Shown one piece after another: positions 1-64,000 of a stretch of 64,000 nucleotides of DNA. Position 1 is the first letter of the stretch. Every line of letters begins with the position of its first letter. The notes under the pieces were generated by a model, which made no database searches, was not told where the DNA came from, and was given only the letters and a program-made list of their open reading frames with translations. A program made the position numbers and the translations under genes. This DNA is from Henriciella sp. (lineage in GTDB: Bacteria; Pseudomonadota; Alphaproteobacteria; Caulobacterales; Hyphomonadaceae), in contig NZ_JAPYRE010000004.1 of the NCBI RefSeq assembly GCF_029936995.1, forward strand, positions 124,001 through 188,000, in the 5' to 3' direction.

Positions 1-732
1 CCCGACGAGTAAGCAGGGTATGCCAAGGCGTTGAGCGCCTGCCAGGTCCGTCTTTGCGTTATCCCCGATCATGACTGTTTGCGACGGTCCAAGGTCCAGC
101 CGTGCAAGTGCCCGATAGAATAGGGGGGCGGCTGGTTTTCCAACCACTTCGTAACTTGAGGGTGGAAGGCTTATGCAGGCTTTAAGCGCGGCCAGGAGCG
201 CACCCGTCTCAGGTTTGATGCGTCCCCTTTCGCCGGTGTGAGTAAGGTCGGGATTTGCAACGATCAGCTTGGCGCCTGATGCGATTGCATTCACCGCAGA
301 CTCGAGACGCGTATAGGAAAGGTGTGTGTCCCTTAAGAGCAGAACCGTGTCGGGATGATCCCGTACGATGTTCAGTCCGGCATTACGAGCGTAGGCCTTC
401 ATTTTCGAAGAGCCAAGGATCATGGCTCTTTCGGCCTGAATCGCAATGGCATGCTCAATCGCGCTTGTTCCGGCCAGTATAATCCGATCTCTGTCTATTT
501 GAATTCCGGCATCAGCGAGGATGCTTTCGAACGTATCTGGCGTGTCAGAGGAATTGTTCGACAGAATGACTACGCGATCCTGAACCTGACGCAGAAATCG
601 TGAGGCGTTCGGCAGCAGGCGGTTGTCCAGGGCGCAGCATCCATCCCAGTCCACAATGAAGCCTGACGTGCTCCCCAGGACGTGTGTGTCTTCCGGTGTG
701 AGGGTCTGCCATACGCCACTGTCGCCGCTCAT
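1..732 (-). CDS. HAD-superfamily subclass IIA phosphatase, C-terminus cut by window edge
   Basis: The frame stays open from an ATG at 732 to base 1, so 244 codons are visible and the C-terminus is missing. The four HAD motifs are readable: motif I VDWDGCCALDN, with the two aspartates that act as nucleophile and acid/base; motif II VILSNNSSDTP; motif III lysine in VVGKPAAPLFYRAL; and motif IV MIGDNAKTDLAGA. The long cap between motifs II and III is that of subclass IIA (NagD / phosphoglycolate phosphatase / 4-nitrophenylphosphatase type). A Shine-Dalgarno GGAGAA lies 5 bases before the ATG. It should be a cytosolic Mg-dependent phosphatase of small sugar phosphates or nucleotides; the substrate cannot be read from sequence. 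It is divergent from the TonB receptor at 937 and shares a 204-base upstream region with it. Confidence 0.85.
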   Translation of the reverse strand, partial: MSGDSGVWQTLTPEDTHVLGSTSGFIVDWDGCCALDNRLLPNASRFLRQVQDRVVILSNNSSDTPDTFESILADAGIQIDRDRIILAGTSAIEHAIAIQAERAMILGSSKMKAYARNAGLNIVRDHPDTVLLLRDTHLSYTRLESAVNAIASGAKLIVANPDLTHTGERGRIKPETGALLAALKACISLPPSSYEVVGKPAAPLFYRALARLDLGPSQTVMIGDNAKTDLAGAQRLGIPCLLVG

Positions 733-759
733 ATCGATTCTCCATGCTAGACGAAACGG

Positions 760-778
760 TAATGAGCATTTCTCATTA
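760..778. promoter_or_regulatory. Fur-like inverted repeat between the HAD phosphatase and TonB receptor
   Basis: A perfect 7-bp inverted repeat, TAATGAG - 5 bases - CTCATTA, lies 28 bases upstream of the HAD gene start and about 160 bases upstream of the TonB receptor start. Read on the - strand it resembles the AATGAGAA-type half-sites of Fur operators. The rest of 733-936 shows AT-rich sequence but no clear sigma-70 promoter. It could control either divergent gene; Fur is inference from shape only. Confidence 0.4.
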
Positions 779-936
779 AAAGGATCAAGCAGACTGCATA
801 ATATTCATTAATATGTTGCGGAAGGTTCAACTCAGTGTCGCAAAGCCTCTCTAGCAGAGCGCTCGTGAGATGCACTCAGGAAGAGTGCTTCCACCGGGCC
901 TCATGAGGGCGAATTGCGGGATTTAGGGAGTTGGCA

Positions 937-3699
937 ATGACTTTTGGAACCAAAAAGACATTACTTGCGGGAACATCGCTGCTCATGATGAGCGCGGTTT
1001 TTCCGCATATGGCGTGGGCGCAGGAAGGTGCAAACGGGCAACGTGGCGAACGTCGTCTTCAGGCTGTTCGCGTCGAAGGGCAGCAGGTTGATGCGAATGC
1101 GAGCGATCTGGCGGTCGACTTTGCCGAATACGGTACGCAAGTCCAGCTGATTAGCGATCAAGAGATCGAAACCGGGGGGTTCACGAACTTTGGTGAGCTG
1201 GCTTCAGGCCTTATCCGTGGTGCGAACATTGGTTACTCGCCGGATGAGGGCGAGTTCACGATACGCATCGATGGCGGCACAGACAGGGATACTCTTCTGC
1301 TGGTCGATGGCGTGCCGTATTTTGATCGCTCATCACCGTTGGAAGACCTGTGGCCGGCGACGGCTATCGATCCACGCATGATTGAAAGTGTGGAGGTCTA
1401 TCGGGGTGGTAACAGCCTTTATTTCGGTTCCAATGGCGGCCTCGGCGTCGTTAGTGTGAATACCAAGCAGCCTGAAGGCGAATTGAAGGGGCAGTTCGGT
1501 GTCTATACCGGCTCCTACAAGACGCGTGAGCTTTACGGAAACATTGCTGTTCCGATTGATGATCAGGGCAAGCATTCTTTCATGGTATATGGCCGCTCCT
1601 ATGAGACGGACGCTCATGAGCTGTTCTCAAAAGAAGCCTATGGTGACAATGTCCTCGCACTGGGCGGGCGTCACGAATTTCCATATAGCTTCAACAGCCT
1701 GGGGCTGAAGTATCTCTGGCAGATCGCACCGGAAACAGAACTTCGTCTTGGAGCGTCCTATACGACCATCGACTTTCGCGATTCATTCCCGCAGTCGACC
1801 GTCTTCCAGCCAAACTTCACGGAATTCCCGATCTACCAGGGTTCATTCAAGCACCGCTTCAATGACAAGCTGAAGATCGACATCGAGGCGCATTACCAAG
1901 ATCCGCAGCTCAAGAATAACGAGATAGATGCCCGTATCTGCCAGATTCCGCGCCTCTCCGACCTGCCTGATGACGTACAGGCGATGGCGGCTAATCAGGG
2001 CATTACCGGCTTCGCAACGGCAGCAGATTTCGAAGCGTTTGCCAGTGGTATTCCGGCCCTTCCGGCAGGGTGTGTAACCAATCCGAATGGCTCGGCTGGG
2101 GGTGCTTATGACGATATTCCGAACACACCGGAAGGCATTGAGCGCGCATTCTATATCAATAGCGATCCGGATAGCCCGTTCTATGGACAACCCTACGGCA
2201 CATTCGACAATCCGTTCCCGATCGGCAACCCGATCGGTTATGCGATACAGTCGACGGCAAGCTTCGGCGATGGCGGGCCGACCAAAGGCTTCGGGACAGT
2301 TGACCAACGCGAGTCCGGCTACGTCGACTACGGTTTGAATGCGCGGGCAACCTATACAGTGAATGATTATCTCGAAGTCGTCGCCGGGGTTCAAAACACC
2401 AGTTACAAGGATAATTCAGACGACGCTTTCGGTGTGCGGGATGTTACGCTGACGAGCACAGGTGTTTACGGTGATGCCCGCGTTTCGCTGCCGCTTCTCC
2501 AGGGGTTCAACGGCTCTTTTGCCGCGCGGCATGACTTCAATGACAACTTTGAGGATCAGTCGATCTGGAAGATCGGCGTGCGTCAGAATTTTGGCTATGG
2601 TCTATATGCCCGCGGTTCGGGCGGTACTTCCTACAGCCTGCCGAAAATTGACGAGATCGGGGCGTTTGGTTCGGGCTCGAACATTAATCCCGGGCTCGAT
2701 CCGCAGGAGGTTGATACATTCAATGTGGGGGCCGGTATCGATGGAGATATCTTTGGCGGAACCTACAATATCGAGCTTGGCTACTTTGAAACCGATATTG
2801 ATAACCAGTTTTCCTCGCGGAGTATCGGCCAGGTCTGCCTGCAGTATGCCAATGATGTGGCGGATCCACTTTACCCCGACTTGTTGAATGATACTTCTGC
2901 AATCGAGGGGAACCGGGAATCCATCGTACCTCCGGATGCATTCTGCGCAACAGCGGCTGCAGGTCTTCTTGAACCGGGCCAGTCAGTCGCAGTGAATACG
3001 CTCAGTACGCAGGAAATCGAAGGGTTTACAATCGATGTGGCCTTCGACTTCGACAAGTGGCAGGCCGACTTTTCTTTTACGGACATGGAATCGCTGCAGC
3101 CGAACTCGACCTTTGGTCAGTTCGCGCGCCTGGAGGGAACTGGATTTAACCTCGATGGCACCTACAGCGCAGACGAGCTTGCCACGCTCAATGCCCGCGG
3201 TGTGGATGCGGCACTTCTCTCACCAGATGGCTATATAATACCTGGGGTGCGTGGGGCCGCTGAGAAAATCCAGTCTTCAGAGCGACCGGACTGGACGCTT
3301 TCAGGCCTGATTACCTACACGCCGACAGACCGTTGGGTCTTCTCGCTCAACCCTCGCTGGCAGGGTGCGGAATATGCCAATTCGGGGACAAGCGTGGCGC
3401 GGATGGTCGACGAGAATGGTAACCGCGTATTTGAGCGGCTGAACTTCGGTGACTATTTCGTGCTCAATGGCTCGGTCCAGTATTTCATGGGTGACGAGAA
3501 GCAACACCGTTTCCTGATCCGCGGCGTGAACCTGCTTGACGAAGATTACTTCGAGCGCGCGTCAGGTGGCTCCAGCTATTCACGGGACCGGGCGGCCATC
3601 CGTGGCGAAATCGGTCCGAACGATGCGGGCTACTACCGCCAGTATGGCTGGAACGGGAAACCCCGCTCGGTCTGGATTCAGTACGAATACACCTTCTAG
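937..3699 (+). CDS. TonB-dependent outer-membrane receptor
   Basis: Outer-membrane, TonB-energised importer of about 920 residues. The N-terminus is a signal peptide (MTFGTKKTLLAGTSLLMMSA, cleavage near AWAQ). A plug domain follows, with the typical region at residues 120-165 (LLLVDGVPYFDR, then MIESVEVYRGGNSLYFGSNGGLGVVSV). A long 22-strand-type barrel ends in the canonical terminal phenylalanine (IQYEYTF). The ATG at 937 is preferred over an in-frame TTG at 931 because AGGGAG sits 6-7 bases before it. The barrel contains an unusually long Cys-containing extracellular loop at about residues 330-430. The genes immediately downstream encode a PhoD-like phosphatase and a PHP phosphodiesterase, so its cargo is more likely a phosphoester or other organophosphorus compound, or products of its hydrolysis, than a siderophore. 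That cargo is inference from context. Confidence 0.92.
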   Translation: MTFGTKKTLLAGTSLLMMSAVFPHMAWAQEGANGQRGERRLQAVRVEGQQVDANASDLAVDFAEYGTQVQLISDQEIETGGFTNFGELASGLIRGANIGYSPDEGEFTIRIDGGTDRDTLLLVDGVPYFDRSSPLEDLWPATAIDPRMIESVEVYRGGNSLYFGSNGGLGVVSVNTKQPEGELKGQFGVYTGSYKTRELYGNIAVPIDDQGKHSFMVYGRSYETDAHELFSKEAYGDNVLALGGRHEFPYSFNSLGLKYLWQIAPETELRLGASYTTIDFRDSFPQSTVFQPNFTEFPIYQGSFKHRFNDKLKIDIEAHYQDPQLKNNEIDARICQIPRLSDLPDDVQAMAANQGITGFATAADFEAFASGIPALPAGCVTNPNGSAGGAYDDIPNTPEGIERAFYINSDPDSPFYGQPYGTFDNPFPIGNPIGYAIQSTASFGDGGPTKGFGTVDQRESGYVDYGLNARATYTVNDYLEVVAGVQNTSYKDNSDDAFGVRDVTLTSTGVYGDARVSLPLLQGFNGSFAARHDFNDNFEDQSIWKIGVRQNFGYGLYARGSGGTSYSLPKIDEIGAFGSGSNINPGLDPQEVDTFNVGAGIDGDIFGGTYNIELGYFETDIDNQFSSRSIGQVCLQYANDVADPLYPDLLNDTSAIEGNRESIVPPDAFCATAAAGLLEPGQSVAVNTLSTQEIEGFTIDVAFDFDKWQADFSFTDMESLQPNSTFGQFARLEGTGFNLDGTYSADELATLNARGVDAALLSPDGYIIPGVRGAAEKIQSSERPDWTLSGLITYTPTDRWVFSLNPRWQGAEYANSGTSVARMVDENGNRVFERLNFGDYFVLNGSVQYFMGDEKQHRFLIRGVNLLDEDYFERASGGSSYSRDRAAIRGEIGPNDAGYYRQYGWNGKPRSVWIQYEYTF

Positions 3700-3761
3700 T
3701 TCCACCCGGCAGTCCTGCGCGGTCATATCCATGTCGCGTACAGGAGCCATGGTGGGCTGAT

Positions 3762-3811
3762 GGGCCGCCGGCAGTTCGCCCCCTCTTTTGCCGGCGGCCC
3801 TCCTTCTCCTT
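3762..3811 (+). terminator. hairpin between receptor and phosphatase genes
   Basis: A perfect 12-bp stem (GGGCCGCCGGCA at 3762-3773 pairing with 3789-3800) with a 15-base loop is followed by a pyrimidine-rich but T-poor tail. It may be a leaky terminator or an mRNA-stabilising stem that lowers expression of the downstream phosphatase relative to the receptor. Confidence 0.45.
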
Positions 3812-3832
3812 CATGACTGAAAGGCCAGTTGC

Positions 3833-5356
3833 ATGTTTTCCCGTCGACTTTTCCTGGCATCCACGGGTGCCGCGCTCTGGGTGCCCGGCATGGCCAGGGC
3901 CCAGTCCGACAAATACCATTTTACGCTTGGCGTTGCCTCCGGCGTGCCGCGTGAGACCAGCGTTCTGCTCTGGACACGGCTTGCGCCGGAGCCGTTGAAG
4001 GGGGGCGGAATGGCCCGTGGGCTCACGACGGTTCGCTACCGTGTCTGCCGGGATGAAATGATGCGGGATGAAGTGCGCACGGGTGTCGTGAATACATCCC
4101 ACGTGAAAGGCCATTCGATTCATCTTCATGTGGGAGGGCTGGCTCCCGGGCGGGAGTATTTCTACCAGTTCTATTTTGGTGAGGATGAGAGCCCCATAGG
4201 GCGTACCCGGACGAGTGATCGCAGTGCAGCAGAAGCGCGCCTTGCACTTGCCAACTGTCAGGCGTGGGAGACGGGGCGGTACGCAGCCTACCGGGATATC
4301 GCTGAGTGGGCACCGGATGCGGTGATACATGTCGGGGATTATATCTATGAGGGGGGTATAGGCACGCTGCGTTCGGTTCGTCCCGATAACATCGAAGACG
4401 CTGTCGCCTATGATGTCGTGCGCCAGCATAACAGTGCTGAAATCGTCAGTCTTTACGACTATCGCAACCGGTATGCACTCTACAGAAGTGATCCCCACCT
4501 GCAGGCTGCTCATGCGGCAGCACCGTGGCTTGTGGCAATGGATGATCACGAAGTTGATAATAATTGGGCGTCGCTGACACCACAGGATCCGGAGAAGCAA
4601 ACGCCTCAAGAGTTCGCACTGCGTAGGCAGGCAGCCTTCCAGGCCTTTTATGAGCATATGCCGATCGAGCTGCCGCCCGGGGTGTCCGGTCTCCAGATGT
4701 ATGGGGCCTACCGGTTTGGGCCTGCACAAGTGAACTTGCTGGACACACGACAGCACCGCTCCGATCAGGTTTGTGGTGGAGGTTTTCCGGGCGCTGACGC
4801 CTGCGATGCGTTGGCCGACAAAGGGCGCACGATGACAGGGGCAGCGCAGGAAGCCTGGCTTCTGGACCAGCTGAAATCAAGCGATGCACGCTACAATGTC
4901 ATTGCACAGCAGACCTGGTTTGCGCCTTTCACATATGAAGAGACGGCAAACGGACCGGCACGCAATATGGACCAGTGGGATGGCTATCCTGTGCAGCGCC
5001 AGCGTTTGATAGATGCGATGGCGCAGGATGTCTCAAACCCGGTGATCCTCAGTGGCGACTGGCACTCGGCTGCTGCCATGAATGTCCACCGCGATCCCGA
5101 CAGACCGAAGGGCGCGCCAATAGCGCACAACTTCGCGGCCACATCGATCTCATCGGTTTGTTCATGGTCACCCCGGCTCGAAAAAGCCCGAGACCTCAAT
5201 CCACACGCGAAATACGTCAATGGCCGGGCACGTGGCTACTTGCAGTGTACGGCCGGGGCAAAGGATTGGCAGGCCACTTTCCGTACTGTGGAAAAGGTTA
5301 CGGATCCGGACTCGCCGGTAAATACAGATGTCGAGATGCGGCTGAAGGACATGTGA
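3833..5356 (+). CDS. PhoD-like alkaline phosphatase / phosphodiesterase, Tat-exported
   Basis: 507-aa secreted metallophosphoesterase of the alkaline phosphatase D family. The N-terminus carries a twin-arginine signal (SRRLFLAS, cleavage near GMARAQ), as is usual for PhoD, which folds with its metals before export. An N-terminal Ig-like PhoD_N domain (about residues 30-130) precedes the catalytic domain. The metal-ligand motifs are all present: LANCQ, then VIHVGDYIYEGG (GDxxY), then AMDDHEVDNNW, then VILSGDWHSAAAMNV. PhoD enzymes release phosphate from phosphomonoesters and phosphodiesters using Ca/Fe. The gene follows the TonB receptor by 133 bases and precedes the PHP-domain gene by 47 bases, which suggests that the receptor, this hydrolase and the next phosphodiesterase act on one substrate class. 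The specific substrate is not known. Confidence 0.9.
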   Translation: MFSRRLFLASTGAALWVPGMARAQSDKYHFTLGVASGVPRETSVLLWTRLAPEPLKGGGMARGLTTVRYRVCRDEMMRDEVRTGVVNTSHVKGHSIHLHVGGLAPGREYFYQFYFGEDESPIGRTRTSDRSAAEARLALANCQAWETGRYAAYRDIAEWAPDAVIHVGDYIYEGGIGTLRSVRPDNIEDAVAYDVVRQHNSAEIVSLYDYRNRYALYRSDPHLQAAHAAAPWLVAMDDHEVDNNWASLTPQDPEKQTPQEFALRRQAAFQAFYEHMPIELPPGVSGLQMYGAYRFGPAQVNLLDTRQHRSDQVCGGGFPGADACDALADKGRTMTGAAQEAWLLDQLKSSDARYNVIAQQTWFAPFTYEETANGPARNMDQWDGYPVQRQRLIDAMAQDVSNPVILSGDWHSAAAMNVHRDPDRPKGAPIAHNFAATSISSVCSWSPRLEKARDLNPHAKYVNGRARGYLQCTAGAKDWQATFRTVEKVTDPDSPVNTDVEMRLKDM

Positions 5357-5403
5357 CCCGGAAGCTTTTCAAAAAGATCTCTAAATCAAGGAGTTTGAAG
5401 GCG

Positions 5404-6531
5404 ATGCAGACGAGAATACTGACAGCCATAACCCTCATGCTGGGTATGGCGGGCATTGCGGCAGCCCATGAGCGTGCCGTTGAATTTCCGAAAACAGAGG
5501 AGGGCAAGGTTATTCTCGCGGCTGACCTGCACACTCATACGGTGTTTTCCGATGGGGAAGTCTGGCCTTCGATCCGTGTGAAGGAAGCCCGTAAGGATGG
5601 TCTCCAGATGTTGGCTGTGACAGAGCATCTTGAGCATCAGCCGCATAAGGAAGATATCCCTCACCCAGATCGAAACAGGTCATATGAGGTTGCAACAGAA
5701 GCGCTGGAAGCTGGCGACGGACGAGAACTCTTCGTCATCAATGGCGCTGAAGTCACACGCGGCCAGCCGCATGGCCATATCAATGCTGTCTTCCTTGACG
5801 ATGCCAACGCACTACTGACCGATAGTCCACGTGCAGCGATCGAGGCGGCAAATGAACAGGGTGCCTTTGTCTTCCTGAACCATCCCAACTGGGTCCCTCA
5901 GCAGCCAGATGGGATCGCCCGCCTGTCGGACTATCATCGCGAACTTATTGCCGATGGGCTCCTGCATGGGATCGAAGTCGCCAATGGTACACTGGATGGC
6001 CACTCCGAGCACGCTCTGGAAATCGCGCTCGGGGAAGGGCTGACTGTTCTGGGCACTTCGGACATTCATGGTCTTGTCGACTGGACGCATGATGCCGGCA
6101 ATGGCGGCCATCGGCCCATGACGCTGGTAATTGCAGAAACACGTTCACCTGAAGCAATGAAAACGGCATTGCTGAATGGTGATACGGTAGCCTGGAATTA
6201 TGATGACCTGCTGGGCAAGGCAGAAAATGTGGAAAAGGTGGTGAAGGCCTGTCTCAGTCTGAGTGTAAGTTCTTATCCTGATGAAAGCGCAGTCCTGCCA
6301 GTCGACATCGTAAACAACTGCCCCCTGAACTTTACCCTGCAGAACACATCCAGAGTGACCTTTCAGAACACCAGCGACGTAGTCCGGATAGAGCGTGATG
6401 ATCATTTTACGGTGCATGCCCGGACGGGCGAACGAGTTGCAGAGGTTTCGCTCGACTTCTCGGTGCTGAACACTCAGACGGGCTTTCGCGAAAATCTCGA
6501 TATCAGTCTGAGTGCTGACGTTCCGAGATAA
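5404..6531 (+). CDS. PHP-domain phosphodiesterase (Sb-PDE-like), secreted
   Basis: 375-aa exported PHP-family metallohydrolase. Start chosen at the ATG at 5404, which has AAGGAG about 10 bases upstream and gives a signal peptide (MQTRILTAITLMLGMAGIAAA); a longer in-frame reading back to 4975 overlaps the phosphatase gene and is rejected. Metal-binding PHP motifs are visible: ADLHTHTVFSDG, then VTEHLEHQPH, then NGAEVTRGQPHGHINAVF, then LNHPNW, then GTSDIHG. The stretch from DLHTHTVFSDG through the PHPDRNRSYE motif resembles, from memory, the Sb-PDE phosphodiesterase family first described from a haloalkyl-phosphate-degrading Sphingobium. A C-terminal all-beta domain (about residues 285-375) follows. 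It probably hydrolyses phosphodiesters in the periplasm next to the PhoD-like enzyme. The Sb-PDE assignment should be treated as family-level. Confidence 0.82.
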   Translation: MQTRILTAITLMLGMAGIAAAHERAVEFPKTEEGKVILAADLHTHTVFSDGEVWPSIRVKEARKDGLQMLAVTEHLEHQPHKEDIPHPDRNRSYEVATEALEAGDGRELFVINGAEVTRGQPHGHINAVFLDDANALLTDSPRAAIEAANEQGAFVFLNHPNWVPQQPDGIARLSDYHRELIADGLLHGIEVANGTLDGHSEHALEIALGEGLTVLGTSDIHGLVDWTHDAGNGGHRPMTLVIAETRSPEAMKTALLNGDTVAWNYDDLLGKAENVEKVVKACLSLSVSSYPDESAVLPVDIVNNCPLNFTLQNTSRVTFQNTSDVVRIERDDHFTVHARTGERVAEVSLDFSVLNTQTGFRENLDISLSADVPR

Positions 6532-6575
6532 AATGTCATTCCATGTATGAGTGATCTACAATCAGGGCTGGAAGA

Positions 6576-6610
6576 GAAGGCTGACAGAACGTCAGCCTTC
6601 ATTTCTTTTG
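6576..6610 (+). terminator. intrinsic terminator closing the phosphoester module
   Basis: Perfect 10-bp stem GAAGGCTGAC / GTCAGCCTTC with loop AGAAC, followed directly by ATTTCTTTT. A strong rho-independent terminator 45 bases after the PHP gene, separating it from the pigment cluster. Confidence 0.92.
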
Positions 6611-6706
6611 TAGAAGAAAAACCTGTTAGCTAGCGCGCTTAGTACATACCACAGCACTTGACGCCCACTTGCTGAATGCAGGATTGAAGCCGCATAGCCG
6701 AGATGG

Positions 6707-7702
6707 GTGACAGTAGTGGAAAGCTGGTCAAAACAGGCGGAACGTGGGACCTACTCAGGCATTCTACTGTCTGCCTGGATCTACAAACTTCTTGGGCGGC
6801 GTATAACATTAGCCTTGCTGGCGCCTGTTGTCGGATTCTTCTACCTGAGTGGGCATAAGCAGCGCCGGGCATCGCGTGACTACCTCGAGCGGGCGTGGCG
6901 GGACGGCCTGCTGAAGAAACGGCCCGGCGTCTCGACGGGGTTTTCCCATTTCATGGCATTTGCCGGTTCCATGCTCGACAAGGTTGCAAGCTGGACAGGG
7001 AAGATCCGCCCGGAACAGATTGAAGGCGTGAACGAAGGGCTATTTGATGAGGCCAAGCGCAGCGGTCGGGGTGGCGTCGTCCTGACGGCCCATATTGGCA
7101 ATCCGGAGCTTATTCGCGGCGTGGCGACGGTAAACAGGCGGTTTCCGGTAACCGTTCTGGTCCACACACAGAATGCTGAAAACTTCAATGCTGTGATCAA
7201 CCGGTTTTCGGCAGACTCAACTGTGCGTGTCGTACAGGTCGAGGAGATTGATATTTCCATTGCCATGAAGCTTTCCGAAGCTGTGGAGAATGGCGAATGG
7301 GTCGTTTTGACGGCTGACAGGAGTCCGCCTGGAGAGCTCAGAGAAAGTGCGATGCTTCCAGTCAGGTTTCTCGGGGACACGGCCCGGTTTCCCGCCGGGC
7401 CTTTCATTCTTGCCTCAGCACTTAAATGCCCGACGTATTTCCTTGCTTGCGTGAGACGAAAGGGAAAGCCCCCCTTCAGGATTGATTTTCGCTTATTGGC
7501 CGATCCTGTAACGTTGCCGAGACGGGACAGAGAAGCTGCGATCAAGACGTATATGGAGCTTTATGCCGAGATGCTGAGAGACGTGCTGGTGGAAGCCCCA
7601 TTGCAGTGGTTCAATTTCTTCGACTACTGGGGCAAGGCTGGCAGTTCACAAAACGCGCATGCCGATACTGCGACCGCCGACAAGACGGAGCATCAAGCAT
7701 GA
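6707..7702 (+). CDS. LpxL/LpxM-type lysophospholipid acyltransferase, pigment cluster
   Basis: 331-aa inner-membrane acyltransferase of the lauroyl/myristoyl (LpxL/HtrB) family. A hydrophobic N-terminal anchor (about residues 25-50, ITLALLAPVVGFFYLSG) is followed by the HX4E catalytic motif in TAHIGNPELI and, later, a loop VVLTADRSPPGELRE and the FPAGPF segment typical of the group. The start is GTG; an ATG at 6703 is out of frame. It opens the + arm of an aryl-polyene-type cluster, where such enzymes are thought to attach the polyene acid to a lipid headgroup. The next gene starts inside its stop codon (ATGA), indicating translational coupling. Confidence 0.88.
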   Translation: MTVVESWSKQAERGTYSGILLSAWIYKLLGRRITLALLAPVVGFFYLSGHKQRRASRDYLERAWRDGLLKKRPGVSTGFSHFMAFAGSMLDKVASWTGKIRPEQIEGVNEGLFDEAKRSGRGGVVLTAHIGNPELIRGVATVNRRFPVTVLVHTQNAENFNAVINRFSADSTVRVVQVEEIDISIAMKLSEAVENGEWVVLTADRSPPGELRESAMLPVRFLGDTARFPAGPFILASALKCPTYFLACVRRKGKPPFRIDFRLLADPVTLPRRDREAAIKTYMELYAEMLRDVLVEAPLQWFNFFDYWGKAGSSQNAHADTATADKTEHQA

Positions 7703-8121
7703 GAAAGGCAATTCTGACAGCCTCTGCGCAGGCTCAGGCCCAGTTTCATGATCTCGATCCGATGAATGTTGTCTGGCACGGTAATTATCCACGCTTTCTT
7801 GAGCTTGGCCGCGTCGCGCTTATGGATCGGCTCGATTACAATTATGCGCAGATGGAAGCGTCCGGTTACGCTTGGCCGGTTATCGACATGCATATCCGCT
7901 ATGCCCACCCTGTAGTGTTGCATCAATCCATTATCGTGACTGCAGGTCTTCTGGAGTGGGAGAACCGCCTCAAAATCGCCTTCGAAATCAGTGATGAAGA
8001 AACATCGAAGCGTCTCGTAAAAGCTCATACCGTCCAGGTTGCGGTCGATGCCGGATCAAAGAAGATGTTGTGGGAAACACCAGACGTGTTTCGCAAAAAG
8101 GTGGAGCCATTTCTGAAATGA
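7699..8121 (+). CDS. 4HBT-type hotdog acyl-thioesterase
   Basis: 140-aa single-domain hotdog protein. The motif FHDLDPMNVVWHGNYPRFLE is the active-site signature of the 4-hydroxybenzoyl-CoA thioesterase group, with the conserved aspartate and the VWHGNY helix start. The ATG at 7699 overlaps the previous stop by four bases; a longer reading from 7606 would run into the acyltransferase gene and is rejected. In aryl-polyene clusters a thioesterase of this type is usual and may release or proofread ACP-bound acyl chains. Its stop again overlaps the next start (ATGA). Confidence 0.88.
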   Translation: MRKAILTASAQAQAQFHDLDPMNVVWHGNYPRFLELGRVALMDRLDYNYAQMEASGYAWPVIDMHIRYAHPVVLHQSIIVTAGLLEWENRLKIAFEISDEETSKRLVKAHTVQVAVDAGSKKMLWETPDVFRKKVEPFLK

Positions 8122-8669
8122 GCCTTGTTATCGTCCCTCTCGTGTTTCTGGTCTCGGTGGGTACACCTGCTGCAGCGAGCACGGCTTGCCCGTCATTCGA
8201 AGATGCTACTGAAGTTTCCGGTCAACGCAGTTTCAAACAGGTCCGAACGCTGGATGGCGTTGATCAGCCCCTGATTTCAACAGGTACTGTGAGCATAGAA
8301 CCAGACCGTGTAGTCTGGACAGTTACCAACCCGTTGAACATCACGACCACGATAACCGAGGCAGGTATCACTCAATCTGTCGAGGGGGGACCAGCCGAGC
8401 CAATAGAGACTGGCGGGGGGATGAATCCGATGCTGACGACGGGGCTGCTCGATGTGCTCGGCGGGAATATGGAGGATGCTGAATCCTATTTCTCTATCGA
8501 GACCATGGCGTCGCTAGAGAGGCGCTGGCGCGTGAAGCTGTCGCCAAAAGGGGAGCAGGTTTCGGACTATATTGCCGGGATGACCGTATCGGGTTGCGCT
8601 ACTGTAGATGAAATCCGTTTGGATCAGACCAATGGTGATGAGATGATCGTTACCTTTCAGGACGGATAA
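8118..8669 (+). CDS. LolA-like periplasmic lipid carrier
   Basis: 183-aa exported protein with a signal peptide (MSLVIVPLVFLVSVGTPAAA, cleavage before STACPSF). The rest is a beta-rich fold with the pattern of LolA-related proteins found in polyene clusters: ISTGTVSIEPDRVVWTVTNP, then a GLLDVLGG segment, then SYFSIETM and WRVKLSPK. Family knowledge places it as a periplasmic chaperone for a hydrophobic cargo, here presumably the aryl-polyene lipid on its way to the outer membrane. It sits between the thioesterase and the MMPL exporter with a 2-base gap to the latter, matching a cargo-transfer role. Similarity is fold-level only. Confidence 0.72.
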   Translation: MSLVIVPLVFLVSVGTPAAASTACPSFEDATEVSGQRSFKQVRTLDGVDQPLISTGTVSIEPDRVVWTVTNPLNITTTITEAGITQSVEGGPAEPIETGGGMNPMLTTGLLDVLGGNMEDAESYFSIETMASLERRWRVKLSPKGEQVSDYIAGMTVSGCATVDEIRLDQTNGDEMIVTFQDG

Positions 8670-8671
8670 CC

Positions 8672-10903
8672 ATGTCATGGGGGCGCCAGCGTTGGATTAT
8701 TGCGGCGGTCGCCGGCTGGTTATGTTGTGCTGCGATTATTGTTTCCCTGCGTCTGAGTGGTGGGGCTGCTCTTGATACAAACCTGCACTCCATTCTGCCC
8801 GGTCACTCACTGCCCCCGTCTGTTCAGACAGCCATAGGTAAATCGGGAGACGTGGCAGCAGGAAGAGTTGCGTTCCTGGTCACGGCAGAGACGACCGATA
8901 CTGCGGATACAGCCACGACTGAACTGAAGAAACGTCTTAAAGAATCTGGTCTCTTTGTTGCTGACACTGCAGCAGGCAGCGAGACGGGCCGATGGCTGTT
9001 TGCCAACCGGCGAGAGCTTTTGTGCGAACGGGACCCGGATAAGTTTACCGAAGAAACGGCCGCTGCAATCCGCCAGAAAGCCCTGGCCCGGATATATGGT
9101 GTAGGCCTGCCGGTCCCTGGTGATCTGATCGCAGCGGATCCGTTTCTGTTGACCCTGCGATTGGCTGACTGCCTATCGCCAGCCTCGATAGGACAGCTCT
9201 CGACCGGCAACTTCGTTTTAGGCCGTCTGACTCAATCGGCATTCCAGTTGAGTACGCAGGAACAGGTTATTGAAACCGTCAGGAAATGGGAGGAACGCTG
9301 GGTGCCGGAAGGTGTCAATCTTGCTCGCTCCGGAGCTGTATTTTACGCAGCGCATGCAGCAGAATCGGCCAAACGGGAAATGACGATCATTGGCGGATTG
9401 GGGCTTATTGGCGTTACTGTACTTTTCTGGATCGTCTTTGGACGCGTGGCGAATATTATCTATGTGATTGGGCTGATTGGCCTGAGCACGCTTTCGGGTT
9501 TCGCGGCGACCCTGCTTGTTTTCGGGCATGTGCATATACTGGTTCTCGTATTCGCGGCCATGCTTGTCGGGGTTGTCGCGGACTATGCGGTCCATGCCAT
9601 GGCGGCAGGAGCGAGTAGCAACTGGCAGAACCCAGCCGTTCGCCGTGGGCATATCTTGCGGCCAATGTCTGTTTCAATGCTGACAACAGCGGCCGGGTTT
9701 TCTGCGCTTGCTTTTCTTGATGTCGCCATGTTCCGGCAATTTGCCTTGTTTGCCGTAGCCGGGGTGATAACGGCCTGGTTGCTTGTCCTGTTCGTATATG
9801 TCCCACTGGAAAGCGCCCCTCGTCGCCCGGAGGTCACATACCAGCGCTGGCTGCGCCTTACATCGAGCGTCAATCGTCGTATGCCGGGCGGTATCCTGTA
9901 CATGAGCATATGCCTGCTTCTGGCGGGACTGACCGTCCTTGGCGCGATGAATGCTGATGTGCTGGATGACGTCCGGCAATTCCAGCCGCGCGATGAAACA
10001 CTGCTGGAAGAAGAAGCGCAGATCGAAGCGATTACTGGTGGCGTGGCTTCGCAAACCTTTCTGGTGTCGCAGGGAACGAGCCTGAATGATGCCAAACGTG
10101 CCGAGGAAGCGGCACTGCAGACTTTGCCGGAAGATGCAGGCGTTCTCGCATTCAGCCGGATGGATCCTTCCAATGAGCGCCGTGCGGACAATCGTGAAGT
10201 CATCGCTACCCGGCTCGAGGCACCATACCTAAATGATTTACAGGCACGGCTTGGCCTTTCTTCACGTCCGCAAGATTCTACCCCTTCGGATGCCCAGAGG
10301 CCCGATTGGCTTAATGACCTGCATGTCACCGGGAAAGATGGCATGCATTTTCTCATCGCCCAACCCATTGGTGTTGGCGGTTGGAAGGGGCCGCATAACG
10401 ATGATAGCCGGCAGGTCGATGTAGCGGCCGTGTACACGCAAGCATTCGGTTCCTATCGCATCCTTGCTGCACTTTCCCTGCTTGTCGCTGCGGTGGTATC
10501 TGCAATTTTCATTCTGTTTGTTTATCGAAACTGGCGGGCACTGGGGATCGTAGCTGCTCCATGTGCGGCCATGCTCGGCGGGATATTCATTCCAGCGGTG
10601 TTTGGATTGCCTGTTTCCTTCTTTGCAATGGCTGGAGCCATGGTGCTGTTTGGTGTGAGCATCGATTATTCCGCTTTCATGTGGGAAGCTGGACGTAAAC
10701 GTGAGAACTGGACACCAACAGCCGTACTTGTGGGGGCGGTTACGACCTTACTTTCGATGGGGCTGCTGGCCATGAGCGAAACCTTTCCGGTCCGAAGCTT
10801 CGGAGTAACAGTGGCTGCTGGTGTGGTTTGCGGCTTGGTATATTCTATGCTGCCCTACCGGCTGGCGAAATGTGAGGGGGAAACTCATGAGCATGGATTG
10901 TGA
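8672..10903 (+). CDS. MMPL/RND-family lipid exporter
   Basis: 743-aa inner-membrane RND permease of the MMPL type. An N-terminal membrane segment (about residues 8-27) is followed by a periplasmic domain, five or six helices (about residues 240-390, with the characteristic ADYAVHAMA motif), a second periplasmic domain, and a second helix bundle (about residues 590-725, with VLFGVSIDYSAFMWEAGRK). The repeated D-Y pairs (VADYAVH and SIDYSAF) are the proton-relay signature of MMPL proteins. These transporters export lipids. With the LolA-like protein upstream and the DUF3261 lipoprotein downstream it forms a plausible export route for the pigment lipid. It overlaps the next gene by 17 bases. Confidence 0.9.
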   Translation: MSWGRQRWIIAAVAGWLCCAAIIVSLRLSGGAALDTNLHSILPGHSLPPSVQTAIGKSGDVAAGRVAFLVTAETTDTADTATTELKKRLKESGLFVADTAAGSETGRWLFANRRELLCERDPDKFTEETAAAIRQKALARIYGVGLPVPGDLIAADPFLLTLRLADCLSPASIGQLSTGNFVLGRLTQSAFQLSTQEQVIETVRKWEERWVPEGVNLARSGAVFYAAHAAESAKREMTIIGGLGLIGVTVLFWIVFGRVANIIYVIGLIGLSTLSGFAATLLVFGHVHILVLVFAAMLVGVVADYAVHAMAAGASSNWQNPAVRRGHILRPMSVSMLTTAAGFSALAFLDVAMFRQFALFAVAGVITAWLLVLFVYVPLESAPRRPEVTYQRWLRLTSSVNRRMPGGILYMSICLLLAGLTVLGAMNADVLDDVRQFQPRDETLLEEEAQIEAITGGVASQTFLVSQGTSLNDAKRAEEAALQTLPEDAGVLAFSRMDPSNERRADNREVIATRLEAPYLNDLQARLGLSSRPQDSTPSDAQRPDWLNDLHVTGKDGMHFLIAQPIGVGGWKGPHNDDSRQVDVAAVYTQAFGSYRILAALSLLVAAVVSAIFILFVYRNWRALGIVAAPCAAMLGGIFIPAVFGLPVSFFAMAGAMVLFGVSIDYSAFMWEAGRKRENWTPTAVLVGAVTTLLSMGLLAMSETFPVRSFGVTVAAGVVCGLVYSMLPYRLAKCEGETHEHGL

Positions 10904-12113
10904 CGTCGCCATTATCGGGGCGGGACCAGCTGGTGCAGTCGCTGCATCGCTACTCGTCGAGAAAGGATGGTCAGTCCGGGTCGTTGAGCGTCAGCACTTT
11001 CCGCGATTTTCGATCGGTGAGAGCTTGCTGCCCCACTGTGTGGAGTTCATGGAAAACGCAGGCCTGCTGGAAGCGGTGGAAGCGCAGGGTTTTCAATACA
11101 AGGATGGTGCTGCCTTCTTCATGAATGGGCGTTATGAGCCGATAAGTTTTCCGGAGAAATCGACGCCTGGCCCTGGAACAGTGTTTCAGGTCCGCCGCGA
11201 CATATTTGATGACGTCCTTATTTGTAAGGCGAAAGAGCGCGGCGCGGACGTCACATTCGGAACCAGTGTAAAAGCTTTCGCAGAGAAAGCAGAAGGCGTG
11301 ATCCTGACCGTAGAGGATGAAGAGGAGGCTGAGTCGGAGGTCCGTGCCAGCTTTGTACTGGATGCGTCGGGCTTTGGCCGTGTCTTGCCGCGTTTGCTCG
11401 ATCTTGAGGAGCCTTCAGGACAGGAGCGGCGCAGGTCGTGTTTCAAGCACGTTATCGACAATATCACCCATCCGGGTTTTGACCGGAACAAGATCCTGAT
11501 TTCGGTAGATCCAATAGACCCGCAGGTCTGGCTGTGGCTGATACCTCTGGCGGACGGACGCGCGTCTATTGGTGTGGTCGGTCGTGATGAAGTTATCAGC
11601 CGTGCAGGGGAAACGGCTGACGAACGGCTCATGTACTTTACGCGACGATCCGGCTTCATGGCAGACGTCCTGAAGGATGCGACCGAAGCACGCCCCGCAG
11701 CAGAGACCGTAGGTTATTCATGTAGTGTCAAAGCGCTGACTGGTAAGCGCTTTGTGCTTTTGGGCAATGCAGCAGAATTTCTCGACCCGGTTTTTTCCTC
11801 AGGTATTACGATTGCCATGAAGTCGGCCACACTCGCCGCCGGTCTGGTCGACCGCGAGCTTCGCGGTGAAATTGTGGACTGGGACAGCGAATTCGCGGGA
11901 GAGCTCTCTGTAGGCGTAAATGTTTTTCGGGCCTGTGTGAACGCTTGGTATGAAGGCCTCCTCCAGCACATGATTTTCATGGAGACACGTGGCCACGACA
12001 TCACAAAGCACTTCACGGCCATCTTGGCAGGTTATGCCTGGGACAGGAACAACCCGATCGTCCGTGATCCACAGCGCTTCTTCCGGCTTATGGATTCAAT
12101 GACCCGTGCCTAA
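10887..12113 (+). CDS. FAD-dependent oxidoreductase, tryptophan-halogenase-like
   Basis: 408-aa flavoprotein. The N-terminal dinucleotide fold is clear (VAIIGAGPAGAVAASLLVEKG, GxGxxG), followed by VVERQHFPRFSIGESLLP. That motif, together with FVLLGNAAEFLDPVFSSGI near residue 290, is typical of the flavin-dependent halogenase/hydroxylase group. I do not see the WxWxIP motif usual in true tryptophan halogenases, although WLWLIPLADG is close to it. Start at 10887 has an AGGGGG ribosome site; the gene overlaps the exporter by 17 bases. In flexirubin and aryl-polyene clusters such enzymes decorate the aryl ring or polyene by hydroxylation or halogenation. Which reaction occurs here is not determined. 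Confidence 0.85.
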   Translation: MSMDCDVAIIGAGPAGAVAASLLVEKGWSVRVVERQHFPRFSIGESLLPHCVEFMENAGLLEAVEAQGFQYKDGAAFFMNGRYEPISFPEKSTPGPGTVFQVRRDIFDDVLICKAKERGADVTFGTSVKAFAEKAEGVILTVEDEEEAESEVRASFVLDASGFGRVLPRLLDLEEPSGQERRRSCFKHVIDNITHPGFDRNKILISVDPIDPQVWLWLIPLADGRASIGVVGRDEVISRAGETADERLMYFTRRSGFMADVLKDATEARPAAETVGYSCSVKALTGKRFVLLGNAAEFLDPVFSSGITIAMKSATLAAGLVDRELRGEIVDWDSEFAGELSVGVNVFRACVNAWYEGLLQHMIFMETRGHDITKHFTAILAGYAWDRNNPIVRDPQRFFRLMDSMTRA

Positions 12114-12699
12114 CCTGGTTCGCAACTGTACTGCCTTGGGGGTGGTGTTTGCTGTCATTCTGTTGACGGCATGTGAGACCATTCGCCAGACCGGCGAAGA
12201 AAGCGCGGCGGTAAGTATCGCACGTGAAGTTGCGTTGCAGCTGCCACCTGTTCCCGGCTATGAAGGTCGTCTTGAAGCAGTGCAGACTGTCGTCGCCAGT
12301 CATGAGACCCGCAAGACTGCATTCCAGGCTACACTCAGTGCTGATGCCGAGCGTGTCGACATTGTCATGGTCGCACTGAATGGACCGCGTATCATGGAGA
12401 TTGCCTGGACGGAGAATGGTGTTGAAGAAACCCGATATGCCTACACTCCCGAAAACCTTTCTGGCCTGAATGTGCTGGCGGATATATTTCTCGTCTTCTG
12501 GCCCCAGGCCAAGGTTTCTGAGGCTTTGCCAAAGGGGGTTAGCCTCGAGGAGGCCGATAACAGCCGGAAGATCCGTTACGGCGGTACGACGATCATCGAA
12601 ATTCGGTATGACGTGGCTTCGGAGGGCGGGCGCCAGTATCAGGAATTGACCAACTTGGATCTTGGTTATTCCCTTAAGATCTACTCGCAGTCTCCTTGA
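12106..12699 (+). CDS. DUF3261-type lipoprotein, pigment cluster
   Basis: 197-aa lipoprotein starting with GTG inside the previous gene (8-base overlap). A short signal ends in a lipobox (VILLTACE), so the mature protein is anchored by Cys near residue 23. The body is beta-rich with the pattern of the DUF3261 family (FQATLSADAERVDIVMVALNG, then a terminal domain with TTIIEIRYDV). In aryl-polyene clusters DUF3261 lipoproteins accompany the LolA-like protein and exporter and are proposed to receive lipid at the outer membrane. It is the last gene of the + arm; its stop directly abuts the stop of the convergent ammonia-lyase gene and no terminator hairpin is visible. Confidence 0.78.
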   Translation: MPNLVRNCTALGVVFAVILLTACETIRQTGEESAAVSIAREVALQLPPVPGYEGRLEAVQTVVASHETRKTAFQATLSADAERVDIVMVALNGPRIMEIAWTENGVEETRYAYTPENLSGLNVLADIFLVFWPQAKVSEALPKGVSLEEADNSRKIRYGGTTIIEIRYDVASEGGRQYQELTNLDLGYSLKIYSQSP

Positions 12700-14262
12700 T
12701 CAGGCCGGAAAACCGGCGTTGAAGGTGCCGTCGAGCAAGGCAGTGGTAAGTGCCCGCAGCGCCGTATCCATTGGCCGGTCTTCATCAAGAAATGATGTAA
12801 ACTGACGTACCTGCTCAACCTGCGCCAGGATCGGCTCGCCTACCATTTCATCCGTGAGCTCATCATGGTTTAGCCGCAACTCGATGGCCTGACTGCAGGC
12901 CATGAAATGAGCAGCGGCTACCTGTGCGACAAGCTCGTTGAGCCTCAAGGCATCCCGCGCAGCGATTGTGCCCATGGAGACCTTGTCCTGATTGTGACAC
13001 TCGGTGGAGCGGGAGAACACGCTTGCTGGCATGGTCAGTTTACAAGCTTCCGCCGTCCAGGCTGAGACACCAATCTGAACGGCTTTGAAGCCGTGATTGA
13101 TGGCTGCGCGTTTGCCGGTTGCGCCTGACAGGTTCGGCGGCAGACCGTTTGAAAAACGTGTGTCGACCAAGGTCGCAAGCTGACGGTCCATCAGGTCAGC
13201 GAGATTGGCGATTTGTACCTTCAGCGTGTCGGCGACATGGCATACGTGCCCTCCATAGAAATGTCCGCCATGCAGAACATCTCCCGTCACCGGATCGAAT
13301 AGCGGGTTGTCATTGGACGAGTTAATCTCTGTTGTAAGAGTGGTCCTCAGAGATGGCATCGCGTCTTCCAGCACACCGATGACGTGAGGTGCGCAGCGCA
13401 AGGAGTAGCGGTCCTGCATGCGCAGCGCCTGATGTGCGTTCTTCAATGCAGCAAGATCTCCACGGATACGAGTGGCGATCCTCGCCTGACCTGGATGCGG
13501 CTTGGCATCGAAGAGGCGCTGGTCGAAATGCAGGGGATTGCCAAGCAGGCCAAGACAGCACATCGAAGTCAGCCGGGTTGCGGCCTTCGACAGCCGGGTA
13601 GCCTGTTCAAGTGCCAGTCCGGCGAGTGCCGACATAACGGAAGTACCGTTCATGATTGCCAGGGCTTCCTTGGGCTTTAGTGTAACTTGCGGCAGACCTT
13701 CTTCCTTGAATGCCTTGTGTGCCAGTTTCACTTCGCCCCGATGCAGAACATCGCGCTCGCCAATGGCGGCGCCAGCGATATAGGACAGTGGGGTTAGGTC
13801 TCCCGAAGCGCCAACAGAGCCTTCTGCCGGTATCAATGGGAGGATATCGAGCCGAAGCATGTCAGCGAGCCGTTCGACAAGCTCAAGACTTACACCAGAC
13901 CAGCCCCGTACAAGCGTCACGAGCCGAACGGCAAGGGTGGCGCGTGTTTCCTCTGGTGTAAGCATCCGACCTAGCCCGCAGCCATGGAACCGTGAAAGAT
14001 GAAGGGGCAGCTCTGCTACGAGTTCGGGCGCAACCTCGTGGATGACGCTGTCGCCATACCCTGTTGTAACGCCATATATTTTTCCTGATTTATCAAGAGT
14101 ATTCTGAACATGCCCAGCGGAACGGTTTATGACATCGAGAACAGCTGGGTCATGGCTTAGACGGGTGCTTTTGCGCCTGAAGGCGATATCCTCGAGGCTC
14201 GTTGTGTCCAGCTCATCAATGCCGAACACGAACTCGCGGACATCTCCTGAATCAGCCGCCAT
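12700..14262 (-). CDS. aromatic amino acid ammonia-lyase (HAL/TAL family), polyene starter unit
   Basis: 520-aa MIO enzyme. The MIO-forming triad is A152-S153-G154 in GSVGASGDLTPLS. The substrate-selectivity pair, aligned with H89-L90 of Rhodobacter TAL and S-H of histidine lyases, reads F92-H93 (LSRFHGCGLG). Other family hallmarks are LVRGWSGVS, the region of INSSNDNPLFD, and CHNQDKVSMGT. It probably deaminates tyrosine, phenylalanine or dihydroxyphenylalanine to a cinnamate-type acid that primes the polyene. The context (AMP-ligase upstream in the same operon, ACPs and ketosynthases) makes histidine catabolism unlikely; no hut genes are present. The ATG at 14262 is preferred to an in-frame TTG at 14274 for lack of a good ribosome site at the latter. 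Confidence 0.86.
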   Translation of the reverse strand: MAADSGDVREFVFGIDELDTTSLEDIAFRRKSTRLSHDPAVLDVINRSAGHVQNTLDKSGKIYGVTTGYGDSVIHEVAPELVAELPLHLSRFHGCGLGRMLTPEETRATLAVRLVTLVRGWSGVSLELVERLADMLRLDILPLIPAEGSVGASGDLTPLSYIAGAAIGERDVLHRGEVKLAHKAFKEEGLPQVTLKPKEALAIMNGTSVMSALAGLALEQATRLSKAATRLTSMCCLGLLGNPLHFDQRLFDAKPHPGQARIATRIRGDLAALKNAHQALRMQDRYSLRCAPHVIGVLEDAMPSLRTTLTTEINSSNDNPLFDPVTGDVLHGGHFYGGHVCHVADTLKVQIANLADLMDRQLATLVDTRFSNGLPPNLSGATGKRAAINHGFKAVQIGVSAWTAEACKLTMPASVFSRSTECHNQDKVSMGTIAARDALRLNELVAQVAAAHFMACSQAIELRLNHDELTDEMVGEPILAQVEQVRQFTSFLDEDRPMDTALRALTTALLDGTFNAGFPA

Positions 14263-14315
14263 GGTAAGATCCAATTCCTGTTTATTAATTTAGCATTCAT
14301 TGCCAGCTTGCCGGC

Positions 14316-15983
14316 CTATCCTACGAGCCCGGTCGAAACGCGTGCATTGCAATGCGAGAACGCGAATTCAAGCTTTTTTGCTTCTGGCCGGAAGGACAGC
14401 TTCACAGAGACATTCTCATCAGGCGTAACCAGCCGGTGGAATTTCAACCGGTTAACGTTCATGCTGGCCGGACCTGCAGCCCAGATTTCTTCGGCAAGGC
14501 GCACCGCTATATGGACCTGCGCCAGTCCTGGAAGCACCGGCATCTCACTGAAATGACCCTGAAACCATGGAAGGTCAGGCCTTGCTATGAAGCTTAATTC
14601 TGCCGTGAAGCCATCGACATCAAAAGTGTCTGGGGCGAGCAGCTCAAGCATGTCCGGAGCCGTGAAAAGGGCTTCCAGACTCGATTGAGTGCGTTTTGAT
14701 TGCGCATTTACAGGGATGTCGGAAACGAACCGCCAGCGTCTTGGTCGTTCTGCTGGTTCAAGTGCATTTGACAGGCTCGCAGAGATGCTGCGCGCCATGC
14801 GAAAGCGACCGAGTTTTCCCAGTTGCTTCTTTGCATTTTCATCTAGAGTTACGACAGCGCTAAGCTGGGACTGTCCCTTGTGGTCAGTCATGACGACAGC
14901 GGCATCAATAATCCCTGCATGCTGTTTGAGTATGGTCTCCACACGAGGCAGGGCGATACGCTTACCCTCAATTTTAACAATCCGGTCCAGACGTCCAGCA
15001 AGGCAAAATCTTCCATCGGAACTCAGCTCAACGCGGTCCCCCATCCTGACGCTACCCGGGTCAGACAGAAAGGGAGAGGAGACAAGCAGTTCCTGTTCGC
15101 TGCCAGCTATTGTCTGGACGACCGGCAGGGGGGTCCACCACTCGCCATCCTTGTGGCGCTGGCGTGTTGCAACCCCCCCGGTTTCAGTGCTTCCAAGTAT
15201 CTCGAGGGGAGACGCTCCGAAGAGCGAATTTATGGTATCTGCATCAGCCTCTGGCAACGGACCACCAGATGAGAGAATCCAGGCGGGGCTTGCCTGGCTT
15301 GAAAAACGGGCACTGGGCGGGCGCGTCAGGTGAGCTGGACTGGAAACAACAAGCAGTCCGTTGGTCTCGGGGGCAAGCAATGCTTCCCATGAGAGTGCGA
15401 GCCTGTCCGATGAGGGGATGCCTGATATGACCGGCAGAACAACGCGAAAGATCAGCCCGTATATATGCTGATGTGAAACTGAGCCGGTCACATGGGCGAT
15501 CGCGCCGTCAAACCAGTCACGCCAGAATTCTGCTTCGGCATCAATGACATGCATTGGTTTTTCAATGCGCTTGGCCTCTCCCGATGAGCCGGATGTGAAG
15601 AATGTCAGCGTAGCTGTCGTCGATGGATTTATATCCAGCGTGGCGTCATGACCGGAGGCTCCAATCCGGATCTCTGTTCCCGCATGAGCGGCATTGCCGG
15701 CAAGCAGCTGACGTTCGGCACCAACATGGTCACAATAGGCTGCGCCTGCCTGTGGCAGCAGGACAGGCATGCGGCCCGATAGCTGTGCGGCCAGGATACC
15801 TGCACACAGCTCCGCAGCGGAATCCGTGTAGAGATATAACGGTTCGTCAGAAGCAGGCAGATCCTGGACCAGTTGCCGGGCTGCAGCGCGGATATTTCCA
15901 GCTGTGATCACCGCGCTCTCCGGCCCCATAAAAAGCGGCCTTCCGGAAGAAGCTGCCAGGAGAGAACTGATAAAACTGCCCAA
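14316..15983 (-). CDS. AMP-ligase fused to hotdog dehydratase (ApeH-ApeI-like fusion)
   Basis: 555-aa two-domain protein. Residues about 1-430 are an adenylate-forming ligase: P-loop LTFFTSGSSGEAKRIEKP, acceptor motif ILGSTETGGVATRQ, and the hinge region FCLAGRLDRIVKIEGKRI. Residues about 450-555 are a hotdog domain with the FabA/FabZ-like active-site helix LPWFQGHFSEMPVLPGLAQ. In the best-studied aryl-polyene clusters the ligase that activates the aryl acid and the ApeI-type dehydratase are separate genes; here they are one reading frame without frameshift. The ligase should load the aryl acid from the ammonia-lyase onto an ACP, and the hotdog domain should dehydrate 3-hydroxyacyl-ACP intermediates. 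It starts 15 bases after the membrane-protein gene. Confidence 0.86.
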   Translation of the reverse strand: MGSFISSLLAASSGRPLFMGPESAVITAGNIRAAARQLVQDLPASDEPLYLYTDSAAELCAGILAAQLSGRMPVLLPQAGAAYCDHVGAERQLLAGNAAHAGTEIRIGASGHDATLDINPSTTATLTFFTSGSSGEAKRIEKPMHVIDAEAEFWRDWFDGAIAHVTGSVSHQHIYGLIFRVVLPVISGIPSSDRLALSWEALLAPETNGLLVVSSPAHLTRPPSARFSSQASPAWILSSGGPLPEADADTINSLFGASPLEILGSTETGGVATRQRHKDGEWWTPLPVVQTIAGSEQELLVSSPFLSDPGSVRMGDRVELSSDGRFCLAGRLDRIVKIEGKRIALPRVETILKQHAGIIDAAVVMTDHKGQSQLSAVVTLDENAKKQLGKLGRFRMARSISASLSNALEPAERPRRWRFVSDIPVNAQSKRTQSSLEALFTAPDMLELLAPDTFDVDGFTAELSFIARPDLPWFQGHFSEMPVLPGLAQVHIAVRLAEEIWAAGPASMNVNRLKFHRLVTPDENVSVKLSFRPEAKKLEFAFSHCNARVSTGLVG

Positions 15984-15998
15984 GTCAATCTCCCTCGC

Positions 15999-16556
15999 CT
16001 AAGTCTTTCTGACGGCCTGCCGTACCAGGTATTCGCCTGCGAATAGAAGGGCCATCAGGATGTAGGCAATGAAGCCGTTATAAAATGCCCAGACCTGCAT
16101 CGAGCCATAGAGCGCAGTCCATAATGAAACCAGCACGTTCAATACAAAAAAGCCGCACCATACGAACGTTACCTTGCGCGTGTAGCGTACCCCTTCCGCG
16201 GGCAGGTCCGGTTCGAAGATACGCGCGAAGCGTTCGATCATTGTAGGCGGCCATATGAGGGTCGCGGAGAAAGCTACCAGCATCGCGGCATTCATGAAGA
16301 CCGGGTACAGGCGAAGGGAAAGCGCCTGGTCGAACGCTGACATGACAGCGATCGCAATAATCGCAGTTGCGGAAGCAATAATCATGGAAACCGGAGCAGA
16401 GCGACCTCCGATCAAGAGACGTGCAACCAGAGCTGCAAGTAGCGCTAAAACAAGCCAGACCGGTTCGACCAATCGTACCAGTAAGAGCACCAGGAGCGGA
16501 TAAAGCAGCAGCAGGGCGGTTATGAGCAACTGAATGCTGCGGGCCTTAACCGGCAT
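15999..16556 (-). CDS. COG4648-type integral membrane protein, pigment cluster
   Basis: 185-aa polytopic membrane protein with five or six predicted helices (for example LLITALLLLYPLLVLLLV at about residues 9-26, VLALLAALVARLLIGG, then FFVLNVLVSLWTALYG and FIAYILMALLFAGEYLVRQ). The conserved stretch with RLYPVFMNAAMLVAFSATL and VTFVWCGFFVLN is characteristic of the COG4648 protein found next to the ACPs and AMP-ligase of aryl-polyene clusters. Function unknown; its fixed position suggests a role in anchoring or handing over the acyl chain at the inner membrane. Confidence 0.78.
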   Translation of the reverse strand: MPVKARSIQLLITALLLLYPLLVLLLVRLVEPVWLVLALLAALVARLLIGGRSAPVSMIIASATAIIAIAVMSAFDQALSLRLYPVFMNAAMLVAFSATLIWPPTMIERFARIFEPDLPAEGVRYTRKVTFVWCGFFVLNVLVSLWTALYGSMQVWAFYNGFIAYILMALLFAGEYLVRQAVRKT

Positions 16557-16583
16557 GCCTGCCTCGCGCGCTGACCTGATAGC

Positions 16584-16826
16584 TCATTCGTACAGCGTTT
16601 TCACCAACCCTGTGAGATCGTCGATCGTTTTCACGGATTCGAATTGTTCTGGAGCCACTTTTTTCCCGGTGAGCTCCTGAAGGTGAACCATCATGTCGAC
16701 GCCATCAATGCTGTCGAGTTCCAGATCATCCATAAGCGTGGCTTCGGGCACAATCTTTTCAGGCTCGATTTCGAAGATCTCCACAAGGTCTGTCTTGATA
16801 CGGATGAAGGCTTCTTCCCGCGTCAT
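16584..16826 (-). CDS. acyl carrier protein, second of a pair
   Basis: 80-aa acidic four-helix carrier protein. The phosphopantetheine attachment serine lies in LELDSIDGVDMMV (DSID). It overlaps the upstream ACP by one base (TGATG). Tandem ACPs are a hallmark of aryl-polyene systems, where one carries the growing chain. It is likely modified by the phosphopantetheinyl transferase at 18655. Confidence 0.93.
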   Translation of the reverse strand: MTREEAFIRIKTDLVEIFEIEPEKIVPEATLMDDLELDSIDGVDMMVHLQELTGKKVAPEQFESVKTIDDLTGLVKTLYE

Positions 16827-17095
16827 CAGGATTTTACCTCCCTGCGCGTTTCGACGAGGTGTGCCAAGGCCTTCAGGTTCTTGAAATGCTCGGGCAGCTT
16901 CTCGTCATTCGTGTCGAGCTTCACACCATAGCGCTTCTGGATCGCAACGCCGATTTCGAGTGCATCAATTGAATCGAGCGCTAGCCCATCATCGGAAAAC
17001 AGGTCTTCTTCAGCGCCGATATCTTCGGGTGTGACATCTTCGAGATTGATGACATCAACAATCAATTCTCTCAGCTCAGCTTCAAGTGGTGTCAC
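16826..17095 (-). CDS. acyl carrier protein, first of a pair
   Basis: 89-aa carrier protein with the attachment serine in GLALDSIDALEIGVAIQ. It differs clearly from its neighbour (longer, FSDDGLALDSID and a basic C-terminal tail RREVKS), so the pair is not a recent duplication and the two may have separate partners. Overlaps the acyltransferase gene by four bases (ATGA) and the next ACP by one. Confidence 0.93.
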   Translation of the reverse strand: MTPLEAELRELIVDVINLEDVTPEDIGAEEDLFSDDGLALDSIDALEIGVAIQKRYGVKLDTNDEKLPEHFKNLKALAHLVETRREVKS

Positions 17096-17904
17096 TGGAA
17101 GAGCTCCCTTTCTATCCGCTCCTGCACATCCCGCGCCAAGCGTCTTACCCCGGAAACCGACCGTTCATAACCGTAAGTTTTAGCTGTATCAATCTGTTCA
17201 TGTACCTGGATATTCCAGTGAGGTCTGATTGTGGGAATGGAGTACCAAGGCTCACCTTTTCGAAGGGTGGGCGGATTCACCTCAATCGTCACAAACAGTA
17301 TTGGTGCTTGCGCAGTCAGCGCCACATAGGCAAATCCACGCTGGTATTTTGCCCGCTGTCCAACTGGTGTGCGGGAGCCTTCCGGAAAGATGCACAGGTT
17401 CGCACCGTCCTTGAGTGCTGCTGCGCAGTCTTCAATCAGCGCTTCCGGGTCGTCCAGATTTGGAATGTAGTTACAGGACCGCACGACGCCGGCCATGAAG
17501 GGATTGTTCCAGACACCCTTTTTTACCACAGCACGGGTGCGCTGCATGAAAGCCATCAAGAATACGACGTCGATCAATGATGGATGGTTGGCGACAACAA
17601 CAGTACCCCGGCATGCTTTGAGCTTTTCCGCATTGTGAATTTCATAGGTTAGCACCCCGAGTACGCGCATGAGTTCTATGTAGAGCCGCCAGATTCGGTG
17701 GACTGATGCCTGCGATATGGCCGCGCGACGTTCCTTTTCGCGTACAAAGAGGTTCACCAATGGGAACCAGACGAGCGCCATTACGAGACCGCCTATACCA
17801 AAAACTGAGAAGGAAAGGCCTGTCGCGACGAGTCTCCACGCCCGGGCAATGGTCCATTTGCCGCGAACAATAAGTCGCGATCTATCGCGGTTTCCGTCTA
17901 CCAT
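17092..17904 (-). CDS. PlsC-type 1-acylglycerol-3-phosphate acyltransferase-like protein
   Basis: 270-aa membrane-bound acyltransferase. A membrane helix at about residues 27-52 precedes the catalytic motif HX4D in VVANHPSLIDVVFL and the substrate-binding motif LCIFPEGSRTP. It is the second acyltransferase of the cluster; the first (6707) is of the LpxL type. In aryl-polyene clusters the PlsC-type enzyme is thought to esterify or transfer the chain to a lipid acceptor. Starts inside the end of the ketosynthase-like gene (7-base overlap). Confidence 0.88.
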   Translation of the reverse strand: MVDGNRDRSRLIVRGKWTIARAWRLVATGLSFSVFGIGGLVMALVWFPLVNLFVREKERRAAISQASVHRIWRLYIELMRVLGVLTYEIHNAEKLKACRGTVVVANHPSLIDVVFLMAFMQRTRAVVKKGVWNNPFMAGVVRSCNYIPNLDDPEALIEDCAAALKDGANLCIFPEGSRTPVGQRAKYQRGFAYVALTAQAPILFVTIEVNPPTLRKGEPWYSIPTIRPHWNIQVHEQIDTAKTYGYERSVSGVRRLARDVQERIERELFQ

Positions 17905-18554
17905 GATACAGCTTTTACGCCTGCTTCTGCGGCATGAAACAAATCAAGCGGGCCGTCATCGGCAAGAAGTCTGCGGGCCGAAAGTGATTCGTCAGTGTAG
18001 CGCTCAAGTAGCAAGCAGAAATGTATATCACTCGAAGCCGGCCCGAAGACTGCATACTCATCGCGTAGACGGCATTCCGCATACGTAAGGATGACCTGGT
18101 CTTCGTTTTCTTGCAGCCGCATCCAGCATTCAGTCAGGGCGGCATTCAGCGTATGTTCGCCGGCCGAAATTGCCGTGTGTCCAGCCCTGTTCGCCGTGAT
18201 CTGACTTGCTGTACCGATCGCAGCATTGTGCACGGAAAGAGAGAAGCTGGTGGGCGATAGTAGTTCACCTGAGATGACATTCTTCAGAAGTTCCAGGGTC
18301 TTGGAAATATCGCCATAGCGAGAAGCAAGCACGACGGGTGTATCGCCAAGGTTATTCCCCAGCCCTGTGAGACAGGCGGCCGTGGCTTTTTCGAAATAGG
18401 TCAGGCGTCGAACCTGTCGCCTTGGCAGGGAAGATATATCTGCAGCATAGCCAAAGAGCTTACCGTCTCCGTCTTCTCGCAAGATACCTGAAAAACGCCG
18501 CACGGTGAGATGCCGGTGCACGCTACGCGCCGTATTTGCGCTGAGTGCAACCAT
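17898..18554 (-). CDS. ketosynthase-like chain-length-factor protein (no catalytic Cys)
   Basis: About 218 residues, only the length of an N-terminal ketosynthase half. The motif LSPTSFSLSVHNAAIGTASQI marks the beta-ketoacyl-synthase family called chain length factor (ketoacyl-synt_2, PF13723). The catalytic Cys and His-His of true ketosynthases are absent. It likely forms a heterodimer with one of the full ketosynthases (20957 or 23395) and limits polyene length. Start taken at an ATG four bases after GGAG; an in-frame ATG at 18572 would add six residues. The 82-base gap to the divergent phosphopantetheinyl transferase must hold its promoter. Confidence 0.8.
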   Translation of the reverse strand: MVALSANTARSVHRHLTVRRFSGILREDGDGKLFGYAADISSLPRRQVRRLTYFEKATAACLTGLGNNLGDTPVVLASRYGDISKTLELLKNVISGELLSPTSFSLSVHNAAIGTASQITANRAGHTAISAGEHTLNAALTECWMRLQENEDQVILTYAECRLRDEYAVFGPASSDIHFCLLLERYTDESLSARRLLADDGPLDLFHAAEAGVKAVSW

Positions 18555-18654
18555 AATACTCCGTTCCTGCATTCGCCGACGAAAGCATGCTACGCTTCAC
18601 GTCACTGTTATAGTCTGTCTCGTGTGCCCACAATAGTCAGGAGTTTCTGCTAAA

Positions 18655-19188
18655 GTGCATATTGCGATTGTTTCGATGAAGGCGCGTCATAAGCGTCATC
18701 CTCGGTCCCGCCAACGCGCACTGGCAGACATCGCAGAAGAGCAAGCCAGCCAGGCCGCCTGCTTAGTGGGACAACAGGTGCGACTGTCACGTACACACAG
18801 TCGTGGGGTGTCCGGTGCTGCAATCAGCACCACTGCGACATGTCTTGGGCTTGATATTGAGTTCGAGGATGAGCAGCGGGATTGGCCGGGAATACTAGGC
18901 TTGTTCTCACCTCGCTTACGGAAGATGCCCGCCTTAATGCCGGACCTCGTGCGCACCTGGACGTTCCTGGAAGCGTACTACAAAGCTGTCGGACGTTATC
19001 CTGAAGCTGGTTATGTAGAAGCTGTAGCTGAGCCGGTGACGCCGTCAGGCAGCGTTCTGCCGTTGGGGGGAAACATGTTTCTTTACCATAAGGTACTGAC
19101 CGGCGGCGCTCACCTCAGCGTGGTCTGGTGCGGAGAGGGGCGGGCGCCCGTCATTCTGCCGGAGCAGGTTTTGGATAGCGTTGACTAA
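18655..19188 (+). CDS. 4'-phosphopantetheinyl transferase superfamily protein
   Basis: 177-aa protein starting with GTG. The family signatures are CLGLDIEFED (GxDxE, Mg-binding) and the helix RTWTFLEAYYKAVGR (WxxxEAxxK), which bind Mg and coenzyme A. It would activate the two ACPs at 16584-17095. It lies on the + strand inside the otherwise - strand biosynthetic arm, divergent from the chain-length-factor gene and overlapping the convergent glycosyltransferase gene by 38 bases. The N-terminus (MHIAIVSMKARHKRHPRSRQ) is unusually basic. Confidence 0.84.
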   Translation: MHIAIVSMKARHKRHPRSRQRALADIAEEQASQAACLVGQQVRLSRTHSRGVSGAAISTTATCLGLDIEFEDEQRDWPGILGLFSPRLRKMPALMPDLVRTWTFLEAYYKAVGRYPEAGYVEAVAEPVTPSGSVLPLGGNMFLYHKVLTGGAHLSVVWCGEGRAPVILPEQVLDSVD

Positions 19189-19966
19189 GCGCGCGACGCA
19201 GCATGCGTATAGGCACGCGTAATGGCATCTGGAGAGCCAGGCGGGTGTGCATCAGTGATATGCGTACATTGTCTCTCAGCATGCGGAAATTCGATACATT
19301 TTCAGCAGGATAGATCACACTCACAGGATGTTCGACCACCCTGAGGCCGCGCCAGTTCAGCTGCACCAGAATCTCTGTGTCGAAGTCCATCCGCGCGCCG
19401 ATATATTCCCGTTTCATGACAGCAAGCGTTTCGGCAAGGGGGTAAATTCGGAAGCCGCACATTGAGTCACTGATTTCAAATGACAGGGTTTCCACCCGTA
19501 CCCAGAAATGCGTGACCTCCCGTCCGATTTTTCGGCCTTTTGGGATGGAGCTATCATAAACCGGTACGCCGCAGATTATTGCGGATGGGGCCATTCTGGA
19601 GCAAGTGATCATGGTGTCCAGGGCGTCCAGATCGTGCTGGCCGTCGGCGTCAACCTGAATCGCGTGTGTCCACTCGAGTTCACCGGCTTTTTGTAACCCG
19701 GTCTTCACGGCTGCTCCCTTACCGCCGTTTATTTCACGCCGGAGGACGTACACATGACGCGTCTCGTCGTGAAAGCTGGCAATCTCTCGAGCCAGACTAG
19801 CGTCGTTGCCATCATCAATGATGAGAACCGGGAGATTTTGCGCTGACATCTTCGTGATGATGCTGCCAAGCGCTTTAGTGTGGCGGTATGTTGGTATGAT
19901 GGCGCCCAGACGGATATCCGGACCGGGAGGCTCAGGGACCGGTGGTTTGGACGGATTATTCTGCAT
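19151..19966 (-). CDS. family 2 glycosyltransferase
   Basis: 271-aa GT-A fold glycosyltransferase of the dolichyl-phosphate-mannose-synthase-like type: IIPTYRHTKALG at the N-terminus, VLIIDDGND, NGGKGAAVKTGL and the metal-binding DADGQHD. The acceptor-side motif DSMCGFRIYP is the group's DxxxGF-type signature. No membrane helix is evident. Such enzymes occur in many aryl-polyene and flexirubin clusters and may add a sugar to the lipid carrier of the pigment. An ATG at 19966 is chosen over the adjacent TTG. Its 3' end overlaps the end of the phosphopantetheinyl transferase gene on the opposite strand. Confidence 0.88.
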   Translation of the reverse strand: MQNNPSKPPVPEPPGPDIRLGAIIPTYRHTKALGSIITKMSAQNLPVLIIDDGNDASLAREIASFHDETRHVYVLRREINGGKGAAVKTGLQKAGELEWTHAIQVDADGQHDLDALDTMITCSRMAPSAIICGVPVYDSSIPKGRKIGREVTHFWVRVETLSFEISDSMCGFRIYPLAETLAVMKREYIGARMDFDTEILVQLNWRGLRVVEHPVSVIYPAENVSNFRMLRDNVRISLMHTRLALQMPLRVPIRMLRRALSQRYPKPAPAE

Positions 19967-20024
19967 CAAGTATCAATCTATCCTTCACATTGCCTTTTAT
20001 GCCCCGAGACAGCGCGATGCATGG

Positions 20025-20921
20025 CTACATGTCGTCGTTGCGGGCCCGCCTTTTGCTTTTGAAAAGTTTCCAGACGAACGAGATGCTGAAGGCGTGCGTG
20101 AAGTCCTCGGTAAGTAGGGGGCTGTCTTCATTCGCAGACCCTTGGAAGGCGCGGCCCTGATATGTCAGGTATAGCTGGAAGTCTTCGGACAGTTCACGTG
20201 TCCAGGAGGCCTTCAGACCTGATGAGAGATACCCCGCCTGGGCCGAGTATGCCGATCTCTCTGGTGTCGCGAACTGTGGTGCGACGTTATACCAGAAACC
20301 GTTCAGGCCTTCATCAGCAAAGGTTGAGAACAGGGTCAGCGACCAGCTTGAGCGGCGTGCACCGCCATACTGGCGACGATATGTCAGTTGAGGTTCAGCA
20401 ATATAGCCAACGTGCTCGAAGCCTGTGAAGTCAGTGCTGGCGACTGCACGTACAGGCAACAGCATTTTTACTTCGCTGCGGCCATCAGGAGTCCATCCTG
20501 TATCGTGAAAATTTACGATTGCCTGTGGGCCAATCTGCAACAGATAGTCGAGATCCGGCATTCCGGCGCGGGCACCGTCTTCATTCGAGCCTGCCTCGTA
20601 TACGGCGTCAACGGATATATCGAGTTCGAATGTCCTTGTTTCAGCCGTGATGGCTCGTGCGACCCCATATTCGCCGAAACGGATGCGGTCACCACGGTAG
20701 ATGACCAGTGGTGCTGCGAAACCGTTCAGGGAGTTATCGGGACTGCCCGGATAATCTGGTCCGTAAAGGCTGGTTCCACCGAGGCGAACCTCCCAGAGAG
20801 GCTCATCGGGTACGAAACCGCCTTCGCTTACGGTTCGGATGGTTTCGCCATCCTCTTGCGCAATCGCGTGCGTCATTGATCCCATCATAAGGATCAATGC
20901 GAGTGCGAATGGCTTTTTCAT
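20025..20921 (-). CDS. MipA/OmpV-family outer-membrane barrel
   Basis: 298-aa outer-membrane protein. Start at 20921 has AGGAGA five bases upstream and gives a signal peptide (MKKPFALALILMMGSMTHAIAQ). MipA/OmpV features: GGTSLYGPDYPGS near the N-terminus (the usual G...PxYxGS strand), PLVIYRGDRIRF, and alternating aromatic strands such as AEPQLTYRRQY and FWYNVAPQFATP. The end (SISFVWKLFKSKRRARNDDM) carries a basic tail beyond the last strand. It lies inside the biosynthetic operon, 35 bases after a ketosynthase gene, which hints at a role in placing or exporting pigment at the outer membrane. That role is inference. Confidence 0.82.
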   Translation of the reverse strand: MKKPFALALILMMGSMTHAIAQEDGETIRTVSEGGFVPDEPLWEVRLGGTSLYGPDYPGSPDNSLNGFAAPLVIYRGDRIRFGEYGVARAITAETRTFELDISVDAVYEAGSNEDGARAGMPDLDYLLQIGPQAIVNFHDTGWTPDGRSEVKMLLPVRAVASTDFTGFEHVGYIAEPQLTYRRQYGGARRSSWSLTLFSTFADEGLNGFWYNVAPQFATPERSAYSAQAGYLSSGLKASWTRELSEDFQLYLTYQGRAFQGSANEDSPLLTEDFTHAFSISFVWKLFKSKRRARNDDM

Positions 20922-20956
20922 GGACGTCTCCTGGGGCGGATCAGCTGCGTTGTTTC

Positions 20957-22183
20957 TCACGCATATCCACTGAAAATCAACGATGTGTTGATGCCACCAA
21001 ACGCAAAATTGTTTGAAACGAAAGCGTTTGAAGAGACATTGCGGCTACCGCCCATGACATAATCAAGGGACGCGCATTTTGGATCGATATTCTCGAGGTT
21101 TGCCGTTGCCGGAATAAGCCCATCTTTAAGCATCTCGATGCCTAACCAGGCCTCTATCGAAGCGCATGCCGCGAGCGTATGGCCGAAATGACCCTTCAGG
21201 GAATGAAAGGGTATATGTTGCCCGTAAACACTGTGAGATGCATGGCTTTCTTCGATGTCTCCCGCGAGCGTGCCCGTGCCATGCCCGGAGATAAAGGAGA
21301 TATCATCAGCGGACATCTCGGCATTATCGAGGGCCTGACGCATTACGACCTCTTGAGTACGGCGGTTGGGCTGGGAAATGTGAGTGCCGTCGCAATTGGT
21401 CGCGAAGCCGAGGACTTCCGCGAGCGGCACGGCACCCCGCGCCAGGGCATGTTCCAGTTCTTCCAGTATGAGAGTTCCGGCAGCCTCGCCGATCACAAGT
21501 CCGTCTCGTGACACATCAAACGGCCGTACAGCGGTTTCGGGTGCGTCATTGCGGGTTGATGTGGCGTAGAGCCGGTCAAAAACCATTGTCATTGTCGGAC
21601 AAAACTCGTCTGCACCGCCTGCAATCATCACGTCCTGAGCCCCGGACTGGATCGCCTCGAAGGCATAACCAATACCTTGAGAGCCGGACGTACAGGCTGA
21701 CGATGTTGTGTAGACCCGTCCCTGTAGCCCGAAGTAGACCCCTATATTCACGGGCGCGGTATGGCTCATCATGCGGATGTAACTGGTCGCATTCAGCCCG
21801 CTGGCCTTGCCGGTTTCCAGGAATTGAACGAAGTCCCGAATGGGGGGGGGCGAGCCGAAAGAGGAACCTGCTGAAACACCCATACGACCGCTTTTCAGTA
21901 TGGGATCATCCGTCAGGCCGGCCTGCTCGAGAGCTTGCTCTGCTGTTTTGACCATCAGCGTTGCAACGCGCCCCATTGAGCGGCGTGCCTGACGGGGATA
22001 CAGCTTTTCATGAGCGAAGTGTTCTGCCGGGCCACCAAGGCGAGTGGAGAGGTCCTCAAGGGCCTCCCAATCCTTCATGTACTTTATGCCGGTTGTCCCG
22101 GCATGCAGGGCAGGACCGACTTCATCCCAGCTATCGCCAAGTGACGTAACGCCCGCCATTCCTGTCACAACGACTCTGCGCAT
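20957..22183 (-). CDS. beta-ketoacyl-ACP synthase (FabF-like), pigment cluster
   Basis: 408-aa ketosynthase with the complete Cys-His-His triad: C164 in YTTSSACTSGSQGIG, His in SGHGTGTLAGD, and His in KGHFGHTLAAC. It opens with MRRVVVTGMAGVTSLG, typical of FabF. Together with the chain-length-factor-like protein and the ketosynthase at 23395 it should extend the aryl starter by malonyl units. The start ATG overlaps the stop of the reductase gene by one base. Confidence 0.92.
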   Translation of the reverse strand: MRRVVVTGMAGVTSLGDSWDEVGPALHAGTTGIKYMKDWEALEDLSTRLGGPAEHFAHEKLYPRQARRSMGRVATLMVKTAEQALEQAGLTDDPILKSGRMGVSAGSSFGSPPPIRDFVQFLETGKASGLNATSYIRMMSHTAPVNIGVYFGLQGRVYTTSSACTSGSQGIGYAFEAIQSGAQDVMIAGGADEFCPTMTMVFDRLYATSTRNDAPETAVRPFDVSRDGLVIGEAAGTLILEELEHALARGAVPLAEVLGFATNCDGTHISQPNRRTQEVVMRQALDNAEMSADDISFISGHGTGTLAGDIEESHASHSVYGQHIPFHSLKGHFGHTLAACASIEAWLGIEMLKDGLIPATANLENIDPKCASLDYVMGGSRNVSSNAFVSNNFAFGGINTSLIFSGYA

Positions 22184-22926
22184 CAGATCAGCCCTCCATT
22201 CACCCCGATTACCTGACGGGTGACATAGCTGGCTTCCGGCTGGAAAAGGAAGCCAGCTACTGCGGCAACTTCCTCGACAGTTCCAGCCCGCTTCATCGGA
22301 ATTGCCGTCATAATCTCGGGACGCACATCCTCCGTCATCGCTGTTTCGATCAGTCCGGGAGCAACGGCATTCACCGTGATTTTACGGCTGGCAAGCTCCA
22401 CAGCCAGCGCTTTCACGGCGCCAATGAGGCCTGCTTTTGCCGCCGAATAGTTTACCTGACCGCGATTTCCCATGACCCCGGACACGGATGCCATGGCTAT
22501 GATCCGTCCTCCCTTTCGCGCACGTATCATGGGCAGGATGAGCGGATGGACGACATTGTAGAAGCCATCAAGGCTCGTGCGGACCACCTTGTCCCAGTCA
22601 TCGGGCTCGATACCGGGGAAGGGCTTGTCTCTCGTGATACCAGCGTTTGAAACAACACCCCAGAAGGGGCCTCTGTTTTCCAGTTCTTCTTCAAGCGCAG
22701 TGCGGCTGGCGTCTCCATCCGTAACATCAAAACCCAGAATGTTTGCTTGTCCGCCCCGCTCTGAAATCATCTGGCAGGTCTGCTCGGCACCATCGCGGTC
22801 GCCGCCATAGTGAACGCATATGTCAAACCCCATCCCCCCCAGTTGGCAGGCAATTGCGCGTCCAATTCCCTTGGAGGCACCTGTCACGAGAACACGTGAA
22901 GTGGAAGGTTCAGGCCGCGCACTCAT
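22183..22926 (-). CDS. 3-oxoacyl-ACP reductase (FabG-like SDR)
   Basis: 247-aa short-chain dehydrogenase. The NADP-binding TGASKGIGRAIACQLGG opens the protein and the catalytic Ser-Tyr-Lys lies in ASVSGVMGNRGQVNYSAAKAG. A NAGITRDKPF motif, typical of FabG, is present. Reduces the 3-keto group of the growing polyene. Overlaps its upstream dehydratase gene by four bases (ATGA) and the ketosynthase gene by one. Confidence 0.93.
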   Translation of the reverse strand: MSARPEPSTSRVLVTGASKGIGRAIACQLGGMGFDICVHYGGDRDGAEQTCQMISERGGQANILGFDVTDGDASRTALEEELENRGPFWGVVSNAGITRDKPFPGIEPDDWDKVVRTSLDGFYNVVHPLILPMIRARKGGRIIAMASVSGVMGNRGQVNYSAAKAGLIGAVKALAVELASRKITVNAVAPGLIETAMTEDVRPEIMTAIPMKRAGTVEEVAAVAGFLFQPEASYVTRQVIGVNGGLI

Positions 22927-23393
22927 GCGTCTGCCGATGTCAGAAAGGTTTCAAGGTTTTCTGGGCGGTATACATTTATGACGCCATGCGCGATGTTTTC
23001 ACCACTGACATACCTGACATGGCAGTCAAATGATCTCAATTCGCCTTCCGGCAACAGGTTGATAGCCTCGATTTCCAGATAATCGCCATGCGCAATCCAC
23101 TCGACACGTGTGCGGTATTTCCGGCAGCCGAGAAGAAACCCTATTGCCGGTGGCTCACCGCTTGCGCGTCGAAGGGCACCATCCATTATCGAGATCGACT
23201 GCGCCATCAACTCAAACCCGACATAGCCCGGAACACCCCGTCCAGGGACGCTGAATATATAATCGGAAGCGATCTTGGTGCGTGTCACGACATGGGCATC
23301 ATCAGCCGTGATAACCTCGTCGATGAGAAGCATTGGTGGGTCATGTGGAGCAAGTTCTACAGGATGCGGGAGTGGGCTGGATATGGTTTTCAT
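22923..23393 (-). CDS. hotdog 3-hydroxyacyl-ACP dehydratase (ApeP-like)
   Basis: 156-aa hotdog dehydratase. Start at 23393, one base after the stop of the ketosynthase gene, with GGGAGGGGA as ribosome site; the longer in-frame reading from 23465 lies within that gene and is rejected. The segment VPGYVGFELMAQSISIMDG and the PPMLLIDEV opening match the dehydratase family of aryl-polyene clusters. It should alternate with the hotdog domain fused to the AMP-ligase (14316-15983), as paired dehydratases do in this pathway. Confidence 0.85.
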   Translation of the reverse strand: MKTISSPLPHPVELAPHDPPMLLIDEVITADDAHVVTRTKIASDYIFSVPGRGVPGYVGFELMAQSISIMDGALRRASGEPPAIGFLLGCRKYRTRVEWIAHGDYLEIEAINLLPEGELRSFDCHVRYVSGENIAHGVINVYRPENLETFLTSADA

Positions 23394-23394
23394 A

Positions 23395-24552
23395 TTATCC
23401 CCTCCCTGCCACGACGACTGCGTTGCTTCCGCCGAAGGCATAACAGCACGCCAATGTGTGTTCAACGGAACGCTCAGCTACCTCCTGTTTGCGGGTGAGG
23501 CGTATGGGCTGGAGGCTGGAATCCCAATCATCGTCGTAGATGTGGGGGGGGTATATCCCGCAATCCATGGCGATAAGGTTGATGGCCAGTTGCACAGCAC
23601 CGGCTGCACCAAGTGTGTGCCCGGTCATGCCCTTGGTGGATGCAGCCGGCACGTCGGCGCCGAAGACGCGATTGACGAGCGTAGCCTCCATCATGTCGTT
23701 CAGCTTTGTGGCGGTTCCGTGCATGTGGACAAAGCCTATATCCCCTGCATCAAGACGGGCTTTCTCGAAGGCTTGTCTTACGGCCTTCTCGGCAGCTATG
23801 CCGGATGGTTCTGGCGAGGAGATATGATGAGCGTCGGAACTTTCTCCCCAGCCTGCCAGTCGCCAGGGGCCTGGATCACGAGAGAGTACGAACAGGGCCC
23901 CGCCTTCACCAATATTGATACCCCGGCGGTTGGCACTGAATGGCAGACAGGGTTCAGGCGATACACTGTCGAGCGAACTGAAGCCGTTGGTGGTCAACCT
24001 CGAAAGAGAATCGGCGCCCCCGCAGATGACGGCGTCTGCTATACCCGTCTGGATCATTCGCGCGCCGCTTATAATGCTTTTCATGCCCGATGTGCATGCT
24101 GTTGAAACTGTATAGGAAGTCCCTTCAAGCTTCAGGTATTCTTTTAGAAAGTTAGCCGGGTCGCCGAGCTCCTGGTCAGAGAAGCGGAAGTCATTTTTCC
24201 ATTCACCTGTCTCCAGTCTCGATTGAAGAGGCGCGATCGCTTCTTCAATCCCGGTCGTACTCGTACCCAGTACAACTCCAATCCGCTTCGCGGGATAGTG
24301 GGACAGAAGGTCCTCACAGCATTCCTGCAACCGGTCAGCCATAGCCGCGATGATCTGATTGGTTCGTGTCCGTCCATTCAGGCCTACTGGAAAGGGGCCG
24401 GGCAAGGCGGCTGTAATCGTATATTGGCCGCCATTGAGGAGACTCCGGGTATCGGGCCGTGGCGGTTCAGAAGAAGTAAGGCTTTCCTCTGTCTCGCGCC
24501 GGCTCATGCCCAGACGGGAAATAGCGGCAAAGTCGTTGATGAAAATATTCAC
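23395..24552 (-). CDS. beta-ketoacyl-ACP synthase, first gene of the biosynthetic arm
   Basis: 385-aa ketosynthase. C153 in YTVSTACTSGMKSI, His in FVHMHGTATKLND and His in TKGMTGHTLGAAG make up the active site. The GTG at 24552 is chosen because it starts the usual family opening (VNIFINDFAAISRLG); an in-frame ATG at 24624 would add 24 residues with no family match. It reads away from the NfeD gene at 24748, so 24553-24747 should hold the promoter for the whole - strand arm. I see no clear regulator gene for the cluster. Confidence 0.87.
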   Translation of the reverse strand: MNIFINDFAAISRLGMSRRETEESLTSSEPPRPDTRSLLNGGQYTITAALPGPFPVGLNGRTRTNQIIAAMADRLQECCEDLLSHYPAKRIGVVLGTSTTGIEEAIAPLQSRLETGEWKNDFRFSDQELGDPANFLKEYLKLEGTSYTVSTACTSGMKSIISGARMIQTGIADAVICGGADSLSRLTTNGFSSLDSVSPEPCLPFSANRRGINIGEGGALFVLSRDPGPWRLAGWGESSDAHHISSPEPSGIAAEKAVRQAFEKARLDAGDIGFVHMHGTATKLNDMMEATLVNRVFGADVPAASTKGMTGHTLGAAGAVQLAINLIAMDCGIYPPHIYDDDWDSSLQPIRLTRKQEVAERSVEHTLACCYAFGGSNAVVVAGRG

Positions 24553-24747
24553 GGATCTGCCGTCCCCGCCGAAGAGAGAGTATGTCAGGCCAATAGGGCC
24601 GATGGTTTGCACGTCACCCCGCAAAACACCATCCAGCTATTTTGTCTGGTATGCGGGTGCGCCGTCAATCAGTTTGCAGAGTGTCGTTGCGCGCAGCATA
24701 AACTCGCAAAACTTGCTGAAACGAACAGGCTGCCGCATGGTGAGGGC

Positions 24748-26142
24748 GTGACAGGGGCGCGAAACCATCTTCGAGACGCACAGTGGCTGATGATCATCGT
24801 CATCGCTGGGCTAGGCATTGCATGCATGTTTCTGAGAGGCGCGTATGCGCAGCAAGACCAAGTCGAACGCCCTGTGGCTGTGGTCCTCGAAGTAGATGGC
24901 GCGATAGGACCCGCAAGTGCTGGCTATCTCACCAGAGAGGTGAAAGAGGCCGCTGCTGATGGGGCGGAACTGATTATTATCCGTATGGATACGCCGGGCG
25001 GCCTCACGTCCAGTATGCGCGATATAATCGATGAGATTCTAGCGTCTCCAGTGCCAGTAGTGACCTGGGTTGGCCCTTCAGGCGCGCGGGCCGCCAGTGC
25101 TGGTACGTATATCCTCTATGCCAGTCATGTCGCCGCGATGGCGCCCGGTACAACGCTCGGCGCAGCGACCCCAGTGCGTATGGGCGGAAGGGGGGGAAGC
25201 GAGGCGGGTGACGATGATGCCAAGACCTCTAAAGCTGTTAATGATGCGGCGGCTTACATCCGCACACTCGCAGACTTGCGTGGGCGTAATGCCGAATGGG
25301 GCGAGCGCGCTGTACGTGAAGCGGCTACGCTGACAGGAGACGAAGCCATCACACAAGATGTCATAGACGTCATGGCTGCCGATCTGGAAACGCTCATTGA
25401 GAAAGTGGATGGCCGCTCAGTAACTGTAGGCACATCCGAGCAGACCCTGATAGTTGCTGAGGTACGCCTTGAGGAGCGCGGTCCCGCCTGGCGCGACAAA
25501 CTACTCAGCGTGATAACCAATCCCAATGTTGCATTCATACTGATGACACTCGGCTTTTACGGCCTGATTTTCGAGTTTGCCAATCCGGGCGCACTCGTGC
25601 CCGGTGTGCTTGGTGGTTTGTGCCTGCTGGTCGGCCTTTACGCTGTGAATGTGCTTCCAGTGAACTATGCCGGGCTCGCCCTGATCGGGCTTGGTCTCGC
25701 CTTGATGGTGGCAGAAGCCTATGCGCCATCTTTCGGCATTCTGGGCTTTGGCGGCCTTGCCTCGTTTGCGACGGGCGGTCTGATCCTGTTCGATACCGGA
25801 TCTCCTGCCTTTGGCGTTTCCTGGTGGACGGTTGGTGTACTGACACTCCTGACAGGTGCCGTCCTGATTTTCCTCGTCGGTTACATGATCCGGGCGCAGA
25901 CAAGGCCATTGGCAACGGGCGAACAGGTCCTCATAGGTGAAACGGCTGAAGTATATGATTGGAACGGTGAAACGGGCCGTGTGCGCCTTCAGGGTGAATT
26001 ATGGAATGCCGCAGGGCCTACCGGCCTGCTAGCAGGCACTTATGTGCGCGTAAAAGCCGTTAACGGGCTCACACTTGATGTGGTGTCACGAGATGACCAG
26101 CAGAATATTTCAGCACAAGGACAGGCAGGAGAAAGCCAATGA
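24748..26142 (+). CDS. NfeD-family membrane serine protease (ClpP-class)
   Basis: About 464 residues, long-form NfeD. A signal peptide or anchor (about residues 17-31, ending GAYAQ) leads to a ClpP-class protease domain (about residues 40-240) with the segment [18 protein letters not shown] and catalytic Ser in [12 protein letters not shown]; a Lys in the following helix should complete the dyad. Four membrane helices follow at about residues 265-390 ([16 protein letters not shown] and onward), then a C-terminal OB-fold NfeD domain. GTG at 24748 is chosen because it gives the signal peptide basic residues; the in-frame ATG at 24790 is the alternative. NfeD and slipin form a membrane quality-control pair; the next gene starts inside its stop. 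Confidence 0.87.
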
Positions 26143-26924
26143 ACACCGGTCTCATATTCGTCATTATTGCTGTAGCCGTTATCGCTTTCCTGTCTACAGC
26201 TGTGAGTATACTGCGGGAATATGAGCGCGGCGTAGTGTTTACGCTTGGACGTTACACGGGGCTGACGGGGCCAGGTTTCATCATCCTGATACCGGTTATC
26301 CAGCAAATGGTGAAAGTCGATCTGCGCACAATTACAGAGGATGTGCCGACCCAGGATGTAATCTCGAAGGACAATGTCTCTGTCCAAGTCAATGCAGTGA
26401 TCTATTTTCGCGTTGTCGAGCCGGACAAGGCCATCAATGAGGTTGCCGATTTCCGGCGTGCGACCAGCGAACTAGCCCAGACAACACTTCGTTCCGTTCT
26501 CGGCAAGCATGACCTCGACGAGATGCTTTCGGAGCGTGACAAGCTGAATGCCGACATACAGGAAATCCTCGACAACCAGACCGACCGGTGGGGCATCAAG
26601 GTCGCCAATGTCGAAATCAAGCATGTTGATCTAGATGAATCCATGATCCGTGCCATCGCCAAACAGGCCGAGGCAGAGCGGGAACGTCGTGCTCGCGTTA
26701 TACATGCAGAAGGTGAACAACAGGCCGCGCGTAAACTGGTTGAGGCCGCCAATGAGCTCTCAGAGGAGCCGCAGGCCATGCAGCTTCGTTATCTTTCTTC
26801 GCTCCAGCAGATTGCTGGTGAACATAACTCGACAATTGTATTCCCTTTCCCGATGGACCTGGTGCGGGATTTTGCGGCGCAGCTCAACAGGCGCAATGAA
26901 CCGGGAAGTAGCGACGAGGACTAG
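26139..26924 (+). CDS. slipin (stomatin/prohibitin-family) protein
   Basis: 261-aa SPFH-domain protein with an N-terminal membrane hairpin ([19 protein letters not shown]). The band-7 core is clear: [28 protein letters not shown]-type stretch [19 protein letters not shown], and a long coiled-coil helix with [20 protein letters not shown]. Slipins are the usual substrates and partners of NfeD proteases. The start overlaps the NfeD stop by four bases, indicating coupled expression. Confidence 0.93.
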
Positions 26925-26953
26925 ATGGGCCGGTCAGCCTGGTCGGCTACATT

Positions 26954-29374
26954 CTATGGTGCATCACAGTGCCAGCAGGTTTCATATGCTGTCATGCCAA
27001 TAGGACCGCCGGGAGGAAGGTCGCCTTCAGCAACAGCAGGCGGGCTGGCCGGGGCAGGGGTCTCGAAGAAAGTCTGGATTCTGTCTTTCAGCCAGATGCT
27101 ATGGGCTTCTCCGCGCGCATCAAGGTCGGCCGCGAGAGCCTGCAGGCCAGCAGAGGCCACAGCTTTGACCGCCGTCGTTGTGTCTTCATCTGTCGCCAAC
27201 TCCATCAATGAGAAGGCATAGCGCGCCCGCACGGCTTCTGCGATGGGAGTGGTGCGTTCGGAATTTTGGGCCGACATGACCGCTTTGCGAATGGTGTCCA
27301 GGACCTCCTCGGCACTGGGGTTCCGGCTGTCTCGACGGTGGAACTCAATCAATCGAGCCACGCGTTCGGGTGCGAGCAGCACGTCGAAAGTCAGCCCGGC
27401 GGCGGTGTCAGCTGCAGCCGTCACATCAAAAGCCGGGTTCGCTGTACTCTGGAACAATTCACGCTTGCTATCTGCAAGGGTGTAGTTTGAAACCGAAGGT
27501 GTAAGCAGGGCAAGTACACTGTCTGGTAGATCGAGCGTAGCTGGACTGATCGTCTGTAGGACCGCCTCAAGGGCGGCTCTTTGACGGTCCGGGGCGACTG
27601 TTTCCGCACCGGGCCAGCCATCACCACGCAAACCATAATTGAAGCTCATCCCGCCAATGAGTTTCGCGGCTGCGGCTGTCTGATAGCGGTGATAGAGATA
27701 GATCGGAACGATGACATTGTTAAGATCGGCCACCGGTTGACCTTCCTGAACCCGGTCCCTTCCGAAATTTTCAAGCGCGATGCGGCGCACGACGAGGCTC
27801 TCTTCAAGGGCGGCGACGGGATCAGGTCCGTTATCCCAGATATTGCCAAGCGGATGGCCTGTACTTGCGCTCCGGGCGTCTTCATCAGCTACGTAGATAA
27901 GCCCGTCTGCGCGAGCTTCTTTCACGAGCTCGTTACGTTCCTGCCTGCTCATATCGCCATAAAGCCAGGTCGCGGCGAATTTATCCCAGTCGCCGATGCC
28001 GACGCCATAGACGTGGCTGAAATCGAGCTTGCCATTATTTACGCGAACATCCGGTGCCGGATAGTCCATCACTGACCCCTTGCCATAGGTGCTGGCGGCA
28101 AAATTGTGAGCAAAGCCGAGCGCGTGGCCGATCTCATGGGCCGAGAGCTGACGGATACGGGCAAGGGCTAGCTGAACAGGGTCTTCCGGCTCGCCGGTGC
28201 CTGTGTTTGCTGTGCCGGTTAGACCTTCGAAGATCATCCTGTCCTGTCGCACGCGCAGGGAGCCCAGTATAACGTGTCCTTTCAGCATTTCCCCTGTTCG
28301 CGGATCGGATATACCGCCTCCATAGGACCATCCGCGTGTCTGACGATGAACCCACTGCACCACATTGTAGCGGATATCGAGAGGGTGCGCGTCTTCAGGC
28401 AGGATCTCCACCCGGTAGCCATTCGGATACCCTGCTGACGCGAAGGCGTCGCCCCACCATCTGGCCCCGTCAACAAGGGCCTCCTGTATGGGCTTAGGGG
28501 CACCGGGGTCGATATAGAAAACAATCGGATCGACCGTCTCACCAGACTCGTTCTTTTCAAGCCTGTAACGCCGGGCAAGACGGGTCTCGACAGGTTCGGC
28601 GAGGCCAGCACTGTAGTCATAGTGCACAAGATCGATCACACCGGCCCTTGGGTCAGATGGCAGGGGTGTGTAGCCTTCTTCCGGCAGGCGCGCGAAAGAG
28701 TGATGCTGGGTCAGTGTCACGTCCCGGCCGTTGGCAGTCGTGGTTGAGACCTCGCGTCCTGGATCTGTGCTTGTAAGGGTAAGAAAGACATCGATCTCGA
28801 TATTATCTGGAAACGCCAGAACATTAGACGGATCGACGAAAGTGCGTTCCTCAGAGATTTCAAAACTGCCCTGATCGGCATCATCAAGATGCTGGACAAG
28901 GTTTAGCGTGTCGCTGGTCAGGTAGTCGGTGAGATCAATGGTGATACCGTCATCCTGTGACACGATCTCGGTGCTTGCGACAAAGGATGTGGCGAAACTC
29001 TCCCGCACAGCGCGAGCTTCGAGCGGATTATCAGGATCAGCACGATAGGTCTGGTTTTCGACCTCAAGAATTACGCGGTCTCCCATCTTGCGAAAGATGA
29101 GAATTTCACCGCTGGAACCCCATCCGCGGTCCAGTCCAACCGGGTTCGAGCCAAGCCCGGCTTTCAGACGCACACTATGGATGGCACGCAGGAGGACACC
29201 ATTTTTACCAGGCGTCGGGAGTGTGGCGTGCAGCGTGTTATCGTCTTCGTTGAACGTTAGACTTATGAATGCGTCATCCTTAGCGGACAGGTTTTCCAGC
29301 ACGGCTTCCTGTGCCTGGGCCCGCCCGAATGTGATGCCGAGTGTCAATACCAGAACAACAAAAGCCAGACGCAT
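26954..29374 (-). CDS. secreted zinc-dependent metalloprotease (DUF5117/DUF4953 type)
   Basis: 806-aa exported protease. Start at 29374 follows GGGAGA by five bases and gives a signal peptide (MRLAFVVLVLTLGITFGRAQ). The extended zinc motif HEIGHALGFAH spans residues 413-423 (ligands 413, 417, 423), followed by a Met-turn-like GSVMDYPAPDV. Family hallmarks upstream are the regions of RYRLEKNE and FYIDPGAPKPIQEAL and, downstream, YLYHRYQTAAAAKLIGG. The C-terminus carries a CWHC pair five residues from the end, which I do not recognise from the family. It follows the VWA gene by 108 bases on the same strand, so it may be expressed with that operon. Confidence 0.86.
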   Translation of the reverse strand: MRLAFVVLVLTLGITFGRAQAQEAVLENLSAKDDAFISLTFNEDDNTLHATLPTPGKNGVLLRAIHSVRLKAGLGSNPVGLDRGWGSSGEILIFRKMGDRVILEVENQTYRADPDNPLEARAVRESFATSFVASTEIVSQDDGITIDLTDYLTSDTLNLVQHLDDADQGSFEISEERTFVDPSNVLAFPDNIEIDVFLTLTSTDPGREVSTTTANGRDVTLTQHHSFARLPEEGYTPLPSDPRAGVIDLVHYDYSAGLAEPVETRLARRYRLEKNESGETVDPIVFYIDPGAPKPIQEALVDGARWWGDAFASAGYPNGYRVEILPEDAHPLDIRYNVVQWVHRQTRGWSYGGGISDPRTGEMLKGHVILGSLRVRQDRMIFEGLTGTANTGTGEPEDPVQLALARIRQLSAHEIGHALGFAHNFAASTYGKGSVMDYPAPDVRVNNGKLDFSHVYGVGIGDWDKFAATWLYGDMSRQERNELVKEARADGLIYVADEDARSASTGHPLGNIWDNGPDPVAALEESLVVRRIALENFGRDRVQEGQPVADLNNVIVPIYLYHRYQTAAAAKLIGGMSFNYGLRGDGWPGAETVAPDRQRAALEAVLQTISPATLDLPDSVLALLTPSVSNYTLADSKRELFQSTANPAFDVTAAADTAAGLTFDVLLAPERVARLIEFHRRDSRNPSAEEVLDTIRKAVMSAQNSERTTPIAEAVRARYAFSLMELATDEDTTTAVKAVASAGLQALAADLDARGEAHSIWLKDRIQTFFETPAPASPPAVAEGDLPPGGPIGMTAYETCWHCDAP

Positions 29375-29482
29375 TACAGTCTCCCTCAAACCTTCAAACA
29401 GGTTAGAGGTACCAGTCTGGCGATGTCGAGACTGCAGCAGCAAACGATTTGACGTTATGTTCAATTATTGCCTGTGCCTGTC

Positions 29483-32400
29483 TTATTCAGCAGCAGATAT
29501 TTCAAGAGTTGTTGTCTTGTCGCTGACGACTTCGACCGTGCGGGTCTGACCGCCAGTGAAGACGATATTATAGCGACCGACAGGTAGCTCGATCGGTTCT
29601 CCATCAGTCGTGGCGGTTGCAAGAGTTTCACCGGTACTGTCGATGACCTCGAATTCCGGTCTTACAGCCGTTTCAAGGGCCTTAGTGAGTGAGTCTGCGT
29701 CGTCAGCTTCGAAGTACTTTCCATTCCCGGCTTCTGCCCAGTTGCTGAATGTCTCGTCGAGTTCGGCACCAACGGCAAATCCAACGATATTTACACGAAT
29801 GTCCAGGCCTTCTTCCTTCAGGTCTTTCAGAACGGCTTCCGGGTCGCCATCGCAGGTTTCGTCTCCGTCTGTCAGGAGTACGATGAGGGGTATGCCCGCA
29901 GCCCCTTCGAGGTCCTGTGCCACCAATTGCAGGGATTCCGCGATTGGTGTCTTGGCGAGGTTGCGCGCTTGTATCTCATCAAGTCTGTCGACAAACCCTT
30001 CTTCGCTTAAGGGGGCCAGTGGACGAACCAGACGTGTATCGCAGCTGTCGGGTTCAAGATGGCCGAAGACACGCAGGGCAGCTGGCGTCGCTTCTGGCAG
30101 CCCCGAGGTCACGAGGTCGCGGATGGATGCTTTGGCAGCTGTGATACGTCGCCGCCCATCGGGCAGCCTCTGAAGCATGCTTCCCGAGGCATCAAGTACA
30201 ATCTCAACAGGGTTGAGTTTGAGCGCGGTAGCGCTTTCATCGTCTATGTTTCCGACAAGAGTGACCGCGAGCTTACCGGGGGGAGGTGGAGCTTGGTCAT
30301 AGGCATAGGCGGTTACCTCGAAGGGTTTCGGTCCACGCAGTCGGCCCATAGCTGTTTCGAACAGGTCAACGATCTGGGTCGGGTTGACCACTTCGGAAAA
30401 GCTTCCATCGGAGGCGAGCGTCATCCCACGCATGCGACGCCGCTGGAAGAACAGTGTCTGGCCACTTCCAAGTCCGCCGCCATTTATCTGTCCACCGAAC
30501 AAAAGCGTGCCGGTGTCTCTTAAAAGGTCATATGGACGACGGGTGCGGTAATCGATGGTCGGGTCATCCATATCGGTAATAACAAGCAGGCCGCGCGCAC
30601 CGGGCCGGGTCTCCAGCATGCTGAGTCCGGTCTCAATTGCCGTAGTGGCAGAACTGGAACTGTGCTCTGACACGCTTCTAAGAAGGGTTCGGATCGTTTC
30701 GCGTTCAGTATGCCACTCACCACCAAGCAGGGTTGAGCTGCCAAACGGCAAAAGCCCGATCGCATCGACTTCGGGGTCCACTTCTGCCGAAAGCATGTCC
30801 AGCGAGCGCAGGATAGCCGGCCTGAAGCTGCCAATAGAGCCACTCGTATCCCAGGTAACGAGTAGCGACCTGCGCGGCTCGCTGAACTGTAGGACATGCT
30901 TGCCAGGCTTGGCTTCTATGATGCGCAGGGCATGGCCTTCCGGAATGTCCAGCTCATTGCGTAGGGCTTCTGCCTTTTTCGAGCCGGGAGTGGTCAGTAA
31001 CGTGCCTTCCCCCCCAGCCATAAGTCGAACCTGTGGCAGGATTGTATGCGCCGGGTTGAATGCAAGCACGATCCTGTTCGTTTCTTCCGGAACAGTCACT
31101 TCATACTCTGGGGAGGTTGTGCCACGATCGACTATCCCGAAAACGGGCGCTTCAAGTGTCAGCTTTTCGCCTGAGGCGCCTTGTTCGGTATCTTTCGGCA
31201 GTTCGGGAATTCGCCGGGGCAGGCCATGGCCATAAAAACCCAGGGTCGAAGTATAGCCATTTCCCTGAGCGCGTTCGTAAACGCGTATGCCCTTTGCCAC
31301 CCGAATCTGACGTACGGACTCAAGGTCGGCATCCGGAGCATCGGCCACAAAACGCAGGTAGCGGGCTTCAACTGGATTATCCAGTACGAGCTCTGGTTCA
31401 TCACGCGTTAGTTTGCCGACGTCATCCCACGGCCCAGAAAGCGTGTCGCTGCTGGCCTGCACAAGTAAACCATCCAAGGCAGGGCGGCTTCTGCCATTGG
31501 ACTCAACCGGGCTCCAGTCCAGACGCGTGATTTCCGCACGGCGGTGAAAACGGAATGCGGTCGTGAAGCTCGGGGCAGGGTCATTCCAGCGGCGGAAGAC
31601 AGGGGTTTTGTCGCTGTTTTCCCTGATGATGGAAGTTCCATGCTGGAGGGGAGGAACCCCACCAAGCATCTCGCCGCCACGGCCAAACGCGCCGATTTCG
31701 TAGCCTTCACCATCCGTGGGGTCATAATCAGGGCTGGCGATGACCTTGATCTCACTGAGCGTCAGATCCCCGCCGCCGTAATTGCGCATGCGGAGGCGAA
31801 CACCATCGGTTTGAACGGGCGAGTCAAAAGGCAGGACGATTTCTTCCAGGCCGGTGGCCAGGCTTCCGCGCCATACCTCCTCCCAAGAGCTGCCATTCCG
31901 TGTTTCGACAACAGCGTGAGATGGCGCTGAACCCGGGTAGCGGCGAACCTGGTTAGGATGAGGATAGATAACGAGACCGGTAACGGGTGCGTTCTCGAAA
32001 CCGATAGCGACAACAGGTTCACGTGTGCCGCGCCCGATCCTCGCCTGGAAGTAACTTTTCCGTCCTACCATGCCATCAATCAGGGTGGCGAGGTCCTCGC
32101 GTTCGTCTTCATTCCTTGTCTCTTCCTCCAGCATGAAGCCGCCTGTTGTGGCTGCCGCAATATTCAGGCCGCCAAGCATGCTGTCGGGAATGCCGCGATC
32201 AGACGCTACCGCTTTCGGTGCGCGCCCGGCTTCGACAGGAATTTCGATCTCAGTGGCAGTCCGGCCTGCGCCTGTGACATCTGCGATGATCGAAACTGGC
32301 CGGCGAGCCGGCAGATTTTCTGGCAGGGCACCACTAAATGAGACATCTCTCGTCTCACCGCCGGGAATTTCGATTTCACGTGCATCGGGCCGCAGGTGTG

Positions 32401-34723
32401 TGCCAACCAGGCTTGCACGAATGTCCAGCCGGGCTGTCGCGGGTTCATCGCCATCATTTATGATCTTGATTGTTCCTCCCACAGGCTGTGGAGCAGCCCA
32501 GTGAGCAGCGAGTGGAAGTGTGTCTTCCTGCAACGTCAGCGTGGCCGACAGCTCAGCCGTGCTAGGGTCCGGCGGCGTTTCTCCGGAGGGCCAGACCGTC
32601 AGGTCATAATCGCTTTTACCATCTTCTATCCGAAGAAAGACCGGTGCCTTACCTGGCAGTTTCCCACTTCCGGAGCCGCTACGGTCGTCAGCAACAGACA
32701 GCTCCTGCACCGTATCGTTCGCGCTGTCGACGATTTCCAGCTCGGCCCCGCCAGCTTCACCCGTCACAATGAGGGAGCGACTCGCCCATGTGTCGGGTAG
32801 CCGATAGATGTCATAGGGGCCATAATATCTTGCCCATTCGCCAAAGTCGTCGAAACCGCCCTTGACCCTGCCATCGAGAGGTAAGTCCCCCGCCGTTTCG
32901 GGACTGTTATTTGGTTCACGATCAATGCGGCTGGCGAATTCACCTCTATCTATGGCTTCGAGAGAGAGCGTGTAGGAAGCATTGTCGCCCCAACGCTTGA
33001 TGTTGATCATGGATTCGCCAGCTTCGAAACGACGTTCCATGACATATGTGCTGCCGCCTTCGACATTTGCATCGAAGTCGCCGCCAGTAACAGGATAGAC
33101 TTCGTATTCGACACCTGCGACTTCCCCGACCTCCAGCGTCACTCGCATCGGGGTGGCCGTTTCCGTGGAAATCAGGAAACCGTCTGAACCGTCGCCTGTG
33201 GCCAGAGCACCGGAACGCTTGTCTCCGGGCGACATAGGCGTTGCGGTACGGCGATCATTGTTCGGTTCGAGCTCGCGGTCATTTGATACCTCTCCGAGCC
33301 GGGTTGCTTCGATATAATACCGTCCGTCGCCGTCATTCTCCTTCCCGCGCATGGTGAAAAGGTGGCGTCCAGCTGGCAGGACGAGACTGTCCAGCGTGGC
33401 CTGCCTTCCACTGCTCTCCGAAGTAAGGTTACCATACCGGCCTCCATCATAGGTCAGGTAACCCAGGTTTTCGGAAGCAGTGACATTCACCCGCCAGGTT
33501 GCCTGGTCCTTCGTCTCCAGCATGAAGGAGTCATATTCTGTTCCGAGGAGCCGGCCTTCGGCTTTTCCTGAAGCTGGCAACAGGTGGGCATCAGATCGCG
33601 AGCTATTAGGTTCTCCAAGGGCACGGCTTGCGGGGCCATGCGGCTCGGTAAGGCTCAATTGATAGTCAAGCGGGGTTTTGTCGTCATGGGAGACGGAAAC
33701 CAGCAGCGGCACGCCCGTCTTGGTTTCAAGCGCTTCGAAACCGACCCGGCGGCGTCCATTGCGACACTCGGCTTCTCCTCCTTCGGAACTGACACATAAT
33801 TCCAGTGTGTCGAGTCCGATACCGCGTAGCCTGAGACCGCGGCGTTCGCCGTCTTCGAGTTCCAGAAGGTAGTGATCCTGGTCGCCGCCGTCAGACAGCC
33901 GCCCGCGTATGAAGTCAGTTTCTCCGAAGGGCTGGGCGTTGGCCGAATTGTCATTGGGTTCACGCTCACGCTCAGGTCGGTGTTGGCCTTCAGGCGTGAC
34001 ATTAATCTGCCAGGTAGATTCATCCCTGGCGTCTATGTGCAAGGTGTATGAGCCTGGATCCAGACCGTATGATGAGAGGTCTATGCGTCCCCAGCCGTTT
34101 GTACGGCGGCTGACAATATGCCCTCCTTCAGATCTCCGCAGTACGAGCGTAGTTGAGTTCACGGAGGAACCACTGAATGCGATGTTCCAGAGTTCTTTTG
34201 AGCCCGCCTCATCTATTTCCCATTCAATGGTCGAATCGCCTGAGCCGCCCTGGCTGATTGCGGCTTTCTCGGGTGTCGAAGCCGCTTCTTCGAGGGCGAT
34301 GGAGTAATCCACCGTACCACCAGCTCTGGACAGGCCGATGATATAATCGCCGTCAATGAGGGAAAGAGGAACTTCCACGTTGCCGCCGCCAATGGGCGTA
34401 GACGTAGAAGCGATGCGCTCAGCATCGGTCAGATCCCCTTCATCATTTCGCGTGAGAGCAAAAAGGTCGGCTTGCAGAAACCCTGCGCCCTCAGACGAAA
34501 TCACCATCCGCCCATTATTATCGTTCAGCTGAGGGATGAAGGCATCTTGGTCATTGCCTGCCATGTTGCCTGCAACACATGCACCTGTTGTCAGGGGCAT
34601 AGCATTCGAGGGTTTGTTGTTGGGTTCGGACTCCTTTCTCTCACAGGCAAGAGCGGGAAGCGTGCTCATAAAGGCGGCGGTCAGTGATGCCGCGATGAGG
34701 CGGGACGACATAACCATACTCAT
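29483..34723 (-). CDS. giant secreted protein with PPC-like repeats and two VWA domains
   Basis: 1746-aa exported protein. The start ATG at 34723 overlaps the upstream stop (ATGA), giving a signal peptide (MSMVMSSRLIAASLTAAFMS, cleavage near ALA-C). The N-terminal half carries five pre-peptidase-C-like modules, each opened by an E-P-N motif (ESEPNNKPSN, EREPNDNSAN, GEPNSSRSDA, ELEPNNDRRT, DREPNNSPET). Two discoidin-like beta-sandwich stretches follow (VETRNGSSWEEVW and SPVESNGRSRPALDG regions). Two von Willebrand A domains end the protein: MIDAS DTSGS near residue 1330 and DASGSM near residue 1500, the second with LIVLLTDGDETCDGD. A short terminal beta domain may dock to a surface partner. 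I do not recognise the full architecture. Secreted and adhesive or scaffolding by domain content. Confidence 0.82.
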   Translation of the reverse strand: MSMVMSSRLIAASLTAAFMSTLPALACERKESEPNNKPSNAMPLTTGACVAGNMAGNDQDAFIPQLNDNNGRMVISSEGAGFLQADLFALTRNDEGDLTDAERIASTSTPIGGGNVEVPLSLIDGDYIIGLSRAGGTVDYSIALEEAASTPEKAAISQGGSGDSTIEWEIDEAGSKELWNIAFSGSSVNSTTLVLRRSEGGHIVSRRTNGWGRIDLSSYGLDPGSYTLHIDARDESTWQINVTPEGQHRPEREREPNDNSANAQPFGETDFIRGRLSDGGDQDHYLLELEDGERRGLRLRGIGLDTLELCVSSEGGEAECRNGRRRVGFEALETKTGVPLLVSVSHDDKTPLDYQLSLTEPHGPASRALGEPNSSRSDAHLLPASGKAEGRLLGTEYDSFMLETKDQATWRVNVTASENLGYLTYDGGRYGNLTSESSGRQATLDSLVLPAGRHLFTMRGKENDGDGRYYIEATRLGEVSNDRELEPNNDRRTATPMSPGDKRSGALATGDGSDGFLISTETATPMRVTLEVGEVAGVEYEVYPVTGGDFDANVEGGSTYVMERRFEAGESMINIKRWGDNASYTLSLEAIDRGEFASRIDREPNNSPETAGDLPLDGRVKGGFDDFGEWARYYGPYDIYRLPDTWASRSLIVTGEAGGAELEIVDSANDTVQELSVADDRSGSGSGKLPGKAPVFLRIEDGKSDYDLTVWPSGETPPDPSTAELSATLTLQEDTLPLAAHWAAPQPVGGTIKIINDGDEPATARLDIRASLVGTHLRPDAREIEIPGGETRDVSFSGALPENLPARRPVSIIADVTGAGRTATEIEIPVEAGRAPKAVASDRGIPDSMLGGLNIAAATTGGFMLEEETRNEDEREDLATLIDGMVGRKSYFQARIGRGTREPVVAIGFENAPVTGLVIYPHPNQVRRYPGSAPSHAVVETRNGSSWEEVWRGSLATGLEEIVLPFDSPVQTDGVRLRMRNYGGGDLTLSEIKVIASPDYDPTDGEGYEIGAFGRGGEMLGGVPPLQHGTSIIRENSDKTPVFRRWNDPAPSFTTAFRFHRRAEITRLDWSPVESNGRSRPALDGLLVQASSDTLSGPWDDVGKLTRDEPELVLDNPVEARYLRFVADAPDADLESVRQIRVAKGIRVYERAQGNGYTSTLGFYGHGLPRRIPELPKDTEQGASGEKLTLEAPVFGIVDRGTTSPEYEVTVPEETNRIVLAFNPAHTILPQVRLMAGGEGTLLTTPGSKKAEALRNELDIPEGHALRIIEAKPGKHVLQFSEPRRSLLVTWDTSGSIGSFRPAILRSLDMLSAEVDPEVDAIGLLPFGSSTLLGGEWHTERETIRTLLRSVSEHSSSSATTAIETGLSMLETRPGARGLLVITDMDDPTIDYRTRRPYDLLRDTGTLLFGGQINGGGLGSGQTLFFQRRRMRGMTLASDGSFSEVVNPTQIVDLFETAMGRLRGPKPFEVTAYAYDQAPPPPGKLAVTLVGNIDDESATALKLNPVEIVLDASGSMLQRLPDGRRRITAAKASIRDLVTSGLPEATPAALRVFGHLEPDSCDTRLVRPLAPLSEEGFVDRLDEIQARNLAKTPIAESLQLVAQDLEGAAGIPLIVLLTDGDETCDGDPEAVLKDLKEEGLDIRVNIVGFAVGAELDETFSNWAEAGNGKYFEADDADSLTKALETAVRPEFEVIDSTGETLATATTDGEPIELPVGRYNIVFTGGQTRTVEVVSDKTTTLEISAAE

Positions 34724-37203
34724 TCGTAGCATTTTCCGGAGAGATTGAGTTTCTGGCCGACAATGCCACCCATGAAGGCCGCATTGATCGATATGAAAGC
34801 GACTGCAAAAGCGACGGCTGGATGCCCGACCTTGAGGCTGCCTACCATCCCTGCGCCAGCCGGGCCCATTGGTATTGCACTCGTAACCAGGCAACAGGCC
34901 AGACTGCCGCCTTTCTTGTTGAAGTCGTCACTCATGCATTTCTGGATATCTTCGGCCATCAGGTAGGTAGACATGGTGTTCAGAACCAGGCAGAGCAGAT
35001 TCAGAAACTCTTGGTATTCCGCGCCACGACCCGTATCGAGCATGGCGAGAGTTTCACCTGTTTCCTGGTTCACCCGCCACCACGCGGCATAGGGGACGCC
35101 TTCAGGCAAGCTCTTATGGACCAGGACGGTGAAACCGGATTCCAGGTCTCGCTGGATAGCTTTCCTGCTGACATGAGGCAGGTTAAGGTCTCCGAACTCG
35201 GCAGGAAGTGCTAGTTTTTCTGACTTCTCGTCGTCTAGGGCAGCGAGGGTGACAAGCGGAATCTCTTCCTCATTGGCCTTTTGCAATATGGTTTCAGTGT
35301 CGTAGGTGGTCGTGTTGTCTTCGGCGGGAGTGATGTCGCCTTCCAGGCGGCTCATCCACAACCCCGCACGAAGCCCTTCACGTGGATTCATGCCGCCCGC
35401 ATCTGCCGTAAGAGCAAGTACGGGGCTTGAGATGAGATCGACAACATTGCGCATGCCATATTTTGTGTCCTCTCCGTCAGTTCCGGCCACTGCGCCTTCG
35501 ACACCGATCATACGCACAAGGGGGCGCACAGGCATTAATATGGATGGTTCCTCCATGCCCATTGCTCCGGTATTCAGGCCCAGCCGGGCCAGTGGCCACC
35601 GCAGGCGCCCAAGGTTATCGGATTCGGGAATGCGGCTCTCTGCATAGGCGAGAAGGGTCAACGGCATCGATGGATCGAGATCGGATATAACCTCGGAAAC
35701 CGGAGGTAGTTTTTCAGGCTGAACCATGTCTCGAAAGACGTCATATTCGATGAGGTTCGCAATCCCGCGCGCCTGTTCAACCATCGCGGCAGCAACTCCG
35801 GTGTCCGTTATGCGACCAGTGCGTGCTCCGATAAGATAGGTCCCGGTCAGTCCTGCCGCGATATGTCCGGATGGGCGGGTAGGGATAGAGCCATTACTAT
35901 CAGTGGCATCGTAGAGGATGCGGGTGTCGTGACGATCGGGCAGACCGGGTGCCTGACTTGTAATGTCGAGACGAAGGCTGCGGATGGCGAGAACGTCTGT
36001 ATTCTCGTCTCCACTCAGCGCGGCAATTGCGCTTTCACCCCTGTCAGAAACGGTCGCAAAGAGATCTGCCATGCCATAGGCCTGCGCGCCCAGGGCCTCA
36101 GGAGGAACGACCGTTCCGCTCAGGGTGAAAGGATCATGGGCGCGTTGGCCATTAAGTCCCACTAGCATGAACTGTGCTTGTTCCATGGCAGCGGTGATGT
36201 CGGCTTGTGGATTGGAGGCCAGCGTGTCGGGAATGATGGAAAGCGTCACCGGATTGCGCGCCAGTTCAGGGCCGGGAACTTCCTCAAGTTCAGCGAGCTT
36301 CAGCGTCTTCGTCTCGCCATCACCTTCCTTGATTTCCATATACAGTCTGATGGTGATGCGCTGAACTGCGCTGTCGGGCAGGGCATTGTAATAGGCATCC
36401 TCGACCCCTTCGAGAGAGGGCGGAGCTTCTCCTCCCGGCCATGCAGGGTGTGCATTTGACCATGCCCCGGCAGGTTCATCACGATACTGGACCCACCAGT
36501 AATCCTGCGCAGCTTTTATGATCCATTGCGGAAGGTCCGACTCTTCAGGTGGTGCGGCTGTTCCTAAAGCGGCTAGAAGCTGTTCCTGCTGTTCGTCCAG
36601 TTCTGCCTTCAGTGACTCGTTATCTTCTGTGGTACGCGTACCGGGCAGGTCTTCGAAGCTGACTTGTTCTTCAGAAAAGGTCTCTTTGAGTTCCTTGATT
36701 GCCTCATCCGTAAAGGCGGGTTGGCCTGAAGAGGGGCGTGACAGGGTTTTTACGAGTGCTTTGCCATCTTCTGCACTGATTTGTCCTTTCACGAGACGTG
36801 CTTCCAAGCCTGCCCTATTCAGCATTGTCGCGAGAAGGACAGCTTGGTCTATCGCATTGCCGCTCAGTGATGACAGTGTGCCATCTGCCGCGCGAAGGCT
36901 GCCAGAATAAGGCAGGTAGCTTATTGAGTCTGTCACATCGGCAATGATTGAGTCTGGATCATTGCCGAGGGACCTTGCCCGGGCCAGCGGGTCAGTATGT
37001 TCGCGCTGGAGTCGGGCTTCCAGCTTGTCCAAATTACTCAGCCCACGCTCAATGTTGGCGAAGCGGGAGTAGACCTGGTCAAGATTTCCTTCTGATGGCA
37101 CATCTGCATAGGCTGGCGCAGGCCAGATGCAAAGGCCAACAATCGCCAGTGCCTGCAAACAGGTTGTCAGCGCCGACATAAATCGCGTCGCAAGGTGAGA
37201 CAT
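34720..37203 (-). CDS. secreted transglutaminase-like protein, partner of the VWA protein
   Basis: 827-aa exported protein with signal peptide (about residues 1-33, ending PAYAD). Residues about 110-150 (LSGNAIDQAVLLATMLNRAG and LEARLVKGQIS) follow the pattern around the active-site region of transglutaminase-like folds (GxxxDxxxLLxxLLRxxGxxAR), but a catalytic Cys is not at the usual place: Asn/Asp occupy it, so it may be a non-catalytic relative. The middle has several beta-rich segments; the C-terminus has a cluster of cysteines (LACC) and one or two hydrophobic stretches (AVAFAVAFISINAAFMGGIV) that may anchor it. An AGGAGGGG ribosome site precedes the ATG. Its stop overlaps the start of the giant VWA protein, so the two are almost certainly co-produced. 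Function unknown. Confidence 0.72.
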   Translation of the reverse strand: MSHLATRFMSALTTCLQALAIVGLCIWPAPAYADVPSEGNLDQVYSRFANIERGLSNLDKLEARLQREHTDPLARARSLGNDPDSIIADVTDSISYLPYSGSLRAADGTLSSLSGNAIDQAVLLATMLNRAGLEARLVKGQISAEDGKALVKTLSRPSSGQPAFTDEAIKELKETFSEEQVSFEDLPGTRTTEDNESLKAELDEQQEQLLAALGTAAPPEESDLPQWIIKAAQDYWWVQYRDEPAGAWSNAHPAWPGGEAPPSLEGVEDAYYNALPDSAVQRITIRLYMEIKEGDGETKTLKLAELEEVPGPELARNPVTLSIIPDTLASNPQADITAAMEQAQFMLVGLNGQRAHDPFTLSGTVVPPEALGAQAYGMADLFATVSDRGESAIAALSGDENTDVLAIRSLRLDITSQAPGLPDRHDTRILYDATDSNGSIPTRPSGHIAAGLTGTYLIGARTGRITDTGVAAAMVEQARGIANLIEYDVFRDMVQPEKLPPVSEVISDLDPSMPLTLLAYAESRIPESDNLGRLRWPLARLGLNTGAMGMEEPSILMPVRPLVRMIGVEGAVAGTDGEDTKYGMRNVVDLISSPVLALTADAGGMNPREGLRAGLWMSRLEGDITPAEDNTTTYDTETILQKANEEEIPLVTLAALDDEKSEKLALPAEFGDLNLPHVSRKAIQRDLESGFTVLVHKSLPEGVPYAAWWRVNQETGETLAMLDTGRGAEYQEFLNLLCLVLNTMSTYLMAEDIQKCMSDDFNKKGGSLACCLVTSAIPMGPAGAGMVGSLKVGHPAVAFAVAFISINAAFMGGIVGQKLNLSGKCYE

Positions 37204-37365
37204 GTCCCCCGTCCCCTCCTATTTGTTGCTGACCAGTCCCCAGTGCGGCCAACATGACAAGCCTGTCAGGTCGGCAACCCTTGAGTCAACGCCGGCACCT
37301 AAAAAGGGGGAGGGGCTTGCGGTCGATTTATTTGCGTGAACTATGCTGCGCCTTGCAGAAACTAG

Positions 37366-37872
37366 CTAGCTTGAGAGGTTCGCGAAGACTTCAGAGGCAT
37401 CATAAAGTGACGGGCTGACGCTAGCGTCCTTGTCAGACATGAAAATCTCAAGTGTCACGGTCACGCTGTTACGCTCGCGTTCGATATCGCTGGCGAAGGG
37501 ATCGCGTATAGGCGCTACCCTTGAAGAGCAGCCAAGCAAGCCGCAGTCGCGCTGTACCGCATAGTCGGGGCCGGACGAGTCGAAAGTCTGCTCACGTTCG
37601 GTCTCCTTGTCAGAAGCCTTGGACACAAGCTCGAACGTATCATAGCCGCTTTCCAGTGTCAGTTCGGCGGCACGTCGCAGGGCCAGGGATTGTGCACGAG
37701 CAGAGTCGTCATCATTCAGGCGGTAACTGACAGTATAGCGGTTCGTCTCAATCTGTGTCTCCGAGTATCCGGTTGCCCGCGCATTTGTGGCTGGGCGATA
37801 ATCCGGAACGCTTGCACAGGCGCCCATCAAAAGGAGACCGCCGGCCAAGCCGATGGATTTAAGCTGGATCAT
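37366..37872 (-). CDS. CC0125/CC1285-family lipoprotein
   Basis: 168-aa lipoprotein. The signal ends in a lipobox (GLLLMGACASVP), and the start of the mature part (DYRPATNARATGYSETQIETN followed by RYTVSYRLN) matches the family named after Caulobacter CC0125/CC1285, known only as a small envelope lipoprotein of unknown function. It begins four bases after the anti-sigma gene, so it is probably the third gene of the sigma operon. Confidence 0.82.
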   Translation of the reverse strand: MIQLKSIGLAGGLLLMGACASVPDYRPATNARATGYSETQIETNRYTVSYRLNDDDSARAQSLALRRAAELTLESGYDTFELVSKASDKETEREQTFDSSGPDYAVQRDCGLLGCSSRVAPIRDPFASDIERERNSVTVTLEIFMSDKDASVSPSLYDASEVFANLSS

Positions 37873-37876
37873 GAAT

Positions 37877-38680
37877 TCAGTCCTCTTCTTTGGCTGGTTG
37901 TGTCCAGCCTGTTCGTATCAGTTCGGTCTCAGCACCTGTACTGAGCGGAGCGTCTTTCATCGCCGCATCGAGATATGCCTCGATACTTTCTGGAGCGGCG
38001 GATGATGCTGTACGGTAGGGGGCATCGGGAGAAGTTTCGCTGGCTTCGGAAAAAGCGGCAACTGTGACGCGCCAGGCGGAGTCCGTGCGGCAGGCGACCA
38101 TCCGCCCCTCTGATCGTGCCCCGGTGATATCTACAACACGGCAGTAACCATTGCTTTCTTCAAAGGTGAAGCGCGGCGTTGCAGAAAGGCCACCCGGGAG
38201 TCTGGCGGTCGCCCCACTTGCAGACGCATCCAGAACCTTGCCCAGACCGCTATCGGCTTGAATTGTGCCAGCGCCATCCAAGACCTCGACACGGGCATCC
38301 TGGGTGGGAATGGCTGTTTGCAGGGTCACGGCACCTGCTGCTACGGCGACGCTTGCAGCGATTGCCCGATGGTCACGCAAAAATCTCCAAGGGGAATGAA
38401 AAGCAGGAGCGGCGAAAAAACCAGATGATGTGGAGGCTGCACCGTTACTGGATTCCAACCGGTCGAGAACAGCTGTCAGCGAAGCGCTCATGGGAATGCT
38501 GTCGATTTCTCGTGCGGCGTGGTCAAAGTCTGAATCGGCTTGTGAGAGTTCCTCCAGTCGCGCAGCGGTGGCCGGATCCGCTGCAATAAGCCTTTCCAGC
38601 TCCTTACGTTCAGCATCAGGTAGCTCATCGTCGAGATAGGCGCTCAAGCGGATATCGAGGTCATGGGAGTCACTTGTCAT
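37877..38680 (-). CDS. transmembrane anti-sigma factor
   Basis: 267-aa protein. Start at the ATG at 38680, overlapping the sigma gene end by 11 bases. The N-terminal about 80 residues are an anti-sigma helical domain (MTSDSHDLDIRLSAYLDDEL and ERKELERLIAADPATAARL), without the HxxxCxxC zinc signature. One membrane helix lies near residue 115 (AIAASVAVAAGAVTLQTAI). The periplasmic part (about residues 130-267) contains FTFEESNGYCRVVDITG. Its location directly after the ECF sigma gene supports sequestration of that sigma until an envelope signal leads to release. The next gene is a lipoprotein, and a subtilase is divergent. Confidence 0.85.
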   Translation of the reverse strand: MTSDSHDLDIRLSAYLDDELPDAERKELERLIAADPATAARLEELSQADSDFDHAAREIDSIPMSASLTAVLDRLESSNGAASTSSGFFAAPAFHSPWRFLRDHRAIAASVAVAAGAVTLQTAIPTQDARVEVLDGAGTIQADSGLGKVLDASASGATARLPGGLSATPRFTFEESNGYCRVVDITGARSEGRMVACRTDSAWRVTVAAFSEASETSPDAPYRTASSAAPESIEAYLDAAMKDAPLSTGAETELIRTGWTQPAKEED

Positions 38681-39167
38681 GATATCCAGTCCTTTCTGCC
38701 ACCATGGCACGTGCTCGCCCCAGACGGCTCATGATAGTACCAACTGGCGTATCGAGCATCGCTGCGGCCTCCTTGTAGCTTGCTCCCCCAATACCAATGA
38801 CGGTCATGACCTCGCGGTACACAGGCGGCAGAGTGTCGATAGCTTCTCTTGTGCGCGCGACCATCACCTGGTCGCTGGCGATCTGTTCTGAAGACAGTGT
38901 TGTGCCCACGCGGGTTTCCAGTTCCGGGACAGCTTCCATACGGGTTTTCGTCGCTCGCAGCCCATCGATCCACAAATTCCGGCACACCCTGAACATCCAT
39001 TTCTTCAGCTCCACATCATCTGGCACGCCGCGGTCGAGTATGCGCTCGATCACGCTTTGGACCAGGTCATCTGCATCCGCCGCACGCCGCGTCAGCGACC
39101 ATGCGAAGCGCCGCAAGTGCGGCACCATTTCGACGATTCTGTCGTTCAAATCCGGACGTTTTGACAT
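38670..39167 (-). CDS. ECF-family RNA polymerase sigma factor
   Basis: 165-aa sigma-70 family protein with region 2 (PHLRRFAWSLTRRAADADDL, then IERILDRG and KKWMFRVCRNLWIDGLR) and region 4 (LPPVYREVMTVIGIGGASYK then DTPVGTIMSRLGRARA). It heads an operon with its anti-sigma and a lipoprotein. Its own promoter region contains a GGGAATAAAA-type -35 and TCCGT -10 motif (39180-39204), which suggests autoregulation. Confidence 0.94.
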   Translation of the reverse strand: MSKRPDLNDRIVEMVPHLRRFAWSLTRRAADADDLVQSVIERILDRGVPDDVELKKWMFRVCRNLWIDGLRATKTRMEAVPELETRVGTTLSSEQIASDQVMVARTREAIDTLPPVYREVMTVIGIGGASYKEAAAMLDTPVGTIMSRLGRARAMVAERTGYHDK

Positions 39168-39179
39168 TTCCCCTCAATC

Positions 39180-39204
39180 ACGGATGGGCTGCAGTTTTAT
39201 TCCC
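39180..39204 (-). promoter_or_regulatory. candidate ECF promoter of the sigma operon
   Basis: Read on the - strand: GGGAATAAAA, a 10-base spacer, TCCGT. The same arrangement and spacing recurs upstream of the gene at 41714-42550. The geometry (GGAATA to CGT about 15 bases apart) matches ECF promoters. The -10 ends only 12 bases before the sigma ATG, so the leader would be very short. Autoregulation by the sigma factor is inference. Confidence 0.55.
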
Positions 39205-39269
39205 AGCTTTATGAAATTTTTTTCTGGGTCATTCGTCCCTATTATAAGAAATGAAAGAATGGGTTCACC

Positions 39270-40700
39270 ATGAATATTTCCATCCCGCCTCTATACCCTG
39301 TCATCATTTGCTCCGCTGTCATCGGTAGTATGTGTCCCTTCGCTTCCGCCCAGGTGTTGCCCGATGTTGGTGCAGGCGTGCGCGATACGACCGACCGTAT
39401 TGGCCGGCATGTTGAGAAGTCGGTCGAAGAGGAACTGGAAGACAGGGTTATTGGGTTTGATGAGGCAGTTGACCCACTTCAGATTCTCGAAAACGGTGAA
39501 GTTGTGGAATCTGCAGATGTTGGAAACACACTTGATCAGACACTTTCGCTTGTAAACGAAACAGAAAAAACTGTTCTGGGAATCACCGGTCTGGCTGGGC
39601 AGCTGGCTGTGGGACGGGAGATCGAGCTGGACACATTTGAAGGCTGGACTGTCATTCGCAATGAATGGGTGGTGGTTGTGCCATCTAGCCAGGCCGGCGA
39701 GGTCGAGGCACTGGATGTTGACATTGTCGAGCGCAGCACTCTGACATCGTCGAACGAAACACTCTTTATCATCAGTCTGACAGCAAAATCGGCCACAGCC
39801 GAAGCGATTGAAGGTGAACTTTCCTCTCTGGGCGCAGAGCCTTATGACCGAAATCACGTGTTTCGGGTTGCTGCACCGCAGACAGACGCAGACGAGGCAT
39901 CGCCCGCTTTCTCAGCGCCAGAAACTGTTAGCCCGGCTCGTACAAAAGCCAGCCGTATCGGACTGATTGATACAGATGTTGACGAGACCCACCCTGTATT
40001 CGGTGACGTCGTCCTGCATGAAGCTGATTTTGTAAGTCTGGGGCGCCTGCGCCCGCAGACCCACGGTACAGCCACGGCGTCCATCCTGGCACATCAGAAG
40101 ACTGTTGAAGGAGCTAAAGTCGAGCGGGAGATACTTGCCGCTTCGGCTTTTTTTCTCGCAGGTGATGGGACCACAGGGGCGAGCTCTGCCAGCATCATCC
40201 GCGCGATTGATTGGCTTCAGGCCAGCGGTGCTAACGTCATAAATATTAGTCTTACAGGCCCTCCAAACCGTGCGCTTGAAGCCGTTATCCGCAATAGCAT
40301 GTCCAATGGCACCATTTTTGTTGCGGCTGTCGGCAATGAAGGCCCGGCTTCCGGTCCTCTTTATCCGGCCGCCTATCAAGGGGTCATCGGTGTGACGGCG
40401 GTGGATAAGGATGGACAGGTCTACCGGTGGGCCAATCGTGGCAGAATGGTCGATGTGGGCGCGATTGGCGTCGATGTAAGTGTGGCCAGGCCAGGCGGTG
40501 GGGAGCAACTTGATTCCGGAACCTCCTTCGCTGCTCCCGTCGTATCGGCTTTTCTCGCCGGTTGGACGGGGGGGCAGCAGATCCACAACGGAGCCGGAGA
40601 AAGCATGATCAGGGCCTCGACAGGTGCTGAGAGCCCGGATGCGCGTGATGACACGCTAGGATATGGAATACTCATCCCCGATACGATCGACGGGAACTAG
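39270..40700 (+). CDS. S8-family (subtilisin-like) secreted serine protease
   Basis: 476-aa exported subtilase. Signal peptide at the N-terminus (cleavage near residue 28, ASAQV). A long propeptide-like segment (about residues 30-220, with no strong family match) precedes the catalytic domain. Catalytic residues: D234 in SRIGLIDTDVDE, H265 in THGTATASILA, oxyanion N356 in AAVGNEG, and S419 in DSGTSFAAPVVS. It is transcribed divergently from the sigma operon 102 bases away. Such pairs often couple envelope proteolysis to sigma control, but whether this protease acts on the anti-sigma factor is not shown. Its stop directly abuts the stop of the convergent barrel gene. Confidence 0.9.
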   Translation: MNISIPPLYPVIICSAVIGSMCPFASAQVLPDVGAGVRDTTDRIGRHVEKSVEEELEDRVIGFDEAVDPLQILENGEVVESADVGNTLDQTLSLVNETEKTVLGITGLAGQLAVGREIELDTFEGWTVIRNEWVVVVPSSQAGEVEALDVDIVERSTLTSSNETLFIISLTAKSATAEAIEGELSSLGAEPYDRNHVFRVAAPQTDADEASPAFSAPETVSPARTKASRIGLIDTDVDETHPVFGDVVLHEADFVSLGRLRPQTHGTATASILAHQKTVEGAKVEREILAASAFFLAGDGTTGASSASIIRAIDWLQASGANVINISLTGPPNRALEAVIRNSMSNGTIFVAAVGNEGPASGPLYPAAYQGVIGVTAVDKDGQVYRWANRGRMVDVGAIGVDVSVARPGGGEQLDSGTSFAAPVVSAFLAGWTGGQQIHNGAGESMIRASTGAESPDARDDTLGYGILIPDTIDGN

Positions 40701-41621
40701 TTAGAAAGACAACCTCAGTTCAACCGATCCGACATGCTCGTCATAGTCGGCGCTTTCGAGGTTGGAGTTTCGGTCTCGGTACTCATAGCCGACATCCATG
40801 AAAACCGGTCCATAAAGGGGGATTTCAAGATCGCTTTCCGCTGAAACGATGCGATCTTCACGAGCTTCAGAGATTGAAGGTGTAACGGCATCATAGTCGC
40901 GTTTCTCGATCTCGCCGCCAATGCGGACTTTCGTGTCACGGCCGAGCAGGGGCATACGCTGGATGAAACGGGCCTTAGCGGAAGTATTTGTTCGGTCAAA
41001 AGCATCGGACTCGGCATCCTCCTCGCCTACCTCGCCGCCAAGCGTGACGTATTGTCGTGTGTCGTCGAGAAAGAAGAAGACATCCAGACGACCGGCATTT
41101 TCATCGGCGTCGCGGCTATCGTCCGTCTTGAAGTCCTTTTCTGTGCGGACAAATGCGGCGCGCAGATAAACTGAATTACCGAACAACCGGGAGATGTTGG
41201 GCGAAATCTGTGTGTAGTCGAGATAGCCTTCCTGATTGAGCCGGGCATGTGCGTAATTGGCCAGGAAACCAGCCTTGACCGCGCTGAAATCATATTCAGC
41301 CTCGGCGAAGCCACGATGGGTCTGCAAGTCGAAAGCATCGAAATCCTGGTAGCTTGTCTGATTGAATTCGTAGCCCCCACGAAGGGTGAGCTTGTTTGCG
41401 GGTTTGACATCCAGCTGGATTTTTCCTCCCAGTAGTAGGGCGATATCTCCTTGACCGGTGGACTGGTCCAGTTGCGGAGCACCTACATTGCTGTCCCCGG
41501 AGAGGCCCGTGCTCGTTTCGAAGGTAATTTTTGGCTCTTCATCAGCCTGGGCCGGCACGGTAACCGATGCGGCTGTCAGGAGAAGCAGTATGCTGCGCGG
41601 AAGCAAGGTCTGGATAGGCAT
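40701..41621 (-). CDS. outer-membrane beta-barrel, SLAM/DUF560-like
   Basis: 306-aa exported beta-barrel. Signal peptide (about residues 1-26, ending PAQAD). Many amphipathic strands: KLTLRGGYEFNQTSYQDF, GFLANYAHARLNQEGY, VYLRAAFVRTEKDF, YVTLGGEVGEED and the terminal VGSVELRLSF with a C-terminal Phe for BAM recognition. Length and strand pattern fit the C-terminal barrel of surface-lipoprotein-assembly-modifier proteins, but the N-terminal TPR domain of full-length SLAM is absent. Function unassigned; possibly a small porin or a lipoprotein translocator. Confidence 0.7.
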   Translation of the reverse strand: MPIQTLLPRSILLLLTAASVTVPAQADEEPKITFETSTGLSGDSNVGAPQLDQSTGQGDIALLLGGKIQLDVKPANKLTLRGGYEFNQTSYQDFDAFDLQTHRGFAEAEYDFSAVKAGFLANYAHARLNQEGYLDYTQISPNISRLFGNSVYLRAAFVRTEKDFKTDDSRDADENAGRLDVFFFLDDTRQYVTLGGEVGEEDAESDAFDRTNTSAKARFIQRMPLLGRDTKVRIGGEIEKRDYDAVTPSISEAREDRIVSAESDLEIPLYGPVFMDVGYEYRDRNSNLESADYDEHVGSVELRLSF

Positions 41622-41642
41622 GGGAAAGGTTCCTGTATCAGG

Positions 41643-41692
41643 CAGAAGAAAGCCGGCAGGCCACGATGATGGGGAAGGCCGGGCCTGCCGGC
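41643..41692 (-). terminator. hairpin downstream of the Ser/Ala/Gly-rich gene
   Basis: An 11-bp stem (41652-41662 with 41682-41692, GCCGGCAGGCC / GGCCTGCCGGC) lies 22 bases beyond the stop of the gene at 41714 and is followed on the - strand by TTTCTTC. Reasonable rho-independent terminator for that gene, although the loop is long. Confidence 0.55.
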
Positions 41693-41713
41693 ATGGCGAC
41701 CGGGATGTACGGC

Positions 41714-42550
41714 CTAGAGGCCGAGAGAGCCGGTCACGTCTTCTGTGACGCTGTCGGTAATATCCGTGTTCACAGTGTCGTTGATCTCCGAGTTGATCTC
41801 ACTGTTGACCTCTCCAGTGATTTCGGAAGCAACACCTGCGTTTACGGTATCGTCCAGCGTTTCCGAGACTGACGGAGAGACTTCGCCTGTGATATCGGCT
41901 CCGCTGCCTATACTTCCCTGGACATCGGCGGCATCATCAAGAGTGTCTGAACCGTTGCCAGTCACACTACCTGCAATGTTTCCTGCTGCGTCGCCAGAGC
42001 CTTCAACTTCTCCAGCGCTGTCCCTTGAAATGCCAAGAGCGCCTGAGGCACTTCCGGAAGCTGCTCCTCCAGCTTGCCCGGCAGTGGATTGGCCTTCATT
42101 GAGCAGGGAACGGGCCTGATCCGTAGTGCGGTTTGCAGCATCACTACTGCGATCGATGGCGGAGTCCGCTGCGGCTTCAGCGCGCCCCTCGGTGCGGGCT
42201 GCTGCTGAGGCTGCTGCGTTGCCGCCTTGTTCGATACGTGTCTGACCGCGATTGACAGCGCTGGAGGTTGTACCAGAGACACGACCGCCCACTGAATTGG
42301 CTGTGCCCTGAGCGTCCGGCAGGTTGAGGGCGGAATTGCTATCGCTTTCGGTTCCAGCCTCACTTGTCGTCTCGCCATCCCTGCTAAGCTGGGCATCACC
42401 GCCTGCACCAGCCGTCGTTGTGCTGGAAGAGGATGCTTCCGCAGAAGCCTCGCCAGAGATGCCAGCAGAAACCTGCGCAGTCGCCGGTATTGCCAGACCG
42501 AGCGCGAGTGCAGTGATAAGAGCAGTCTTGGAAGTAGTCGTCCTGATCAT
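41714..42550 (-). CDS. secreted low-complexity Ser/Ala/Gly/Asp-rich protein
   Basis: 278-aa exported protein. Start at 42550, with GGAG six bases upstream, in frame after two earlier ATGs. Signal peptide (MIRTTTSKTALITALALGLA, cleavage near TAQ). The mature part is low in aromatic residues and has no Cys: a Gly/Ser/Ala part with repeated SGEAS- and AAS-type stretches, then an acidic C-terminal part with repeated D/E-hydroxyl units (ITGEVNSEINSEIND, VNTDITDSVTEDVTG). No known domain is recognisable. Composition suggests an intrinsically disordered or fibrous surface/matrix protein. The upstream sequence carries the same promoter motif as the ECF sigma operon, so it may be a member of that regulon. 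Confidence 0.75.
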   Translation of the reverse strand: MIRTTTSKTALITALALGLAIPATAQVSAGISGEASAEASSSSTTTAGAGGDAQLSRDGETTSEAGTESDSNSALNLPDAQGTANSVGGRVSGTTSSAVNRGQTRIEQGGNAAASAAARTEGRAEAAADSAIDRSSDAANRTTDQARSLLNEGQSTAGQAGGAASGSASGALGISRDSAGEVEGSGDAAGNIAGSVTGNGSDTLDDAADVQGSIGSGADITGEVSPSVSETLDDTVNAGVASEITGEVNSEINSEINDTVNTDITDSVTEDVTGSLGL

Positions 42551-42586
42551 GTTGAACTCCATTTTTTTAGACATGATGCAGGAGTG

Positions 42587-42611
42587 ACGGACCAGCCCGA
42601 ATTTTATTCCC
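42587..42611 (-). promoter_or_regulatory. candidate ECF promoter of the low-complexity secreted protein
   Basis: Read on the - strand: GGGAATAAAA, 10-base spacer, TCCGT, ending 36 bases before the chosen start codon. Identical -35 and -10 blocks and identical spacing to the motif upstream of the ECF sigma gene (39180-39204), which supports control by that sigma factor. Confidence 0.55.
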
Positions 42612-42694
42612 GGAAATGTGGATCGTGAATGCGACTGATCTTCAGGCAGGTATTGAGCCGGCAACATTATATTGGATGTCAGGCGCTGACAGCT

Positions 42695-43633
42695 CTAGCT
42701 AAGTGCCTTGTTCTTACGGCGGGTTTGAGCCGGAGGCTCGCCGAACCAGCGTGTGTAGGCGCGGGAAAAATTGGTGACATGGCCATAGCCGGCATTGGCG
42801 GCGATCTGTTTGACCGGCAGGTCGGTTGTTTCCAGCGCCTGCTGAGCACTCCGCATCCGAATGGTTTTTAGCTGCTCGGCAATCGTCGTACCGGTCCGTT
42901 CCCGAAAAAGCTGTTTCAGACGCTTCTCGCTCAGCCCGACCTTGGAGGCGAGCTGTGCGGTATCGACCGGTCTGTCAGGTGCTTCGGACAAATGCCGGTC
43001 GAGCCAGGTCAGAGCATCGTTTTCCCAGACGGTCAGGCCTTCTCCCGCGCCGGGCACGGGCATAAGCCGCTTCAGAGACAGGCCGAGAAGCTGCGTTGCA
43101 TAGCCTTCCATGGAAAGGTCGCTGAGCGGGGTGGATACCGCTTCGCCATGAATGGCAGTCAGGCAGTCCTTGATCGCCTGATCGGTCTCGAATGTCTGTG
43201 CCATCACGTTTGGCACGGACGGGCGCATGAAGGGCAGAAGTGCATCCGGCACATCGCCGCCAAGACGCGGTTCAAGGTCACGCGCGAAGATGGCCACGCC
43301 GACATGGCGAATCACCTGATTACCGGGAATTCTCACCTGTTTCGCTGAACTGTCGCAGCGCCAGAGCAGGGCCTCGTTAGGTCTTGCCCAGTGCTGGCTG
43401 TTATCGTCAGCCTCGAACAGGGAGCAACCGGAGAGGTGAAACGTCAGAGTCACCCAGCCTGGGGGCTCACTTCCGAAATCCATGAGGGTTTCGCGTGTGG
43501 TATGGAACTCAGAGCGGTGAAGCGTGATCCCGTTGGAGAAAACACGCCGTTCCATGCGCCCGCGTGCATCCTTCAGGCGTATCTCATAGCCATCGAAGTC
43601 AGAGGCTGAAGACAAAATATAGTCTTCCTGCAT
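42695..43633 (-). CDS. AraC-family transcriptional regulator
   Basis: 312-aa regulator. Start at 43633 with GGAG six bases upstream; a TTG at 43708 would extend it by 25 residues. The C-terminal about 100 residues have the two HTH motifs of AraC proteins: DTAQLASKVGLSEKRLKQLF then PVKQIAANAGYGHVTNFSRA, ending YTRWFGEPPAQTRR. The N-terminal about 200 residues form an effector domain with no clear cupin motif (FHLSGCSLFEADDN and onward). It is divergent from the autotransporter at 43893 with a 259-base gap and is the nearest regulator to it. Confidence 0.9.
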   Translation of the reverse strand: MQEDYILSSASDFDGYEIRLKDARGRMERRVFSNGITLHRSEFHTTRETLMDFGSEPPGWVTLTFHLSGCSLFEADDNSQHWARPNEALLWRCDSSAKQVRIPGNQVIRHVGVAIFARDLEPRLGGDVPDALLPFMRPSVPNVMAQTFETDQAIKDCLTAIHGEAVSTPLSDLSMEGYATQLLGLSLKRLMPVPGAGEGLTVWENDALTWLDRHLSEAPDRPVDTAQLASKVGLSEKRLKQLFRERTGTTIAEQLKTIRMRSAQQALETTDLPVKQIAANAGYGHVTNFSRAYTRWFGEPPAQTRRKNKALS

Positions 43634-43892
43634 GGTCGGCTCCAGTCTGACTGGCTGCGAACTGTAATGATAATTCCGCAATGTATTGATAAAGAAATCC
43701 GTTTGCAAACCGGATGCCCCAAGTGAATTTTAAGCGCCGGACGGGTTCAGGCTGAGGGGCTGGAGACCAGGTCCGGCCAGGACAGCACTGTAGTTGCATA
43801 TACAGCTTCCAGACCGGCAAGTACCTCCGCGCGCCCCTCCAGACCCGCAATTGGTTCTGTGCTGCTGAAGGCAGCGCGTGGGGAGACTTGAA

Positions 43893-46883
43893 ATGTCTGT
43901 TACAAAATTCCGTTCGCGCCTGATGGTATCCGTAGTCATGACAGCTGCGGCGGCTGGCGTATCACTCACGGCGGCTCCGCCGGCCGAGGCGGAGAACTGC
44001 CTGCTGGATACAAACGATAGCGGTGCGCCCGATGCCGGCGACGATGTTGGTGGGGCCGTTTCCGATGGTCCTGACGGTGGTACCGACAGCGATAATGGCA
44101 ACCTGGCGTGCGGTGTGAATGCCGAAGCAACCGCCCTTCTTTCAACGGCTGTAGGTGGGAGTGCGGAGGCTTCCGGATCGTTCGCAACCGCTCTCGGCTC
44201 TAGGGCAACCGCGTCTGCAAACTCCACGACGGCCGTTGGCGAATCGGCAGCGGCGACACAGAACCAGTCGACCGCCGTGGGCGTGGCGGCGCAGGCGTCA
44301 GGTATAGGGTCGACGGCTCTCGGAGAAGGCTCTGAAGCCACGGGGGACCTGTCTGCAGCCCTTGGCCAGAATGCAGACGCGACTTCTGACGGCACGACAG
44401 CCGTAGGTGCAGGGGCACGTGCGATCTTCAGTGAGGCGACAGCCATAGGCAACGATGCGAATGCGACAGCCGCGCGCGCAACCGCAATGGGCCATCTCGC
44501 ATTTGCGATCGGCGATGATTCTATTGCCGTTGGAGACCGTTCGACCGCATCCGGAAGCAGAACGACAGTTCTGGGGGCAACAGCTGAAGCGACAGGACAA
44601 GCGGCGATGGCCCTGGGCTATGCTGCAGAGGCGCCAGGTCTTGCTGCCACAGCCGTTGGCACAGGCGCGGATGCGACAGCTGCAGACACAGTAGCCGTTG
44701 GTTCCAGTTCAAGAGCAACAGCGCTCAGTGCAACAGCTATAGGGCAGTCAGCTAGAGCTACGGCGTTGTTCACGGTAGCTGTTGGGAAAAGTACTGAGGC
44801 AACAGCCACTGGTGCGACAGCTGTAGGCGAAAACTCACAAGCAACAGGTCTTGATTCGTTAGCCTTGGGCGGCTCAGCGGATGCGCAAGCCGATAACGCG
44901 ACAGCCGTGGGGAGCCTGACAGAAGCCACAGGTGAAAACAGTACAGCCCTTGGGGTGCGCGCAGACGCATCCGGAAAGCACTCGATTGCCATTGGTTCAG
45001 ATGGACCTGTTGTAGATTCGGTCGGTGCTACGGCAGCTGGACTAAACGCCATTTCAATCGGCAATGATTCCAGCGCGACGGGTTCATCATCCCTGGCACT
45101 GGGGACCGTCTCAGAAGCGACAGAGACTGGCGCGACGGCCCTTGGCTATGGCAGCAGCGCTACCGGCGTTATGTCCTTCGCGGGCGGGTTCGGCGCTGAG
45201 GCTTCCACCGACACGAGTACCGCGCTTGGCGCTCTCAGCGAGGCCAGGGGCAATGGTGCGACAGCCATCGGTGCGGAAGCTCTTGCAATGGCGGCCGGCG
45301 CGATAGCTACCGGCGAAGACGCGAATGCCTTTGGTGTAGGGGCAGTTGCGACTGGCCAGCTGTCGAGCGCGAGTGGCCGGAACAGTATCGCCCACGGGAT
45401 CGCCGCAGTTGCGGCGGCCGACGAGGCCATTGCAGTGGGTAGCGGTTCGGTTGCAAGCGGTGTTGACGCCGTCGCGATCGGCGCGGCGGCTGAAGCTACA
45501 GGTACTTATGCGATCGGTCATGGCCATCAGTCGAGCTCAACAGCCAATGGCGCGATTGCATTGGGCGCTTTCAGTGAGGCGTCCGGAGCTTTTTCGACAG
45601 TGCTTGGTCATGGTGCGGTTGCAACCAACCTGAGTGCGATCGCCCTCGGTACAGCAGCTGATGCAACCGGTCTGTATTCTTCGGCTACAGGCAGCAGCGC
45701 AGAGGCGAGCGGTGATTACAGCTCTGCCTATGGTAGCAATGCGAAAGCGAGCGGCAGAGGGTCTATCGCCATCGGGGGGGATGACGGATCTGGTCCGATA
45801 AATGCGGCTGAAGCTTCCGGCGAGAATTCAGTCGCGCTCGGCAATACGTCCCTAGCCACAGCCTTTAACTCTGTCGCCGTCGGATTCGGCTCTGTCGCCA
45901 GCCGCGCCAACACAGTCTCGGTCGGGTCAGCAGGTAATGAGCGGGCGATCACCAATGTCGCGGCCGGCACACAGGCCACTGATGCTGTAAATCTGTCGCA
46001 ACTGAATGGTGTCGCCGCTGATGCGGCCGCAGCTCAGACAGATGCCACCCAGGCACTCGCCAACGCGGCCAGCGCTCAGGCTACGGCCGACCAGGGAGTA
46101 GCAGATGCAGCAGCGGCCCAATCGACAGCCAACCAGGCCGTATCGGATGCGGCGGCCGCACAATCCACTGCCGACACCGCACTGGCCAATACAGTGGCAA
46201 ATGAAAGCCGCATAACGGCTAATGAAGGTCGTATCATAGCCAATGAGACACGGATCACTAGCAATGAAGCCGAGATTGCCAACAACACGCAGGCAATCGG
46301 GACAAACAGCACAGAGATTGCGGCCAACAGGTCTGACATTGATTCAAATTCGACCGACATCGCGTCCCTCAAGGGCAGCTCGGATGCAAATGCGCAGGCC
46401 ATTGCCGACAATGCTACAGACATCGGCACTAACCGTCAGAACATCACTTCGAACTCTTCAGGCATTTCCAGCGCAAATGCGCGGATTGATGAAGTCGTCG
46501 CGGATCTCCAGAATTTCGGTACTGGCGTAGTTGCAGACAACACCACGCGCAGCCAGGCAAATGCGGCGATGCTTGTCGATCACTCGAGAATGATCGGACA
46601 GAATACTGAGAACATCGAACGCAATCTTGTAATGATCACGTCGAATTCCCGTAGGATAAAGAAAGTAGAGCAGGGGGTCGCTCTCTCTCTGGCTGTCCCG
46701 GACGCCTATCTCAACAGCTCCGAAAACATGGCTATAGCAGGCGGGATCGGCAGTTTTGCAGGCGAAGCCGGCCTCGGTCTCGGTATCACGTTGAGGGGAA
46801 ACAAGAACTGGTCGTTTTCTGCTGGGGGCGCCATGTCCGGTGGTGAAACGGCAGGTAAGCTTCAGGCGCGTTGGGCAAATTAG
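43893..46883 (+). CDS. trimeric autotransporter adhesin 1 (YadA-like)
   Basis: 996-aa surface adhesin. ATG at 43893, preceded by GGGGAGA. Signal peptide (cleavage near AEAEN at about residue 36). The head (about residues 80-670) is built of many 14-residue YadA head repeats with the SAVGxxAxATG / AIAIG pattern (for example TAVGGSAEASGSFATALGSR). A YadA-type neck follows (ANTVSVGSAGNERAITNVAA, then TQATDAVNLSQL). The stalk is a right-handed coiled coil of repeated N-x-x-x-I units (SRITANEGRIIANETRITSN). The last about 70 residues are the membrane anchor (GIGSFAGEAGLGLGITLRG), forming one third of a 12-strand barrel. Type V secretion exposes the head for adhesion. An AraC regulator is divergent. 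Confidence 0.95.
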   Translation: MSVTKFRSRLMVSVVMTAAAAGVSLTAAPPAEAENCLLDTNDSGAPDAGDDVGGAVSDGPDGGTDSDNGNLACGVNAEATALLSTAVGGSAEASGSFATALGSRATASANSTTAVGESAAATQNQSTAVGVAAQASGIGSTALGEGSEATGDLSAALGQNADATSDGTTAVGAGARAIFSEATAIGNDANATAARATAMGHLAFAIGDDSIAVGDRSTASGSRTTVLGATAEATGQAAMALGYAAEAPGLAATAVGTGADATAADTVAVGSSSRATALSATAIGQSARATALFTVAVGKSTEATATGATAVGENSQATGLDSLALGGSADAQADNATAVGSLTEATGENSTALGVRADASGKHSIAIGSDGPVVDSVGATAAGLNAISIGNDSSATGSSSLALGTVSEATETGATALGYGSSATGVMSFAGGFGAEASTDTSTALGALSEARGNGATAIGAEALAMAAGAIATGEDANAFGVGAVATGQLSSASGRNSIAHGIAAVAAADEAIAVGSGSVASGVDAVAIGAAAEATGTYAIGHGHQSSSTANGAIALGAFSEASGAFSTVLGHGAVATNLSAIALGTAADATGLYSSATGSSAEASGDYSSAYGSNAKASGRGSIAIGGDDGSGPINAAEASGENSVALGNTSLATAFNSVAVGFGSVASRANTVSVGSAGNERAITNVAAGTQATDAVNLSQLNGVAADAAAAQTDATQALANAASAQATADQGVADAAAAQSTANQAVSDAAAAQSTADTALANTVANESRITANEGRIIANETRITSNEAEIANNTQAIGTNSTEIAANRSDIDSNSTDIASLKGSSDANAQAIADNATDIGTNRQNITSNSSGISSANARIDEVVADLQNFGTGVVADNTTRSQANAAMLVDHSRMIGQNTENIERNLVMITSNSRRIKKVEQGVALSLAVPDAYLNSSENMAIAGGIGSFAGEAGLGLGITLRGNKNWSFSAGGAMSGGETAGKLQARWAN

Positions 46884-47013
46884 GACGCACGCCTGATGGC
46901 CGGTCCGGGGCAGGCTTCAATACGCGGAATTCCAGTCTCCGCTGTTAAGCTGTGTCACCGGGCCGGTCGTTTGTTCCGTAAAAGCTGGAAAGTTCTGCAG
47001 TTGGTCTGGTGTG

Positions 47014-49005
47014 TCAGACGCGGTCACGTCCCCAGCTGGCGACGACCTTCTCCCGAATTTTCTCGATTTCGTCAGTAGGCACCTGCTCTTCAGCGCCTTG
47101 CTCGAGTGGATCAGAATGAAAGATATAAAGACGAGCGACGAAATCTGAGATCAGGACGGAAGATTCGCCAGAGAACTCACCGTTTCCGGCTGTGGAAACG
47201 ATGATGCCGTCGCCCCAGTCCTGCCCGCTGTCATTATTCGGATTGAAGAAATAGACGCGCACATTGCCGGCCGGGTCGTGACCGACGCGAATGATCGCGA
47301 TCGCATGCCAGCCGACGAAGCGTGCCGCGCTATCGGTGACAGCAATGCCAGCGGGGCTTGGATGAATTACGGGCTGCGCGCCATTAAAATCCGGGTGAAA
47401 GGTGGCATAGAACCGCCGGATAAAGCCTTCAATGTCCATGAGCTTGCCAGTCGGTACATCGACGGCAATATTGAAACGGCGGCTGACCCACCAGCCATGC
47501 ATTTCAGGGTTGATCCACTGATGCGGATCGCCTTCACGGCCAGCACACATCCGGCCCATTTCAATATATATTCTGTCGAGATGGGGAACCAGAACGCTGG
47601 AGACGGGATCGATGTCAGCCAGCGGCCCACGTGCCAGGCCTTCCGAAAGGCCACTTGAAGATATCGTCGTGCCTTCGAAGGGCATTAGAACTTCGTCATC
47701 TCGCCCGGCCCAGGCGACGAGCTGTAGGAGATAGTCGGGATCGGTATGTGCCCACATTGCGATCGCGCGGGCTGCCTGACAGGTCGGGTTGTTGCCCTGA
47801 CCGACGCCAAGTGGCTGGCCGAGAACACTGATGACGCCTGCCAGCAATCGTGCTTCCGGTGCGGGCACAGGGCCATGTGTTTCTATCAGGCGCTGACGAG
47901 GAGCCGGGGCGAGCGGCAGGTGAATCTGACGCCATAAAGCCGGAGCGGTTGGCGGCAGATGAAGTACGCCACGTTCCAGTAAGAGTGCGAGGCCGTATAT
48001 GGTCTGCGCAGTCTCTGGCTGGATGGCGTTGTCGATCAAGGCGTGCGTGAGGCTTGTGAAGGCGAAATAGCTGTTACGCCCTGTCGCAGAAAGGCCAAGG
48101 CAATCGGGAATGAGGTCCGCCCGTTCCGCCAGAAGGTGACGTAGAAGAGTGGCATGATAGGGCGAGACAAGCCCGGTATCATGCATGGCGCGCGCCATGC
48201 CTGAGGCTTCCTGTGCCAGCGATTGCTCGTCGAGTGTTTCCAGTCGTGATGTGTAGACATCCAGTCCCGGATCCTCCCGGCAGTTACGGGTTGGGCCGAA
48301 CAGGGCACTTATCAGCCTGTCAGCGCCCCATCCCGACTGTGCGGTGTCGGGTGAGCTTTCCGATATCCAGATCGACAGCTGGGTCACCATGGCCTTGATA
48401 CGGTCAGTCTGGATTGGCCGCTGGGCCAGTATGCGCCAGATTTCCGATATGACGGCATCGAATATCCGTCCATAGCCAATCTCGGCGGCAATAAACTCGA
48501 AGAGTTGTTTCAGGGTTTCGGCCCAGAGCGGGTCCTGTGCACGGGCGGTTTCCGTAGTAGCCCCGAACAGACGCTCCATGTTCAGGCCAAGTACCTGTGC
48601 AAGGAAGTGATGCGCTTCTTCGGACGTTATGCTGGCATGGGCATACTGTCCGGTGGCGATTGCAAGAAACCGCAACTCGCTAAGCGCTTCTAGGCTCAGG
48701 GCCTGAACGTCTGCGGATTCCAGTGTATGCCTTACAAAGACAGGTTTTAGCCGATCAGGATCGTCCCAGTCCGTGCCGGTAAAGATGCCAGCTTCGTCAA
48801 GACGCGAAACACGTTCGAAACAGGCCGTCACACCGCCAGGTAGCATAAGCACCTTCTGGACCTGGTCGAGAGCAGGCCCCTGATGCATCAGCTTGGTCTT
48901 CGCACTGGCATTGCCAAGCCGCAAAAGCGCACTGTCGAGCCGTTTCAAGGCCACAGGATCAACCTGGTCGGACGACCGGAAGGCGTCTGTCTGGTTTACT
49001 TGCAA
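47014..49005 (-). CDS. putative Cys-His-Asn hydrolase, partner of the ATP-grasp enzyme
   Basis: 663-aa protein with no signal peptide, so probably cytosolic. Start chosen at TTG 49005 after AAAGGG; the longer reading to 49140 overlaps the ATP-grasp gene. No family is recognised for the helical N-terminal 380 residues. The C-terminal part carries a papain-fold-like set in the right order: C409 in VGQGNNPTCQAARAIAMWA, H567 in RFVGWHAIAIIRV and N588 in VYFFNPNNDSGQDWGDG. Thus C-(158)-H-(21)-N, the spacing seen in clan CA Cys peptidases and transglutaminases. It lies 70 bases after the ATP-grasp gene on the same strand, so the two probably form one operon. Peptidase, amidase or transpeptidase activity is inference. 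Confidence 0.6.
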   Translation of the reverse strand: MQVNQTDAFRSSDQVDPVALKRLDSALLRLGNASAKTKLMHQGPALDQVQKVLMLPGGVTACFERVSRLDEAGIFTGTDWDDPDRLKPVFVRHTLESADVQALSLEALSELRFLAIATGQYAHASITSEEAHHFLAQVLGLNMERLFGATTETARAQDPLWAETLKQLFEFIAAEIGYGRIFDAVISEIWRILAQRPIQTDRIKAMVTQLSIWISESSPDTAQSGWGADRLISALFGPTRNCREDPGLDVYTSRLETLDEQSLAQEASGMARAMHDTGLVSPYHATLLRHLLAERADLIPDCLGLSATGRNSYFAFTSLTHALIDNAIQPETAQTIYGLALLLERGVLHLPPTAPALWRQIHLPLAPAPRQRLIETHGPVPAPEARLLAGVISVLGQPLGVGQGNNPTCQAARAIAMWAHTDPDYLLQLVAWAGRDDEVLMPFEGTTISSSGLSEGLARGPLADIDPVSSVLVPHLDRIYIEMGRMCAGREGDPHQWINPEMHGWWVSRRFNIAVDVPTGKLMDIEGFIRRFYATFHPDFNGAQPVIHPSPAGIAVTDSAARFVGWHAIAIIRVGHDPAGNVRVYFFNPNNDSGQDWGDGIIVSTAGNGEFSGESSVLISDFVARLYIFHSDPLEQGAEEQVPTDEIEKIREKVVASWGRDRV

Positions 49006-49075
49006 AGGTACCCTTTCGACTCGTTTATGACTGAAGGCTAGCGAATATGCCGGGGTCTGACTACAGACCCGCCCT

Positions 49076-50302
49076 CTAGACGTAGAAGTCGAGCTCTTCC
49101 TGAGCGGTAAGGAGTTCGTGGAGAGTCTCGGCATTGTCACCGTGGAAATAGACCAGTCCCCAGTGATTGCCGAAGGCTGAACGTTTAGCGACCTTGTTTT
49201 CCATAGGTTCCGTCAGCTCGTGCCATTCGAAATATGGGTGCTCTTCGGTTTCTTTTGGAATGGAGAGATGAGACACTACACGACTGCGGGGATAAACGCC
49301 GAAACAGCCAGCATACCCGTTTGCATCCTTGACGGGCGTCGGGAAGAACGCCTCGATTTCTTCTTCGGTCGTTTTGGGATCGAACATCAGGACCATTCCC
49401 TGATAGGCGTTGAAACCATAAACCCTTTCAAGAAGCTCGAAGACCTTGAAGCCCGGCGGACGGTAAGCGACTTCACCGAAATACATCACGCCATCGGGGG
49501 CGATGAAGTATTCCGGGTGAATGAAGCCGAACTGGATGTTGAATGTCTTGATCAGTTTCTCGATCTCGGCTGTGACCTTGTCACGCATCTCTTCGAGCTT
49601 CGGGCTTGCGGGTACAAAAACGGAATAGCCCAGCCGCACATATTCGGAGATATTCAGGAAACGGATTTTGCCATCCTGAATCCAAGCTTCCGCAGCGAAC
49701 TCCCAACCATCGAGGTGGCTCTCCATCAATGCAGGAAATTCCTCTTCGGGAATCATGTCGACATCTTCAGCAGTCCGCACGACACGATGACCCATACAAC
49801 CGGCAAGGTCGAACGCCTTGACGTGAATCGGGTCGTTGGTGTCTCCCTCCAGCTTCAGGAGGGTCTGATTGACGCGGCGCAGGAAGCGCTCAACGTCCGC
49901 CCGGTCATGGGCCTCTTCGAAAATACCCACACGGATGCCGCCAAGTTGAGCACGGCGCTTCATAAGCGACTTGTCACGGAACAGCATGGACTGGCCGAGA
50001 AGACGCGGATTATCAAGCAGTACACTATTGATCGCGCCCGCCCACTCCACGGTCTCTTCAAAGAGCGGAATGGCGACATCAATCCCCATTTCTTTCAGAG
50101 TATTTGCGATCTCGAATGATTTCTCGTTCAGCCGCTCAAAATCCCAGGACAGAAACGGAATATCATTGGCTTCAGCGTATTCCCTTGCCCAGCTTGGCGC
50201 GACCACAAGATAGCGCCGGTCGAATTTTTCCAGAGCATCAATGGCGCTCAGGCTCCAGCCAAGAAGGGCAACATAGCCTTTATCGGGATTGAAATCGGAC
50301 AT
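49076..50302 (-). CDS. ATP-grasp carboxylate ligase
   Basis: 408-aa ATP-grasp enzyme. Start ATG has GAGGAGA four bases upstream. The N-terminal domain (YVALLGWSLSAIDALEKFDR) is the pre-ATP-grasp Rossmann-like part; the central domain contains the ATP-binding DKSLMKRRAQLGGIRVG; the metal-binding end motif reads FIHPEYFIAPDGVMYFGEVA then YRPPG, in place of the usual E-x-N-x-R. ATP-grasp enzymes couple a carboxylate to an amine or thiol via acyl phosphate. The substrate is not predictable. It is followed by a putative Cys-His-Asn hydrolase (47014), which suggests a synthesise-and-trim pair acting on a peptide or amino-acid conjugate. Divergent from the sigma gene at 50563. Confidence 0.87.
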   Translation of the reverse strand: MSDFNPDKGYVALLGWSLSAIDALEKFDRRYLVVAPSWAREYAEANDIPFLSWDFERLNEKSFEIANTLKEMGIDVAIPLFEETVEWAGAINSVLLDNPRLLGQSMLFRDKSLMKRRAQLGGIRVGIFEEAHDRADVERFLRRVNQTLLKLEGDTNDPIHVKAFDLAGCMGHRVVRTAEDVDMIPEEEFPALMESHLDGWEFAAEAWIQDGKIRFLNISEYVRLGYSVFVPASPKLEEMRDKVTAEIEKLIKTFNIQFGFIHPEYFIAPDGVMYFGEVAYRPPGFKVFELLERVYGFNAYQGMVLMFDPKTTEEEIEAFFPTPVKDANGYAGCFGVYPRSRVVSHLSIPKETEEHPYFEWHELTEPMENKVAKRSAFGNHWGLVYFHGDNAETLHELLTAQEELDFYV

Positions 50303-50562
50303 AAATTCTCCTCGCTCGTAAATATGTACTCAAAGCAACGTGCGGAAACTCCACAAGTTCACAGACTATCAATGGCAGGCAGTGCCTGACGCTTTGCGCC
50401 TAATTCAAAAAGGCAATTCCGGCTCATGCCTTTGCCGTTAATTGGGGCAGGGGTGTGGATATGATTCAATCCACGGGTGGTCATTTCAGTCTTGCAGCCC
50501 TATTAATCGTGTTTCTGCTCGGTCCGGCAGGTTAGCATATTTGACTTCAGACTGGGTGATGA

Positions 50563-51078
50563 ATGTCTAATTCGAGTTCCGGAAGTCTTACGGAAGCATT
50601 AGCAGCTCTGCGTGCGGACAATCCGCAACCTATGCAGGCGATATATGAGCTCACGGCTCCCCGCCTGTATGGCAAGCTGCTGTCGCTGCTTGAGGACCCT
50701 GACCTGGCACGCCAAGTGCTGCACACCACATATGTCTGTCTCTGGCGACAGCGTCACAATATCGAAACCTCCGGAGACAGGGATTTCGAGAAGATTGCGG
50801 CCTTGGCGCACCATTGTGCGCTTCGTGTTCGTTTCCAGAGTAGAGATGCGGAGGGTTTGGCTTCCGGACAGAACGCAGGTGCGTTGCTCGAAAGGAAAGA
50901 TGTTGAAGGGGTTTCGCTACATAGACTTGATGACGGCGACCGCGCAATGTTGAAGGCCGCTTACCTCGGATTCGAGAGCATCGATGGATTGGCAGGCCAG
51001 ACGGGGATGCCGCCTGAAGAGGTGCGTTCACGTCTGGCACGTCTTGCGAGTGGAAAAGGAGGGCAGTCTGATGACTAG
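50563..51078 (+). CDS. degenerate ECF sigma-like protein
   Basis: 171-aa protein similar along its length to ECF sigma factors and, in particular, to the intact factor encoded on the opposite strand at 51826-52407. Region 2 aligns: AIYELTAPRLYGKLLSLLED versus HIYALTAPKFTSILINQLRD, then LARQVLHTTYVCLWRQRHNI versus AARDVLQHAYLSIWRNAGRY. The core-binding and -10 recognition helices are eroded (AALAHHCALRVRFQSR) and region 4 lacks the usual helix-turn-helix pattern (IDGLAGQTGMPPEEVRSRLA). It overlaps the anti-sigma gene by eight bases. It may be a diverged sigma factor or a decoy/partner for the anti-sigma factor. Confidence 0.75.
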   Translation: MSNSSSGSLTEALAALRADNPQPMQAIYELTAPRLYGKLLSLLEDPDLARQVLHTTYVCLWRQRHNIETSGDRDFEKIAALAHHCALRVRFQSRDAEGLASGQNAGALLERKDVEGVSLHRLDDGDRAMLKAAYLGFESIDGLAGQTGMPPEEVRSRLARLASGKGGQSDD

Positions 51079-51808
51079 TCGTCCAGAACACTGGCAGATG
51101 CTGGCGAGCGCATATCTCATGGGCCATGCAACATCTGAAGAGGTTGCGGAGTTCGAGGCGCTTTATGCTTCTGATGCGAGCTTCCGCGGTTTTGTCACGG
51201 ACATGGAGACCTTTCTGGCGCCACTGAACGCCGATGCCGATGAAGTGACCCCGCCTGCGGGCCTCCTTGATGACATTATGGATGTGATCGAGGCTGAACT
51301 GGACAGCCCCAAGGAGAGGATTGCCAGTAATGATAATATTAAGCCGGCGCCGCAAAGGCCCTGGCAATATGCAACAGCGGCATCCATCCTGGTAGCTGCA
51401 ACGGCGATAGGCCTTCATTTTATTCCGGTGGACGGGGATAAAGGCACACCGGCGCAAACAGCGCAGGAAGAGTTGTATGCCCTCATGTCAGGTGGTGAAG
51501 AAACGCCGAGTGTTGTGGTCCTGCTCTATGACAAGGATACAAATACGATCAGTGGGCGGCTGACTAACACGTCCCCACCATCAGAGGGCGTCTGGCAGCT
51601 GTGGCTGCTCAGGGAGGGTATTGATGCCCCCCAATCATTAGGACTGTTGCAGGAGCTATCCGAAGACGGTCGTATTGATTTGAATTTGGCAACCGATCTT
51701 GCGGCCGGGTCCGATACATTGGCAATCAGTGTCGAGCCGGAAGGTGGGTCGCCAGAAGCAGGCCCAACAGGCCCGATTGTATTTACGGGTAAAGTCGACC
51801 CCATCTGA
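51071..51808 (+). CDS. RskA-type transmembrane anti-sigma factor
   Basis: 245-aa protein. ATG at 51071 preceded by AAAGGAGGG; overlaps the sigma-like gene by eight bases. The N-terminal anti-sigma helices (EHWQMLASAYLMGHATSEEV and EFEALYASDASFRGFV) are followed by one membrane helix (about residues 98-115, ATAASILVAATAIGLHFI). The periplasmic RskA domain is clear: EGVWQLWLLREG, SLGLLQELSEDG, DTLAISVEPEGGSP. RskA-type proteins hold SigK-type ECF factors. It sits between two sigma-like genes (50563 and, on the other strand, 51826), so one anti-sigma factor may serve both. Confidence 0.9.
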   Translation: MTSRPEHWQMLASAYLMGHATSEEVAEFEALYASDASFRGFVTDMETFLAPLNADADEVTPPAGLLDDIMDVIEAELDSPKERIASNDNIKPAPQRPWQYATAASILVAATAIGLHFIPVDGDKGTPAQTAQEELYALMSGGEETPSVVVLLYDKDTNTISGRLTNTSPPSEGVWQLWLLREGIDAPQSLGLLQELSEDGRIDLNLATDLAAGSDTLAISVEPEGGSPEAGPTGPIVFTGKVDPI

Positions 51809-51825
51809 TCGTGCGGAACGGCGGC

Positions 51826-52407
51826 TTAAAGAACTGAGGAAACGCCTGTAACCGGCATTTCCGCACGGACACGTTTGAGCCCCCTGCGGATCCAGCCTTT
51901 TACCGTATTCGGTGATGTGTCGAGCTTCAGGCCGATCTCGGTGCAGGACATGCCTTCCACAATGTTCATCATGATGGAGCGGGCAACATGCTCTGGCAAA
52001 AGAGCGAGATGACGTGCGACGAGCCTGCCGCCATCGCCTGTTCGAGCTAGGTCTTCCGGCTGGTCGGCCCCGTCGACAATAGTTTCACCGATTTCTTCCA
52101 TCTCAGGCGTGCGCGCCTTGCTTCTAAGGTGATCGAGTCCGCGATTGCGAATGATCACGAGCATCCAGGTAAAAGCTTTTCCCTTTGAAGGGTCATAACG
52201 CCCTGCATTGCGCCATATTGAGAGATAAGCGTGCTGCAGAACATCGCGAGCTGCTTCCGGATCACGAAGCTGATTGATCAGAATGGATGTGAATTTGGGT
52301 GCGGTCAGGGCATAGATATGGCTGAAAGCATTTCTGTCCCCCTCAGCACACTGGCTTAAAGCTCGTTTGAGCTGGTCATTGAGATCTTCGACATCTTGTT
52401 TTGGCAT
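51826..52407 (-). CDS. ECF sigma factor (SigK/RpoE-like)
   Basis: 193-aa ECF sigma factor. Start at ATG 52407 with GGAG upstream; a GTG at 52413 would add two residues. Region 2: HIYALTAPKFTSILINQLRD, then GKAFTWMLVIIRNRGLDHLR. Region 4: LPEHVARSIMMNIVEGMSCT then LDTSPNTVKGWIRRGLKRVR. This is the intact paralogue of the degenerate protein at 50563. It ends 17 bases from the anti-sigma gene (convergent) and is divergent from the trimeric autotransporter at 52629 with a 221-base shared promoter region, so control of that adhesin by this sigma factor is a natural hypothesis. Confidence 0.94.
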   Translation of the reverse strand: MPKQDVEDLNDQLKRALSQCAEGDRNAFSHIYALTAPKFTSILINQLRDPEAARDVLQHAYLSIWRNAGRYDPSKGKAFTWMLVIIRNRGLDHLRSKARTPEMEEIGETIVDGADQPEDLARTGDGGRLVARHLALLPEHVARSIMMNIVEGMSCTEIGLKLDTSPNTVKGWIRRGLKRVRAEMPVTGVSSVL

Positions 52408-52628
52408 GTCCACTCCAGCACCGCCTGAACATCACGAACTAGTCCGGCACAAAAAAAGACAAGCTCAACCATCATAAAAATTTTTGATTAATATGGCTGC
52501 GGCCGAAATTTTTTTGATGGAACCTGCACCCAAGCTTTTTGGAGGGTCGTATCTCCTGATGCTGGGACGCCCAGCCTGCTGGCCTGCCCAACGCACGGCC
52601 ATTTCCAGGAAGGAAAGGGATATACGCA

Positions 52629-54866
52629 ATGAAGGTTTCAACTTTAAAGAAGACAGTCAGTGCTGCAGCATTGGCAGGGGCGGCATGGACGATTTTGCCA
52701 GCCGGTGTGGCGGCAGCTGATGCAACGCCGGACTGTAATGCAGGCACATCCGCTACGGCACTTGAATGCGGCACTGGCGCCTCTGCCGATGGTGAGGACG
52801 CCACGGCTGTCGGTACGGATTCCACATCGACAGGAACGTCTTCTACGGCCGTAGGTGGAGAAAGTGTAGCAAACGGTACGGCAGCTACGGCTTTTGGTTG
52901 GCAGTCGTCTGCAACAGCTGAGCGCGCGCACGCGCTGGGCCATCTTGCCAGCGCCTCGGGTGTTCGGTCCACCGCAGTTGGTGAAGCGGCCGCCGCATCT
53001 GGCGAACAGTCTGTTGCCGTTGGCAATGAGGCATCAGCGACCGGAACAGATGCAGCTGCCTTCGGCACGATGGCACAGGCTGATGGGCCCTCCACGACCG
53101 CTGTTGGTGGTGAAAGTGTAGCCAATACGCCGGGCGCAACGGCCCTAGGCTGGCAGGCACAGGCTACCGGTGCCATGGGCACTGCTGTCGGGCATCAGAC
53201 CACAGCTTCAGGCGACCAGAGTTTTGCGGGCGCTGAAGACGCTGTGGCGTCTGGGTCTAACTCCATTGCGATCGGCAATACTGCACAGGCAACTGATGGC
53301 GACTCGATTGCGATTGGCGGCAACCGGGACGGTGCAAACGGGCGTTCCACAGTCGCATCTGGTCCATCAACGACGGTTGTTGGTGGACAAGCTATAGGCA
53401 TGGGCCCAGGCGCAAGTGCCTATGGCTGGCGGTCTGAAGCTACGGCCGAACGGGCACAGGCCTTCGGGCATCTGGCCAACGCATCCGGTGTCAGATCGCT
53501 TGCTGTTGGTGAGGCAGCAGAAGCATCGGGTCTTGAAAGTATCGCACAGGGCAATCTGGCTTCAGCTACAGGCGCAGATTCCATCGCGATTGGTACAACC
53601 ACCACCGCAACCGGTCCGTCCACTACCGCAGTTGGGGGTGAGTCTCAGGCCATGGGCCCTGGTGCCAGTGCCTTTGGTTGGCAGTCTGCTGCCACGGCTG
53701 AGCGTGCTCAAGCCTTTGGCCATCTGGCGAGTGCATCGGGTGTTCGGTCCACCGCAGTTGGTGAAGCGGCCGCCGCATCTGGCGAACAGTCTGTTGCCGT
53801 TGGCAATGAGGCATCAGCGACCGGAACAGATGCAGCTGCCTTCGGCACGATGGCACAGGCTGATGGGCCCTCCACGACCGCTGTTGGTGGTGAAAGTGTA
53901 GCCAATACGCCGGGCGCAACGGCCCTAGGCTGGCAGGCACAGGCTACCGGTGCCATGGGCACTGCTGTCGGGCATCAGACCACAGCTTCAGGCGACCAGA
54001 GTTTTGCGGGCGCTGAAGACGCTGTGGCGTCTGGGTCTAACTCCATTGCGATCGGCAATACTGCCCAAGCCACCGACGGCGACTCGATTGCCATTGGTGG
54101 CAACCGGGACGGGGCTGACGGTCGTGCAACAGTTGCCTCCGGTCCATCAACAACGGTTGTTGGCGGGCAGGCTGTTGCCATGGGGCCGGGTGCCACCGCA
54201 TTCGGCTGGCGGTCAGAAGCCACAGCCGAGCGAGCGCAGGCCTTTGGCCACCTCGCTAATGCTTCGGGAGTTCGCTCACTCGCAATGGGTGAGGCGGCAT
54301 CTGCTGCAGGTGCAAACGCGACTGCGGTTGGTAATCAGGCTTCGGCAGATTTCGACAATTCCGTAGCTATCGGTGACAATGTCGCCACGACACGTGTCAA
54401 CCAGGTTGCTGTTGGTAATTCGAGCAACACCTACACGATGGCGGGTGTGAACTCGAATGCGAGCACAGCCGCACAGTCCGGTGAAGTGGGCGTTGTGACA
54501 ACAGACCGCAATGGCAATCTTGCGGCCGACTATTCGCTATCGGCCGGGCTGAGTGCCAATAGCGGTCTGATCACGCAGAACCAGAACCTTATCGCGGCCA
54601 ATAGTGCCCTTATTGCAGGCAACACAGAGGCGATCCGGGATAATACCGCCGGTATCGCAGCTGCTATTGCCCTGGACATGCCCCAGGTTCCCGAAGGCAA
54701 GTCATTTGCCCTCGGCGGTGGCGTTGGCTTCTATGACGATGAAAGCGCTCTCTCCATGGCGGCAGCTGTCCGCGTTAACCCGACATGGCAGCTCAATGCC
54801 GGTCTGACATCTGGTGTCGACCGGGGTGAAACTGGTGGTCGTGTCGGCTTCCAGGCTTCCTGGTAG
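52629..54866 (+). CDS. trimeric autotransporter adhesin 2 (YadA-like) with duplicated head
   Basis: 745-aa surface adhesin. Ribosome site AAAGGGA. Signal peptide (MKVSTLKKTVSAAALAGAAW, cleavage near VAAAD). The head is a series of YadA-type repeats, but with an extra recurring block (FGWQSxATAERAxAxGHLAxA) spaced among the usual AIGxxAxATG units. The block of about 260 residues occurs about twice in tandem; part is identical at the DNA level (329 bases). A short stalk (LITQNQNLIAANSALIAGN) leads to the anchor (about residues 675-745), which ends VGFQASW. The stalk is much shorter than in adhesin 1. A strong terminator follows at 54904. It is divergent from an intact ECF sigma gene. Confidence 0.95.
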   Translation: MKVSTLKKTVSAAALAGAAWTILPAGVAAADATPDCNAGTSATALECGTGASADGEDATAVGTDSTSTGTSSTAVGGESVANGTAATAFGWQSSATAERAHALGHLASASGVRSTAVGEAAAASGEQSVAVGNEASATGTDAAAFGTMAQADGPSTTAVGGESVANTPGATALGWQAQATGAMGTAVGHQTTASGDQSFAGAEDAVASGSNSIAIGNTAQATDGDSIAIGGNRDGANGRSTVASGPSTTVVGGQAIGMGPGASAYGWRSEATAERAQAFGHLANASGVRSLAVGEAAEASGLESIAQGNLASATGADSIAIGTTTTATGPSTTAVGGESQAMGPGASAFGWQSAATAERAQAFGHLASASGVRSTAVGEAAAASGEQSVAVGNEASATGTDAAAFGTMAQADGPSTTAVGGESVANTPGATALGWQAQATGAMGTAVGHQTTASGDQSFAGAEDAVASGSNSIAIGNTAQATDGDSIAIGGNRDGADGRATVASGPSTTVVGGQAVAMGPGATAFGWRSEATAERAQAFGHLANASGVRSLAMGEAASAAGANATAVGNQASADFDNSVAIGDNVATTRVNQVAVGNSSNTYTMAGVNSNASTAAQSGEVGVVTTDRNGNLAADYSLSAGLSANSGLITQNQNLIAANSALIAGNTEAIRDNTAGIAAAIALDMPQVPEGKSFALGGGVGFYDDESALSMAAAVRVNPTWQLNAGLTSGVDRGETGGRVGFQASW
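52956..53284 (+). repeat. copy 1 of a 329-base exact direct repeat
   Basis: Identical to 53736-54064, offset by 780 bases (260 codons), in frame within the head of adhesin 2. Flanking sequence is still similar but diverged, so the identity looks like recent gene conversion or unequal crossing-over in an older duplication. Confidence 0.95.
53736..54064 (+). repeat. copy 2 of a 329-base exact direct repeat
   Basis: Identical to 52956-53284; see that entry. Begins at TCGGGTGTTCGG and ends at GGCAATACTGC, after which the copies diverge at synonymous positions. Confidence 0.95.
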
Positions 54867-54903
54867 GTTTCACAGTTACTGCTACTTGGGCAGCCTGATG
54901 AAT

Positions 54904-54941
54904 GAGCCCCTGCACGTTCTTTCCGTGCAGGGGCTCTTTTT
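54904..54941 (+). terminator. intrinsic terminator after adhesin 2
   Basis: Perfect 13-bp stem GAGCCCCTGCACG / CGTGCAGGGGCTC with a 7-base loop, followed by TTTTT. It lies 38 bases after the adhesin stop; being symmetrical it may also serve the convergent PepSY operon. Confidence 0.95.
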
Positions 54942-54951
54942 GTTAATCAGG

Positions 54952-56454
54952 TCAAGCCGGATCGGAGTGAGGCTGGCCGATCTTCGCATCAGGCTTACGC
55001 GAGCGCTGAAGACCAGGCAGCAAGGCCTGGGCCGTCAGTCCCACTGCGCAGGCTGCAAGTCCCAGCGTTACGAAAGTTATATATGGATTTGTGTATGCCG
55101 CGCCATACTGGATAGCGTGCAGAAAACACGCGGCTAGAAGGCTTGCTGCGCAGACAAGCCGATGCAAGCGCCCGGCAATTCTGGCATCGAAAGCAAAGGC
55201 ACAGGCGATCGCGCTGGCCGACAGGCCGATCCAGAAAAGGCCGGTCATAACCAGTGCATTAGCTCCCAGCAGACCAGACAGAAGGGTCAGGCCAAGCCAG
55301 GCCGGTGTTCCCCATACCAGCGCTGACCAGGCTGCCTCCGTGCGAGGCATTGCCCGCCCGGCTTCTGCCCGTTTCAGCAGGTATATATTCAGGCCTGAAG
55401 CTATCATGATGCATAGTGCCAGGCCGAGAAGGGCATAGGCAGCCTTGACGGCCAGCCCCCCGAAGTCCCCGAAGTGCAGGCGATAGGTGGACATGAAAAC
55501 TTGTTCGCCAAGCTCTCCATCGGATTCGTGGCCCCGGCCGGTATAATCGCCTGCAGCATCGAAATTATAGGTTTCGCCATAGATGAGGCGATCGGTGTGC
55601 TCACCATAGATCGTGATGTGCTGGCCCGCCGTTCCGGGATCGTGGAGCACGACAAGAAATGGTTCGGCTTCAGGGGCGACACTGGAGAGTGTTGTCATTG
55701 CCGCTCCTACATCCGCAAGGTCGGCAGGGCTTTCATCTGTTGCCGGTTCGCTACCGAAAAGGGCTTCAGACAGTTTCGCCGTGTCGCCATCATAACTTGT
55801 CTGCGCCAATACCAGGGCGACGATCGAGAATAGCCCGATCATGGCGCCGGTCAGGGCAATCGCAATGTGAAAGGGTGCAGTCCAGACACTCAGCCTGTTG
55901 TGCAGGTCCGCCTGTGCGAGACGGGGCTGCCCCTTGTTTCGAAAGCGGAAGGCATCCCGGAACACGCGAGGGTGAGCCATGAACCCGGAGATTGCCATGG
56001 CGACCAGCATGACGCCAAAAATAGCGACGACGATCATGCCGAAGCTGGTTGGAAGGGTTAGGTAATAATGCAGGTGAATTAGAAAGTCGTTCCAGGGCGT
56101 TTCGTACTCCCCGGTAAGCTCTCCGGATGCGCTGGCCGTCTTGAGCCCGTCGTCACCGCCAGCGACGAAACGTGGCCAGCCATCCTTGGGCAGGTACAGG
56201 TAGAGGTGCGTGGTTTCCGGCTGTTCAGCGATGACGGATCGTGCGGCCGCCTGGGCTGTATCAGAACTGACGCTTTCAATTGGGCTGGAGACAGGGTTTT
56301 CCCACCAGCCGATCTCGTCCTCGAAGACAGCGGCGGTGCCGCTGACGCAGATGATGAAGAGCAGGGCGCTAATGACCAGCCCCATGACGGAGTGTGCGGA
56401 AAGTGACCTGTCGACCCGCGCCTTGTTTGATTTCGGCCAGATGGAGTTCGCCAT
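54952..56454 (-). CDS. PepSY-associated transmembrane protein (iron-siderophore operon)
   Basis: 500-aa inner-membrane protein. A first helix near residue 30 (VISALLFIICVSGTAAVFED) precedes a periplasmic PepSY-like domain (TAQAAARSVIAEQPETTHLY), then helices near residues 130-155 (FGMIVVAIFGVMLVAMAISG) and 200-220, a second periplasmic domain, and several C-terminal helices. PepSY-TM proteins adjacent to TonB siderophore receptors are thought to help iron reduction or siderophore handling in the inner membrane. Third gene of the operon with the receptor at 57065; 11 bases after the preceding small membrane protein. Confidence 0.88.
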   Translation of the reverse strand: MANSIWPKSNKARVDRSLSAHSVMGLVISALLFIICVSGTAAVFEDEIGWWENPVSSPIESVSSDTAQAAARSVIAEQPETTHLYLYLPKDGWPRFVAGGDDGLKTASASGELTGEYETPWNDFLIHLHYYLTLPTSFGMIVVAIFGVMLVAMAISGFMAHPRVFRDAFRFRNKGQPRLAQADLHNRLSVWTAPFHIAIALTGAMIGLFSIVALVLAQTSYDGDTAKLSEALFGSEPATDESPADLADVGAAMTTLSSVAPEAEPFLVVLHDPGTAGQHITIYGEHTDRLIYGETYNFDAAGDYTGRGHESDGELGEQVFMSTYRLHFGDFGGLAVKAAYALLGLALCIMIASGLNIYLLKRAEAGRAMPRTEAAWSALVWGTPAWLGLTLLSGLLGANALVMTGLFWIGLSASAIACAFAFDARIAGRLHRLVCAASLLAACFLHAIQYGAAYTNPYITFVTLGLAACAVGLTAQALLPGLQRSRKPDAKIGQPHSDPA

Positions 56455-56465
56455 GAGAGGGTTTC

Positions 56466-57041
56466 CTATACGAGTGCGACAGTGACGGCGGCGGCCAGAG
56501 CGGCGCCAGCATAAACCGAACGGCGTCCTGGCCGCGGCTCGATCAGAAGCAAAGTGCTTGCAAGCGCCCAGCCACAGACAGCCACAATGACGGCTATAAT
56601 ACCAGCATTGGCCGGGCTGCCGTTTTCAGGCCGCAGTATCTTGAAGAGAGCGGCCGCTGCATAAAATGCAATGCCCCCGGCGACCGGCCCGCAGATGACG
56701 AAAGTCCAGAAACCACTGAGACCTGCCAGGACAGGCTGCCCAGTAGGTTGCGCGTTAGCGGTGTTTCGCCGTCTTGAAAGCGCCCTTGGCGGTGTGACAC
56801 CTGAAAACAGTGGCCTGGTAAACCAGGCCACTGCTACGAGCATGAGAATGACTGAGATTTGAGCCACACCCCTGTCGGTATTGGCAAAGAAGGCCAGGCC
56901 CAAGGCACCGGAGAGAAACGCCCAGCCTACTATTATCGCTGCTGGCCGTCCCGGGCGCTTCCAGCTCAGGAAGAGCAGGGCAAGCCCCGCCAGGCTCATG
57001 ACAGTGGCGAGGCTCATCAAGGTCCAGTCCAGAACAGTCAT
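56466..57041 (-). CDS. small polytopic membrane protein of the siderophore operon
   Basis: 191-aa protein with about six hydrophobic helices (LMSLATVMSLAGLALLFLSW, AIIVGWAFLSGALGLAFFA, VAQISVILMLVAVAWF, FVICGPVAGGIAFYAAAALF, IIAVIVAVCGWALASTLLLI, SVYAGAALAAAVTVALV). No domain is recognised with certainty; small membrane proteins of the DUF3325/DUF3649 type often sit between a TonB siderophore receptor and a PepSY protein, and this one has the same position. It starts 23 bases after the receptor gene. Confidence 0.72.
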   Translation of the reverse strand: MTVLDWTLMSLATVMSLAGLALLFLSWKRPGRPAAIIVGWAFLSGALGLAFFANTDRGVAQISVILMLVAVAWFTRPLFSGVTPPRALSRRRNTANAQPTGQPVLAGLSGFWTFVICGPVAGGIAFYAAAALFKILRPENGSPANAGIIAVIVAVCGWALASTLLLIEPRPGRRSVYAGAALAAAVTVALV

Positions 57042-57064
57042 TCTATGTCAGTCTCCTGAATGGA

Positions 57065-59194
57065 TCAGAACTTGTAGCGAAGGTTTGCCACCACAGTCCG
57101 GCGCAGGCCGGGAAAGCAGTCACCCCGGGTCAGGCAACCGGTGAGGTATTCCTCGTCGGTCACGTTGCGGGCATTGATGGAAAGGTCCCAATGTTCCCAC
57201 TCATAACCGATCATCAGGTCGCCAAGCGTGTAGTCTGGCGTGACATAGCGTACGGTGCCGTTGTCGGAGACACTTTCACCAACATAACGGATGCCGGCGC
57301 CAGCCTTGAAACCTTCAAGCGCGCCGTCCGGACGCCATGTCGTCCAGAACGACGCCTGGTTTTCCGGATTGGCTGACAGCTGGAAACCGTTCGGGTCTTC
57401 AGCATCAATCGTCGAGGCAGAGGCCTGGACATAGAACTCGTCGAGCTGGAGCCGGCCTTCCACTTCAAAGCCCTTAAGCGTCGATATGCCCTGCTGCTGG
57501 GCTGCGTTGCCGGGCAAGCTGCTGGGGTTGGGCAGGTTGGATATCTCGATATCGTAATAGGCAACAGTGATGAGCCCCGGGATGCCTTGGGGCTCATATT
57601 TGAAACCGGCCTCATACTGGCGTGCTTCGCGTGGTTCCAGCTGATTGTTGTTGGCGTCCGTACCGACAACGGTCTCAAAGGATTCCGAATAGCTGACATA
57701 AGGCGCGAGGCCATTGTCGAAGCGGTAAAGCGCCCCAAGGCTGGTCGAGATGGCATCATCTTCCTGAACGGTCGTGCCATCGTCATTCTCGACCCGGTCG
57801 GCTCGAATGCCCGCCGTGAAGCGCCACTTGCCAAGCGAAATCTGGTCGGAAATGTAAAGGCCCATATCTTCCACTGTCTGGACGGGCGCATCGTTGTAGA
57901 CAGCGTCGAAGGCCGCCTGTTCCGGGAAATTGCCGTAAACCGGGTTCTTCAAATCTAGCACATAGCGGAAGTCACCCTGAAGGGCTCCACCGCCATAGAT
58001 GCTGGCGCGGTTGCTGTCGGTTTCGACATCCTGATATTGAATGCCTGCGAGAAGGTCGTGTTCGAGACTGCCGGTCGTGAAACTCCCGCGCAGGCGTACA
58101 TCCCCGGCCAGTTGGTCGAAAGTGTTATCGGCCTGGTAGAAGGTTCGCGCAACGGTCGTGTCAGTAAACTGGTCAATGCCCAGAATGTCATTCAGGTACC
58201 GGCTGTTCCCGGCTCCCAGAAAGCTCGGCCAGGCCTGATGATAATCGGCTTCGCCGGACCGCCAGAGCGCCGTGGCTTCGAGCATGAGATTATCATTGAA
58301 AGCGTGTTCGCCAAGCAGGGTGATCTGTTCGGAATTGGTATTGTAGCGGTTGAAGTCCGGCTCGCCGGCATAGACTTCGTAGTCGAGATAGCTGCCATCA
58401 TCGAGTGGGTTCAGCGTGCCTTCAACGGGTATGAACTGGGCTGCCGTATCGCTCTCAGTGTCCTGTAGAAGCCCAATCACGGTCAGCTTCGTGTCATCGG
58501 TCGGCACCCAGGAGAGGGATGGCATGAAGATGGAGGTTTCTTCGTCGACCTGATCGATCTGGGTACCCGTATCACGGTAAAGCCCGACAAGGCGGTAAAG
58601 CAGTTTGCCGTTCGATCCGGCAACCTCACCAGTTACATCACCGGCGACCTGGTATCGGTCATAATTGCCGACCTCGGCCTGAAGTTCACCGGCAAATTCC
58701 TCCTGCGGCGTCTTGGAGACATAATTGACGATACCGCCTGGAGAGCCTTGTCCATAAAGTACGGAAGCCGGGCCGCGAAGCACTTCAACCTGTTCGATTG
58801 TGTATGGATCGGCGCGGGTCGAGTTGTAACTGCCGAAAAGCTCCTGAATGGAATCGCGGTAGCGCGGGATAGAGAGACCGCGAGAGAACGGGAAATCCCC
58901 ACGCGTCGCGAAGCCATAGGGTTCGGCGGTGACACCGGCAACATATGTCAGCGTCTGCGCGAGGTTGAGCGCGCCCTTGTCGATGAACATGTCACTGGTC
59001 TCGACAGACAGCGAACGGGCGGTTTCGACGATTGGCGTCTCTGACTTTGTAGCCCCGAACGGCGTTATTGAGCCTTTCACAATGATGGTCTCCTGCCGGT
59101 CTTCCCGGTCAGAGTTCTCTTCTTGTGCGGCCACGCCCAATGCCATGCTGCTGACCGAAAGCGACAAGAGTGTCGCCAGTCTCACCAAAATCAT
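57065..59194 (-). CDS. TonB-dependent siderophore receptor
   Basis: 709-aa outer-membrane ferri-siderophore receptor. Signal peptide (about residues 1-23, ending GVAAQ). Plug domain with the siderophore-receptor motif IEQVEVLRGPASVLYGQGSP at about residues 130-150 and GGIVNYVSKTP. The barrel ends with VVANLRYKF (terminal Phe), preceded by the typical NVTDEEYLTGC segment. Two Cys near the end (CLTRGDC) form the loop disulphide common in this group. A Fur-type operator lies directly upstream (59211-59229). The operon continues with a small membrane protein and a PepSY-TM protein. The siderophore itself is not predictable; no synthetase genes are present. Confidence 0.95.
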   Translation of the reverse strand: MILVRLATLLSLSVSSMALGVAAQEENSDREDRQETIIVKGSITPFGATKSETPIVETARSLSVETSDMFIDKGALNLAQTLTYVAGVTAEPYGFATRGDFPFSRGLSIPRYRDSIQELFGSYNSTRADPYTIEQVEVLRGPASVLYGQGSPGGIVNYVSKTPQEEFAGELQAEVGNYDRYQVAGDVTGEVAGSNGKLLYRLVGLYRDTGTQIDQVDEETSIFMPSLSWVPTDDTKLTVIGLLQDTESDTAAQFIPVEGTLNPLDDGSYLDYEVYAGEPDFNRYNTNSEQITLLGEHAFNDNLMLEATALWRSGEADYHQAWPSFLGAGNSRYLNDILGIDQFTDTTVARTFYQADNTFDQLAGDVRLRGSFTTGSLEHDLLAGIQYQDVETDSNRASIYGGGALQGDFRYVLDLKNPVYGNFPEQAAFDAVYNDAPVQTVEDMGLYISDQISLGKWRFTAGIRADRVENDDGTTVQEDDAISTSLGALYRFDNGLAPYVSYSESFETVVGTDANNNQLEPREARQYEAGFKYEPQGIPGLITVAYYDIEISNLPNPSSLPGNAAQQQGISTLKGFEVEGRLQLDEFYVQASASTIDAEDPNGFQLSANPENQASFWTTWRPDGALEGFKAGAGIRYVGESVSDNGTVRYVTPDYTLGDLMIGYEWEHWDLSINARNVTDEEYLTGCLTRGDCFPGLRRTVVANLRYKF

Positions 59195-59210
59195 AGTCTA
59201 CCCCTCGAAT

Positions 59211-59229
59211 ATTGAGAATGATTATCACT
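59211..59229 (-). promoter_or_regulatory. Fur box of the siderophore receptor operon
   Basis: The core TGAGAATGATTATCA (59213-59227) is a 7-1-7 Fur operator with two departures from the ideal inverted repeat. It lies 17-35 bases upstream of the receptor start codon. A second, weaker half-site pair (TCAATCTCATTCTCA at 59264-59278, reading TGAGAATGAGATTGA on the other strand) lies about 50 bases further up, suggesting cooperative binding. Iron-dependent repression is expected. Confidence 0.82.
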
Positions 59230-59360
59230 AACGGGGTGCGGCTATAGGAGCAGAGATTGCAAGTCAATCTCATTCTCATGGGAGATGCATGGATTCTGGC
59301 GGCGTGACTGGAGGGCCACATCAAAATCAGTTTCGTATGTGGTCGATAAAAGTGGCCAGT

Positions 59361-60185
59361 TCAGGCTGGAAGTCCTGCAAGGCTGGCGCACATATCGTGG
59401 AGGCGGGAAGGGATTTCCGTATCAAAGCGCATGTCGTCGAGCGTGGAGACTGCACGCACGAGTTGCAGGCTGTTCGTGAGATAAAGGGCGTCGGCTTTCC
59501 TGAGGTCCTTCGACTGAAGGGAGGCGACACGCGCCTGCAGCCCCGCCTCTGCCGCTTTGGCTAGAAGCCAGCCGCGCATTACGCCTTTCAGAACACCGTC
59601 CTCCAGGGGAGGAGTTACCAGTTCATTCCCGAAACGGGCGAATATGTTAGCGATGGAGCTGCAGGTTACATGTCCGTCCGGCGCAAGATACAGCGCATCA
59701 TCGTATCCGGCGCTTTTCGCGCGCTCCATCCCGATCACCGTATCGGTATAGGCCAGCGTTTTGTGACGCGACGAGGGCGCGCTCGGATTGCGGTGTATGT
59801 CGCTTGTCATGATGCGTGCCGGTACTGCGGGAAAGGCCGGATTGCCTGCATCGAATTTGGAGATCAGGGTGGCCGGTCCGAATGCGCCGGGAGACAGGCC
59901 GCGTGGCCCCGGCCCACGTGTCACGGTAAGGCGCAGAGCGCCGTTGCCGCCTGTCGGAACAGCCTCCATGGCGAAGGCCCGCAACTCCTGGACTTCAATC
60001 TGAATGCCAAGGGCGTCGCAGTCGCCGGCAAGACGGCTGAGGTGATCCTCCATGAGGATGATCTGTCCGTTGCGGACCATTGAGGTATCGAACACGCCGT
60101 CTCCAAGCAGCAGGCCGCGATCCGTGAGGTCAAATGACTGCCGGGTCGATTCGGTGCCTGTATCAAACTGCCGGATACGGATCAT
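59361..60185 (-). CDS. class IV aminotransferase (PLP; BCAT/ADC-lyase fold)
   Basis: 274-aa fold-type IV PLP enzyme. The PLP-lysine lies in SSRHKTLAYTDTV and the cofactor phosphate is bound near DGHVTCSSIANIF. Close relatives are branched-chain aminotransferases, D-amino-acid transaminases and 4-amino-4-deoxychorismate lyases; which one it is cannot be settled. It overlaps the oxoprolinase gene by four bases and is the last gene of that operon. A 3' gap of 131 bases leads to the siderophore operator. Confidence 0.86.
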   Translation of the reverse strand: MIRIRQFDTGTESTRQSFDLTDRGLLLGDGVFDTSMVRNGQIILMEDHLSRLAGDCDALGIQIEVQELRAFAMEAVPTGGNGALRLTVTRGPGPRGLSPGAFGPATLISKFDAGNPAFPAVPARIMTSDIHRNPSAPSSRHKTLAYTDTVIGMERAKSAGYDDALYLAPDGHVTCSSIANIFARFGNELVTPPLEDGVLKGVMRGWLLAKAAEAGLQARVASLQSKDLRKADALYLTNSLQLVRAVSTLDDMRFDTEIPSRLHDMCASLAGLPA

Positions 60186-63100
60186 GTCTTCCCTCGATCA
60201 GGTGTGCGGTCAGCCAGGCCGTATCCGCCGCCGCCGGGTGTTTCGATTGTTATACAGTCGCCAGCCGAAAGGCTGACACTGGCTATACTGGCAAGGGCCT
60301 CGCATGAGCCGGATACCCGATCGACCCATTGCTGACCGGTTTGCCCCGGCAGGCCACCGTCGAGTCCGAAGGGGGGAACTGTCCTGGAAGATGAAACAAG
60401 GGTTGCCGTCGTCTCGCCAAGCGCTGTGATCGTTCGGACAACCCCGTCGCCGCCAGTGTGTTCTCCGCCCCCGCCAGAGCCTTTGCGCAGGGCAAATCGC
60501 TCGACACGCAAGGGATAGCGCAGCTCGAGGATCTCCGGGTCGGTAATGCGGGTATTGGTCATATGGGTATGCACACCAGACGCACCGTCATGGCCCGGAC
60601 CGGCCCCCGCGCCACCGCAGATAGTTTCGTAATACTGATAGGTATCATTCCCGCAGAGGAAATTGTTCATCGTGCCCTGCGCCGCCGCGCTCGCCCCCAA
60701 CGCCCCAAAAAGGACATTGCACACTGCCTGGCTCACTTCGGTATTGCCCGCTACCACGGCACTACCGGGTGAAGGGGACAGGAAAGACCCGTCAGGAATG
60801 ACAAGCTCTAGTGGGCGCATGCACCCCTCATTGAGCGGCAGGTCATCGGCGACTAGGCAGCGGAAAACATAAAGCACGGCTGATCGTGTAACGACCGGCG
60901 GAGCGTTGAAATTTCCCGGACGTTGTGGGCCTGTTCCGGCAAAATCAATCCGGGCAGATCGCGTGTTGCGGTCGACTTTTATAGAGACACTGAGTGGCAG
61001 TCCGTCATCCATCTCTACATGCATCTCTCCATCGCTCAGCCGGTCGATGACACGGCGTACGCTCTCCTCGGCATTGTCCATGACATGACCGGCATAGGCT
61101 GAGACGCCTGCCCAGCCATACCGCGTGATCATCGCTTGAACATCGCGTGCGCCTGCCTCGTTTGCAGCGATCTGGGCCAGTATGTCGGAGATATTGGCGT
61201 CCGGGTTACGTGCAGGCCAGGCTGCAGTGCTGAGCACTGAACGAAAGGCGGCTTCACGGAAGTCCCCTTCATGGCGTAGCAGGAAGTCGTCGATCACGAC
61301 GCCTTCTTCTTCAAGCGTCTTTGCATCTGGCGGTGTCGACCCCGGAGTCAGTCCGCCAATGTCCGCATGGTGACCGCGATTGCCGACGAAGAACCGGATC
61401 TCTTTCCCCGTTTCATCGAAAACCGGAGATATGACAGTAACATCGGGCAAGTGAGTGCCGCCATTGAAGGGATTGTTCAGCGCGATCATGTCGCCCGGTT
61501 TCAATGTGTCGCCACGTGTGCGCAGCACGGTGCGCACGCTCTCCCCCATCGCGCCCAGATGCACTGGCATGTGTGGCGCATTCGCGAGCAGGCGGCCTTG
61601 TGCATCGAACAGGGCACATGAAAAATCTAGCCGTTCCTTTATGTTCACGCTGGTTGCCGTGTCGCGCAGGACAGCACCCATACGTTCGGCCACAGCCATG
61701 AACATGTTGTTGAACAGCTCAAGCAGAACCGGGTCGGGCTTGCCGTCAGCAGAGATCGTGCTTCGCTTTGCTGCTTGTTCACGGGTAAGCACAAGATCAC
61801 CTCGGGAGGCGACCTTTGCAGTCCAGCCCGGGTCGATGACACTGGTCTGTGTTTCCTCGACGATGAGGGCAGGGCCTTCTATTCTGTCACCACTGAGCAG
61901 ATTTTCGCGCTGATAGATCAACGCTTCGTGGCTTTCGCCACCACTCCACAGCGTGACCGATCTCTCAGCATCTGGCGCGCCATTTTCGCGTTCAGCGAGG
62001 GTATCCGGCCTGGCTTCTGCGCCTTCGCGGCGCAGTTCACTGCTGACACTCTGTACAATGAGCGCCCGGTCAGGCGTGATGAAGCCAAACTGTTGCTGGT
62101 GGCGTGCTTCGAACGCAACTCGCATATCGCTGGGCGTGCCGAAGGGTACATCTATTGTCGTGTCCGTGCCGTCATAGCGCAGCGCCACCATGGACACCCA
62201 GCCTATAGTGTCAGACGTCTCACTAGCTACGCCAAAGCGCTCCAGCTGGGCGGTTTTCAGTCCGTCGAGTACAGTGCTGGCCCGCTGCGCAGTGTCCGCG
62301 CTCAGGGCCCGCTCGACCGAGCCGCGCCTTATGTCAATCTCGTCTGCCAGCCCGATGCCAAGCGCTGAAAGAACACCGGAGAAAGGATGGATCAACACCG
62401 TATCGATACCAAGTTCATCCGCCACGAGGCAGGCATGTTGACCACCCGCGCCGCCAAAGGCTTGCAGGACAAACCCGTCAGTGTCGCGCCCCTTTTCCAG
62501 CGTCACCTTGCGGATTGCCTGCGCCATGTTGGCGACTGCGATAGACAGGCAGCCAAGGGCGATCTCATGAGGGCTGCGGGCTTCTCCGCTCTCCTGTTCG
62601 ATCTCCCGGGCAAGGGTGCGGAAACCGGTCTCGACACTGTCAGTGTCGAGTCTCTCGTCCTGCGCAGGGCCAAAGACAGCCGGGAAGAAGTCCGGCTGGA
62701 TACGTCCAAGCAGTACGTTCGCATCGGTGACGGTCAGCGGGCCGCCACGGCGATAGGCCGCCGGACCCGGGGTGGCCCCGGCGCTGTGCGGGCCCACCTG
62801 TAGTCGGCCCTGATCGAACCGCAGGATCGAGCCACCCCCTGCAGCGACAGTGTGAATATCCATCATCGGCACGCGCAGTGGCGTCCCGGCGACCTCGGCT
62901 TCGGTGACGCGTTCAAAGTCACCTTCATAGACCGAGATGTCGGTCGAGGTGCCGCCCATGTCGAAACCGATGACATTCTCGTATCCAAGCGCGAGCGCGC
63001 TACGGGCCGATCCGACAACCCCTCCTGCTGGTCCGGAAAGAACGGCATCCTTGCCCTGAAATATCTCGGCTTTCGCCAGTCCGCCATTCGATTGCATGAA

Positions 63101-63835
63101 GTGCAGCGGTGTGTCGCCGAGCTTCTCGCTGACCTGGTTCACATAGGCGCGCAGCACAGGCGAAAGATAGGCATCCGTCACACTGGTCGCTGCGCGTGGC
63201 ACGAGCCCGATAAGTGGATCGGCGCGATGGCTCAGCGTGACGCTCCTGAAGCCTGCCTCCCGCGCGATCTCGCCGAGGCGTAGCTCCATCTGCGGGTGCT
63301 TCCAGGCATTGATAAGGGCAATGGCACATGACATCAGCCCGGTTTTCAATGCGTTGGTGAACATGGTATGGGCGGCCTCTTCTTCGAGGGCGCGGAGCAC
63401 GTTTCCATTGAGGCTGACACGTGCGTTGATCTCACAAACCTCGTCATACAGCGGACGGGGCTTGCGAATGTCCAGCGCGAAGAGGTCAGGGCGTGACTGA
63501 CGCCCGATTGCCAGCAGGTCAGCGAACCCTTCTGTAACCACGAACAGGGTGCGTGCGCCCTTGCGCTCCAGCAGCGCATTAGTGGCAACCGTCGTGCCAA
63601 TGCGGACATCGCTTATGATGTTCGTGGGCAAAGGAGCGGTTTTTTCCACGCCGAGTAAGCGCTGGATGCCGGCGAGCGCGGCGTCGTCATAAGCGTCTGG
63701 ATTCTCGCTCAGCAGCTTTGTGATCTCAAACCGGCCAGCGGGATTGCGCGCGATAACGTCAGTGAAGGTACCGCCCCGGTCGACCCAGAACTGCCAGCCC
63801 TTGTCTTGAACAGAAGGTGTTTCCGGCGCGCTCAT
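60182..63835 (-). CDS. fused hydantoinase A/B (5-oxoprolinase-type) enzyme
   Basis: 1217-aa ATP-dependent amidohydrolase with both subunits fused. N-terminal part: WVDRGGTFTDVIARNP (nucleotide-binding, HyuA), with FDMGGTSTDISVYEG and LQAFGGAGGQHACLVAD further on; from about residue 690, the HyuB half with LNNPFNGGTHLPDVTVISPV, FVGNRGHHADIGG and YYETICGGAGAGPGHDG. Eukaryotic-type 5-oxoprolinases have the same fusion and length. The reaction is ATP-driven ring opening of 5-oxoproline or a related cyclic amide such as hydantoin. The ATG overlaps the upstream transporter stop and the stop overlaps the aminotransferase start. Confidence 0.93.
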   Translation of the reverse strand: MSAPETPSVQDKGWQFWVDRGGTFTDVIARNPAGRFEITKLLSENPDAYDDAALAGIQRLLGVEKTAPLPTNIISDVRIGTTVATNALLERKGARTLFVVTEGFADLLAIGRQSRPDLFALDIRKPRPLYDEVCEINARVSLNGNVLRALEEEAAHTMFTNALKTGLMSCAIALINAWKHPQMELRLGEIAREAGFRSVTLSHRADPLIGLVPRAATSVTDAYLSPVLRAYVNQVSEKLGDTPLHFMQSNGGLAKAEIFQGKDAVLSGPAGGVVGSARSALALGYENVIGFDMGGTSTDISVYEGDFERVTEAEVAGTPLRVPMMDIHTVAAGGGSILRFDQGRLQVGPHSAGATPGPAAYRRGGPLTVTDANVLLGRIQPDFFPAVFGPAQDERLDTDSVETGFRTLAREIEQESGEARSPHEIALGCLSIAVANMAQAIRKVTLEKGRDTDGFVLQAFGGAGGQHACLVADELGIDTVLIHPFSGVLSALGIGLADEIDIRRGSVERALSADTAQRASTVLDGLKTAQLERFGVASETSDTIGWVSMVALRYDGTDTTIDVPFGTPSDMRVAFEARHQQQFGFITPDRALIVQSVSSELRREGAEARPDTLAERENGAPDAERSVTLWSGGESHEALIYQRENLLSGDRIEGPALIVEETQTSVIDPGWTAKVASRGDLVLTREQAAKRSTISADGKPDPVLLELFNNMFMAVAERMGAVLRDTATSVNIKERLDFSCALFDAQGRLLANAPHMPVHLGAMGESVRTVLRTRGDTLKPGDMIALNNPFNGGTHLPDVTVISPVFDETGKEIRFFVGNRGHHADIGGLTPGSTPPDAKTLEEEGVVIDDFLLRHEGDFREAAFRSVLSTAAWPARNPDANISDILAQIAANEAGARDVQAMITRYGWAGVSAYAGHVMDNAEESVRRVIDRLSDGEMHVEMDDGLPLSVSIKVDRNTRSARIDFAGTGPQRPGNFNAPPVVTRSAVLYVFRCLVADDLPLNEGCMRPLELVIPDGSFLSPSPGSAVVAGNTEVSQAVCNVLFGALGASAAAQGTMNNFLCGNDTYQYYETICGGAGAGPGHDGASGVHTHMTNTRITDPEILELRYPLRVERFALRKGSGGGGEHTGGDGVVRTITALGETTATLVSSSRTVPPFGLDGGLPGQTGQQWVDRVSGSCEALASIASVSLSAGDCITIETPGGGGYGLADRTPDRGKT

Positions 63836-64000
63836 ATCAGTGACAGCCCCCTCTCGATAGCAAGCCAGATGCCCCGTCCGCCAAGTGCCACGGCGATTGC
63901 AACGACAAGGCCGCCAGCAATATTCGCCAGCATCCCATTGGCGTGCTCGTTAAGCAGCATGCCGCGGTTCATGATGAGCAGCAGCATGATGGCAATAATG
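63832..64000 (-). CDS. C-terminus of an NRAMP-like transporter (cut by window edge)
   Basis: The last 56 codons of a membrane protein run off the right edge: MLLLIMNRGMLLNEHANGML, then ANIAGGLVVAIAVALGG and a terminal ERGLSLI. The motif of a helix followed by N-R-x-x-x-x-E-H-x-N-G and a final helix is the C-terminal end of NRAMP-family divalent-metal transporters. Such genes are common next to hydantoinase/oxoprolinase genes. The ATGA overlap with the oxoprolinase start indicates one operon. Confidence 0.72.
   Translation of the reverse strand, partial: IIAIMLLLIMNRGMLLNEHANGMLANIAGGLVVAIAVALGGRGIWLAIERGLSLI

Follow-up and report, generated by a model that had tools for sequence, protein, structure and literature searches.

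VWA and transglutaminase-like proteins recur together with MoxR ATPases, and BatA and BatB belong to such MoxR-linked operons. In the LapG/BTLCP periplasmic proteases and the pseudomurein endoisopeptidases PeiW and PeiP the triad is intact, and these enzymes are active cysteine peptidases; the tandem collagen-binding domain of ColG has what we take to be a PPC-type fold. In the literature searched, the closest counterparts of the locus described here are the inactive transglutaminases of polymorphic toxins, which have lost one or more triad residues, lie right after the signal peptide, and for which surface anchoring has been proposed (Zhang et al. 2012, PMC3482391). Signalling systems that also enter the comparison are those of the ECF43 sigma factors and Hanks-type kinases, as in Xanthomonas EcfK/PknS, where EcfK is activated by kinase phosphorylation (PMC13147305).

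The window analysed here, 64,000 nucleotides from Henriciella sp. (Hyphomonadaceae), carries on its minus strand a gene for an 827-aa transglutaminase-like protein (34720-37203; ORF, Pfam, hydropathy and alignment) and one for a double-VWA protein of 1746 aa (29483-34723; ORF, Pfam and hydropathy). As reported in the earlier note, the two overlap by ATGA (34720-34723), four bases in which the VWA gene begins and the transglutaminase gene ends with TGA, and the overlap suggests matched synthesis of two subunits. The length of 1746 aa is counted from the ATG at 34723; an alternative longer ORF of 1803 aa opens at an upstream TTG, and residue numbers of the VWA protein are given below in this long-ORF numbering. 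Both proteins appear to be exported, with typical N-terminal signal peptides by eye and by hydropathy, that of the transglutaminase-like protein covering approximately residues 1-33 and ending in APAYA. Compared with orthologues that are 57% (transglutaminase) and 65% (VWA) identical, both genes are under strong purifying selection (dN = 0.36 and 0.27, respectively, with dS saturated near 3). The 162 bases 5' of the transglutaminase gene showed nothing resembling a promoter or a terminator, and Rfam matched no RNA in the window.

The transglutaminase/papain-like core of the first protein (residues 71-285; 36349-36993, minus strand) lies above the Pfam cut-off for Transglut_core (E = 1.2e-5). 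Its structure model, built with eight sequences and confident in the core only, was aligned by VIA-align to PeiW (Z = 10.8), PeiP (Z = 10.2) and LapG (Z = 9.6), and also to TglA and transglutaminases, over approximately 110-140 residues. Both Pfam and VIA-align hence place it in the transglutaminase-like superfamily fold. Over residues 460-827 of the protein the model is too weak to assign a fold. The Cys-His-Asp triad of an active transglutaminase or protease is not found, its residues being replaced by A117, Y235 and H252, respectively; because all three are replaced, the protein is, judged from its sequence, a pseudo-transglutaminase that has lost the whole catalytic triad. The loss thus goes further than the missing catalytic Cys that the earlier note had observed in this core. 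The Cys is absent from all eight aligned homologues, its place being taken by Ala or another non-Cys residue, mostly Ser, and the nucleophile position is Ala in the window protein and its orthologue in G018, the other pair-bearing Henriciella genome. Seven of the eight have Tyr at the His site and His at the Asp site, and only a Rhodobacteraceae homologue (L038) retains the catalytic His and Asp. By eye, a Chloroflexota fusion protein (L037) has Ser, His and Asp at the triad sites. The protein ends in a hydrophobic, Gly-rich tail (residues 756-827; 34723-34938, minus strand) that is recognised from its Cys positions, hydropathy and the alignment, and all four Cys of its C...CC...C pattern are kept in six of eight homologues.

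The second protein appears to be a long series of beta modules followed by two VWA domains, all encoded on the minus strand. Five EPN motifs are present against 0.3 expected by composition, the last four being spaced by 115-117 residues, and these open the five PPC-like modules proposed earlier. Module 1 (34280-34627) is the weakest of the five and, like module 5 (32561-32917), was identified by its motif, while modules 2 (33614-33961), 3 (33269-33613) and 4 (32918-33268) were identified by the motif and by comparison of a profile with solved structures. This family profile, made from seven homologues and run by sequence against the PDB, matched the tandem collagen-binding domain of ColG over two modules (E = 1.5e-7), which supports the PPC assignment for the family. 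ColG was also the top Foldseek match of the structure model, itself poor. Pfam did not recognise PPC in the window protein, and in a homologue (L090) PPC reached E = 1.6e-4, below the gathering score; the homologue of Indioceanicola profundi has near-threshold matches to PPC, F5_F8_type_C and FixG_C. The modules are followed by an Ig-like domain of FixG_C type (32222-32560), with a weak Pfam match, a Pfam match in a homologue, and a VIA-align match at residues 779-891 (Z about 11). Of the two discoidin-like stretches claimed in the earlier note, one is firm, an F5/8 type C (CBM32-like) domain at 31712-32173 (residues 908-1061) that is recognised by VIA-align (Z about 11.7), by Pfam in homologues and by the family profile against the F5/8C domains of galactose oxidase and sialidase (E about 2e-5 to 8e-3). 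The other (31250-31627) is beta-rich in the model and finds no firm family match, so that a second discoidin-like domain is doubtful.

The two VWA domains with intact MIDAS motifs were borne out in full. VWA1 (30335-30877; alignment and profile) has the MIDAS sequence DTSGS at residue 1349 and D1441, and VWA2 (29660-30211; Pfam, alignment and profile) has DASGS at 1568, T1649 and D1676 together with the conserved C1618 and C1681. The two VWA stretches pass Pfam by themselves (VWA_2, E = 2.1e-8), and the family profile matched a VWA protein structure at the position of VWA1 (E = 1e-7) and BatA and BatB at that of VWA2 (E = 1.5e-7 and 8e-7). Across the seven homologues DxSxS is invariant in both domains, as are D1441 of VWA1 and the MIDAS Thr and Asp of VWA2, so the DxSxS...T...D motif is present. 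VWA2-like domains by themselves are common in other proteins.

Homologous pairs were found at 13 loci in 12 genomes or records of Alpha- and Gammaproteobacteria. One of these is a second pair in the window genome itself (C17:27.8-35 kb), 120 kb away and 28-29% identical, which has the same order, transglutaminase gene before VWA gene, and again an ATGA overlap (L004:10069-10072). A contig scan with a single protein as query gave no match, while an alignment as query did; the search of genome contigs with a profile of the transglutaminase family returned seven loci, from a Henriciella MAG (with a pair 57% and 65% identical), from Alphaproteobacteria, Gammaproteobacteria and Sphingomonadales MAGs, and from Loktanella (L036), an Anaerolinea MAG (L037) and a Rhodobacteraceae MAG (L038). 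A VWA partner adjoins the transglutaminase gene in five of these seven, in reversed order in L038; among the five non-fused loci beyond Henriciella it is adjacent in four (L033, L034, L036 and L038), and the fifth, L035, has no VWA gene within its 6.3-kb MAG contig. In the Chloroflexota locus L037 the transglutaminase domain lies inside a giant fusion, with no VWA domain in the part of the protein examined. The pair of Indioceanicola profundi was found by way of the VWA protein alone, and has the transglutaminase gene directly upstream with a 4-base GTGA overlap. In a plasmid search, the Indioceanicola megaplasmid was the one plasmid with a long VWA match, and no plasmid gave a transglutaminase match at E = 1e-5.

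Within the order, full-length transglutaminase homologues (E below 1e-70) occur in seven of 299 genomes (G000, G018, G518, G553, G570, G578 and G607), which belong to four of the 54 genera, and full-length VWA homologues occur in the same seven and no others (probability of identical sets by chance 2.5e-14, kinship ignored). Full-length homologues of either gene occurring mostly alone, which would have spoken against a unit, are not what is observed here. The two genes lie 0-9.4 kb apart in these genomes, being adjacent in G000 (both copies), G018, G518 and G553 and separated by 2-9 kb in G570, G578 and G607. Both protein trees recover (window, G018), (G570, G578, G607) and (own second pair, L034, L081, L033, L080) as well-supported clades, while the long branches of L036 and L038 are not reliably placed. 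The two genes thus form a conserved unit, which supports the earlier note's reading that they belong together. The pair is also rare, and hence resembles an accessory unit that is exchanged or frequently lost: a first profile over 385 genomes of the class gave two matches, the second of them weak, and only two of 29 Henriciella species carry the pair, a scarcity that shows it to be dispensable.

Variant arrangements were seen at some of these loci. In G578, two VWA genes flank one transglutaminase gene (L078:5070-10538 and 13066-18552). The Loktanella cluster has a third gene (L036:15173-18484) for an exported protein with discoidin-like, Transglut_core2 and TPR regions, whose transglutaminase keeps Cys and His by eye and is possibly active beside the dead one. 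The giant Anaerolinea protein (L037:563-13390; over 4276 aa) has the same transglutaminase core at its N-terminus, together with a LysM-like stretch and long tandem arrays of adhesin-like repeats. In the window genome, approximately 10 kb from the second pair, genes for a LysM lipoprotein, a HAMP Ser/Thr kinase, a T6SS-type FHA protein and a PP2C phosphatase (L085:3822-8150; C17:43822-48150) resemble those for post-translational control of type VI secretion; no other T6SS genes were recognised by eye in this 20-kb stretch.

The pair sits between two unrelated neighbours. One of them encodes the zinc metalloprotease that had been proposed as a possible third member, a met-zincin (DUF4953/DUF5117; 26954-29464), and this proposal was rejected. 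Of 61 relatives, 27 have the metalloprotease, and almost all of these lack the pair, so the two do not always co-occur; it lies 94 kb from the pair in G018, the only other Henriciella genome with both, and its single copy in the window genome is not beside the second pair. The flanks of the metalloprotease in the window were not found beside it in five relatives. In five relatives looked at, its C-terminal residues ETCW[HF]C are conserved and resemble a metal or disulfide tail. An in-frame TAG in metalloprotease relatives is simply where their reading frames end, one or two residues short of the end of the window protein. The other neighbour is a block of five genes (37366-41621) for a CC0125-family lipoprotein, an anti-sigma factor, an ECF sigma factor, a divergent S8 protease and a BBP2-like beta-barrel. 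It was considered as a regulator or conserved member of the pair and dismissed, as the same order occurs without the pair in two Henriciella genomes (G021 and G025) and in another genus (G030); the ECF/anti-sigma/S8 block is a separate module. The best NCBIfam model for its S8 protease is mycosin, well below the cut-off.

The gene pair, its conservation and linkage, the fold assignments, the loss of the triad and the retention of MIDAS are observed. With moderate confidence, we read the two genes as encoding two subunits of one exported, metal-dependent binding or scaffold complex of the cell envelope. The pseudo-transglutaminase would keep its fold without catalysis, a fold that binds peptide substrates in its relatives, and would probably serve as a peptide- or wall-binding scaffold, and its hydrophobic, disulfide-patterned tail probably holds it in or at the membrane. 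The VWA subunit, with a predicted PPC stalk leading through Ig-like and F5/8C/CBM32-like modules to the two VWA domains, would grip protein or glycan partners in a divalent-metal-dependent manner, and the pseudo-transglutaminase would tether it to the wall, the membrane or another protein. A peptidoglycan-binding domain (PG_binding_1, E = 1.6e-4) in one of seven VWA homologues fits an envelope location. We infer the physical complex, its membrane or wall attachment and its ligand binding from these features, and a role in adhesion or scaffolding is plausible. The two highly diverged pairs in one genome, both with the transglutaminase gene first and with ATGA, favour two cooperating subunits. 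Against this stand the lack of any predicted contact between the partners and the quality of the structure models (mean pLDDT 46), which are poor except in the transglutaminase core and some regions of the beta modules, as well as L035 without a nearby VWA gene, the L037 fusion, the three loci with 2-9 kb between the genes, and the presence of the pair in only two of 29 Henriciella species.

A regulatory role was suggested by genes beside other pairs. A sigma factor of the TIGR02999/PF07638 type and a receptor Ser/Thr kinase, the latter Hanks-type with one membrane helix and TPR repeats, lie next to the pair at six homologous loci (L033, L077/L086, L078/L088, L079, L080 and L081). In G570, G578, G607 and the genome of L033 this is the sole TIGR02999 gene of the genome, and the QTTA motif of ECF43 (PMC13147305) is present in the sigma factor of L079. 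It is therefore conceivable, albeit improbable in our estimate, that the pair forms the outside arm of a signalling system, as an exported complex whose presence an ECF43-type sigma factor and its receptor kinase would detect, or whose production they would control, and the activation of the related EcfK by kinase phosphorylation would accord with this. In both pair-bearing Henriciella genomes the module lies on the same contig as the pair: the window genome has one TIGR02999 gene, 55 kb away and next to a kinase (sigma 76% and kinase 60% identical to their counterparts next to the G607 pair), and that of G018 is about 111 kb away. However, sigma factor and kinase are not adjacent to the window pair, the second pair or the pair of G018, and no TIGR02999 gene was found in the genomes of L034, L036 and L038; they could also be linked to the pair for other reasons. 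The link is hence genuine for some members of the family, but cannot be required throughout. The fullest picture, a new kind of proteobacterial envelope system whose pseudo-transglutaminase and double-MIDAS VWA protein together make up an outside sensor-adhesin complex, coupled to ECF43 and receptor kinase and passed on as two genes among lineages that are far apart, is accordingly put forward only as a tentative and rather doubtful one.

The similarity of VWA2 to BatA and BatB, which are among its closest solved relatives, could also mean that the pair aids envelope assembly or folding by maturing another exported protein, in the manner of the MoxR-VWA-transglutaminase operons. We regard this as unlikely: no MoxR-type AAA ATPase occurs among the neighbours scanned, both proteins appear to be exported and to lack the Bat/TgpA membrane topology, and the transglutaminase is dead. 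A still smaller probability attaches to an enzyme with a rebuilt active site (Tyr/His/Ser) that would form, for instance, peptide or ester bonds on the VWA protein. The replacements are themselves conserved in seven of eight homologues, with Tyr for His and His for Asp, and could be read in this way, but the site of the nucleophile is variable, with Ala in both the window protein and its G018 orthologue. Least probable of all is a contact-dependent toxin or defence system. The RHS polymorphic toxins (PMC3482391), which contain inactive transglutaminases of this class, and the weaker transglutaminase matches in giant or RHS-like proteins would point to it. No RHS repeats, variable C-terminal toxin or immunity gene were recognised, the tail is conserved, and the anti-phage defence models of PADLOC matched neither protein of the pair, with no match for P0001, P0002, P0004 and P0005.

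The exported two-subunit binding complex is therefore the reading that we prefer. It would mean that a chemically dead transglutaminase fold has been kept, in scattered proteobacteria, as the dedicated partner of a giant and putatively metal-dependent binding protein; were the complex to bind cells or surfaces, marine Hyphomonadaceae would have in it a surface module that has not been described. The repeated ECF43 sigma and receptor-kinase neighbourhood may in addition offer a handle on the targets of little-studied signalling modules.

The earlier note knew of no described system with this make-up, and none was found in the literature searched, which was mostly non-subscription, so that this absence is weak evidence; likewise, no link between ECF43/kinase systems and such pairs was found there. 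Compared with EcfK-PknS (PMC13147305), six homologous pairs have the same sigma family and a receptor kinase beside them, whereas the window pair has not. Triad loss and a position right after the signal peptide are shared with the inactive transglutaminases of polymorphic toxins (PMC3482391), but the protein described here has, by Pfam, no RHS array or variable C-terminal toxin, its tail being conserved; it is a separate protein of 730-830 aa with its own Cys tail and a dedicated VWA partner gene. The core fold is that of LapG/BTLCP and PeiW/PeiP (VIA-align Z = 9.6-10.8), while none of their three triad residues is present. With the Bat/MoxR-linked VWA proteins the second protein shares a VWA2 domain with an intact MIDAS, but it is much larger, carries PPC, Ig and F5/8C modules, appears to be exported and has no MoxR gene nearby. 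The module folds are those of the ColG collagen-binding (PPC) domains and of CBM32/F5-8C, yet here they belong to a VWA protein in which no enzyme domain is recognised. We therefore rate the pair, as far as its sequence features indicate, as known domains in a conserved and apparently undescribed partnership.
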